Assembly (NCBI GenBank): GCA_017546585.1
Contig: JAFYWC010000048.1
Span: 1 to 38,386, forward strand
Reading direction: 5' to 3'
DNA from: Bacteroidales bacterium
GTDB taxonomy: Bacteria > Bacteroidota > Bacteroidia > Bacteroidales > UBA932
DNA: 38,386 nucleotides
Below are positions 1 through 38,386 of this stretch, one piece after another. The notes beneath the pieces are model-generated. The model ran no database searches and was not told the DNA's origin. It saw nothing but the letters and a program-made list of their open reading frames with translations. Every line of letters starts with the position of its first letter. Position 1 is the stretch's first letter. A program made the position numbers and the translations under genes.

Positions 1-111
1 ATTGAAGTCTATAAGGTCGTTTATTTTACGAAGAAGATGATCCTTCGGGATGAGTAAATCATATAATACTGAATGATTACTGAACTGTATTGTGCCTTGA
101 CTTGGTAACAT
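1..111 (-). CDS. IS1182-family-like transposase, N-terminal fragment (runs off left edge)
   Basis: Reading leftward from the ATG at 111, an open frame of 37 codons continues without a stop to base 1. The peptide begins MLPSQGTIQF and contains YDLLIPKDHLLRKIND followed by LIDFN. This is the characteristic N-terminus of IS1182-type DDE transposases (a Tyr-Asp-Leu, Ile/Val-Pro-Lys-Asp, Leu-Leu-Arg-Lys-Ile pattern followed by a Leu-Ile/Val-Asp-Phe stretch). Transposition function is known for the family; the catalytic DDE residues lie outside the window, so intactness cannot be judged. The element's terminal inverted repeat must lie between about 112 and 275 but I cannot delimit it. Nearest neighbour is a hairpin terminator just upstream (141-182). 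Confidence 0.75.
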   Translation of the reverse strand, partial: MLPSQGTIQFSNHSVLYDLLIPKDHLLRKINDLIDFN

Positions 112-140
112 AACTCTTTGATTTACAAAGGTTAAGTTAC

Positions 141-182
141 AAAAAATCGAGGAAATATCCAAATGAATGAACATTTCCTCGA
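141..182 (-). terminator. Rho-independent terminator, leftward
   Basis: A perfect 10-bp inverted repeat, TCGAGGAAAT (147-156) and ATTTCCTCGA (173-182), encloses a 16-nt loop. Read on the minus strand it is followed at once by a T-run (the A6 at 141-146). It can end the leftward pyk-barrel-barrel-DUF1963 operon, whose last stop is about 94 bases upstream. It also lies directly before the transposase start, so it may shield that gene from read-through. Confidence 0.6.
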
Positions 183-275
183 TAATTTTGTCAGACCTCT
201 ATGAGGACTTTTTCAGTGCCCTCCAGATGTTCGAGAGTCTTTTTATAGAAATTTATCTGTTGATTACTTGAATGA

Positions 276-887
276 TTATCTGCTGAGCAGGAATGCTTTT
301 GCGCGCTTCCAGTTTCCGAATTTGAGATCAGATTCCTTCATCATAATGTTCAGCTTTACGTCGCTGCTGATTTCGATCTGAAGAAGGTTCAGCATATCAG
401 GATATTCCTTGATGACTTCAGGATATGCAGGAACTCCGAGAATCTTGTGGCCCTGTGCATCGTCAGCACATTCTTCGAAGGTCATCTCGAGTTCCGGTTC
501 TGCAACTGAAAGATCTTCCTCATCCACCATTACAGATGATCTGAATGTCTCGAAGTTGATTGATTTCGCGTATTTCACTGATACATAGCCCTTTGGCCAT
601 TCGCCAGCACCGTTTGCTGTTGGGCTTTCGTATCCGATCCACTTGTCTATGGCAGCAAAGAAATAAAGCATACCTTCCTTTGGAAGAAGTCCCGTCTTGT
701 CCATCGCCGCGATGTCTTCGCAGTTGATCTGGCAGAGGAATGTAAGAGGATAATCGTAGGTCTCCCCTTCTTCTGTAACTTCTACAGTCGGATATTCCAT
801 TGTGTCCGGCATATCTGGGTCACCCCACCACTTGCTTGCGCAGAAAAGAATCCTCTCGGTCTTGTTCAAATTGATTGCTATTGCCAT
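276..887 (-). CDS. DUF1963 (YwqG-like) family protein
   Basis: A 203-residue soluble protein without signal peptide. It shows the DUF1963/YwqG pattern: an early KWWGDPDMP segment (the family's GG-x-P-x-x-P region), PLTFLCQIN near residues 47-55, LLPKEGMLYFF at 67-77, and late GHKILGVPAYP and NLLQIEISSD segments. These repeat-like halves are typical of the family, which has a known fold but no firmly assigned reaction. It is the last gene of a leftward operon, 11 bp behind a barrel-protein gene. The ATG at 887 opens directly onto the conserved N-terminal part. Function unknown. Confidence 0.8.
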   Translation of the reverse strand: MAIAINLNKTERILFCASKWWGDPDMPDTMEYPTVEVTEEGETYDYPLTFLCQINCEDIAAMDKTGLLPKEGMLYFFAAIDKWIGYESPTANGAGEWPKGYVSVKYAKSINFETFRSSVMVDEEDLSVAEPELEMTFEECADDAQGHKILGVPAYPEVIKEYPDMLNLLQIEISSDVKLNIMMKESDLKFGNWKRAKAFLLSR

Positions 888-898
888 ATATTTGATTA

Positions 899-1519
899 TT
901 AAAGAGTTAACGAAATTCCTATAAAAATGGCACTAAGGAATGCACTGTTTTTGTTTACCCATTTAAGACTGATGATTTCATTCTCACTGATGATCTGAGG
1001 GTGTGTATGTGTCAGTCTCAATGCTGCTATTATATCAAGTTTAGTGTCTCTGCTCAAGGAGAATCTGTATCCTCCTCCCAGCTTGCCTGACAATATTCCC
1101 TGCGGCTCCTTCTTGATGTCTACTCCTGTGCCAAGATCAGCAAATGCAAGCCACCTGTCTGCAAGGTGATCTTCTCCGAAGAGATACGTAGCCCTCAATG
1201 ATATCGGAACAGCGTTGTGCATATTCATCAGTCCTGTCAGTCCGCCATACAATGCCAGGTTCCAATGATGGTTCAAATTGTATCCGAGATGCAGGTTCAC
1301 TTCTCCATTGTTAGACCAATTGAAGCTGCTTCCGGTCTTATTGAAACGGTATCCTTCTGTCGCGAAGAAATTGAAGCTGTAAGCATAGTGAAATGTGCCT
1401 ACATACCCCCATTCTGCGCCAAAAGTAAGCCTTGGAACGTTGCTAACATTTTTGTTATACGCATTAACATTTATGTTAAATGCGCATATTATCAATAATA
1501 TGGTAGCAAGTCTCTTCAT
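899..1519 (-). CDS. Putative outer-membrane beta-barrel protein
   Basis: A 206-residue protein with a clear Sec signal peptide (MKRLATILLIICAFNINVNA, cleavage near residue 20). The mature part alternates short amphipathic strands rich in Gly, Tyr and aromatic residues (for example LTFGAEWGYVGTF, LHLGYNLNHHWNLALYGGLTG, LSGKLGGGYRFSL) and ends in a hydrophobic strand IFIGISLTL. This is the look of a small, perhaps 8- to 10-stranded, outer-membrane barrel. I do not recognise a named family. It sits 5 bp downstream of a second barrel gene and shares its operon with pyruvate kinase, so the two barrels may work as a pair. Confidence 0.65.
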   Translation of the reverse strand: MKRLATILLIICAFNINVNAYNKNVSNVPRLTFGAEWGYVGTFHYAYSFNFFATEGYRFNKTGSSFNWSNNGEVNLHLGYNLNHHWNLALYGGLTGLMNMHNAVPISLRATYLFGEDHLADRWLAFADLGTGVDIKKEPQGILSGKLGGGYRFSLSRDTKLDIIAALRLTHTHPQIISENEIISLKWVNKNSAFLSAIFIGISLTL

Positions 1520-1524
1520 TTCAA

Positions 1525-2067
1525 TCAGAATCGGTATGCTATGACGATTTCAGGCATAATTGTCTGAAGAATTCCGGTTGTGTAGTACTTCAGTATGGCA
1601 TTCCCGTCTGGACCGACATATCTGTGCAGCCCCAAAACAGGTGCTATACCTACAGCAAGATCTATGTTTCTGTCAAAACTGCATCTTGCTCCTGCACTAC
1701 CCTTCAATCCGAAGAACATTCCATACTGAGACCGCATATCGCTGTTATATCCGACTGCGGCGCCAGGTCCAGCATAGAATTTTACTTCAAGGTCGTTTCT
1801 TGACCTCACTGATGCAAAGACAAGGTTCCAGGTGAATGAAGCGCTCATCCCCACCCTGTCTCTTCTTCCCAGGAATGCATCAGTCATTTCGCTCTTCACA
1901 GCGACGCTGGCAAATGTGCCTTCGTCAATGTGCCTTTCATATGTAATACCGATACCGGAAAAGGACCAGGTCGTGCCGATGACATTTTCCTGTGCAGATG
2001 ACTCTGCTGCAGTAAATGTCATAAGCAATGTGACAAAGGTCAATATTTTCCAGTATCCGTACTTCAT
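1525..2067 (-). CDS. Putative outer-membrane beta-barrel protein
   Basis: A 180-residue protein with a signal peptide ending in SSAQ (about residue 25). The mature chain has barrel-like alternating strands: WSFSGIGITYERHI, FASVAVKSEMTD, VGMSASFTWNLVFASV, LEVKFYAGPGAAVGY, MFFGLKGSAGARCSF. The C-terminus PEIVIAYRF ends in Phe, as expected for barrels inserted by BamA. Its start codon overlaps the pyk stop codon by one base (TAATG), implying translational coupling. No named family recognised. Confidence 0.65.
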   Translation of the reverse strand: MKYGYWKILTFVTLLMTFTAAESSAQENVIGTTWSFSGIGITYERHIDEGTFASVAVKSEMTDAFLGRRDRVGMSASFTWNLVFASVRSRNDLEVKFYAGPGAAVGYNSDMRSQYGMFFGLKGSAGARCSFDRNIDLAVGIAPVLGLHRYVGPDGNAILKYYTTGILQTIMPEIVIAYRF

Positions 2068-3470
2068 TATACGTATTTGAATTCCATATAGCTGGCTCCA
2101 AGCTCGTCGTTGAAGCTTCCTCCGATGAAGCCTACGAGATCGCCTTTCTCGATCTTTCCGTCTTCCATCAGTATTTTCAGTGCATTGGTCACGAAGCCTT
2201 CTTTGGTTCCGGTGACATCGAACGGATAGCCGTAGATGTCATAAGTCAACGCAAGTTCACGCATTGTAAAGCCTCTATAGCACATTGCATAGATAGGTAC
2301 CTTAGGTCTGAATTCTGCAAGATATCTACCTGTTCTACCACTCCAAGTGTCAAGGATTATCGCCTTGACTGGCAATGATAAAGCAGCTTCAACAATTGAC
2401 TTGGCAAGCACAGCTGCGATAGGCTTTGTGACGTTCTCGAAGCTGAGTGCCGGAGGTGTCTGGAGAGACTCCTCTGTCTCGATAGCGATGCGGCTCATTG
2501 TCCTTACCGCTTCCTGAGGGTACTTTCCTGACGCAGTCTCGCCGCTTAGCATAATGGCATCTGTGCACTGAAGGATGGCGTTGGCTACATCAGATACCTC
2601 GGCACGGGTAGGACGAGGGTTCTCTATCATACTGTGGAGCATCTGGGTGGCTACGATGACAGGCTTCTTGCGAACTCGGCATCTCTGGATGATCCTCTTC
2701 TGGATGAGAGGAATCTTTTCAGCCGGAATCTCCACTCCGAGGTCTCCTCTGGCGATCATAACGCCGTAACAATGTGAAAGAATCTCGTCAAGATTATCTA
2801 TACCCTGCTGATTTTCAATCTTTGAAATGATCTTCAGGTGGCTCTTTCTTCTGTCAAGAACTTCTTGAATCTCAAGGAGATCCTCCTTGTTTCTTACGAA
2901 TGAATGAGCGATGAAGTCGATGTCTGCATTGATTGCCCATTCCAGGAATTCCCTATCCTTTTCAGTCAATGCCGGAAGGCTGATGTGAACGCCCGGCACA
3001 TTTATGCTCTTCTTGCCTTTGATTACACCGCTGTTCTGTACCTGGCACTGAAGTCTTCCGTTCTCCTTGCCGATGACTGTCAGTTCAACAGAACCGTCGT
3101 CAACGAGGATGCAGGCTCCTACCGGGACGTCGTCAACGAATGTCTTGCAGGTGGTATGAAGAAGTCCCGGCGCACAGAGTCCCTCTGTGTCGTTTCCTAT
3201 TTCTATAAGGTCTCCCTGCTTTGCCACGAAGCCTACAGAACTGTTCATCGCTGTAAGTCTTACCTCAGGACCTTTTGTATCTATAAGGATACCGATTCTG
3301 TCAGATACAGCCCTGATGTTGTCAACAACCATCTGGGCTCCTTCAATAGTAGCGTGAGCTGAATTGATTCTCGCTACATTCATTCCTCCCTCATACAGCC
3401 CTCTGATGAATTCAACGCCGCAGTTGATATCAGAAATGGTGCATATTATCTTCGTCTTCTTCTGTTCCAT
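2067..3470 (-). CDS. pyk: Pyruvate kinase
   Basis: Catalyses phosphoenolpyruvate + ADP to pyruvate + ATP, the last step of glycolysis, in the cytoplasm. The 467-residue length matches the short bacterial form without the extra C-terminal domain. Visible signatures: the N-terminal nucleotide/PEP-site segment MNVARINSAHA (30-40), IDTKGPEVR (63-71), the catalytic lysine in ISKIEN (Lys217), and MIARGDLGVEIP (238-249), then TQMLHSMIENPRPTRAEVSDVANA and the SGETASGKYP loop. The segment NSAHA differs from the textbook NFSHG. The ATG at 3470 starts immediately before the conserved KKTKIICTIS strand. First gene of a four-gene leftward operon; its stop overlaps the next start. Confidence 0.96.
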   Translation of the reverse strand: MEQKKTKIICTISDINCGVEFIRGLYEGGMNVARINSAHATIEGAQMVVDNIRAVSDRIGILIDTKGPEVRLTAMNSSVGFVAKQGDLIEIGNDTEGLCAPGLLHTTCKTFVDDVPVGACILVDDGSVELTVIGKENGRLQCQVQNSGVIKGKKSINVPGVHISLPALTEKDREFLEWAINADIDFIAHSFVRNKEDLLEIQEVLDRRKSHLKIISKIENQQGIDNLDEILSHCYGVMIARGDLGVEIPAEKIPLIQKRIIQRCRVRKKPVIVATQMLHSMIENPRPTRAEVSDVANAILQCTDAIMLSGETASGKYPQEAVRTMSRIAIETEESLQTPPALSFENVTKPIAAVLAKSIVEAALSLPVKAIILDTWSGRTGRYLAEFRPKVPIYAMCYRGFTMRELALTYDIYGYPFDVTGTKEGFVTNALKILMEDGKIEKGDLVGFIGGSFNDELGASYMEFKYV

Positions 3471-3542
3471 AATATATACACTGCTAACTATTCAAAAACC
3501 TCGCGAAATTAGCAAAAATTAGGGAAATACGGGAACTTTTAT

Positions 3543-3550
3543 TACATTTG
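3543..3550 (+). promoter_or_regulatory. Bacteroidota -7 promoter element for the acetyltransferase-rarA unit
   Basis: TACATTTG matches the Bacteroidota -7 consensus TAnnTTTG exactly, 30 bases before the ATG at 3581. I see no convincing -33 TTTG at the expected spacing. Confidence 0.55.
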
Positions 3551-3580
3551 TAGAATGTACTAACCAAACTTTGATAGCAT

Positions 3581-4711
3581 ATGTCAGTGTCAATCAAGAC
3601 AGTAACCACAAAAAGAGACTTCAAGATATTTGCAAGGTTCGCCAACAGGATGTATAAAGGCAATGCCTATTATGTTCCAAGCATCGTGATGGACGACCTT
3701 AATACTTTCGATAAAGCAAAGAATGCGGCCTTTGAGTTCTGTGAGGCCGAATTCTATCTTGCATATAAGGACGGCCAGCTCGTAGGCCGTGTAGCAGCAA
3801 TCGTAAACCATAAGGCAAACGAGGCCTGGAACGTCAAGCAGGTACGTTTCGGCTGGTTTGATTTCGTAGACGACATAGAGGTGTCTGCGGCTCTTCTGGA
3901 TGCTGTAGCCGCTTTCGGAAAGTCACGAGGAATGACAGATGTTGCCGGTCCGCTCGGCTTTACCGATTTCGATCCAGAGGGAATGCTTGTGGAAGGATAT
4001 GACCGCGTCAGCACAATGGCGCTGATCTACAATCATCCTTATTATCCTGAGCATATGAAAAAGCTCGGTTACCACAAGGAGACAGGCTGGGTCGAATACA
4101 GGCTTACTCTGCCTGAGGCTCCGTCTGAAAGACACAGGACCATTGCTGAGGCTGTCAAGACTCGATATGGGCTGAAAGTCAGGAAGTTGACCAAGAGACA
4201 GGTCAAGAAGGAGGGATACGGACAGAAGATATTCAAGCTCATAAACGAGACATATTGCGTACTCTATGGATATTCTCTCCTGTCGGAGAAGCAGATCGAC
4301 CAGTATGTGGATGCATATCTCGGAATCGTGGATATGGAGCTGCTCTCCTTTGTCGAGGATTCGGACGGAAATCTCATCGCAGCGGCCTTGACCATCCCTT
4401 CGATGGCTGAGGCATTGCAGAAATGCAACGGAGAACTCTTCCCGTTCGGCTGGTGGCATCTTCTTAAGTCGATGTATTGGAAGAGGCCGGACACACTCGA
4501 CCTGCTTTTGATCGGCGTGCGTCCTGACTATCAGAACAAAGGTGTCAATTCCCTTGTAATGGTTGATCTTCTGGAACGTTACCACAAGTTGGGCTTCAAG
4601 TATGCAGAGACAAATGCAAACCTTGAAAGCAACACTAAGATACAGGCAATGTGGGATCATTTCGAGCACGAACTCCACAAGCGCCGCTGGATATTTGCTA
4701 AAGAAATTTGA
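3581..4711 (+). CDS. GNAT-fold acyltransferase-like protein (YghO-like)
   Basis: A 376-residue soluble protein. The first half contains FYLAYKDGQLVGRVAAIVNH (58-77), a strand pair usual in GNAT proteins, and the second half has LLLIGVRPDYQNKGVNSLVM, fitting the GNAT acetyl-CoA pyrophosphate-binding pattern (R/Q-x-x-G-x-G/A in relaxed form). Length and layout resemble the E. coli YghO-like proteins found widely in Bacteroidota, whose substrate is not established. Its stop codon TGA overlaps the ATG of rarA (TGATG), so the two are probably co-translated. Substrate unknown. Confidence 0.7.
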   Translation: MSVSIKTVTTKRDFKIFARFANRMYKGNAYYVPSIVMDDLNTFDKAKNAAFEFCEAEFYLAYKDGQLVGRVAAIVNHKANEAWNVKQVRFGWFDFVDDIEVSAALLDAVAAFGKSRGMTDVAGPLGFTDFDPEGMLVEGYDRVSTMALIYNHPYYPEHMKKLGYHKETGWVEYRLTLPEAPSERHRTIAEAVKTRYGLKVRKLTKRQVKKEGYGQKIFKLINETYCVLYGYSLLSEKQIDQYVDAYLGIVDMELLSFVEDSDGNLIAAALTIPSMAEALQKCNGELFPFGWWHLLKSMYWKRPDTLDLLLIGVRPDYQNKGVNSLVMVDLLERYHKLGFKYAETNANLESNTKIQAMWDHFEHELHKRRWIFAKEI

Positions 4712-6024
4712 TGACAGGATCAGACAACATAGCTCGCGGACGAATGCTTCCGCCGCTTCCGGAAAGGATGAGGCCTCACAATCTTGATGGATATGTGGGG
4801 CAGCGTCATCTTATAGGTGAGGGATGTATATTGAGGAATATGATCGAAAGCGGAAATCTTTCGTCATTCATTCTTTGGGGCCCTCCGGGTGTGGGCAAGA
4901 CTACCCTCTCAAGGATTGTGGCCAAGTCTCTGAACCGCGAATTCTATACGTTGTCTGCTGTCAGCGCAGGTGTCAAGGATGTTAGAGATGTAATTGAAAA
5001 GGCGAAGTCCAATTCATTGTTCTCCAGCGGATTGGCCCCGATACTTTTTATCGATGAGATCCATCGTTTCAACAAGTCCCAGCAGGATGCTCTGCTTGGT
5101 GCTGTAGAAGACGGCACAATCGTACTCATCGGTGCTACTACAGAGAATCCTTCTTTTGAGGTGATCACTCCTCTGCTCTCCCGCTGTCAGGTGCTCGTGC
5201 TTAAATCGCTTGTCAAGGACGAGCTTCAGTCTCTTCTGGACAATGCGTTGAAGAATGATGAGATTCTCAAGCATCTGAAGATAACAGTCAAGGAGACAGA
5301 TGCATTGTTCAGACACAGTGCCGGTGATGCTCGCAAGCTTCTGAATATCGTTGAGATCGTAGTCGGCGCCAATTCTAACAAGCCGGAAATCGTAATTGAC
5401 AATCTTACAGTGACATCCTGCCTTCAGGAGAATGTCGCTATCTATGATAAGGGTGGAGAGATGCACTATGACGTGATCTCTGCGTTCATCAAGAGCGTTC
5501 GAGGCTCTGATCCTAATGCAGCCGTATATTATCTTGCAAGAATGCTTGCAGGTGGAGAGGATCCGAAGTTCATCGCGAGAAGACTGTGCATCCTTGCTGC
5601 TGAGGATGTTGGCCTGGCCAATCCGAACGCCTTGCTTCTTGCTAACTCCACATTCCAGATTGTACACACTATCGGAATGCCGGAAGCGCGTATCCCATTG
5701 GCTGAGTGCACCATCTATCTTGCATCTTCGCCAAAGAGCAACTCAGCGTATATGGCTATAAATGAGGCGCTTGAGGTGGCTAAGAACACCCAGATGTCAT
5801 CTGTTCCGCTTTATCTCCGCAATGCTCCGACAAAGCTTATGGAGGAGCTGGGATATGCTGACGGATACAGGTATGCCCACGATTTTCCCGGACATTTCGC
5901 TGATCTGGAATTTATGCCTGAAGATCTTGTCGGAACGAAATTCTACGAGCCTGCTGACAATAAACAGGAAGATGGCCTGCGCAACCGTTTGGAGGTGCTC
6001 TGGCCTAAATACTACAAAAAATAA
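4711..6024 (+). CDS. rarA: Replication-associated recombination protein A (AAA+ ATPase, RarA/MgsA)
   Basis: Clamp-loader-like AAA+ ATPase that acts at stalled forks and on single-strand DNA ends. With the ATG at 4711 (437 aa) the chain shows PERMRPHNLDGYVGQRHLIG at the N-terminus, Walker A GPPGVGKTT (57-65), Walker B ILFIDEIHRFNKSQQD (Asp115-Glu116), sensor 1 IGATTENPSFEV, LLSRC, and a C-terminal tetramerisation region with RRLCILAAEDVGLA and YLASSPKSNSAY. These are diagnostic of the RarA/MgsA/WRNIP1 family and the length is normal. A TTG three bases upstream is in frame, but the ATG overlapping the previous stop is the more natural start. Confidence 0.95.
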   Translation: MTGSDNIARGRMLPPLPERMRPHNLDGYVGQRHLIGEGCILRNMIESGNLSSFILWGPPGVGKTTLSRIVAKSLNREFYTLSAVSAGVKDVRDVIEKAKSNSLFSSGLAPILFIDEIHRFNKSQQDALLGAVEDGTIVLIGATTENPSFEVITPLLSRCQVLVLKSLVKDELQSLLDNALKNDEILKHLKITVKETDALFRHSAGDARKLLNIVEIVVGANSNKPEIVIDNLTVTSCLQENVAIYDKGGEMHYDVISAFIKSVRGSDPNAAVYYLARMLAGGEDPKFIARRLCILAAEDVGLANPNALLLANSTFQIVHTIGMPEARIPLAECTIYLASSPKSNSAYMAINEALEVAKNTQMSSVPLYLRNAPTKLMEELGYADGYRYAHDFPGHFADLEFMPEDLVGTKFYEPADNKQEDGLRNRLEVLWPKYYKK

Positions 6025-6047
6025 ATCCGCTCTTTATCAGAACGGAT
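6015..6047 (-). terminator. Rho-independent terminator of tamL
   Basis: On the minus strand a 9-bp stem ATCCGTTCT / AGAGCGGAT (one G-U pair, 5-nt loop) at 6047-6025 is followed by TTATTTTTTG. It overlaps the last codons of tamL and sits between two convergent genes. The T-run favours leftward termination. Confidence 0.7.
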
Positions 6048-8226
6048 AACCAACACCGAAGTGCAGCGCGAACCCATCTTTCCGGAGCCATTGATCTGGC
6101 CCCACCCATTTCTGTTCCCTGGCTGGATCGTGCACTTTCATACCGAGATCGAATCTGAGCAGCAGGAAGTCAAAATCCAGACGTATGCCGACACCCCAGT
6201 TTGCTGCCAGGCTTTCTCCGAATGTGTCCCAGCGGAAAAGTGACTGAGGGTTCTCCGCATTCGCTTCTTCCTTCAGTGTCCAGATGTTTCCGGCATCTGC
6301 GAAAACTGCTCCGGCGATCTTCCAGAACATCTTGAATCGGTATTCAATGTTCGCCTCGAGTCTCATATCGCCGGTCTGGTTAGGAATGACGAAGGTCGTG
6401 TCTCTCTGTGACATACCAGGGCCTACAGTACGCGCCTGCCATCCTCTAAGGCTGTTTGCACCACCTGCATAGAAGTGTTTCTCAAAAGGAAGTGCGTGTG
6501 AGTTGCCATATGCGTGACCTGCTCCTGCAAGTATTCTTGTTGCTATAGACTGGCCTGAATTCTTTCCCCATACCCAGGTCTTTCCGAGCGTGAGCTCTCC
6601 CCTTACGAACTGTGAAAACGGCGTATTCCAGATCATTCCGGCACCGTTTGCATCCTTCTCCATTACTCCTTTGAATGCGCTGAGGAGGTTTCCTGCAATG
6701 TCTACCTGAAGTCTTGCATAGTGGTATGAGGACTTTGGAATGCTCTCTGGGTTGGTTGTGTAATAGAACGTTCCACCCGAACCGAGGTCAAAGTGGTCCT
6801 GATATGCGTTTCTAAGGAAAGGGTCATTTGCAAGATCCTTGTAGAATTCGCTGTCGAGATTGAAAAGTCGAACGATGTTCAACTGAAGTGGATATACCTG
6901 ATAGAAGAACTTGTTGTCGACGTTTCCGTTGTATCCGTATGAGGTGGAAATGATGTTTCTGGTGTACTCAGGCCTGTTCTGGTAGTTGTATGACAGGTTT
7001 ATATCTGTCCTTGGAATCGCAGACTTGAAGTATTTGTACGGGAGAAGCAGGAATCGCGGGAAGCTGAGTCCTGCGGACACTCCGAATTCGTTTGACCTGA
7101 TGTCGTCGTTGAACTTGAACTGGAAGTTACCCATAAAGCTCAGGTTCAGCCACTCGCCTCCCTTGAAGATGTTCTTGTGGTAGTATGAAAGCTGTGGGGA
7201 TACTCCGAAGAGGCCTGTCGAGTTTGTCGACACCTCTGCATTGACCTTGAAGCCCTGAAGCTTTGACTGTGAGAGGTTTATGTTGCAGTTGATGTGGTTT
7301 GAGTCCACCGGTGTCATACCGATGTTCACGCTGCTGAACATTCTCACCGCTGACAGTCTTGAGTATGTGTTGTTTACAGCTTCGCTGCTGTAGATGTCTC
7401 CCGGATGGATGGTGTTAAGTTCGCAAAGCACTTTCTCCCTTATGTCCATAGACTCGGGATAGCTTATTGTGACATCGTTGAAGTAGAACTTCCTGATCTC
7501 GCGTGCGTCATCCGGAGTCTCGTTTCTGGTGTACTCCCTGATGTCCATCTTAAGTATGGCTGTATCCGGAATGCTGAGGGTGTCGGCCTCGAAAAAGAAG
7601 TAGTTTTTGTTGAACTCGTAGTAGCCGAGGTTCTTCAGGAGGGCTGTAGCGCGTACGGTTTCCTTCTCAAGAACGTCTTCAGAGAGGTAGTCTCCCGGCT
7701 TTACAAGCATATCTGAAGTGTCGCGAAGGAAATCAGCCGCAAAAGAACTGTCGTCAGGAAGAGTTATCTCAATGTCCTTGATCGGAAACCTTTTGCCGAG
7801 CTCGATATTGTAGTTCACGTATACCCTCTTCTTCTTTACGTTGATGGCGCTGGTTACGTCAGAGTCGTAATATCCGAGATATTCGAGTCTGTTGCCTATG
7901 TTATTGATTGAGGCATCCACGAGTTCCGAATCATAGACGACCGGTGCTACTCCGACCTTCTGGACAAATTTGTCCCATCCTTTGCCATTGCCGTTGGCCC
8001 AGTTGTATACGTTCAGGAAAGGGTTCCAGCCGAAGATGAAGTAGGAATTCGGCTTCTGCTTCAGATACGGATCAAGCGTGCTTGTGTTGAACTTCTTGTC
8101 GTTTACGACATTGATCCTGTTTTTGGCAAGTCTATATTGGTCATCCTGCAGAACTCGCGTCGTACTGCAGGACATAGCCGCCCAAAGGGCGAACACAACA
8201 ATGACTATGCTCTTTATTATCTTCAT
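6037..8226 (-). CDS. tamL: TamA/BamA-superfamily outer-membrane lipoprotein (TamL type)
   Basis: A 729-residue Omp85-superfamily protein. The N-terminus is a lipoprotein signal (MKIIKSIVIVVFALWAAMSC, Cys20), which is the hallmark separating Bacteroidota TamL from proteobacterial TamA. Residues of about 25-330 form POTRA-like repeats (for example GKRFPIKDIEITL, EIRKFYFNDVTISYPE, GFKVNAEVSTNS). The remainder is a D15/surface-antigen barrel with AGGANSLRGWQARTVGPG (the family's conserved VRGY/F-like loop region), RLEANIEYRFKMF and terminal GVGYPF. TamL is known to partner TamB in envelope assembly or lipid homeostasis; no tamB lies in this window. Single-gene unit with its own promoter and terminator. 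Confidence 0.85.
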   Translation of the reverse strand: MKIIKSIVIVVFALWAAMSCSTTRVLQDDQYRLAKNRINVVNDKKFNTSTLDPYLKQKPNSYFIFGWNPFLNVYNWANGNGKGWDKFVQKVGVAPVVYDSELVDASINNIGNRLEYLGYYDSDVTSAINVKKKRVYVNYNIELGKRFPIKDIEITLPDDSSFAADFLRDTSDMLVKPGDYLSEDVLEKETVRATALLKNLGYYEFNKNYFFFEADTLSIPDTAILKMDIREYTRNETPDDAREIRKFYFNDVTISYPESMDIREKVLCELNTIHPGDIYSSEAVNNTYSRLSAVRMFSSVNIGMTPVDSNHINCNINLSQSKLQGFKVNAEVSTNSTGLFGVSPQLSYYHKNIFKGGEWLNLSFMGNFQFKFNDDIRSNEFGVSAGLSFPRFLLLPYKYFKSAIPRTDINLSYNYQNRPEYTRNIISTSYGYNGNVDNKFFYQVYPLQLNIVRLFNLDSEFYKDLANDPFLRNAYQDHFDLGSGGTFYYTTNPESIPKSSYHYARLQVDIAGNLLSAFKGVMEKDANGAGMIWNTPFSQFVRGELTLGKTWVWGKNSGQSIATRILAGAGHAYGNSHALPFEKHFYAGGANSLRGWQARTVGPGMSQRDTTFVIPNQTGDMRLEANIEYRFKMFWKIAGAVFADAGNIWTLKEEANAENPQSLFRWDTFGESLAANWGVGIRLDFDFLLLRFDLGMKVHDPAREQKWVGPDQWLRKDGFALHFGVGYPF

Positions 8227-8234
8227 CTTTAATG

Positions 8235-8265
8235 CAAATTTATCTAAAAGTGTGCTTTACGCAAA
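8235..8265 (-). promoter_or_regulatory. Promoter of tamL (TTTG-N19-TAAATTTG)
   Basis: On the minus strand, -33 TTTG (8265-8262) is followed after 19 bases by -7 TAAATTTG (8242-8235), both exact matches to the Bacteroidota consensus. Only eight bases separate the -7 element from the ATG at 8226, so the leader would be about four nucleotides. Confidence 0.7.
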
Positions 8266-8315
8266 ATTTTACCCAAAATAAATGCTGCAAATGATACATA
8301 TATAAATATAAATAA

Positions 8316-8323
8316 TAACTTTG
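8316..8323 (+). promoter_or_regulatory. -7 promoter element of the decarboxylase-trmH unit
   Basis: TAACTTTG fits TAnnTTTG exactly, 73 bases before the ATG at 8397. Predicted transcription start near 8327 gives a leader of about 70 nt that contains the stem-loop at 8337-8357. Confidence 0.55.
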
Positions 8324-8336
8324 CGCTGAATTTGGA

Positions 8337-8357
8337 CAATCCGAGTGAGTCGGATTG
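8337..8357 (+). promoter_or_regulatory. Leader stem-loop upstream of the decarboxylase gene
   Basis: A perfect 8-bp inverted repeat CAATCCGA / TCGGATTG encloses the loop GTGAG, in the 5' leader between the predicted promoter and the start codon. It is not followed by a T-run, so it is not a simple terminator. It might stabilise the message or regulate translation; nothing in the sequence shows which. Confidence 0.45.
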
Positions 8358-8396
8358 CTATGAAAGAGGATAAACTGACTTAATCAAATTGTTAAA

Positions 8397-9791
8397 ATGA
8401 AGAACAAGTACATTGATCTGATTGACCAGACCTTCGAGTTTCCGCAGGATGAGTTTATGGTAGAGGATGGAGAACTCCACTTCCACGACATCAATATGAT
8501 GGACATCATCAACCAGTACGGAACACCTCTCAAGATCACTTACCTTCCTAAGATCTCTTCGCAGATCCAGCGCGCAAAGCGTATGTTCAACGTCGCAATG
8601 GCGAAGGTTGACTACAAGGGTACATACAACTATTGCTACTGTACAAAGAGTTCTCATTTCGAGTTTGTCCTCAAGGAGGCTCTCAAGAATGACATCCATC
8701 TCGAGACTTCATCCGCATTCGATCTCAATCTTATCGAAGCCCTTGAGTCTGAGGGTCTTGTAAACAAGGATCAGTACATTGTCTGCAATGGTTTCAAGAA
8801 GCCTGCATACATTGAGAATATCGCTAATTTCGCTAACGGAGGATGGAAGAACATCATTCCGGTGCTTGACAATATGAATGAGCTCGAGGCTCTCGACAAG
8901 CTTGTCGAAGTGCCTGTAAACCTTGGTATCCGTATCGCATCTGAGGAGGATCCGAAGTTCGACTTCTATACTTCACGTCTCGGAATCCGTTACATCGACA
9001 TCGTTCCGTTCTATGAGAACCTCATCAGCAAGAACAGAAAGTTCAAGCTCAAGATGCTTCACTTCTTCATCAACACAGGTATGCGTGATACCGCATATTA
9101 CTGGAATGAGCTTGCGAAGTGCGTCGGAGTATATTGCGACCTCAAGATGATCTGCCCAGAACTCGACTCTCTCAACATCGGTGGCGGCTTCCCTATCAAG
9201 AACTCTCTTGCTTCGGATTTCGACTATGAGTATATGGCAGAGGAGATCATTTCTCAGATCAAGCTTATGTGTAACGCACGCGGAGTGGCTGAGCCAAACA
9301 TCTTCACTGAGTTCGGAAGCTTCACTGTAGGTGAGTCAGGTGCTACAATCTTCCAGATCCTCGATATGAAGCAGCAGAACGACAGAGAGCGCTGGTATAT
9401 GATCGACAGCTCGTTTATGGTTACTCTCCCTGACACTTGGGGTATCAAGCAGAAGTTCATCCTTCTCCCTATCAACAAGTGGAACGAGAAATATCAGCGA
9501 GTGTTCCTCGGAGGTCTTACCTGCGACAGTGAGGACTACTACAACGCTGACGCTCACGCAAATGCGATCTATCTCCCTATGATCGAGGAGGAAGGCGAGC
9601 CGCTTTACATCGGTTTCTTCCACACAGGTGCATACCAGGAGTCGATTTCGGGTTACGGCGGAATCCAGCACTGTCTGCAGCCGGCTCCTAAGCACATCAT
9701 CATCGACAAGGATGAGAACGGAGACTACACAACCAAGCTTTTCAGCAAGGAACAGACATATAAGTCAATGCTTAAGATCTTAGGTTATTAA
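8397..9791 (+). CDS. Group IV PLP-dependent decarboxylase (Bacteroidota arginine/diamine decarboxylase type)
   Basis: A 464-residue cytoplasmic enzyme of the alanine-racemase-fold (fold III) decarboxylases. The PLP lysine is Lys84 in YCYCTKSSHF. HFFINTGMRD, LNIGGGFPIKNS (phosphate-binding Gly motif) and FTEFGSFTVGES follow, with GLTCDSEDYY supplying the active-site Cys-Asp pair and FFHTGAYQ the C-terminal Tyr region. The family converts basic amino acids to polyamine precursors. Sequence and length fit the short enzymes annotated as arginine decarboxylase in Bacteroidota; carboxynorspermidine or lysine/ornithine specificity cannot be excluded by eye. Its stop overlaps the trmH start by one base. 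The start is supported by the conserved N-terminal YIDLIDQTFEFPQ. Confidence 0.85.
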   Translation: MKNKYIDLIDQTFEFPQDEFMVEDGELHFHDINMMDIINQYGTPLKITYLPKISSQIQRAKRMFNVAMAKVDYKGTYNYCYCTKSSHFEFVLKEALKNDIHLETSSAFDLNLIEALESEGLVNKDQYIVCNGFKKPAYIENIANFANGGWKNIIPVLDNMNELEALDKLVEVPVNLGIRIASEEDPKFDFYTSRLGIRYIDIVPFYENLISKNRKFKLKMLHFFINTGMRDTAYYWNELAKCVGVYCDLKMICPELDSLNIGGGFPIKNSLASDFDYEYMAEEIISQIKLMCNARGVAEPNIFTEFGSFTVGESGATIFQILDMKQQNDRERWYMIDSSFMVTLPDTWGIKQKFILLPINKWNEKYQRVFLGGLTCDSEDYYNADAHANAIYLPMIEEEGEPLYIGFFHTGAYQESISGYGGIQHCLQPAPKHIIIDKDENGDYTTKLFSKEQTYKSMLKILGY

Positions 9792-10540
9792 TGGCAGGAA
9801 TATCAAACAACGATATAAAGAAAGTCAAGGCTCTTCAGCAGAAGAAGTTCCGCGATGAGTCAGGACTTTTCATAGTAGAAGGTGAGAAGATGGTCCAGGA
9901 GGCCATCGCCTCACCTTTTGACGTAGAGACAGTATATCACAAGAGCGACATAGGCGAAGAGGCGATGAAGAGGATTTCCGCACTGGCTAATCCGTCCCCT
10001 GCCCTCGCTGTTGTGAGGAAGCCATCATATACATATCTACATAAGGACGAGATCTCTGCAACTGTAAGGAACAGAGGACTTTATCTTGCTCTTGATTCGA
10101 TCAGGGATCCAGGCAACCTGGGTACTATCCTCAGAATCGCAGACTGGTTCGGAGTGGATGCCGTGTTCGCCACAAACGATACTGTGGACCTTTTCAATCC
10201 AAAGGTCGTGCAGGCTACAATGGGTGCCATCTTCCGCATCAAGATGCACTACACCGATCTGCCGGCTGCCGCTGAAGCTGTGCTTGGTAAGGGCGGAAAG
10301 GTGTATGGTACTTTCCTTGACGGTCAGGATATGTACAAAAAAGAACTGGAGACCGGTAAGGAATCTCCAGTTATGATTGTGATAGGTAATGAGTCCGAGG
10401 GTATCTCCAAGGCGATGGAAGCTGTTGTTTCAGACAGGCTTTACATTCCTCCTCACCCTAAGGACAGTCCGGGTTCAGAGTCTTTGAACGCCGCGATTGC
10501 GACAGCCATCACAGTCGCGGAATTCAGAAGACGCTTCTAA
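9791..10540 (+). CDS. TrmH/SpoU-family RNA 2'-O-methyltransferase
   Basis: A 249-residue SPOUT methylase that transfers a methyl group from SAM to a ribose 2'-OH in tRNA or rRNA. The N-terminal substrate-binding part carries LFIVEGEKMVQEA (27-39). The three SpoU motifs are all visible: DPGNLGTILR (106-115), IGNESEGIS (198-206) and SLNAAIATAI (231-240). The arrangement resembles RlmB/TrmH group 3 proteins; the RNA target is not deducible. Translationally coupled (TAATG) to the upstream decarboxylase. Terminated by a hairpin inside the end of the convergent amylase gene. Confidence 0.88.
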   Translation: MAGISNNDIKKVKALQQKKFRDESGLFIVEGEKMVQEAIASPFDVETVYHKSDIGEEAMKRISALANPSPALAVVRKPSYTYLHKDEISATVRNRGLYLALDSIRDPGNLGTILRIADWFGVDAVFATNDTVDLFNPKVVQATMGAIFRIKMHYTDLPAAAEAVLGKGGKVYGTFLDGQDMYKKELETGKESPVMIVIGNESEGISKAMEAVVSDRLYIPPHPKDSPGSESLNAAIATAITVAEFRRRF

Positions 10541-10544
10541 TATT

Positions 10545-12209
10545 CTATACAAGCTGTATAACAGTGCCGTCCATTGGTGGCACTGTTATTTTTATGCACT
10601 TGCCTGGGTGCATCTCTTCTGTGACAGGAATGCCCATCCACTCGAATGCGTGCTCAGGGATTGTAAGGCACATCTCTGCTTCCTGGTTGGAGAAGTTTGC
10701 CGCAACGAGAAGAGTGTGCTCCTCGAAGTCGCGGAGGAATGCAAAATGTCTGTTCTTGTCGAATCCGTCAGATGACATATTGCAGTAGCAAAGGTCGTAT
10801 GTCGTACCCTTTCTGATTGCCTGATCCTCTGCTGCAAATCTGAGAGCCTGAGCAAATCTGCAGAACACCTCAGCCTCTTCCTTCTTCATTCCGGCAGCTG
10901 TCAGTTTCTTGACATTCAATGACTTGTACTCTCCTGATGCAATCACTTTCCTGAGTCTGCGTACGCTTGACACGCTCCACCAATCAAAGATTGTAGTGCG
11001 TCCGTCGCGTCCGCTGAAGCCTTCCTCATCCATTCCGGCCTCGCCTACTTCCTCGCCGAAGTACACCATAAACGGCGCAGTGTTAAGGAAGAGGGATACA
11101 TAGAGCGGAGCGAAGGTGTTTGAGGCATTCTTGCCGAAAAACTCCGAAGCGAAGCGCTGCTCGTCGTGATTCTCAAGGAAGTTCAGCATATATGGCTGGA
11201 GATCTCCGAGGAACTGCCAGTTGCGTGTGATTCCGGTTGCTGACTGCCAAAGCTCCACAGGCATTCCGTTTTCTTCTGTATTCTTCTCGACGATTGTTCG
11301 GAGTGTATCATAGAGACCAGACTTGTCATAGAGGAAGTCAAAGCCTACCTTTCTTACATATTCGTTGTAGAGTTCCTTCTTGTATACCTCAGCAATGAAG
11401 ATCACTGAAGGATGGCTTTCCTTGACCTTGGCTATCGCCCACTTCATAAATGCAGGAGGAACGAGCTCCACCATATCGCATCTGAAGCCGTCTACGCCCT
11501 TGGATGCCCAGAATAGGAGAATGTCAAGCATTCTGTCCCAAGTGGCTGTGTGTTCGTCTCCATAGTTGATCTTCACTGTCTCATACCAGTCGTTGATGCC
11601 AGGGTTCGGGCTGTAGCAGTTGTTTCCTGTAGCCATTGCAGGCATTTCCTTGTATGGCTCCATTCCCTTAGGGCAGGCAGAAGGAAGAACAAGTTCTTCC
11701 CCCGGATAATAGAAGAAGTCGTTGTCCGGCGACCAGTGGACATCCTTATTGTCCTCGGCTCCGAGTACAGGATGGCCTGGTGTAGGATTAACCTTGCCGT
11801 AATCTCTTGATACGTGGTTCGGAACGAAGTCCATAATGAGCTTAAGTCCGGCATTGTGAATCTTCTTGAGCAGTGCCTCGAATTCCTCCATTCTCTTGTC
11901 CGGATCGTCGGCGAGATATGGGTTTACATCATAGTAGTCACAGATTGCATAAGGCGATCCTGCCTTTCCTTTCACGAACTGCGGGTGTGACGGAGTACAT
12001 CCTCCCTCTGAAGCCTGTGTCGAGTGTCTGAGAAGGCCGGTGAGCCATACGTGGCTGCATCCCAACCATCTGAGATATTCGAGTGTATTGTCGTCAATAT
12101 CAGAAAACTTTCCTGTTTCATTGTCTGATAATGAGCCGTTTTTCTTTGGTCTTATCTTGTTGTTGCCCCAAAGTCTTGGAAGCATCTGGTAAATGATCGG
12201 TTTATTCAT
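10545..12209 (-). CDS. Cytoplasmic alpha-amylase family protein (GH13)
   Basis: A 554-residue GH13 enzyme without signal peptide, so probably acting on intracellular alpha-glucans or maltodextrins. Conserved regions: DFVPNH (127-132), GFRCDMVE with nucleophile Asp245, FIAEVY with acid/base Glu274, and FLENHDEQR with Asp349. All three catalytic carboxylates are present. The frame is open ten codons further upstream to a TTG, but the ATG at 12209 opening MNKPIIYQMLPRLWG is the natural start. The exact specificity is unknown. The extreme 3' end contains the terminator hairpin of the convergent trmH gene. Confidence 0.88.
   Translation of the reverse strand: MNKPIIYQMLPRLWGNNKIRPKKNGSLSDNETGKFSDIDDNTLEYLRWLGCSHVWLTGLLRHSTQASEGGCTPSHPQFVKGKAGSPYAICDYYDVNPYLADDPDKRMEEFEALLKKIHNAGLKLIMDFVPNHVSRDYGKVNPTPGHPVLGAEDNKDVHWSPDNDFFYYPGEELVLPSACPKGMEPYKEMPAMATGNNCYSPNPGINDWYETVKINYGDEHTATWDRMLDILLFWASKGVDGFRCDMVELVPPAFMKWAIAKVKESHPSVIFIAEVYKKELYNEYVRKVGFDFLYDKSGLYDTLRTIVEKNTEENGMPVELWQSATGITRNWQFLGDLQPYMLNFLENHDEQRFASEFFGKNASNTFAPLYVSLFLNTAPFMVYFGEEVGEAGMDEEGFSGRDGRTTIFDWWSVSSVRRLRKVIASGEYKSLNVKKLTAAGMKKEEAEVFCRFAQALRFAAEDQAIRKGTTYDLCYCNMSSDGFDKNRHFAFLRDFEEHTLLVAANFSNQEAEMCLTIPEHAFEWMGIPVTEEMHPGKCIKITVPPMDGTVIQLV
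10558..10593 (+). terminator. Terminator of the decarboxylase-trmH unit, embedded in the amylase 3' end
   Basis: A perfect 11-bp stem ATAACAGTGCC (10558-10568) / GGCACTGTTAT (10579-10589) with a 10-nt loop is followed by a T-run on the plus strand. It lies within the final codons of the convergent amylase gene. Confidence 0.7.
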
Positions 12210-12331
12210 TGTTTTGTGTGTATAAAATCGTTTTTGCAATATGCTAAGTTATGCAATAAATCCGTAACAGAATAATCAAAACCTATGTCTTTATCAACAT
12301 ATTTTTGAACATTTCCCTATCCTGCACAAAA

Positions 12332-12363
12332 TTGCATCGTTATGAATAATTTGATTATATTTG
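12332..12363 (+). promoter_or_regulatory. Promoter of the acyltransferase-amylase unit
   Basis: TTG (12332-12334), a 21-base spacer, then TATATTTG (12356-12363) match the Bacteroidota -33/-7 pattern. The -7 element is 25 bases before the ATG at 12389. Confidence 0.6.
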
Positions 12364-12388
12364 CAAGTTACTAAACCTAAATTATATT

Positions 12389-13753
12389 ATGCCTAGAATC
12401 AGAAAACCAAGGGAACATTCCCTTTTCCTGAAAGCATTCCGTGCTTATCTTCAGTACGTGAATTCGGGATTGTATTTCCGTAAGGAGCACGTTCTGGGAC
12501 TTGAAAACGTCCCTTCAAACGGAACTCCTGTCATTGTAGTGGCAAATCATCAGAACTGTCTTAATGACCCTCTTTGCGTTTGTCTTCAGCTGACAGACAG
12601 AAGAATGAATTTCCTTGCACGTGCAAACGTGTTCAAGAATCCGATCTTCAACAAGGCTCTCAGAGCTATGGGACTCCTCCCGGCATATCGTATGGGATAT
12701 GAGGGTTACGCCGCTGTTTCCAAGAACCAGGAGACATTCGACGCAGCCGGAAATGCCCTTATGGACGGTGAGACAGTGATGCTTTATCCTGAGGCAGGCC
12801 ACCAGGACAAGCGTTGGCTCGGTAAGTTCAAGCTCGGATATCTCCGCATCGCTTTCGCAGCTGCCCAGAAGATGAATTTCAAGGAGGATATCGTGGTCCT
12901 TCCGTCTTGCAACCACTATTCGAACTATTTCCACGCAAGATCCGAAATGATCATCCGTTTCGGTAAGCCTCTTTCGCTCAAGCCTTATTATGAGAGATAT
13001 CAGGAGGCTCCTCGTGAGACTATGAACGAGATCAACAAGATCATCCGTGCAGAAATCCAGGAGATGATGCTTCATATCGAGGATCTTCAGCACTACGACC
13101 AGATCGATTTCCTTCGCGAGAACGGTTACGGACGTAAATTCGCTGCCGAGAACGGATTCAATTTCAACTACTTCCCTTCTCGCCTCCTCTCTGACCAGAA
13201 GCTCGTAGCTGCCCTTCAGTCCGCTACCGAGAGTCATCCGGAAGAGATGGAGAGCATCTATGCAGACACAGAGAAGTATATGAACGAGCTCAAGAGGCTC
13301 AATATCCGTGACTGGCTCTTTATGGCCAATCCTGGAGTCGAGTCAATACTTTTGAGAGCCCTCGGCCTTCTAATTATGCTGCCGCTCTTCCTCGTATCTA
13401 TCGTACCTACAGGTCTTCTTTTCCTTATCCCTAAGATCTTCCTCAAGAAGATGATCAAGGACCAGATGTTCGTAAGTACTTTCAATGTAGCTGTAAGTGC
13501 TTTTGTATCAGTGCCTTTGTGTATGATTCTTCCTACGATCCTCATTTGGATATTCGCAGGATTCTGGTGGGCGCTCGGTTATTTCGTGGCCTTCCCTATT
13601 ATGTTCATCCTCGTATGCAACTATATGAGAATGTGCCTTAAGTTCGGAGGCACCTGCGCTTATGTGCTTAAGAAGAGGACCGGTGAGATCCGTCCACTCA
13701 AGAAACTCCGTCAGAGCATTTTCAACAGACTCGACAAACTTATACAAGATTAA
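12389..13753 (+). CDS. PlsC-like 1-acylglycerol-3-phosphate acyltransferase family membrane protein
   Basis: A 454-residue protein with an N-terminal acyltransferase domain. The catalytic His-Asp is in VANHQNCLNDP (His54, Asp60); spacing is H-x5-D rather than the textbook H-x4-D, a variation I associate with this Bacteroidota group. MNFLARANVFKNPIFN and VMLYPEAGHQDKR supply the glycerol-phosphate-binding region (an EG-x-R equivalent). Two strongly hydrophobic stretches near residues 315-350 and 370-415 anchor it in the membrane. This C-terminal extension is longer than in plain PlsC. Probable role is phospholipid or other membrane lipid acylation; exact acceptor unknown. The next gene starts five bases after its stop. 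Confidence 0.8.
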   Translation: MPRIRKPREHSLFLKAFRAYLQYVNSGLYFRKEHVLGLENVPSNGTPVIVVANHQNCLNDPLCVCLQLTDRRMNFLARANVFKNPIFNKALRAMGLLPAYRMGYEGYAAVSKNQETFDAAGNALMDGETVMLYPEAGHQDKRWLGKFKLGYLRIAFAAAQKMNFKEDIVVLPSCNHYSNYFHARSEMIIRFGKPLSLKPYYERYQEAPRETMNEINKIIRAEIQEMMLHIEDLQHYDQIDFLRENGYGRKFAAENGFNFNYFPSRLLSDQKLVAALQSATESHPEEMESIYADTEKYMNELKRLNIRDWLFMANPGVESILLRALGLLIMLPLFLVSIVPTGLLFLIPKIFLKKMIKDQMFVSTFNVAVSAFVSVPLCMILPTILIWIFAGFWWALGYFVAFPIMFILVCNYMRMCLKFGGTCAYVLKKRTGEIRPLKKLRQSIFNRLDKLIQD

Positions 13754-13758
13754 TAAAG

Positions 13759-15195
13759 ATGAATAGACTCATTTCCATCGTTGCGTGCCTCGGCCTTGCT
13801 GCCTGCGCGTCCAACACGGTCACTACAGTAGACCGTATGACACACGATCCTAACGCTACAAACACAGAGACAATCCTCCACGTTTGGAGCTGGAACTTCC
13901 CTACAATCGCTGAGAATATGAAGCAGATCGCCGATGCTGGCTATACGATGCTTCAGACATCACCGGTGAACGCCTGCTTCAGTCCTGAAGGAGCCAATGT
14001 AAAGATCCTTGACGAGAAGGAAGGTAACTGGTACCACTATTATCAGCCGACTGATTGGACTGTAGGTAACAATATCGTAGGCACTGAGGAGGAAATGAAG
14101 GCTATGCTGGATTCAGCAAAGAAGTATGACATCCGCGTTCTTGTTGACGTGCTTCCTAACCACACTGCATTCAACATTGATCTCGTTACTGAAGAGTTCT
14201 ATGCTGCAGTAGGCGGAAGAGACAAGATGTTCCATACAAAGGGTCTCGAGGGAATTCAGGACTATAATGACCGCACACAGTGCACTCATCAGGGTGTCGG
14301 TGGCCTTCCGGACGTAAACACTGAGAATCCGCTCTTCCAGAAGTATTATATGGAGTTTGTGAACAAGCTCGTTGAGATGGGCGTTCGCGGCTTCCGTTAT
14401 GACACAGCAAAGCATATCGGTGTACACTCTGATCCTCTTGATACTGATGCTGGTGTTACTGAAAACGATTTCTGGGATGTTGCTACAGGCCGTAAGAAAG
14501 TGCTTGGAGTTTCACTTGCGATTCCATATGACAGCCTTTTCGTATATGGAGAGGTTCTTCAGGACAGAAACGTGCCTGAGGAGGAGTATGCAGGCTATTT
14601 CGGCCAGACAGCTTCTACATACGGACACGTGCTTCGCGAGGTTCTTGCACATCGCAGCGCAAAGGATATCGACGTGCTTTCGTGGTATCACCGTGCAGCT
14701 CCTGAACACCTTACTACTTGGGTAGAGAGCCACGATACATATTGCAATGCAAACGAGAGTGCCGGCCTTACAGATGCACAGGTCCGTACTGGATGGGTGT
14801 TCCTTACTGCACGTCAGAACGGTACCCCACTCTTCTACAGCCGCCCTATGAATTCTACACGTGAGAACTATTTCGGTGACAACCTTCTCGGTGCACGTGG
14901 AAACGACGAGTTCTTCCACCCTGAGGTTGTAGCTGTAAACAAGTTCCGTAAAGCTATGAAGGGACAGATCGAGGATGTACAGATCGCTGAAGACGGTGAG
15001 GTGATCGTTGTCAACCGTGGCGACAAGGGTGCAGCGGTAATCAACTTTGCTCTTGAGGCAAATGATGTGGAACTTCCTACAGGTCTTGCTGACGGTGAGT
15101 ACACAGACGTGGTTTATGGCCAGTCATTCACTGTAGAGAATGGAACACTCAAGGCAACAGTTCAGCCGGAGACTACTTACATTATTGTTAAATAA
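13759..15195 (+). CDS. Alpha-amylase family lipoprotein (GH13)
   Basis: A 478-residue GH13 enzyme exported as a lipoprotein: MNRLISIVACLGLAAC places the lipobox cysteine at residue 16. Catalytic-barrel motifs: VDVLPNH (129-135), GFRYDTAKH with nucleophile Asp215, VYGEVL with Glu265, and ESHDTY with Asp326. The C-terminal all-beta segment (after about residue 410) fits GH13 domain C. It probably hydrolyses alpha-1,4-glucans in the periplasm or at the cell surface. It is five bases behind the acyltransferase gene, with which it shares a promoter; the functional link is unclear. Ends at a strong bidirectional terminator. Confidence 0.88.
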   Translation: MNRLISIVACLGLAACASNTVTTVDRMTHDPNATNTETILHVWSWNFPTIAENMKQIADAGYTMLQTSPVNACFSPEGANVKILDEKEGNWYHYYQPTDWTVGNNIVGTEEEMKAMLDSAKKYDIRVLVDVLPNHTAFNIDLVTEEFYAAVGGRDKMFHTKGLEGIQDYNDRTQCTHQGVGGLPDVNTENPLFQKYYMEFVNKLVEMGVRGFRYDTAKHIGVHSDPLDTDAGVTENDFWDVATGRKKVLGVSLAIPYDSLFVYGEVLQDRNVPEEEYAGYFGQTASTYGHVLREVLAHRSAKDIDVLSWYHRAAPEHLTTWVESHDTYCNANESAGLTDAQVRTGWVFLTARQNGTPLFYSRPMNSTRENYFGDNLLGARGNDEFFHPEVVAVNKFRKAMKGQIEDVQIAEDGEVIVVNRGDKGAAVINFALEANDVELPTGLADGEYTDVVYGQSFTVENGTLKATVQPETTYIIVK

Positions 15196-15224
15196 GCTGA
15201 TAATAAATCAGTTGAATAAAAATA

Positions 15225-15263
15225 AAGCTCTTGGTACTGTAAAGTTCCAAGAGCTTGTTTTAT
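15225..15263. terminator. Bidirectional terminator between the amylase lipoprotein gene and upp
   Basis: A perfect 10-bp stem AAGCTCTTGG (15225-15234) / CCAAGAGCTT (15247-15256) has T-rich sequence on its right (GTTTTATTT) and A-rich sequence on its left. It can therefore stop both convergent transcripts. Confidence 0.8.
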
Positions 15264-15277
15264 TTATGATATGTTCT

Positions 15278-15901
15278 TTATCGTGTTCCGAAGATTCTGT
15301 CACCTGCGTCGCCGAGTCCAGGAAGAATGTAGTTCTTTTCGTTAAGTCCTTCGTCAAGTGAAGCGAGGAATATATCTACATCAGGGTGTTTTTCCTGAAC
15401 AGCCTTGACTCCCTGAGGAGAAGCTACGAGACACATAAGTCTGATCGAAGTGTAGCCGTCTTCCTTAAGGCGGTTGATGGCATCGATGGCGCTGCCTCCT
15501 GTAGCCAACATCGGGTCAGTCACGATCACAAGGCGCTCCTTGTTTGCAGGCATCTTGTAGTAGTAGAATACAGGCTCGCAAGTCTCTTCGTCGCGATACA
15601 TACCGATGTGACCGATACGAGCTGAAGGCATCAATGTGGTAAGGCCCTCGACCATACCAAGGCCAGCTCTCAAGATCGGTGCGATGACCACTTTCTTGCC
15701 TGAGATCTTAGGGGCGTTCATCTTCATCAGAGGAGTCTCGATTTCTTCATATGTCAAAGGGAAGTCGCGTGTAACTTCATATCCCATAAAGAAAGAAATC
15801 TCCTTGAGGAGTTCGCGGAATTTGTTTGTAGAAGTGTTCTTATCGCGCATAATGCTGAGCTTATGCTGCACCAGTGGGTGATCGATCAGATGTAAAGCCA
15901 T
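15278..15901 (-). CDS. upp: Uracil phosphoribosyltransferase
   Basis: Salvages uracil: uracil + PRPP to UMP + PPi. The 207-residue length is normal. Motifs: [10 protein letters not shown] (74-83), the PRPP-binding loop [13 protein letters not shown] (126-138), and the uracil-binding [13 protein letters not shown] at the C-terminus. The ATG at 15901 is followed by the conserved [18 protein letters not shown] region. Single-gene unit with its own -7 element, flanked by a bidirectional terminator. Confidence 0.96.
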
Positions 15902-15926
15902 AATTGTATGATTAATGTTTGTAATG

Positions 15927-15934
15927 CAAATATA
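15927..15934 (-). promoter_or_regulatory. -7 promoter element of upp
   Basis: TATATTTG on the minus strand (15934-15927), an exact TAnnTTTG match 25 bases before the upp ATG. No clear -33 element. Confidence 0.55.
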
Positions 15935-15993
15935 ACATTTTTGCCATAGATGGCATAGGGGTTATTCTCAAATTAGTTTGCTGTCGGGAGGTC

Positions 15994-17010
15994 TTATAGT
16001 TTCATATCTCCCACCTTCACGAGTCCTGTCTTCCTCATAATCAGGTGTATGCATAAAGCTATTACAGCCGGTGCAATGAAGTGAAGTCCTACTATCTTCA
16101 TAATGAGCATACCTGATGCTGCTCCTGCTTCGCTCATTGTTGCATATGTGGCAAGCGGACCTACAAGTCCTGACGTGCCCATTCCGGCTCCTAATGAACT
16201 GTTGGTCATCTTCAGCACCATAGTTGAAACAGGACCGAGGATTGCTGCTGTAAGGGTCGGAGCAAGCCAGATTACAGGCTTTTTGACGATGTTGCCGATC
16301 TGGAGCATAGATGTGCCTACTCCCTGTGAGATGAAGCCTCCAAGGCCGTTTTCTTTATAGCTGATAACAGCAAATCCTATCATCTGCGCGCAGCATCCGA
16401 CTGTTGCCGCTCCTGCGGCAAGGCCGTCGATGCCGAGCATCACGCAGATGGCTACAGAACTGATAGGCAGCGTCAAAGCACATCCCATCAGAACCGATAC
16501 TGTAATTCCCATAAGGAATGGACTCAGTTTTGTCGCCTCGTTTATGATGGCGCCCAAACCCATCATAAAGTCATTGATCGGAGAGCAGCAGTATCTGGCG
16601 ATGAGGCCGCCGACAACAATTGTCACAAGAGGTGTAAGGATTATGTCGACAGGTGTCTTCTTGGATACCAGCATTCCCACTTCGGAAGCGACTATGACTG
16701 CAAGATATGATCCCACCGGACCGCCGTATTGATATCCGAGTGCTCCTGCTACCGCTGATGAGATTATGACGAGCGGAGCAGAGTTAAGGCCGTATGCGAT
16801 AGCAAGGCCTATGCAGGCTCCGATCAGTTGGGATTTTGCCGAGAGCGAATCTGCGATGAAGGTAAGGAAGTCAAGCCCAGGAATCTTTGCAATCTGTCCG
16901 ATGATCAGTCCCAGGATAAGGGAACAGAAAAGGCCGAAGGCCATATGGCTGAGGGCATCAACGATGTATTTCTTGAAGAACCCCTTCAGATGGTAAGTAA
17001 AGCTTGACAT
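15994..17010 (-). CDS. PfoR-like / PTS EIIC-like membrane protein (PTS_EIIC_2 family)
   Basis: A 338-residue integral membrane protein with about nine or ten hydrophobic segments. Segments such as NSAPLVIISSAVAGALGYQY, PVDIILTPLVTIVVGG and GTSGLVGPLATY are typical of the PfoR/PTS_EIIC_2 family (COG3641), proposed to be sugar permease relatives or regulators. No PTS phosphorylation domain (EIIA or EIIB) accompanies it, so PTS transport is doubtful. The frame is open upstream to residue -43, but that stretch is Pro/His/Cys-rich and unlike the family; the ATG at 17010, preceded by AGAGGAT, is the better start. Third gene of cstA-DUF454-PfoR, 8 bp behind DUF454. Confidence 0.75.
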   Translation of the reverse strand: MSSFTYHLKGFFKKYIVDALSHMAFGLFCSLILGLIIGQIAKIPGLDFLTFIADSLSAKSQLIGACIGLAIAYGLNSAPLVIISSAVAGALGYQYGGPVGSYLAVIVASEVGMLVSKKTPVDIILTPLVTIVVGGLIARYCCSPINDFMMGLGAIINEATKLSPFLMGITVSVLMGCALTLPISSVAICVMLGIDGLAAGAATVGCCAQMIGFAVISYKENGLGGFISQGVGTSMLQIGNIVKKPVIWLAPTLTAAILGPVSTMVLKMTNSSLGAGMGTSGLVGPLATYATMSEAGAASGMLIMKIVGLHFIAPAVIALCIHLIMRKTGLVKVGDMKL

Positions 17011-17018
17011 ATTATCCT

Positions 17019-17378
17019 CTATTTCAAAGTCTTGTATGAAAGGATGTGGATTGTGATGGCAGCGGCAAGGATGATGAAGAAGGTACGGAATGCCCAATGC
17101 TCTGCAACGAAGATGGTGCAGTTGAGCAGGGTCAGCCAAACCATAGTCACAGACACTGCCTTGACTCTCGCAGGAATCGCCTTATGTACGACGAAGTTCG
17201 AGATGTAAGGTCCGAATTTGTGATGATTCATCAGCCATTCATACCAGTGTCTGTTGCCCCTCAAAAACAAGGCTGCAGCAAGCAGAAGCAACGGAGTGGT
17301 CGGCAATACCGGAAGAAACACTCCCAGTACCGCGAATCCTAATGAAACAAAACCCAATATTGTCAGTAAAACCTTCAT
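17019..17378 (-). CDS. DUF454 (YbaN-like) inner-membrane protein
   Basis: A 119-residue membrane protein with FAVLGVFLPVLPTTPLLLLAAALFLRGN near the N-terminus, the diagnostic DUF454/YbaN segment (G-x-FLP-x-LPTTPFLLLA). HHKFGPYISNFVVHKAIP follows, then two more hydrophobic helices. Function of the family is not established. A TTG extends the frame by seven codons, but the ATG at 17378 matches the usual N-terminus MKVLLTILG. It lies between cstA (57 bp upstream) and the PfoR-like gene (8 bp downstream). Confidence 0.88.
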   Translation of the reverse strand: MKVLLTILGFVSLGFAVLGVFLPVLPTTPLLLLAAALFLRGNRHWYEWLMNHHKFGPYISNFVVHKAIPARVKAVSVTMVWLTLLNCTIFVAEHWAFRTFFIILAAAITIHILSYKTLK

Positions 17379-17435
17379 CTGCTGTCCAAATCTTGGCAAA
17401 ATTACTGAAAATATGTTCTTGTAACAAGATAGAAT

Positions 17436-18866
17436 TCAATATTTGCTGGCCTGTTTTCTGTACCAGACTATGAACCAGACGAGTGCTGTCAGCAGGCAGA
17501 CGCCTCCGATGCAATATGATAGCTGCTGTGGAAGCGAAAGGCCTTCAGGAGCGATGCAGATGTATGTAGAGCATACAAGGGTCATCAGAAGCGCCGGCAA
17601 CAAAGCGATATAGAAGTTCTTGTTGCTGCGTACAAGGTAGACTGTGATGGCCCAAAGTGTGAATACGGAAAGTGTCTGGTTGCACCAGGCGAAATATCTC
17701 CAGATGATCTTGAATCCTTCTGCGTCACGGAGGCTATATAGCAGTACTCCAAATGTGATCAGGAAAAGCGGAAGACATATCAGGAGGCGTTTGCTGATAG
17801 GACGCTGATCGATATGGAGGAAATCTGCTGCAATGAGTCGTGCTGATCTGAGTGCAGTGTCACCGCTGGTGATAGGAGCAGCAACGATACCCAGGATCGC
17901 GAGTACGCCGCCGAACGCTCCAAGCCATTCCTTTGAAATGCTTGTCGCTACTGCGGCTCCGGAATATGCCCTGCCGGTAAGCTGATCGATGATTCCGTTC
18001 TCCTGGAAGAAATATGTGGCTGCTGCCGCCCATATAAGAGCGACTATGCCTTCGGCTACCATCGCTCCGTAGAATATCGGGCGGCAGTGCTTTTCTTTAG
18101 TCATACAGCGTGCCATAAGCGGCGACTGAGTGGCGTGGAAGCCGCTTATCGCTCCGCAGGCAATGGAGATGAACATCATCGGGAAGATCGGGTTCTTCTC
18201 GTATTTTGTTCCGAAACCGTTCCAGATTTCAGGCAGATCCGGGCTCTTGACGTAAAGCATCACAAGAATGCCGACTGCCATAAACAGCAGCGCTATCGCG
18301 AAGAGAGGATATATCTTTCCGATGATCTTGTCTACCGGAAGAATGGTTGCAAGGATGTAATAAAGAAAAATGACTACAATCCAGAAGATCGAGTTCATCC
18401 AGCCAGGTGTCATACCTGCAAGAAGTTCTGCCGGACCGCTCACGAATACTGCACCTACAAGAACCATCAGGATCAGTGTAAATACGCACATAACCTTCTT
18501 TGTCTTGGAGCCGAGGAAACGTCCGACGATTTCCGGAAGGCTCTCTCCCCCGTTGCGTATTGACAATGTGCCCGAGAAGAAATCGTGCACAGCACCGGCG
18601 AAGATCGTTCCCAGAACGATCCACAGATAGGAAGCCGTGCCGAACTGGGCACCCATTATGGCGCCGAAGATCGGTCCAAGTCCTGCGATGTTCAGGAACT
18701 GGATCATAAATATCTTCCAGGTCGGCAGCGGAATATAGTCTACGCCGTCAGCAATTGTCAGGGCCGGAGTCTTGCGGTCATCCGGACCGAAAATCCTGTC
18801 TACGTATGCTCCGTAGATGAAATATCCGAGGATAAGCACTACAAGTGCCAATGTAAAGGTTATCAT
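17436..18866 (-). CDS. cstA: CstA-family carbon starvation / pyruvate-type transporter (short form)
   Basis: A 476-residue multi-spanning membrane protein of the CstA family. Diagnostic stretches are GYFIYGAYVDRIFGPDDRKTP (7-27), IPLPTWKIFMIQFLNIAGLGPIFG, GAVHDFFSGTLSIRNGGESLPE, and SGFHATQSPLMARC. E. coli members CstA and BtsT take up pyruvate or, as originally described, peptides. This is the shorter type common in Bacteroidota. The ATG at 18866 lies only five bases from a -7 promoter element, so its mRNA may be leaderless. First gene of a leftward three-gene membrane-protein operon. Confidence 0.9.
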   Translation of the reverse strand: MITFTLALVVLILGYFIYGAYVDRIFGPDDRKTPALTIADGVDYIPLPTWKIFMIQFLNIAGLGPIFGAIMGAQFGTASYLWIVLGTIFAGAVHDFFSGTLSIRNGGESLPEIVGRFLGSKTKKVMCVFTLILMVLVGAVFVSGPAELLAGMTPGWMNSIFWIVVIFLYYILATILPVDKIIGKIYPLFAIALLFMAVGILVMLYVKSPDLPEIWNGFGTKYEKNPIFPMMFISIACGAISGFHATQSPLMARCMTKEKHCRPIFYGAMVAEGIVALIWAAAATYFFQENGIIDQLTGRAYSGAAVATSISKEWLGAFGGVLAILGIVAAPITSGDTALRSARLIAADFLHIDQRPISKRLLICLPLFLITFGVLLYSLRDAEGFKIIWRYFAWCNQTLSVFTLWAITVYLVRSNKNFYIALLPALLMTLVCSTYICIAPEGLSLPQQLSYCIGGVCLLTALVWFIVWYRKQASKY

Positions 18867-18870
18867 ATGA

Positions 18871-18878
18871 CAAATATA
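18871..18878 (-). promoter_or_regulatory. -7 promoter element of the cstA operon
   Basis: TATATTTG on the minus strand (18878-18871), exact consensus. Only four bases separate it from the cstA ATG, which would put transcription start at or next to the start codon. No -33 element seen. Confidence 0.5.
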
Positions 18879-18920
18879 ATTTCTTTTGCGATTTGTTAAA
18901 TCACTTAAGGATAGAATTAT

Positions 18921-18928
18921 TACCTTTG
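18921..18928 (+). promoter_or_regulatory. -7 promoter element of fhs
   Basis: TACCTTTG fits TAnnTTTG exactly, 21 bases before the fhs ATG at 18950. No clear -33 element at consensus spacing. Confidence 0.55.
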
Positions 18929-18949
18929 TGAGATAATTTAGTAACGATT

Positions 18950-20617
18950 ATGAAGACAGATATTGAAATTGCAAGAAGCGTAGAAATGCGCAGAATCACT
19001 GAAATCGCTGATAGCATCGGTATTCCTGAGGAACAGATCGATCAGTATGGCCGTTATATGGCAAAGGTTTCAAGACAGCTTGTCGATGAGGAAAAGGTAG
19101 CCAAGAGCAAGCTTATCCTTGTTACAGCTATCACTGCAACAAAGGCCGGTATCGGTAAAACTACTGTTTCAGTGGGACTTGCACTCGGACTCAACAAAAT
19201 CGGCAAGAAGGCGATTGTTGCCCTTCGTGAGCCATCACTCGGACCTTGCTTCGGTCTGAAAGGCGGTGCTGCCGGCGGCGGATACGCTCAGGTGCTTCCT
19301 ATGGAGAAGATCAACCTTCATTTCACTGGAGACTTCCACGCAATCACGTCCGCACACAATATGATTTCTGCGCTGATGGACAACTACATCTATCAGCACC
19401 AGGCAGACGGATTCGCTCTCAAGGAAGTTATTTGGAAGCGAGTTCTCGACGTGAACGACCGTTCACTCAGAAACATTGTGACAGGACTCGGACCACGCAC
19501 AAACGGTCTTACTGCAGAATCAGGATTCGATATCACTCCTGCTTCAGAGCTTATGGCGATTCTTTGTCTTTCAAAGAATCTTGACGATATGAGAAGACGC
19601 ATCGATAACATCCTTCTCGGTTATACATTCGACGACAAGCCGTTTATGGTGAAGGATCTCGGCATTACCGGATCGATCCTCGTACTTCTCAAGACTGCTT
19701 TCAAGCCAAATCTTGTACAGACGACAGAGGGTACACCAGCGTTCATCCACGGTGGTCCTTTCGCAAACATCGCACACGGCTGCAACTCGATCATTGCAAC
19801 AAAGGTTGCTATGACCTTCGGAGATTATGTCATCACTGAGGCTGGTTTCGGAGCTGACCTCGGAGCGGAGAAGTTCTTTAACATCAAGTGCAGAAAGAGC
19901 GGCCTCAAGCCTGAACTTACAGTACTCGTAGCGACACTCAACGGTCTCAAGATGCACGGCGGCACAGCTCTCGAAGATATCCATAAGCCTGATGCAGAAG
20001 GCGTCAAGAGAGGTTTTGCTAATCTCGACAGACATATCAAGAACCTTCAGGACTTCGGTCAGTCAGTTGTGGTTTCATTCAATAAGTACGCATCAGACAC
20101 AGAGGAGGAGATCAACCTTGTCAAGGAGCATTGCGCAGAGCTCGGCGTACCGTTCGCTCTCAACAATGCTTGGGCAGAAGGCGGTGAGGGTGCAAAGGAA
20201 CTTGCTCAGCTCGTTGTAGATACAGTAGAGAACAATCCTTCAGGCCCGCTCAGGTTCACTTATTCGGATGATCAGAGCATTACAGAAAAGATCGAAACTA
20301 TCGCAAAGAATCTTTATAGAGCATCAAGTGTGACATATTCTGCTGTTGCAAGAAGGAAGATTACAGCGGCTGAGAAGATGGGATTCGGACACTTCCCTGT
20401 CTGCATCGCAAAGACACAGTACTCTTTCTCTCAGGATCCTAAGATGTACGGAGCGCCGGAGGGATTCCGCTTTGATATCAAGGATATCGTGATCAATACA
20501 GGTTCAGAGATGATCGTGGCAATCGCAGGTGACATCATCCGTATGCCAGGTCTTCCAAAGGTTCCTCAGGCTACAAAGATCGACATCATCAACGGAGTTA
20601 TCGAGGGTCTTAGCTAA
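18950..20617 (+). CDS. fhs: Formate-tetrahydrofolate ligase (10-formyl-THF synthetase)
   Basis: Catalyses formate + THF + ATP to 10-formyl-THF + ADP + Pi in one-carbon metabolism. The 555-residue length is normal. The P-loop is TKAGIGKTT (64-72), where many homologues have [30 protein letters not shown], the formate/THF-binding [10 protein letters not shown] and [12 protein letters not shown] are all clear. [14 protein letters not shown] and the C-terminal [12 protein letters not shown] complete the family pattern. Codon use looks strongly expressed, like other central-metabolism genes here. A truncated peptidase frame begins two bases after its stop. Confidence 0.96.
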
Positions 20618-20618
20618 T

Positions 20619-20834
20619 ATGACAATGAGAAAATTGACTTTTATTCTTATAGTGCTTGCCATTGTTTCCTGCCTGTATGAAACAGGTGAGATCAACCGTA
20701 GAGAACTGCTTAACCGTCAGTTGCTGCGAGAGATTATGACAGAAGCCGGGTGGCTTGTAGAACCTTCAGAGTGGTGGCATTTCAATGCAATGACACTGAC
20801 TGAGGCAAGTGAAAGACTGACAGTAATAAAATAG
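20619..20834 (+). pseudogene. Internally deleted M15-type peptidase remnant, or mini-lipoprotein
   Basis: A 71-codon frame directly behind fhs. It starts with a lipoprotein signal (MTMRKLTFILIVLAIVSC, Cys18) and then jumps straight to RQLLREIMTEAGWLVEP and EWWHFNAMTLTEAS. The latter is the extreme C-terminus of M15 D-Ala-D-Ala peptidases, where EWWH carries a catalytic Glu and the last zinc His. The roughly 130 or more residues that hold the S-x-H-x-x-G-x-A-x-D motif are missing. The frame is nevertheless intact, so it could be expressed as a small lipoprotein. An alternative ATG is at 20625. Most likely a decayed gene from an in-frame internal deletion. Confidence 0.55.
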
Positions 20835-20867
20835 ATAAGGTGGAGTGCTTAATACTCCACCTTATCT
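20833..20867. terminator. Bidirectional terminator overlapping two stop codons
   Basis: A perfect 14-bp stem AGATAAGGTGGAGT (20833-20846) / ACTCCACCTTATCT (20854-20867) with loop GCTTAAT. The rightward side is followed by TCTTTTTC and the leftward side by ATTTTATT. The stem includes part of the stop of the M15 remnant and the last codons of guaD. Confidence 0.8.
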
Positions 20868-21361
20868 TCTTTTTCTGCCCATTTCTTGAATGCACGGAGA
20901 GCATCGGAGCGCATAAAATGCTCACATTTGATCGAACGCTCTTCGTATTTGAGTTCAAGCTGGTCGTATATGAATGAATCATCAAAGTTGATTGCCTTTG
21001 CATCATCCTTGGTGCTTCCGTAACAGATCCTCTCTACCCCAGCCCAATATAGAGCACTTAGACACATCGGACAAGGCTCGCAAGAGCTGTACACTGTACA
21101 TCCTGTAAGCTCGAACGTGCCCAGTTTTGCGCAGGCATTTCTGATGGCCATTACCTCGGCGTGTGCCGTAGGGTCAGAATTTGGTACTACACGGTTAGCG
21201 CCAGTTGCAATGATTTCACCGTCGCGGACAATGACAGCTCCGAATGGACCGCCACCAGTGTCGATATTTTCTACAGACAGATTGATGGCAATTTCCATAA
21301 ATTTTGCGTCCTCTGCAGAATATACAGAGGTTTCCTTAAGGCATTTGTCAGAGTTGTCCAT
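20849..21361 (-). CDS. guaD: Guanine deaminase-like nucleoside/nucleobase deaminase (CDA fold)
   Basis: A 170-residue cytidine-deaminase-fold hydrolase. Zinc ligands and the proton shuttle are visible: PTAHAEV (His67, Glu69) and SSCEPCPMC (Cys97, Cys100). GGGPFGAVIVRDGEII, the FDDSFIYDQL segment and the C-terminal Tyr resemble B. subtilis GuaD, which converts guanine to xanthine, more than TadA. The TTG at 21370 is a poorer start than the ATG at 21361, which lies one base after the stop of the STAS gene. It is therefore the last gene of the ABC/partner-switch operon. Whether it belongs functionally is open. Confidence 0.82.
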   Translation of the reverse strand: MDNSDKCLKETSVYSAEDAKFMEIAINLSVENIDTGGGPFGAVIVRDGEIIATGANRVVPNSDPTAHAEVMAIRNACAKLGTFELTGCTVYSSCEPCPMCLSALYWAGVERICYGSTKDDAKAINFDDSFIYDQLELKYEERSIKCEHFMRSDALRAFKKWAEKEDKVEY

Positions 21362-21362
21362 A

Positions 21363-21662
21363 TTACTCAATTGTAAGGAGTCGAGAGAATCCTGTCATAT
21401 CAAACACGGATTTCACTTCGCTAGAAAGGTTTCTCACGATGAAACGGCCACCGCTGGCAGCGCACTGCTTATGTGTGGAAAGAACAACTCTCAGACCAGC
21501 TGAACTGATGTATTCCATTTTTTCGCAATTGAATATTACCGTACCTCCTACCTCGATCAACGGATTCACCGCTTTTTCAAGCTCAGGTGATGTTACTGTA
21601 TCAAGACGTCCATTGATGCATACGAGTTTTGCACCGTTTTCCTCTAAAACTATAATATCCAT
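21363..21662 (-). CDS. STAS-domain anti-sigma-factor antagonist (SpoIIAA/RsbV type)
   Basis: A 99-residue single STAS domain. NGRLDTVTSPELEKAV (17-32) and the phosphorylation loop YISSAGLRVV (51-60) are clear. By comparison with SpoIIAA, Ser54 is the residue phosphorylated by an RsbW-type kinase and dephosphorylated by a SpoIIE/RsbU phosphatase. The gene lies 30 bp downstream of a gene that encodes exactly such a phosphatase fused to a kinase domain, so a direct partner relation is very likely. No sigma factor is nearby, so the downstream target is unknown. Confidence 0.92.
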   Translation of the reverse strand: MDIIVLEENGAKLVCINGRLDTVTSPELEKAVNPLIEVGGTVIFNCEKMEYISSAGLRVVLSTHKQCAASGGRFIVRNLSSEVKSVFDMTGFSRLLTIE

Positions 21663-21692
21663 AGTAAATAAAGTTTTGTGTTTTATATGTTA

Positions 21693-24041
21693 TTAATCTA
21701 AAATCTTTACCATTGTGAGGACATTCTTATTGTCCACGCGACGATATGTCACTGTCTTCATAATCTTTCTGATAAGGAATATACCCAATCCTCCGATAGG
21801 TCTGTCTTCCAGGGAGAGTGTGACGTCAGCGTCAGGCTGGACTGTCGGATCAAACTCTTCACCTGAATCTATCAGCTTGAATATCAGTCTATCATCAATA
21901 TGTCGGACAGAAAGGGTGAAGTCGTGCTCCTCCCCCTTCGGATATGCATACATTATGACATTTGTCACTGCTTCCTCAATCGCAAGATTGATGTTGAATG
22001 CATTTTCCATTGATATGTTCAGTTCTTCGCAGATCTCTTCAAGGAATGCCGACATCCTGGTGATCTCTTCCACTTTATTCTTCAGCACGATCTGACGGCA
22101 GTTCGCGTCATCAAGCTGGTCGCTCAATTTGAAGCACAATATTGTAATGTCATCGCTCTGCTCTGCACCGTTGGAATATATTTCAACGTCATTGAGGACG
22201 TTTTCGGTGATTGTGCGCGGCGGCATCATTTCCTGCTTCTGGAGCAGTTCCACAAGGCGGTCTTCTCCATACAAGTCTTTTTCCGGGTTATGTGCTTCTG
22301 AAATACCGTCTGTATAGAGGAAGAATGACGATCCTCTGTCAATATGATAGGTATCTCCGGTATATGCGAATCCGTGCCATACACCCATAGCAAGGTTCTG
22401 GTTTACTTTAAGAACTTCAGCCTCTCCCTCAGGCTTGATAATTACAGGAGGATTGTGACCTGCGTTACAGTACTCCATAAGACCTGTCTTGAGATCCAGG
22501 ATTCCTACGAATGCTGTACAGAACATATTTGACTCATTAGACTCGGAAAGCGCATTGTTGAGCGTTGTCATAATGCCTTCAGGAGTCTTTACGTATGAAG
22601 CTACCGTTCTGAAGAGACGACAAGTCACGGCCATAACCAATGAAGCAGGAACACCTTTGCCTGATACGTCACCGATTATGAAATACAGTTTTTCGTTTTC
22701 AATGAAGAAATCATAAAGGTCACCGCCGACCTCTCTTGCAGGAATTACCCTTGCGAACAGATCCACATCTTCTCGCTCAGGGAATGGAGGGAACACTTTC
22801 GGAACCATTCCAAGCTGAAGCGCTCTGGCGATGCGCAGCTCACTCTCGATTCTCTCTTTATTGGCTGTAGTCGACTTCAGGTCATCGATATATTTCACAA
22901 GTGAATGCTGGAGATGTTCAAATGAGTCGTGCAGTTCCTTGAGCTCGTCATTTGAATGTATCTTAGGGAGTTCCGTATTGAACTCGCCATCGGCGATCTT
23001 CTTTGCCACATCCGAAAACTCTTCCACCGGAGCAACTACGACTCGTATTCCGTTATAGCTAAGGTACATCATAAGAAGCAACGAAATGAGTCCGATGATA
23101 ATCAAAATCGCTCTCATCTTTTTCACTCCTTGATAGAGTTCACTTCTCGGACATACGATGGCTACTGACCAACAGGTGGTTTCTACAGGCGAATAGAACA
23201 CGAAGAATTTTCCGCCGTCCTTGTCTCTGAGGACTTCTCCTGCACGGCAGTTCACCATATCGTCCTTCAGTTTCACCAACGATTCGTCGTCGTCCCCATA
23301 GGTAGATGAGAAGATTGTCTCATTGAGGATGAGGTTTCTGTCAGGATGCACAATGTACGATGCGTTTCTGCTGACCATCAGATTATAAGCGCGGTCGAAG
23401 GCCTTGATGTTGCCGACAAGTTCTGTAAGCCAGTCCAATGACAAGTCTGCAGTTATTATCGCATAGAGGTTGCCGGATTCGTCGTACAAAGGTTTAGAAT
23501 AGGTGGTCATCATCATTTCTCCACCTCCGTCGTCGTAATAAGGTTCGCTCCAATATGGCTCGTTCAGAAGTTTAGGAATCTGATACCAATCCATATAGTG
23601 GTAGTCGTAGTTGTCGTGTCCAAGCTGCTTGGACTTTATTTCACCGCTTTCAGTTCTGTAAGAGTATGGTGAAAAAAACTGTCCTTCTGAAGCATAGTAA
23701 TAAGGTTCGAAGGCTACAGCAGCACCGCATATGAAGTCGTTGTTCTGAAGAATTCTCTCAGTAATGTAATACATAAAGTCTGGAGAACTCATACGATACG
23801 GAACTAGCCAGGCAGTGTTTTCCACTGCTGTCTCAACGGCATTCAGCACAGCATCAATCTGATGGATGGTGTTTGAGAGCTCGCTGTGTGCGTGCCTTGT
23901 CGCCTCTTCTCTCACCTTGTTTGCTGCCATTCTGATGAATACTGTACAAGTCAATGTAAATATGATGGCAGATACGATGATCACTCCTAAGGTAAGTCGT
24001 CCCGAGATGGAGCTCTTCAGTTTGCGTTCCCTTCTTTTCAT
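21693..24041 (-). CDS. Membrane sensor: dCache - HAMP - SpoIIE phosphatase - RsbW-like HATPase
   Basis: A 782-residue signalling protein. TM1 is at about 15-37 and TM2 at about 309-328; between them lies a periplasmic dCache-type domain, with the MDWYQIP and WSEPYYDDGGGEMMMTTYS segments typical of Cache_1. HAMP spans about 330-383 and a short coiled linker follows. The PP2C/SpoIIE domain (405-640) keeps metal aspartates Asp441 (GGDLYDF), Asp458 (GDVSGKG), Asp578 (TDGISEA) and Asp630/631. A HATPase domain (650-780) has an N box LAIEEAVTNV with Asn694, G1 DSGEEFDP and G2 GGLGIFL, all intact. It should both phosphorylate and dephosphorylate a STAS partner under control of an external ligand. Its start overlaps the binding-protein stop by 4 bp (ATGA). 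Confidence 0.93.
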   Translation of the reverse strand: MKRRERKLKSSISGRLTLGVIIVSAIIFTLTCTVFIRMAANKVREEATRHAHSELSNTIHQIDAVLNAVETAVENTAWLVPYRMSSPDFMYYITERILQNNDFICGAAVAFEPYYYASEGQFFSPYSYRTESGEIKSKQLGHDNYDYHYMDWYQIPKLLNEPYWSEPYYDDGGGEMMMTTYSKPLYDESGNLYAIITADLSLDWLTELVGNIKAFDRAYNLMVSRNASYIVHPDRNLILNETIFSSTYGDDDESLVKLKDDMVNCRAGEVLRDKDGGKFFVFYSPVETTCWSVAIVCPRSELYQGVKKMRAILIIIGLISLLLMMYLSYNGIRVVVAPVEEFSDVAKKIADGEFNTELPKIHSNDELKELHDSFEHLQHSLVKYIDDLKSTTANKERIESELRIARALQLGMVPKVFPPFPEREDVDLFARVIPAREVGGDLYDFFIENEKLYFIIGDVSGKGVPASLVMAVTCRLFRTVASYVKTPEGIMTTLNNALSESNESNMFCTAFVGILDLKTGLMEYCNAGHNPPVIIKPEGEAEVLKVNQNLAMGVWHGFAYTGDTYHIDRGSSFFLYTDGISEAHNPEKDLYGEDRLVELLQKQEMMPPRTITENVLNDVEIYSNGAEQSDDITILCFKLSDQLDDANCRQIVLKNKVEEITRMSAFLEEICEELNISMENAFNINLAIEEAVTNVIMYAYPKGEEHDFTLSVRHIDDRLIFKLIDSGEEFDPTVQPDADVTLSLEDRPIGGLGIFLIRKIMKTVTYRRVDNKNVLTMVKILD

Positions 24042-24982
24042 AGCTGCTCACCTATAAATTTTTCATATACGATCGACTTTGAAATATAACCATATTTCTT
24101 GAGTGCTTCGTTCAACTGATTGAAGGCATCTTCGTTCAATCTGTATGTAGGCAATTCCCCCTTTATATCTTCCTGGGCCTGAAGCAATGCCTCCAGCATC
24201 CACTTCTGATTATATTTGTTTGTAGTGACATTCTCCTTCTTGACATATTTCATAATGATGTCAAGTGCTTTGTCCGGGTTGTTTCTTACCCAATCCCATC
24301 CTTTGCGTGAAGCTTCAGCGAACAGTCGGCACTGCTCCTTATGCTTCTTGTAGTAGTCTTCAGTTACATATAGACCGTCTTCAGGGAAGTCGTAGCCGTG
24401 CTCAGAAAAATAGAGGACGCTTCCCGGAGTGATGCCAGACATAGAGAACGCTATAAGTTCATTGTATGTCTTTGCCAATGTCGCATCGATAGCTCCTGCA
24501 ATGTATGGGTTGAGCGGATTCATCAGTTTGATCCACTCGATGTCGAGATTCTGTTCTTCATCGATCATATGCGGAATTTCGCTGAAGCCTACTTTCCACG
24601 ATCCTACTCTGCATCCTGCAACATCTGCAAGCTGTCTGACATTCTCTGCTCGTGATATCAATACCAAAGTGGAATGCTGTGTGGTCTGGAGAATATTTAC
24701 AAGCTCAACCTCAGCGTCTGAAGTCATCATAGCCTGGATGAGTTCACAGGTAATGATGTCGGCCTTGCAGTCCTTAAGCATATCTATTGAACTGTATGAA
24801 ACCGTAGGGTGCTGGATGCACACATCAAGTCCAAGTTCTTTGTAGTATCCATTCTCGAGTGCTGCATAGTACCCTGCAAACTGGGCTTGCGCAGTCCATT
24901 GCGGCGCAAAAACGACCTGCTGAGCCTTGACGGAAAGACTCAGCAACAGCATCGAGATGATTATTCTCAGCTTTGATTTCAT
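24038..24982 (-). CDS. NMT1/THI5-like ABC substrate-binding protein
   Basis: A 314-residue secreted protein with a Sec signal (MKSKLRIIISMLLLSLSVKA) and no lipobox, so probably free in the periplasm. The mature start VVFAPQWTAQAQFAGYYAAL and ENGYYKELGLDV are the classical NMT1/THI5-like signature, whose members bind thiamine-pyrimidine precursors, riboflavin, nitrate/sulfonate-like or other small ligands. Other family-like stretches are CRVGSWKVGF, YNELIAFSMSG and GWDWVRNNPDKALDI. Ligand cannot be assigned. It lies between the ABC ATPase (10 bp) and the sensor phosphatase (4-bp overlap), so it may serve both transport and sensing. Confidence 0.88.
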   Translation of the reverse strand: MKSKLRIIISMLLLSLSVKAQQVVFAPQWTAQAQFAGYYAALENGYYKELGLDVCIQHPTVSYSSIDMLKDCKADIITCELIQAMMTSDAEVELVNILQTTQHSTLVLISRAENVRQLADVAGCRVGSWKVGFSEIPHMIDEEQNLDIEWIKLMNPLNPYIAGAIDATLAKTYNELIAFSMSGITPGSVLYFSEHGYDFPEDGLYVTEDYYKKHKEQCRLFAEASRKGWDWVRNNPDKALDIIMKYVKKENVTTNKYNQKWMLEALLQAQEDIKGELPTYRLNEDAFNQLNEALKKYGYISKSIVYEKFIGEQL

Positions 24983-24992
24983 CTGTATGATA

Positions 24993-26051
24993 TTATTTCA
25001 ACAAACTTTCTTTATTCAATTCCATATGAAGAACTCTCTGATCTCCGATTACCCTCTCCTCGAGCACATCGCATAGTCCGAGGAGGAGGCTGAGGCTTAG
25101 GTCATCTTTACAGGTGGACTCGTCAATATATGAAACACCTGTGTTTTCTGCACTGATATCCAATGTCATACGCACTTCGTGCTCGGCCTTTGATAAAATC
25201 AGCTTTACACCTTTATCAAGAGGTATGAGATTGAGGGCTTCTTCGACTGCAAGCTGGGTGAAGTGGAATGCCTGGCTGCCCAGTCCATAGCGATTGCAGT
25301 AGTTTTCAATACGTGAATTCAGCTCAGGACGGTCAAAGTCGGATGATTTGATCTTGTAGTGAAGGTCTTTCTTGTGACTCAGATAGTGTTTGGTCGCTTC
25401 CTTTGTAGGGTGACCGATGACCTCATCCACTGTACCTTCCTCGCATAACTGTCCTTTATCCAGGAAGACTACCCTGTCTGCAAGTTCAACCACAGCCTCA
25501 AGCTTATGTGAGACCATAATAAGCGTCTTTTCCTTCTTCAGCTTACGCAAGACATCCATAACCTCACCGGTAGCTATCGGGTCCAATGCCGAAAGCGGCT
25601 CGTCAAGAAGTATTATCTGTGGATTCATCACAAGACAACGTGCGATTGCAACACGCTGCTGCTGTCCGATCGACAGTTCGCGAGGGAATTTATGGCTTCT
25701 GTGTGCAAGACCTACTGCTCTAAGATGCTCCATAGCCAGTTCTTTAGCCTCAGATGCCGGCATTCCAAGCACCTTCATAGGTGCGAGTGTAAGATTCTGA
25801 AGAACATTGAGATGTGGGAAAAGATTGAAGTGCTGCGGAATCATACCTATGCGCGGCACCTCACCTGAAGGAAATAGGATTTCGCCTGAATCAGGCTGTA
25901 CAAGACCGTGAATGCATCTCAGCAATGTACTCTTTCCGCAGCCGATTGTACCGATGATACATACCATCTCCTTGTCCTTGAACGTAAGTGAAAGGTTGTC
26001 AAGAATCTGATTGCCTTCGATGGATTTGCATATTTGTCTAAGCTCAATCAT
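24993..26051 (-). CDS. ABC importer ATPase with C-terminal degenerate HATPase-like extension
   Basis: A 352-residue protein. Residues 1-225 form a polar-amino-acid-type ABC ATPase with Walker A GTIGCGKST (34-42), Q-loop Gln73, signature LSIGQ (126-130; Ile replaces the usual Gly), Walker B IILLDE (146-151) and H-switch His182. Residues of about 240-352 are extra. RIENYCNRYGLG and FTQLAVEEALNLI resemble the helix pair and N box of RsbW/SpoIIAB kinases, followed by strand-like KLILSKAEHEVRMTLDI and a final helix-strand pair. The N-box Asn and the G1/G2 glycines appear absent, so it should not bind ATP canonically. Start overlaps the permease stop by 8 bp. The HATPase call is from pattern and context, not a search. 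Confidence 0.85.
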   Translation of the reverse strand: MIELRQICKSIEGNQILDNLSLTFKDKEMVCIIGTIGCGKSTLLRCIHGLVQPDSGEILFPSGEVPRIGMIPQHFNLFPHLNVLQNLTLAPMKVLGMPASEAKELAMEHLRAVGLAHRSHKFPRELSIGQQQRVAIARCLVMNPQIILLDEPLSALDPIATGEVMDVLRKLKKEKTLIMVSHKLEAVVELADRVVFLDKGQLCEEGTVDEVIGHPTKEATKHYLSHKKDLHYKIKSSDFDRPELNSRIENYCNRYGLGSQAFHFTQLAVEEALNLIPLDKGVKLILSKAEHEVRMTLDISAENTGVSYIDESTCKDDLSLSLLLGLCDVLEERVIGDQRVLHMELNKESLLK

Positions 26052-26694
26052 ATCTGAACATTTTTACGTAAAGGAAGTTCACGAATTTAGTAATGCCCCA
26101 GGCAAGTATCAGATAAAGGATTGTGACAATTATCAGAGGCAATAATGTGTCGTTGTGCTGTTCGCGAATTATATCGACAACCTTCATCATATCTTTCTGG
26201 GCGATATAGCCTGCGAAAGATGTGTTTTGAATCAATGCTCGGAGTTCTCCTGCGAAGAAAGGAAGCATCGATTTGAATGCCTGAGGAAAGACTATGTGTC
26301 TGTAGCACTGTGCTTTTGTCAGTCCCAAAGACAGACCTGCCTCTATCTGGCCTTTGTCAACATCACCGATGTGCACAGAGAAGACATCCACCATATTGTT
26401 GGACGTGTAGATTCCAAGGGCTATGATTGAAACGATGATGCCATTCATTTCTCCTACGAAGACCACATAGTAGAAGAACATCATAAATGCGATGGCAGGA
26501 ACTTCGTGAATGGTTGAAACAAACCATTCGAGAGGGTTATATAGCCAAGGCCATTTGCCGCTGAGTCTCAGATATGACATTCCTGCGCCTAGGATGATGG
26601 CGATAATTGCTGCAAACACGAATATCACTATCGTTGTTTGCAGACCACCAAGGATAAGCATCCACATATCGCGGGAAAAGAGTAAATCTCTCAT
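26044..26694 (-). CDS. ABC transporter permease (polar amino-acid / HisM-like type)
   Basis: A 216-residue inner-membrane protein with about five hydrophobic segments. GLQTTIVIFVFAAIIAIILG is typical of the His/Glu/Gln permease family, and EAGLSLGLTKAQCYRHIVFPQAF is a well-formed EAA loop that contacts the ATPase. A TTG extends the frame by sixteen codons across the promoter; the ATG at 26694 is the natural start. First gene of the leftward six-gene unit. The family usually works with type II amino-acid binding proteins, whereas the binding protein here is NMT1-like. Confidence 0.88.
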   Translation of the reverse strand: MRDLLFSRDMWMLILGGLQTTIVIFVFAAIIAIILGAGMSYLRLSGKWPWLYNPLEWFVSTIHEVPAIAFMMFFYYVVFVGEMNGIIVSIIALGIYTSNNMVDVFSVHIGDVDKGQIEAGLSLGLTKAQCYRHIVFPQAFKSMLPFFAGELRALIQNTSFAGYIAQKDMMKVVDIIREQHNDTLLPLIIVTILYLILAWGITKFVNFLYVKMFRYD

Positions 26695-26720
26695 TAATTG
26701 TGACGACGTTTGTAAACGAA

Positions 26721-26728
26721 CAAATATA
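26721..26728 (-). promoter_or_regulatory. -7 promoter element of the ABC/partner-switch operon
   Basis: TATATTTG on the minus strand (26728-26721), exact consensus, 26 bases before the permease ATG. A short palindrome CGTTTGTAAACG (26707-26718) lies at the predicted transcription start and could be an operator. Confidence 0.55.
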
Positions 26729-26750
26729 ATCAAAAATAACAAACAATTTA

Positions 26751-26758
26751 TAACTTTG
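26751..26758 (+). promoter_or_regulatory. -7 promoter element of the patatin-CDF unit
   Basis: TAACTTTG fits TAnnTTTG exactly, with only four bases before the patatin ATG at 26763. Transcription would begin at or just before the start codon. Confidence 0.5.
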
Positions 26759-26762
26759 TACT

Positions 26763-27593
26763 ATGACTATCGACAAAAATACAGCTTTGGTGTTAGAAGG
26801 AGGCGGACTTCGCGGAGTGTTTACCTGCGGAGTGCTTGATTTCTTTATGGATTGTGGCATAACTTTCCCTTTTATCGTCGGTGTAAGTGCTGGTGCGTGT
26901 AACGGCCTTTCGTATATGTCCGGCCAACGCGGCAGAGCAAAATCAAGCAATATCGACCTGATGGAAAAGTATCAGTATGTCGGTTTCAAGTATCTTCTCA
27001 GCCAGGGATGCATTATGGATTACAAGCTTCTTTTTGAAGACTTTCCTGAGAAGATAATTCCCTATGACTATGACGCATATTTCGCCAATCCTACCAGGTT
27101 TGTTATGGTTACGACCAACTGTCTTACAGGAAAGCCGGAGTATCTTGAGGAAAAGAAATCGTCAGAGAGAGTTATGGATATCGTGCGTGCATCAAGCAGC
27201 CTTCCGTTTGTGACTAAGATTACTTATGTGGATGGCATTCCTATGCTTGATGGAGGAATCGTGGATTCCATTCCGATCCGATATGCCTTGGATCAGGGAT
27301 ATGAAAACATCGTAGTGGTTCTCACGAGGAATAAAGGATATAGGAAGAAGGATACAAAGATTCGTGCAGCCAAAGCCTTCTATCGTAAATATCCAAAACT
27401 TCAGGAAGCACTGTTTGTGCGTAACTCTGCCTATAATAAGACAATGGACCTTATTGAGAAACTGGAAGAACAGGGAAGGATAACTGTCATCCGTCCGGTA
27501 AATCCAGTCAATGTGGGTCGTATGGAGAAGGATGTCACAAAGCTCACAGCCTTGTATCAGGAGGGCTATGAGGTTGCAGCGCAGATTTTGTAA
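26763..27593 (+). CDS. Patatin-like phospholipase
   Basis: A 276-residue cytoplasmic or membrane-peripheral lipid acyl hydrolase. The oxyanion loop LEGGGLRGVFTCGVL (11-25), nucleophile elbow GVSAG with Ser42 (40-44) and the catalytic dyad partner in MLDGGIVDS (Asp163) are all present. The overall length and C-terminal part resemble the bacterial RssA/YjjU-like patatins. Likely releases fatty acids from phospholipids; substrate unknown. Divergent from the ABC operon with a shared 68-bp intergenic region. The CDF gene follows after 26 bp. Confidence 0.92.
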   Translation: MTIDKNTALVLEGGGLRGVFTCGVLDFFMDCGITFPFIVGVSAGACNGLSYMSGQRGRAKSSNIDLMEKYQYVGFKYLLSQGCIMDYKLLFEDFPEKIIPYDYDAYFANPTRFVMVTTNCLTGKPEYLEEKKSSERVMDIVRASSSLPFVTKITYVDGIPMLDGGIVDSIPIRYALDQGYENIVVVLTRNKGYRKKDTKIRAAKAFYRKYPKLQEALFVRNSAYNKTMDLIEKLEEQGRITVIRPVNPVNVGRMEKDVTKLTALYQEGYEVAAQIL

Positions 27594-27619
27594 ATTGGTG
27601 TTGAAATGATTATTTGATA

Positions 27620-28527
27620 ATGAACACAAACGCTCGAGAAAAGTCAATATTCAGAATCACTTGGATCGGAAGCATCGTAAACTTCCTTCTTCTGGTATTC
27701 AAATTCGTAGCCGGATTTCTGGGACACAGTTCTGCTTTGGTTGCGGATGCTGTGCATTCACTGTCAGACTTTGTCACCGACATCATAGTGATAGTATTTG
27801 TAAAGATTTCCGGAAAGCCTGAAGATGAGGATCATAGATACGGACACGGAAAGTATGAGACCCTTGCGACAGCACTCATCGGTCTTGCACTTTTTGCTGT
27901 CGGAGTCGGCCTTCTTGCAGGCGGAGCGACGAAAGTTGTTGAAGTGATCAAGGGAGCCATACTTCCTGCTCCGTCGATAGTTGCATTGGTTGCTGCGGCA
28001 GTATCCATAGTGTCAAAAGAAATACTGTACCGCTACACAGTCCGTGTGGGCAAGAATCTCAACTCTCAGGCGGTCATTGCAAACGCTTGGCACCACAGAA
28101 GCGATGCATTCTCGTCTGTCGGTACTTTGGTCGGCATCGGTGGTGCGATATTCCTCGGTGAGAAATGGCGTGTTCTCGATCCGATAGCAGCTATTGTGGT
28201 CAGCGCGTTCATTTTGAAGGTCGCGATTGACCTTATCAAGCCTTGCGTGGATGAACTGCTGGAACGTTCGCTGCCCTTTGAGACTGAACGACAGATACTT
28301 GCCATCATTACATCGTTTCCAGAAATCAGTTCACCGCATCACCTCCGTACACGTCGTATAGGTAACAACTATGCAATTGAGGTGCACATCAGAATGGATG
28401 GCCAGACAACTCTGGAAGATGCGCATACTGTCGCAACAAATATAGAAAGACGACTGAAAGCCGAGTTCGGTCCTGAAACCCACATCGGCATTCATATGGA
28501 ACCATTAAAGACTCCTGCAAAAAAATA

Positions 28528-28528
<1 letters not shown>
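27620..28528 (+). CDS. Cation diffusion facilitator (CDF) family metal exporter
   Basis: A 302-residue membrane protein with six hydrophobic helices and a C-terminal cytoplasmic CDF dimerisation domain (about 205-295). Metal-site residues are visible in TM2 (ADAVHSLSD, His46 and Asp50) and TM5 (HHRSD, His158 and Asp162). The His/Asp pairing in both helices is usually associated with zinc preference. DHRYGHGKYE is the conserved cytoplasmic loop. The ATG at 27620 is chosen over a TTG six bases earlier because it directly precedes the conserved chain. Ends in a hairpin shared with enolase. Confidence 0.92.
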
Positions 28529-29801
<1,273 letters not shown>

Positions 29802-29899
29802 TTAAAACTTAACCGATAGCAAATTTTCTGCCGAGGTAGTTGAAGACCGGAAATGAACGGAAAACAACAAACACAATTTGATTAACTTAATATGGTAAA

Positions 29900-29929
29900 T
29901 TGCAATTTTGATTTTTTGTAGTATGTTTG
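29900..29929 (+). promoter_or_regulatory. Candidate promoter of the small membrane-protein gene
   Basis: TTG (29900-29902), 19 bases, then TATGTTTG (29922-29929) fit the Bacteroidota -33/-7 pattern, 60 bases before the ATG at 29989. Confidence 0.45.
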
Positions 29930-29988
29930 TCTGCTGAAATACATTCTCCTGAGCATTCTTGCATTTGCCTTCTACGACAGTGCCAAGA

Positions 29989-30309
29989 ATGAATCTTCGT
30001 CTGGAGAATATAATCTGCTTCTTTATCATCATCGCTGCAGCCATCCTGGCACTCGTACTCAAAAGCGCATATAAAGAAGTTGAGACAAATGAAATCTATC
30101 TCAAAAAAGAAAGATACTTCCAGCAGACAGAGCATTCGGCAATCTCATCTGCAATCGCATCAAAGCCAGATTCTGTTGACCTCTCTGATGAGGATAAAGG
30201 CAATGCAGTAAGACTCGATATCTACTACAGCAAATCATCTGGCAAGGCATATCTCCAGCACTTCGAATATGTGCCATACACATATCAGCCTTGCTCAAAA
30301 GATGTATGA
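29989..30309 (+). CDS. Small single-pass membrane protein of unknown function
   Basis: A 106-residue frame. Residues 7-24 (NIICFFIIIAAAILALVL) form one transmembrane helix or uncleaved signal anchor. The rest is a charged soluble domain (KSAYKEVETNEIYLKKERY, then a Ser/Asp/Glu-rich linker and a Tyr-rich end YEYVP-like region). No family recognised. The frame is also open ten codons upstream, but the ATG at 29989 precedes the hydrophobic segment neatly and a promoter-like pair lies before it. It sits beside a decayed antiporter, so it could itself be a remnant. Confidence 0.5.
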   Translation: MNLRLENIICFFIIIAAAILALVLKSAYKEVETNEIYLKKERYFQQTEHSAISSAIASKPDSVDLSDEDKGNAVRLDIYYSKSSGKAYLQHFEYVPYTYQPCSKDV

Positions 30310-30348
30310 GTACGAAATCTCTAAAGTAGCTAAGTTAATCAAATAACA

Positions 30349-30565
30349 ATGGAATATATCATCCTGTCAGTTTCCCGTGGGCATTGTCTTCGGAGCCGAT
30401 TACCTGGTTACCGGAGCAGTGTCCATCGCAAGGAAATACATAGCGGCAGCACTAGTGCTGTTCATTTTCGGCAAGGACTGCAAGATAAGCCGTGGAGAAG
30501 GTGCGTTCCTCTTCCTGTGCTTTGTAGCATATAACTGGTATCTAATTTCAAATCAAATCGCTTAA
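30349..30565 (+). pseudogene. Gutted Na+/Ca2+ (CaCA) antiporter remnant
   Basis: An ATG at 30349 gives MEYIIL, then the meaningful frame shifts by one base. From about 30377 the text reads VGIVFGADYLVTGAVSIARK, which looks like the first helix of CaCA calcium/sodium antiporters (GADxLVxGAxxIARK). It continues at once into IAAALVLFIFGK, ISRGEGAFLFLCFVAYNWYLI, which looks like the last helix of the same family. The roughly 250 intervening residues with the two ion-binding alpha repeats are missing. So both an internal deletion and a frameshift are present, and it is very unlikely to work. Called by eye from family pattern. Confidence 0.55.
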
Positions 30566-30635
30566 TATATGGGAATTCTACAGATTTTCTCAGGATCTCG
30601 AAAGAGATTTCATTAATCGTTAAACCTAATAAATC

Positions 30636-30659
30636 AAGTCCGGCGTGCCGGACTTTTTT
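30636..30659 (+). terminator. Rho-independent terminator before the amidohydrolase gene
   Basis: A perfect inverted repeat AAGTCCGGC (30636-30644) / GCCGGACTT (30647-30655) is followed by TTTT. It ends the small-protein/antiporter-remnant transcript. The next promoter element starts three bases later. Confidence 0.85.
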
Positions 30660-30661
30660 CG

Positions 30662-30669
30662 TACATTTG
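30662..30669 (+). promoter_or_regulatory. -7 promoter element of the amidohydrolase gene
   Basis: TACATTTG fits TAnnTTTG exactly, 24 bases before the ATG at 30694. It abuts the preceding terminator. Confidence 0.55.
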
Positions 30670-30693
30670 CGATGTACAAAACCAAATGGAATT

Positions 30694-32262
30694 ATGAAAT
30701 GTTACGAAGGAACAATCCTCTCTGTCGATTCTAACGACGGAGTATACCGATATCTTATCGAAGACAACGGCAGAATCATCTATATTGGAAATGAACTGCC
30801 GGATATGTACAAATCCATAGAAACACATCCCCTAGGCAATCGTGTCCTGGCTCCGTCATTCGTTGATACACATCAGCACTTTGCATCCCTTTCGACATTC
30901 AATGCTGGACTGAATGTGATGGAAGCCGAATCTAACGAAGAGATTGCTAGGATGATCGGAGAGTATGCAGCAAAGACTGACGCAAAGACCATCATTGCAT
31001 TTGGAGCATCTCCACACTCGGTAAAGGAGGGAAGGCTGATTATGCGTCAAGAGATCGATGCAGTCTGCCAAGGCAAGGAAGTGATGGTCGTGAAATATGA
31101 CGGCCACGCTTGCATCGTCAGCACTCCCCTTCTCAGTAAACTGGACAAGAAGCTCTGCAGGCTTCGCGGATATCATCCTGACACCGGAGAGATGAACCAG
31201 GAGGCCTTCTTCGCTTGCTCGGACTACATCTCAGGATCACTCTCCATTCCGGATCTCTTCCGCAATATGCAGAACTGCACAGATTATCTTGCATCCAAGG
31301 GAATCGGATCCATTCATACCGTGAGCGGTGTCGGTTTCATCGCTAATCTTGACATCACTATAGAAAAACTCTTCGCGAAGTCTCTCCGTAATGGATTCCA
31401 GATAAGGGTTTTCCCGCAGGCACTGAACACTAAGGTTGCAACATCACGCAGGATTCCTCGTATCGGAGGGTGCTTCGAGTGCGCGCTTGACGGCTGCTTC
31501 GGTTCACGCGATGCGGCATTGAACGAGCCATATGCAGATGCAGAGGGCGGAGATGGTATTCTTTATTACTCTGATGAGAAGGTCATCGAATTCTGCAAGA
31601 AAGCCAACAGGCTCGGCCTTCAGATAGAGCTTCACGCCATCGGCGACAAGGCGTTCGACCAGGCTACCAGAGCCCTCAAGGCAGCTCTTGACGACTATCC
31701 GCGCGAAGACCATAGACACGGTATCATCCACGACTGTCTTCCTACAGATGAAGGAATTGCAATCTGCAAGGAGTACAAGATACAGATGCCAGTACAGAGT
31801 GCATTCATCGGCTGGAAACAGGAACCGGATTCATATCTCGAGGAACTCCTCGGAACTGAAAGAGCATCACGTCTTAACCCTATCAAGACCTTTGCAGACA
31901 ATGGAATAGTGGTTTCATTCGGCTCTGATGCTCCTTGTACTGATCCTGATCCGATCCAGTGGATCCACAGGGCAGTCAACCACAGCAATCCAGAGGAGAG
32001 AATCACTGTTCAACAGGCCTTCAGAATGGCTACATACAACGGAGCCTATACGACCTTCGATGAGAAAGAAAGAGGTAGCCTAGAGGTTGGCAAGGTAGCT
32101 GATATGGTTATCCTTTCGGACAATCCATATACAGTTGACAGCGACAAGTTAGCTGACATCAAGGTAGAGGGACTTATTCTATCTGGAAAGCCATATGAAA
32201 GCGCAGTGACATCATTAGGTAAGTGCATCTTGAACGGAGTATTCTCCAAGAATAGATACTGA
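30694..32262 (+). CDS. YtcJ-like metal-dependent amidohydrolase
   Basis: A 522-residue amidohydrolase-superfamily protein without signal peptide. The N-terminal composite domain is followed by LAPSFVDTHQHF (His60, His62), the first metal pair. IELHAIGDKA and HRHGIIHDCL carry the later histidines and FGSDAPCTDPDP the catalytic Asp, in the order expected for the YtcJ/Amidohydro_3 group. The C-terminus GSLEVGKVADMVILSDNP is the standard closing strand of the family. The frame is open to a TTG nine codons upstream that lies in the promoter; the ATG at 30694 is correct. Substrate unknown (the group hydrolyses varied amide or N-acyl compounds). Confidence 0.88.
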   Translation: MKCYEGTILSVDSNDGVYRYLIEDNGRIIYIGNELPDMYKSIETHPLGNRVLAPSFVDTHQHFASLSTFNAGLNVMEAESNEEIARMIGEYAAKTDAKTIIAFGASPHSVKEGRLIMRQEIDAVCQGKEVMVVKYDGHACIVSTPLLSKLDKKLCRLRGYHPDTGEMNQEAFFACSDYISGSLSIPDLFRNMQNCTDYLASKGIGSIHTVSGVGFIANLDITIEKLFAKSLRNGFQIRVFPQALNTKVATSRRIPRIGGCFECALDGCFGSRDAALNEPYADAEGGDGILYYSDEKVIEFCKKANRLGLQIELHAIGDKAFDQATRALKAALDDYPREDHRHGIIHDCLPTDEGIAICKEYKIQMPVQSAFIGWKQEPDSYLEELLGTERASRLNPIKTFADNGIVVSFGSDAPCTDPDPIQWIHRAVNHSNPEERITVQQAFRMATYNGAYTTFDEKERGSLEVGKVADMVILSDNPYTVDSDKLADIKVEGLILSGKPYESAVTSLGKCILNGVFSKNRY

Positions 32263-32272
32263 ACATATAACG

Positions 32273-32304
32273 AAAGAAGCCGACCCAAATGGGTCGGTTT
32301 CTTT
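32273..32304. terminator. Terminator of the amidohydrolase gene
   Basis: A 14-bp stem AAAGAAGCCGACCC (32273-32286) / GGGTCGGTTTCTTT (32291-32304) with one G-U pair and loop AAAT. The right arm ends in T-rich sequence. Confidence 0.8.
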
Positions 32305-32380
32305 TATGTTGATTGTTCTATGTCAAGAATTTTATGAAACGTAAATTTATACTTTTGAATACACTTCGGCTAAGATACAG

Positions 32381-32403
32381 AAAAACCCAGCATTTCTGCT
32401 GGG
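32381..32403 (-). terminator. Terminator of the leftward gene at 32426
   Basis: On the minus strand the 7-bp stem CCCAGCA / TGCTGGG with loop GAAA (32403-32386) is followed by TTTTT (32385-32381). It ends transcription 20 bases after the stop codon of the gene at 32426. Confidence 0.8.
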
Positions 32404-32425
32404 AGTTCTTCTATATTAACATTCA

Positions 32426-33154
32426 TTAGAATCTGAAAGCCAATGTAAGGCCAGCTGTAGGTTGGAGGCCGTTTGCTGTCTGGATGAAATCCATCGACGG
32501 ATATAGGTCAACATCGAAGGCATATGTTCTCATAAGATCGCGCTCGTACATATTCTTCACCTTAGCCACGCGTGTTGCATCGACAATTGAAATGATCTTT
32601 ACTGTCAGCGCTCCAAGACCACCTACAAGGTAAACGACATCACTGCCTTGCTGAATACCCACGACAGACACCACATTGGCAGCAAGCCATCCTCCGAGGA
32701 ATGCTGTACCTCTCCATCCTTCGCCACAGATCATCTCGCCGAGGCCTGGAATAAAGAACGATGCGATTCCTGCTCCACCTGGGCTGTGATGCTGAACAAG
32801 TCCTCTTGTATATTCCTTGTAATTATAGAGTTCCTTGAGATCCTTGTACTTCATTCCAGGCACGATGCCTTCGACGGGTCCACGTGTGCCATACAGAAGC
32901 GGATCATACTGGCTTGAGCTGTACTGAACGACCTCGTTTCTGCCGTTTTCATATTTGATAAGCACAGCATCACCTTTCATCATTGTATATACGATTCCAT
33001 TGCTCTCGTCATAAAGAGTATATGAGATTGTATCTGTTCCGACTGCAGTAATCCTTGCACGGATTTCCTGACCGTCCCTCTTTGTTATTATGTCTTGTGC
33101 TGATGCTGCATATCCGATCAGCAGAGCCGTTAAAATCAATGCAAATCTTTTCAT
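32426..33154 (-). CDS. Secreted/membrane-associated protein of unknown function (conserved Bacteroidales type)
   Basis: A 242-residue protein with signal peptide MKRFALILTALLIGYAASAQ. The mature start DIITKRDGQEIRARITAVG and ISYTLYDESNGIVYTMMKGDAVLIKYENG form a small beta domain seen in many Bacteroidales surface proteins. A Gly-rich hydrophobic stretch follows (GGAGIASFFIPGLGEMI, GTAFLGGWLAANVV, LVGGLGALTVKI), probably two or three membrane-embedded helices. The chain ends GLTLAFRF, barrel-like. No function assigned. It is 156 bp downstream of the barrel gene at 33311 and has its own terminator; it may be separately transcribed. Confidence 0.7.
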   Translation of the reverse strand: MKRFALILTALLIGYAASAQDIITKRDGQEIRARITAVGTDTISYTLYDESNGIVYTMMKGDAVLIKYENGRNEVVQYSSSQYDPLLYGTRGPVEGIVPGMKYKDLKELYNYKEYTRGLVQHHSPGGAGIASFFIPGLGEMICGEGWRGTAFLGGWLAANVVSVVGIQQGSDVVYLVGGLGALTVKIISIVDATRVAKVKNMYERDLMRTYAFDVDLYPSMDFIQTANGLQPTAGLTLAFRF

Positions 33155-33310
33155 AAGCGTCCAATTTTATTGTCAATCATTCACAAAGATGCAAAAATTA
33201 TCTGAGATGTGACGTAGAAGAAGTCTGAATTATTTCCCAACCTTCTCCATTGAAAGAAGATTTTGCGATACTTGCAGTAAGCCAGCCATTAATTTCAATT
33301 TAAGCGTATT

Positions 33311-33961
33311 CTAGAAATACAGTTTAAATCCGACCTGAGCGTTTGCCAAGAGGTCAAATGTGACATTCATTGCGGACATATCAATGTTGTGACCGTGTTC
33401 AAAATCATATGTGCCATCCATTGCTGCGGCCTGAAGAGAGCATAAACTTACACTCATTGCAAATCTTTTTGTCGGACGGAATTCCACCGCCAAAGGTTGC
33501 AGTTCTCCACCGAGTCCAAACATACTCATAGACTCGCTGTCCTTTCCCAATGTTCCAGAACCGGTTACTCCGCAGGCAAAACCGACACTAAGGTTCGGTG
33601 TATAATAAAAGTTCGGTGCAAGAAGCACATAGTAAGCGATACCAGGAGAGATTGTGAGCGAATGCGCTGCGCTCGGTGTCTCCGGATTTGCCTGGAAACC
33701 ATATCCTACTGTTGCTGACAGACGAAGATTGTTGGCCACGAAGTAACCATATTCAAGGGCGGCTACGATATTATGCCCTTCTTTGACTTTGATTTCCTGT
33801 TTGCTTGGGCTGATGCCGACGCTACCTAAGTAGATCTTGTATCCTGTCACACCTGTGTCATATCCGAAGTATGCTCCAAGTGACTGTTCGCCTTTCTGCT
33901 GAGCTGAGGCTGAAGTGCAAAAAGCTATTACAGCTAATAGAGTAATAATTATCTTCTTCAT
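33311..33961 (-). CDS. Outer-membrane beta-barrel protein (OmpA/OprF-barrel-like)
   Basis: A 216-residue protein with Sec signal MKKIIITLLAVIAFCTSASA. The mature chain has repeated amphipathic strands (LGAYFGYDTGVTGYKIYLG, IVAALEYGYFVANNLRLSATVGYGF, LTISPGIAYYVLLAPNFYYTPNLSVGFACGV) and terminates NAQVGFKLYF, with Phe last as BamA-inserted barrels do. An ATG four codons upstream (33973) is also possible. It is the last member of the TonB-receptor cassette, 26 bp behind a lipoprotein gene counted from 33961. Exact role unknown. Confidence 0.75.
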   Translation of the reverse strand: MKKIIITLLAVIAFCTSASAQQKGEQSLGAYFGYDTGVTGYKIYLGSVGISPSKQEIKVKEGHNIVAALEYGYFVANNLRLSATVGYGFQANPETPSAAHSLTISPGIAYYVLLAPNFYYTPNLSVGFACGVTGSGTLGKDSESMSMFGLGGELQPLAVEFRPTKRFAMSVSLCSLQAAAMDGTYDFEHGHNIDMSAMNVTFDLLANAQVGFKLYF

Positions 33962-33987
33962 TTTATAAGACATATTTTAGAAATTAA

Positions 33988-34572
33988 TTATTCTGCGCCA
34001 TATAACTGATCAATACCAGCTTCGTCCAAATAAGAAAGACGTTTATAGACGTAGAGCGTTAGAATAGCTTGGTCATAGTCGTTGTTTTCCCCCTTGAATG
34101 TACCTGTCATTTCAGTCTCTTTAAGGGTAACTATTCGGAATTCCGGATGCACATCCACTACGTCAACGAAATTCAAGACCCCATTATCCGGATTATAAAG
34201 GTATGAACCATCTTTGAATGTTCGTTCCTTTGTTGCAGTATCTTCAATATATTGACGCAACTTACCTCCATCCTTTATTCCGAACAGCGGATATTGATCC
34301 TCTGGTGACTTGGCAATCTTTGTAATCTTGCCTGTTCTGGAGATATATCCAATCTGATCAAGTGTCCATTTGCCTTGGAACATTGCTTCAAACTGTTCCT
34401 GCTTGATCGGTTCTGCTTTGGGGATGAACTCACCATCTTTATAGTCGAGTTCGATATATGATCCAACATCACCAAAGTCAACTTTCTGTTGTTCATCAAT
34501 CTTCTCTCCATTGCATGATGTGGTAAAGACGATTCCTATCACTAGCGAAATAATTGCAACTATCCGTTTCAT
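33988..34572 (-). CDS. Lipoprotein of unknown function
   Basis: A 194-residue protein with a lipoprotein-type signal MKRIVAIISLVIGIVFTTSC (Cys20, relaxed lipobox TTSC). The mature part has EPIKQEQFEAMFQGKWTLDQ and later a mixed beta-rich region (GVLNFVDVVDVHPEFRIVTL, EMTGTFKGENND, AILTLYVYKRLSYL), the look of a lipocalin-like or DUF-type small beta domain. I recognise no named family. Fourth gene after the TonB receptor, so its job is probably at the same outer-membrane complex. Confidence 0.65.
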   Translation of the reverse strand: MKRIVAIISLVIGIVFTTSCNGEKIDEQQKVDFGDVGSYIELDYKDGEFIPKAEPIKQEQFEAMFQGKWTLDQIGYISRTGKITKIAKSPEDQYPLFGIKDGGKLRQYIEDTATKERTFKDGSYLYNPDNGVLNFVDVVDVHPEFRIVTLKETEMTGTFKGENNDYDQAILTLYVYKRLSYLDEAGIDQLYGAE

Positions 34573-34599
34573 TTTATTCTGTATATTAATTATTTAACT

Positions 34600-35484
34600 T
34601 TATTCCAGCCAAGGCTCCAACTTAGCACTGCTTGCGTAAAATATCTTTGTATCAGGAGATTCCGGATCCGGATTTTCGTTTTCTGTAATGTCTATGAATC
34701 GAAATCTATAGTGGTATTCAAATCTGTCATAATCATCTTTTACTGCACGAGTATGAATCGTCATATAGTAAAGGTTCATCATGTCAAGTGTGTAGTAAGG
34801 TTCTCCTGTAACATATCCCTCTTCAGATTGCACCAGAAATTTCTTAGTGATCTCTGACCCGTGAATGTCTGGCTGTTCGAATTCGTCAGCAAGGTATGTC
34901 AACTCCATCATTACAGTTGTGTCACAATTATGGAATCTGCACTTTGCATCAAAAAGATATTCAAGGTCTCCGTTCTCCTGATTTTTCCTACATATCTTGA
35001 TGTCGTCTGACGGCGACGGATAATCAAATGCTATAACAGTACCAATGGCAAGACTATTCTGACTATGATGTATCTCCATCATATTGTATGCTTTGACAAT
35101 ATGAAGATTAATGCTGATTGATTCTCCGGTATCTTCATCAAGGATTTCCATCGTGGTGTCTCCGAGCTGACGAGGCTGCAATGTCAGATTCGCCGCTTCA
35201 ATACCCTCACCAAGGAATGTTTCGACTGATGCCTCTCTGTATATAAACGCAAGCAGTTCAGGATCATACACTGTCACTTTGTGATTCTTTCCTTTGCCAC
35301 CATATATTTCCAGCACATATGGTCTCGTGCTTTCTATCGGAACATACAGATGAGCACCATCAGTCTCTATCAGACCGTATTTAGTCTGATAGACACGCAG
35401 GATCTGTCCATCATAATATGGATTGTATTCACATCCGCTCAATATCATTAAAACTGCTATCGCAGCCAATATATATCTTTTCAT
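34600..35484 (-). CDS. Lipoprotein of unknown function, TonB-receptor cassette
   Basis: A 294-residue protein with a clear lipobox (MKRYILAAIAVLMILSGC, Cys18). The mature chain starts with YYDGQILRVYQTKYGLIETD and appears to contain two beta-sandwich-like halves (YVLEIYGGKGKNHKVTVYDP; then SINLHIVKAYNMMEI). No named family recognised. It follows DUF4249 by two bases and precedes another lipoprotein by 27, so tight co-expression with the receptor is likely. Could be a surface-exposed binding accessory. Confidence 0.65.
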   Translation of the reverse strand: MKRYILAAIAVLMILSGCEYNPYYDGQILRVYQTKYGLIETDGAHLYVPIESTRPYVLEIYGGKGKNHKVTVYDPELLAFIYREASVETFLGEGIEAANLTLQPRQLGDTTMEILDEDTGESISINLHIVKAYNMMEIHHSQNSLAIGTVIAFDYPSPSDDIKICRKNQENGDLEYLFDAKCRFHNCDTTVMMELTYLADEFEQPDIHGSEITKKFLVQSEEGYVTGEPYYTLDMMNLYYMTIHTRAVKDDYDRFEYHYRFRFIDITENENPDPESPDTKIFYASSAKLEPWLE

Positions 35485-35486
35485 TT

Positions 35487-36503
35487 CTATCTGTTATTTT
35501 CGATGAATTCCTTTGTTATCCAATCTGTTTCTACGATACAGATTCCGGCAAACGCTCCGAATCCATTATCAACGTTAGAATAGCAGTAATTTGATGGTGC
35601 TACAAACCCGACAAATCCATCGTAATCAGCCTGGAATTCATATGCGACCCTGTACTTATAGAATTCCTCTGACATTGTATAAAGAATAAGCTTATTTCTA
35701 TCGATGTAAGGGATTACACCCAGTTCATTGCCCTGCTCATCATACATCATCCTTTTACCCTCCTGGACAAAGAAGGAGTCATATGTGCTTAGATCAATAT
35801 ACCCATGAGTCCGCGGCTGAATAGAAAAAGTGGTTTCAACTTCCTTGAGTGATTTTGTTTCCCAAGCCCACATTCTTTCTCCATATAGGCTGATATCGAC
35901 GGCCTCAAGAGAAACAGGAACCATATCATCAAAGTCATCCTTGATAGGATAGAGATTACCTGCATACTTGTTTATCCAGATTTCAGGCTCGGATGGATAT
36001 TCATAGATTGTTTCATTATAGACCTGCAGCCCATAACCATAAGCAGCGTCTATGTCAGATATCGTCACATAAAGGACATTGTCATATGAATCAACTCCAC
36101 TCTCTACTCTTCTGTAATCAATTCTTCTCTTTGGAAAAGGATTCGGAATAGTGGTCTCAGCACATACACTTTCAAAACCGTCGCTTACTACTGTAATGTT
36201 CATCTTATCTCCTGACTGCGAGCGATAGTGTGCTCTGTAGCATCCTTCCTTAGTATCAATGCATTCAACAGGTATTTCTTTTCCATTCACCTTGAAAGTG
36301 ATATCAGGTTTGAAAGCCGGCATTGTTGGTGTATTGGATTTAGAATACGCCGGCATTATCTTGATGTCAATATAGTCTGGCGATGCTCCTGGGAAGGACT
36401 CGATGTAAATTATCGGATTCTCATCATACTGAGGATCGAAGGGAGTTATGCAAGAGGTCAATACACCCAACATAGCCACCAAGGTATATATGTGTTTCTT
36501 CAT
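35487..36503 (-). CDS. DUF4249 domain-containing lipoprotein
   Basis: A 338-residue lipoprotein (MKKHIYTLVAMLGVLTSC, Cys18) immediately followed by ITPFDPQYDENPIIYIES, the usual opening of DUF4249 proteins. Other family-like points are the VTISDIDAAYGYGLQVY region and the C-terminal VGFVAPSNYCYSNVDNGFGAFAG, where DUF4249 members have a conserved N-x-x-x-G-x-G-x-F pattern. DUF4249 proteins accompany a class of TonB-dependent receptors in Bacteroidota and are thought to act at the cell surface, like SusD but unrelated. It starts five bases after the receptor stop. Substrate unknown. Confidence 0.88.
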   Translation of the reverse strand: MKKHIYTLVAMLGVLTSCITPFDPQYDENPIIYIESFPGASPDYIDIKIMPAYSKSNTPTMPAFKPDITFKVNGKEIPVECIDTKEGCYRAHYRSQSGDKMNITVVSDGFESVCAETTIPNPFPKRRIDYRRVESGVDSYDNVLYVTISDIDAAYGYGLQVYNETIYEYPSEPEIWINKYAGNLYPIKDDFDDMVPVSLEAVDISLYGERMWAWETKSLKEVETTFSIQPRTHGYIDLSTYDSFFVQEGKRMMYDEQGNELGVIPYIDRNKLILYTMSEEFYKYRVAYEFQADYDGFVGFVAPSNYCYSNVDNGFGAFAGICIVETDWITKEFIENNR

Positions 36504-36508
36504 TTCTT

Positions 36509-38386
36509 TTAGAATTTAAGGGTGTAACTGAAAGTAGGTATGATCGGGATGATACCCATCGCTGAACCATAGCTTGCTATTACCTTTCCGTCAAGAGACT
36601 TGTATTCATCCATTGCCATAATCGGGTTGGTGCGGCAATATGCATTGTAAACGCTGAGGTTCCATATGCTTGTATTTCCCCTCTTCGTGTTCTTGACGAA
36701 GTTCATTCCCAAATCAAGTCTGTGATAGTCCGGCAATTTAACATTGTTAGGCTCAAGATACGCGTAGATACCATCTGGGGTCTGGTGTGATGACAAAGTG
36801 ATCCTGTTTCCTGTATGATAGTTCCAAGCTCCATAAAGTTCAAAACGCTTGCTGAACTTATGCTTGGCCATAAGGGTAATTTTATGTCGGTTGTCATTTC
36901 TGTCGTTATACCAGTCTCTATAAAAGTCATCGAATTTTCTTTGAGACCAAGATAATGTATAATAGGCATTGACTTCTGTCTTTCCATTGCTGTATCCGAA
37001 GTCAAGCTCTGCTCCCCAAGATCTTCCCTGACCCGGTTTGAATCCTCTCTCCCAGTCTGACAAAGGAGGAAAGATCGTATATGGGCCGGCATATTCAATC
37101 AGATTGTACATATGTTTGTACCATCCTTCTACATTGATATGAACAGTCGGCGAGAGATTTGAGTACAAGCCAGCAGCTACCTCTCTGGAACGTGACGGAC
37201 GTATCTTTTCTGTGGAAGGAAGCCACATGTTGGTAGGAAGATCAAGATAAAGCGATGAAATCAGATGTGATGGCTGACTCATCTCTGTATATGACGCCTT
37301 AGCAGTAAGCTTGTCATTGAAGGTATATTTTATCGCAAGACGCGGTTCAAGTGAATGCCAGGTCTTGCCTGAAGAATGATAAATAGTATATCTCAATCCA
37401 GCATTTACAGAGAAGGCATCTGTTATTGCAATTTCATCTTCACCATAAATTGAAGCCTCTACAGTATTATATTTCAAGGAATCTACGTGTGGGTTGTATT
37501 TGAATGACCCAAGGTTATTCCTTTCTTCGACTTCACTGATATAATCCGGTCTGTAGTAATGAAGTTGCGCTGTCGCGCCATATCTCAGCCTATGATTAGA
37601 ATTTAGCGAATGAAAGATGTCAGTTTTAAAGCCTATCGTATGTACCGTGTTATTATAATAGACTCCTGACATTTCATAGTTATCTCCCCTTGTTTCCTCC
37701 TGCCTATATCCAAAGCCCGAAAAAGACCCGCTGTAATACAGTTTATTGGACATAGAGAGTTTATCGGTGACATCATAATTCCAATTCAACGACCCAACGG
37801 TATTACCCCAACCTAGATTTATGTCGAGAACATCTCTACGATCTTCCTTCTTTCCATTAACCAAATATTGGGAAGAATCATCAGTCAAATATTTGAACAC
37901 ATCATTTCCAGTATAGAAATTGGCAGAGAGAACACTTCGATCGCTGAACTTATGAGTAATCTTGGCGTTAAGGTCAGTGAATGCATAACGGAAATTCATC
38001 TTCTCGTCATAGATTGAATTCTTTTTATTCAGATATGCCATCAAGGGTAATGTGACAGTCTCTGTCCAAGTGCGTCTGAGGCCGAAATTGAAGGATGTCT
38101 TGTCTTTCCAGATAGGACCATCCAGTTGAAACCTACCGTCAAGAAGACCTATCGAGAAAAGGCCGTGATACTCCTTGAAGTCACCATCTTTAGTAGTGAT
38201 ATCCACAACAGAAGACATTTTTGAACCATATCTTGCAGGGAATCCGCTTTTATAGAAATCCATGTTTGAGATGACGTCGCTGTTAAATGCAGAAAACAGT
38301 CCGAGAAGGTGGCTGGACTGGTAGATAGGAACACCATCCAAAAGGAAGAGATTATCGCTTCCATCTCCACCATGAACATAGAATCC
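36509..38386 (-). CDS. TonB-dependent receptor, 3' part (5' end beyond right edge)
   Basis: The frame is open to base 38386, giving 625 visible codons. The window starts inside the plug domain: HGGDGSDNLF, LDGVPIYQSSHLLG, then DFYKSGFPARYGSKMSSVVDI, the typical plug end. A 22-stranded barrel follows with many aromatic strands (NYTDRHKI-like loops, ELYGAWNYHTGN, YHRLDLGMNFVKN) and ends PTFSYTLKF with Phe last. The TonB box and any carboxypeptidase-like N-terminal domain lie outside. It leads a leftward cassette with DUF4249, two lipoproteins and a barrel. Energised uptake across the outer membrane; ligand unknown. Confidence 0.92.
   Translation of the reverse strand, partial: GFYVHGGDGSDNLFLLDGVPIYQSSHLLGLFSAFNSDVISNMDFYKSGFPARYGSKMSSVVDITTKDGDFKEYHGLFSIGLLDGRFQLDGPIWKDKTSFNFGLRRTWTETVTLPLMAYLNKKNSIYDEKMNFRYAFTDLNAKITHKFSDRSVLSANFYTGNDVFKYLTDDSSQYLVNGKKEDRRDVLDINLGWGNTVGSLNWNYDVTDKLSMSNKLYYSGSFSGFGYRQEETRGDNYEMSGVYYNNTVHTIGFKTDIFHSLNSNHRLRYGATAQLHYYRPDYISEVEERNNLGSFKYNPHVDSLKYNTVEASIYGEDEIAITDAFSVNAGLRYTIYHSSGKTWHSLEPRLAIKYTFNDKLTAKASYTEMSQPSHLISSLYLDLPTNMWLPSTEKIRPSRSREVAAGLYSNLSPTVHINVEGWYKHMYNLIEYAGPYTIFPPLSDWERGFKPGQGRSWGAELDFGYSNGKTEVNAYYTLSWSQRKFDDFYRDWYNDRNDNRHKITLMAKHKFSKRFELYGAWNYHTGNRITLSSHQTPDGIYAYLEPNNVKLPDYHRLDLGMNFVKNTKRGNTSIWNLSVYNAYCRTNPIMAMDEYKSLDGKVIASYGSAMGIIPIIPTFSYTLKF

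Follow-up and report, generated by a model that had tools for sequence, protein, structure and literature searches.

We estimate a probability of about 0.7 that an ABC importer encoded in a Bacteroidales genome carries its own partner switch and is itself the output of that switch, through docking of a STAS protein on its ATPase. The genes lie at positions 20849-26694 of the window, the 38,386-nucleotide stretch of DNA that was analysed as a whole, and all six are on the minus strand and tightly packed. A GlnP/EhuD-type permease (26044-26694, 216 aa; Pfam BPD_transp_1, with ehuD as its best NCBIfam match, below that model's cut-off) overlaps by 8 bp the gene for the ABC ATPase (24993-26051, 352 aa; Pfam ABC_tran), which is followed after 10 bp by a binding protein gene (24038-24982; Pfam NMT1). 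The binding protein gene overlaps by 4 bp that of a 782-aa membrane sensor (21693-24041), and gaps of 30 and 1 bp lead on to a stand-alone STAS protein (21363-21662, 99 aa; Pfam STAS) and a deaminase (20849-21361; Pfam dCMP_cyt_deam_1). The initial annotation had described one leftward six-gene unit, and exactly the overlaps and gaps that it claimed were recovered. It was also right that the operon lacks a sigma factor, as Pfam detected none among the six products, and wrong that the ATPase is the only other intracellular product, as the deaminase is intracellular too. A terminator-like hairpin on the minus strand at the unit's end (20833-20867; stem of 14-15 bp, T-rich tails on each strand) matched the consensus and no such hairpin was found in the intergenic gaps of the unit, in a scan that used the consensus only and returned six hairpins compared to 4.3 in shuffled sequence.

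The ATPase carries the feature that ties the transporter to the switch. Residues 1-225 form a GlnQ-type nucleotide-binding domain (NBD; NCBIfam GlnQ/EhuA-like, below cut-off) with Walker A (GTIGCGKST), signature (LSIGQ) and Walker B (IILLDEP) motifs recognised by eye, and the full-length protein was modeled with a pLDDT of 91.5 and a pTM of 0.72. The last ~125 residues (24993-25373, minus strand) form an additional C-terminal domain with a pLDDT of 92.6 in the AlphaFold model. Pfam gave no match to this extension alone at E <= 5, BLASTP found no significant match between it and the window's sensor, a single-sequence search of the PDB found nothing, and a PDB search with the A3 profile of the extension returned chance-level matches only. 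Its homology to HATPases was visible only to profile-profile and fold comparison. Hhalign matched the extension to the HATPases of these loci (Prob 98.8, E 8.3e-17, versus at most 0.8 for seven control profiles), and all 18 Foldseek matches of the extension model at E<=0.001 were UsfX, RsbW and SpoIIAB complexes. VIA matched these families too, and SiaB was among the fold matches. The extension thus has a Bergerat-type fold and is a degenerate HATPase_c_2 domain of the RsbW/SpoIIAB type, the fold bound by STAS antagonists, which makes it a candidate STAS docking site. The initial annotation had cited the C-terminal domain among its checks and had missed this decisive identity. These results describe a domain fusion on an ABC ATPase that Pfam left unmarked here.

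The extension is a pseudokinase, because the residues that bind ATP (N-box Asn, G1 Asp and the lid) have been lost. Across 125 extensions (108 distinct sequences, some genes being counted from two collections), the G1 Asp was absent and the ATP lid deleted in every one, GG was found in 0/125, and the N-box Asn was lost in 123, including the window's own; the two exceptions, L088 and L090, keep an Asn at that column. In the comparison set, all 38 HATPases retain the N-box Asn, G1 Asp and GGxG, the window's sensor HATPase included. In SpoIIAB, STAS makes part of its contact through the lid, and the deletion of the lid in these extensions, like the Asn kept by two of them, weighs against the docking model. 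Two further candidates, the match in genome G199 and one of those in G509, were rejected as ATPase extensions since both proved to be real HATPases.

The remaining parts of the switch look intact in sequence. Pfam assigned the sensor the domain order MCP-like_PDC_1/dCache_1-HAMP-SpoIIE-HATPase_c_2, with 166 bits for SpoIIE and 87.7 bits for HATPase_c_2, and the NCBIfam SiaA model also matched it, far below cut-off. The STAS protein scored above cut-off for NCBIfam ant_ant_sig and has a candidate phospho-acceptor, Ser54, in the motif YISSAGL. The six SpoIIE Asp columns were Asp in 81/81 SpoIIE domains (74 distinct) and the Ser54 column was Ser in 79/79 small STAS proteins (72 distinct), the window included in both counts. 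Judged from these residue columns, the catalytic residues of the sensor are intact, which bears out the earlier proposal that the phosphatase and HATPase motifs and the STAS Ser54 are all preserved.

From these parts we infer STAS binding, phosphorylation and transport as the output. A ligand outside the cytoplasm would be detected by the binding protein (NMT1 type), by the PDC domain, or by both; the SpoIIE domain of the sensor would dephosphorylate STAS, and its HATPase domain would rephosphorylate STAS on Ser54. STAS without phosphate would dock on the ATPase at its RsbW-fold pseudokinase domain and change transport activity, while phosphorylated STAS would not dock. Inhibition by STAS is slightly favoured as the sign of control, since the domain persists in some genomes that lack a small STAS protein altogether.

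The binding protein has a signal-peptide-like start, is of the NMT1/THI5 type, and has 4nmy and 3ix1 (formyl-aminopyrimidine-binding protein) as PDB relatives. In the loci annotated for this count, an NMT1-type gene lies directly upstream of 50 of 70 sensor (PDC) genes, which makes it doubtful that the binding protein serves the importer alone, and it precedes the sensor gene even where no transporter was found near. Thus, the binding protein is probably the sensor's ligand-binding partner as well. The deaminase belongs to the cytidine-deaminase superfamily, with guanine deaminase (1wkq and 1tiy; E 6e-44 and 9e-44) as its best PDB matches. As its gene was found in none of 20 same-genus neighbourhoods, we rejected it as a member of the switch, and it is probably a passenger.

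The pairing of pseudokinase ATPase and switch recurs in other genomes. SpoIIE, STAS and HATPase genes shared a gene run with the pseudokinase ATPase in 35 of 78 named-strain loci (the best 80 of 97, less L208 and L220, which have no called ATPase), 14 of 48 loci of a second set that leaves out the L091 row (G199), and 9 of 20 same-genus loci. Same-run switch genes were absent from the other 43, 34 and 11, more than half of each set, which speaks against the model. The initial annotation had held that the linkage would be accidental if almost every relative had such ABC genes unaccompanied by sensor and STAS genes. These counts show a different pattern, with linkage seen repeatedly, across several phyla and with various gene orders. 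A SpoIIE gene was found within 10 kb of the pseudokinase ATPase at 13 of 42 loci compared to 0.69 expected by chance, where the 13 come from a hand count that includes the window and treats G342 (about 9 kb) as linked, and the chance estimate came from 37 hand-chosen genomes out of 69 with matches. Outside the window, the neighbourhoods examined were 11/11, 18/18 new and 20/47 places in successive searches and 20/31 in a further search. Since 221 of 295 genomes of the order carry SpoIIE, its presence in a genome is a poor marker, and the argument does not rest on co-occurrence at the level of genomes. Another point against the model is that the switch module is also present at loci with no pseudokinase ATPase found nearby. 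Named strains that encode kinase, phosphatase, STAS protein and pseudokinase-tagged ATPase include Nitrosomonas communis Nm44 (L196), Methylobacter tundripaludum (L186), Methylobacter marinus A45 (L195) and Methylovulum miyakonense HT12 (L209).

Sequence divergence speaks partly for the link between extension and switch and partly against it. Over all 31 linked loci, the extension co-diverges with STAS and SpoIIE beyond the share of the NBD. On the other side, the signal for STAS was weak in the 20 loci from outside Bacteroidales (partial r 0.32, p 0.087), co-divergence with the extension was equally strong for STAS, for SpoIIE and for the binding protein, and the permease also tracked the extension in each subset (0.41, p 0.022; 0.45, p 0.0015). 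For the HATPase, co-divergence was slight over all loci (0.15, p 0.05), though 0.77 in the 11 Bacteroidales loci.

The window's own genome was searched for other targets. The single SpoIIE and single HATPase_c_2 domains found in it are both in this operon, and no SigB/F/G-type sigma factor scored above cut-off; the sole SigBFG match, below cut-off, is in a 286-aa ORF of housekeeping-sigma size. The other STAS match sits in a 570-aa ORF, no second output of recognisable type was found, and SBP_bac_3 (PF00497) had no match in this genome, which is 95.6% complete. The initial annotation had proposed STAS phosphorylation as a gate for the transporter or a readout of it, and this is supported by the RsbW-fold extension, the recurrent linkage, and the lack of any other HATPase_c_2 or SigB/F/G target over cut-off. 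Because the ATPase bears a dead version of the docking domain through which such switches normally control gene expression, and the other switch genes lie next to it, the switch probably controls the importer and not a sigma factor.

Three other explanations were weighed, of which the first survives best, though we consider it unlikely. Here the extension would be a structural or ligand-binding module, for instance for NBD dimerisation, descended from an anti-sigma kinase and making no STAS contact; sensor and STAS would be co-encoded because sensor and importer handle one and the same nutrient, and the STAS target would lie elsewhere. HATPase_c_2 proteins do dimerise, and the 34 unlinked loci of the second set fit this explanation, as do three genomes in which the pseudokinase domain is retained although neither SpoIIE nor a small STAS protein was found. 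Among the 37 pseudokinase genomes tested, no SpoIIE was found in G584, G713 and G471 and only a partial match in G640, and every STAS match in these four lies in an ORF of at least 200 aa. However, recurrence of the linkage across lineages and with differing gene order, co-divergence of the extension with STAS and SpoIIE beyond the NBD over all 31 linked loci, and the lack of another HATPase_c_2 or SigB/F/G-type sigma over cut-off in the window's genome all argue against this explanation. So do unlinked sensor modules detected in other genomes with the pseudokinase ATPase.

Reversed flow of information is distinctly less probable. In such a scheme the importer would be the sensor, and its occupancy would alter the pseudokinase so that STAS or the kinase is bound or released and transport is reported to a different output, in the manner of flux-sensing systems that pair an ABC transporter with a kinase. 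The parts and their linkage are equally compatible with this direction, and ABC-coupled sensing is known elsewhere, as in BceAB-BceS. Yet the sensor owns a periplasmic PDC domain and has the binding-protein gene directly upstream in 50/70 cases, and a recognisable second output was not found in the window's genome. An ordinary Rsb-type switch acting elsewhere, on a sigma factor or regulator that escaped recognition, with the ABC genes as chance neighbours, would explain why every classical Rsb part is present and intact, but is the least probable of all given SpoIIE linkage at 13 of 42 loci where chance predicts 0.69, the RsbW fold of the ATPase's own extension, and a sole SigB/F/G-type match that is below cut-off and in a 286-aa ORF.

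On a more tentative and wider reading, partner switching may be a general form of transporter control. One sensor module, made up of binding protein, PDC/SpoIIE, HATPase and STAS, would be re-used across phyla for post-translational gating through an RsbW-fold or STAS domain borne by the transporter, in polar amino-acid importers (pseudokinase fused to the NBD), in a second type of ABC importer (STAS fused to a subunit), and possibly in an SLC13-like carrier. A literature search, with subscription journals and preprints largely outside its scope, returned no ABC ATPase with an RsbW-like domain and no importer under partner switching.

Textbook partner switches regulate sigma factors. Like the Rsb and SpoIIA systems (RsbU-RsbV-RsbW-SigB and SpoIIE-SpoIIAA-SpoIIAB-SigF), the window encodes an intact SpoIIE-type phosphatase, an HATPase_c_2 kinase and a STAS protein with an acceptor Ser, but phosphatase and kinase are joined in one membrane sensor, there is no sigma factor, and the anti-sigma role is taken by the dead kinase copy on the ABC ATPase. 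The SiaABCD switch of Pseudomonas (SiaB kinase-SiaC) ends on a non-sigma output, a diguanylate cyclase; it shares the SpoIIE-type sensor, and SiaB resembles the extension in fold, whereas it has neither an ABC transporter nor a pseudokinase fusion. Among transporters, the polar amino-acid importers GlnPQ and EhuCDA provide the nearest models for the window's NBD and permease, below equivalog cut-offs, and in relatives the permease has SBP_bac_3-like domains fused to it. The window differs from these importers in its pseudokinase extension and in an NMT1-type instead of an SBP_bac_3 binding protein.

A precedent for a STAS protein on an ABC ATPase is MlaFEDB, in which the STAS protein MlaB binds the ATPase MlaF through contacts with the NBD and a ~25-aa extension, and a phosphomimetic at the MlaB Ser/Thr site weakened the association, with phospho-regulation left open by its authors (PMC7367683). 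Both systems encode a small STAS protein with an ABC ATPase. They differ in importer type and partners; no MCE protein or MlaE-type permease was found by Pfam among the six products of the window's operon, and the window's ATPase bears a ~125-aa RsbW-fold domain and is co-encoded with kinase and phosphatase. Since kinase, phosphatase, STAS protein and pseudokinase-tagged ATPase occur together here, named strains included, the question of STAS phospho-control of an ABC transporter that the MlaFB paper leaves open (PMC7367683) becomes directly testable.

The six minus-strand genes of the operon (20849-26694) lie where the initial annotation had placed them, with the same 8 and 4 bp overlaps and 10, 30 and 1 bp gaps. 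Pfam and NCBIfam searches assigned their products as a GlnP-type permease, a GlnQ-type ATPase (24993-26051), an NMT1-type binding protein, a PDC/dCache-HAMP-SpoIIE-HATPase_c_2 sensor, a STAS protein and a CDA superfamily deaminase. Terminator-like hairpins were not seen in the intergenic gaps, and a consensus scan found one overlapping the end of the deaminase gene. Phosphatase, kinase and STAS motifs, previously described as intact, are all so by sequence. Past the deaminase, a short plus-strand ORF (20529-20834), possibly a gene remnant, includes WLVEPSEWWHF, which we take to resemble VanX/DdpX-type dipeptidases.

We give a probability of about 70% to the operon being a partner switch with transport as its output. 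The C-terminal ~125 residues of the ATPase (24993-25373, the extension) are, judged from alignment, a pseudokinase. When 125 extensions (108 distinct) were jointly aligned with the HATPases of these loci, the N-box Asn, G1 Asp and G2 glycines were kept in 38/38 HATPases, while G1 Asp and GG were each retained in 0/125 extensions, with Ser at the G1 position in 71. The ATP lid was about ten residues short in 125/125 extensions and the N-box column was Asn in two (L088, L090); both Glu preceding the N box persisted in 116/125. With this part of the lid gone, STAS binding may be changed or lost, a point against the partner-switch reading. Elsewhere in the window ATPase, the ABC signature reads LSIGQ versus the LSGGQ consensus (40-row alignment), and most of a ~ten-residue stretch found in relatives, IDGxDILDxKTDV, is missing.

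Searching the window assembly (95.6% complete) returned one match each for SpoIIE, HATPase_c_2 and the extension, and two for STAS, that of the operon and one in a 570-aa ORF. Apart from the kinase domain of the sensor, the ABC ATPase was the only putative RsbW-fold partner of the window STAS protein that this genome search found. A SigBFG-type sigma factor gave a single match, below cut-off and in an ORF of housekeeping size, and SBP_bac_3 gave none.

Extension matches occurred in 10/149 family, 19/295 order, 43/395 phylum and 30/300 genus genomes, the window genome counted each time and one match being a real HATPase rather than an extension. The best 80 of 97 loci from named genomes span Chlorobiaceae, Ignavibacteria, Geobacter/Trichlorobacter, Methylobacter/Methylovulum, Nitrosomonas communis, Nitrotoga, Rhodocyclus, Gemmatimonadota, Kuenenia, Bacillota and Bacteroidales. 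Among 78 named loci from this set, at least one of SpoIIE, STAS and HATPase was present in 39, two or more in 30, and switch genes shared the ATPase gene run in 35. Same-run switch genes also occurred in 14/48 further neighbourhoods outside the named set and in 9/20 same-genus neighbourhoods, among them those of three of the four closest relatives. SpoIIE lay within 10 kb in 13/42 loci, versus an expectation of 0.69 calculated from gene numbers and genome sizes. Gene order varied from the window's permease-ATPase-binding protein-sensor-STAS to permease-ATPase-STAS-binding protein-sensor-HATPase (L255/L257), HATPase-STAS-permease-ATPase (L264/L265/L270), binding protein-sensor-HATPase-STAS-permease-ATPase (L015/L019) and binding protein-sensor-permease-ATPase-STAS-HATPase (L151/L160/L193, and L196 with HATPase divergent). 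Several locally unlinked genomes (L112-L120) carry all or most of a binding protein-sensor-HATPase-STAS set elsewhere. Against the partner-switch reading, same-run switch genes were absent from more than half of the loci. Also against it, genomes G584, G713 and G471 keep the extension and gave no match in a SpoIIE search; G640 keeps it with a partial SpoIIE match, and STAS matches in all four lie in ORFs of at least 200 aa.

Across 31 non-redundant linked loci, with NBD distance removed and 2000 permutations, extension distances correlated with those of STAS (partial r 0.55, 0/2000 permutations), SpoIIE (0.58) and the NMT1 protein (0.49), which is support rather than proof because the permutation disregards relatedness. 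Over all loci the permease tracked the NBD (0.90) but showed no such relation to the extension (0.09, p 0.24), and HATPase correlated weakly with the extension (0.15, p 0.05). Values were 0.73 for STAS and 0.77 for HATPase in 11 Bacteroidales loci, and 0.32 (p 0.087), -0.12 and 0.87 for STAS, HATPase and SpoIIE in the remaining 20; within these subsets the permease showed some tracking of the extension (0.45, p 0.0015; 0.41, p 0.022).

Under the partner-switch reading, unphosphorylated STAS is predicted to dock on the pseudokinase domain and would be released once the sensor HATPase phosphorylates it. The NMT1 protein probably informs the sensor; its gene is immediately upstream of 50/70 sensor genes, including loci where no transporter was found nearby. 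For the window, which gave no SBP_bac_3 match, substrate delivery may be a further role of the NMT1 protein. A pyrimidine precursor is the ligand of one of its closest structurally solved relatives, and the deaminase is most similar to guanine deaminase, so a nucleobase-like substrate is possible, although conservation of the operon does not extend to the deaminase.

Other arrangements were also seen. The sensor/STAS module, or a lone SpoIIE gene, adjoins what appears to be another type of ABC importer in L133, L135, L116, L120-L123 and L128; L133, the one scanned with Pfam, encodes an ABC_sub_bind protein, a STAS-fused protein (412 aa, N-terminal STAS plus 300 further residues), a BPD_transp_2 permease and an NBD (4816-13457). 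A sensor-HATPase-transporter-STAS run in L131 includes a 596-aa transporter (8009-9799), presumably SLC13/TrkA-C type from its appearance by eye. Small class III nucleotide cyclases (Guanylate_cyc), perhaps another switch output, follow the module's STAS gene in L132 (7362-8009) and L138 (3787-4434). A second HATPase_c_2 protein of ~505 aa, its C-terminal part unmatched in L138 (the one scanned), lies between kinase and STAS genes in L138 (5513-7027) and L139 (4070-5605). In L013 (1053-4466), L017 (4945-7644), L086, L262 and L273, the whole importer is one polypeptide of about 900-1140 aa combining permease, SBP_bac_3-like domain(s), NBD and pseudokinase domain (Pfam on L013 alone).

Our literature search found no description of the present arrangement, and the term ABC transporter is absent from the accessible portion of a STAS-only review (PMC8256260). 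In the accessible portion of the MlaFB report, an ABC ATPase is bound by a STAS protein, a phosphomimetic weakens the association, and regulation is termed an open question by its authors (PMC7367683). The window operon likewise encodes a STAS protein together with an ABC ATPase.
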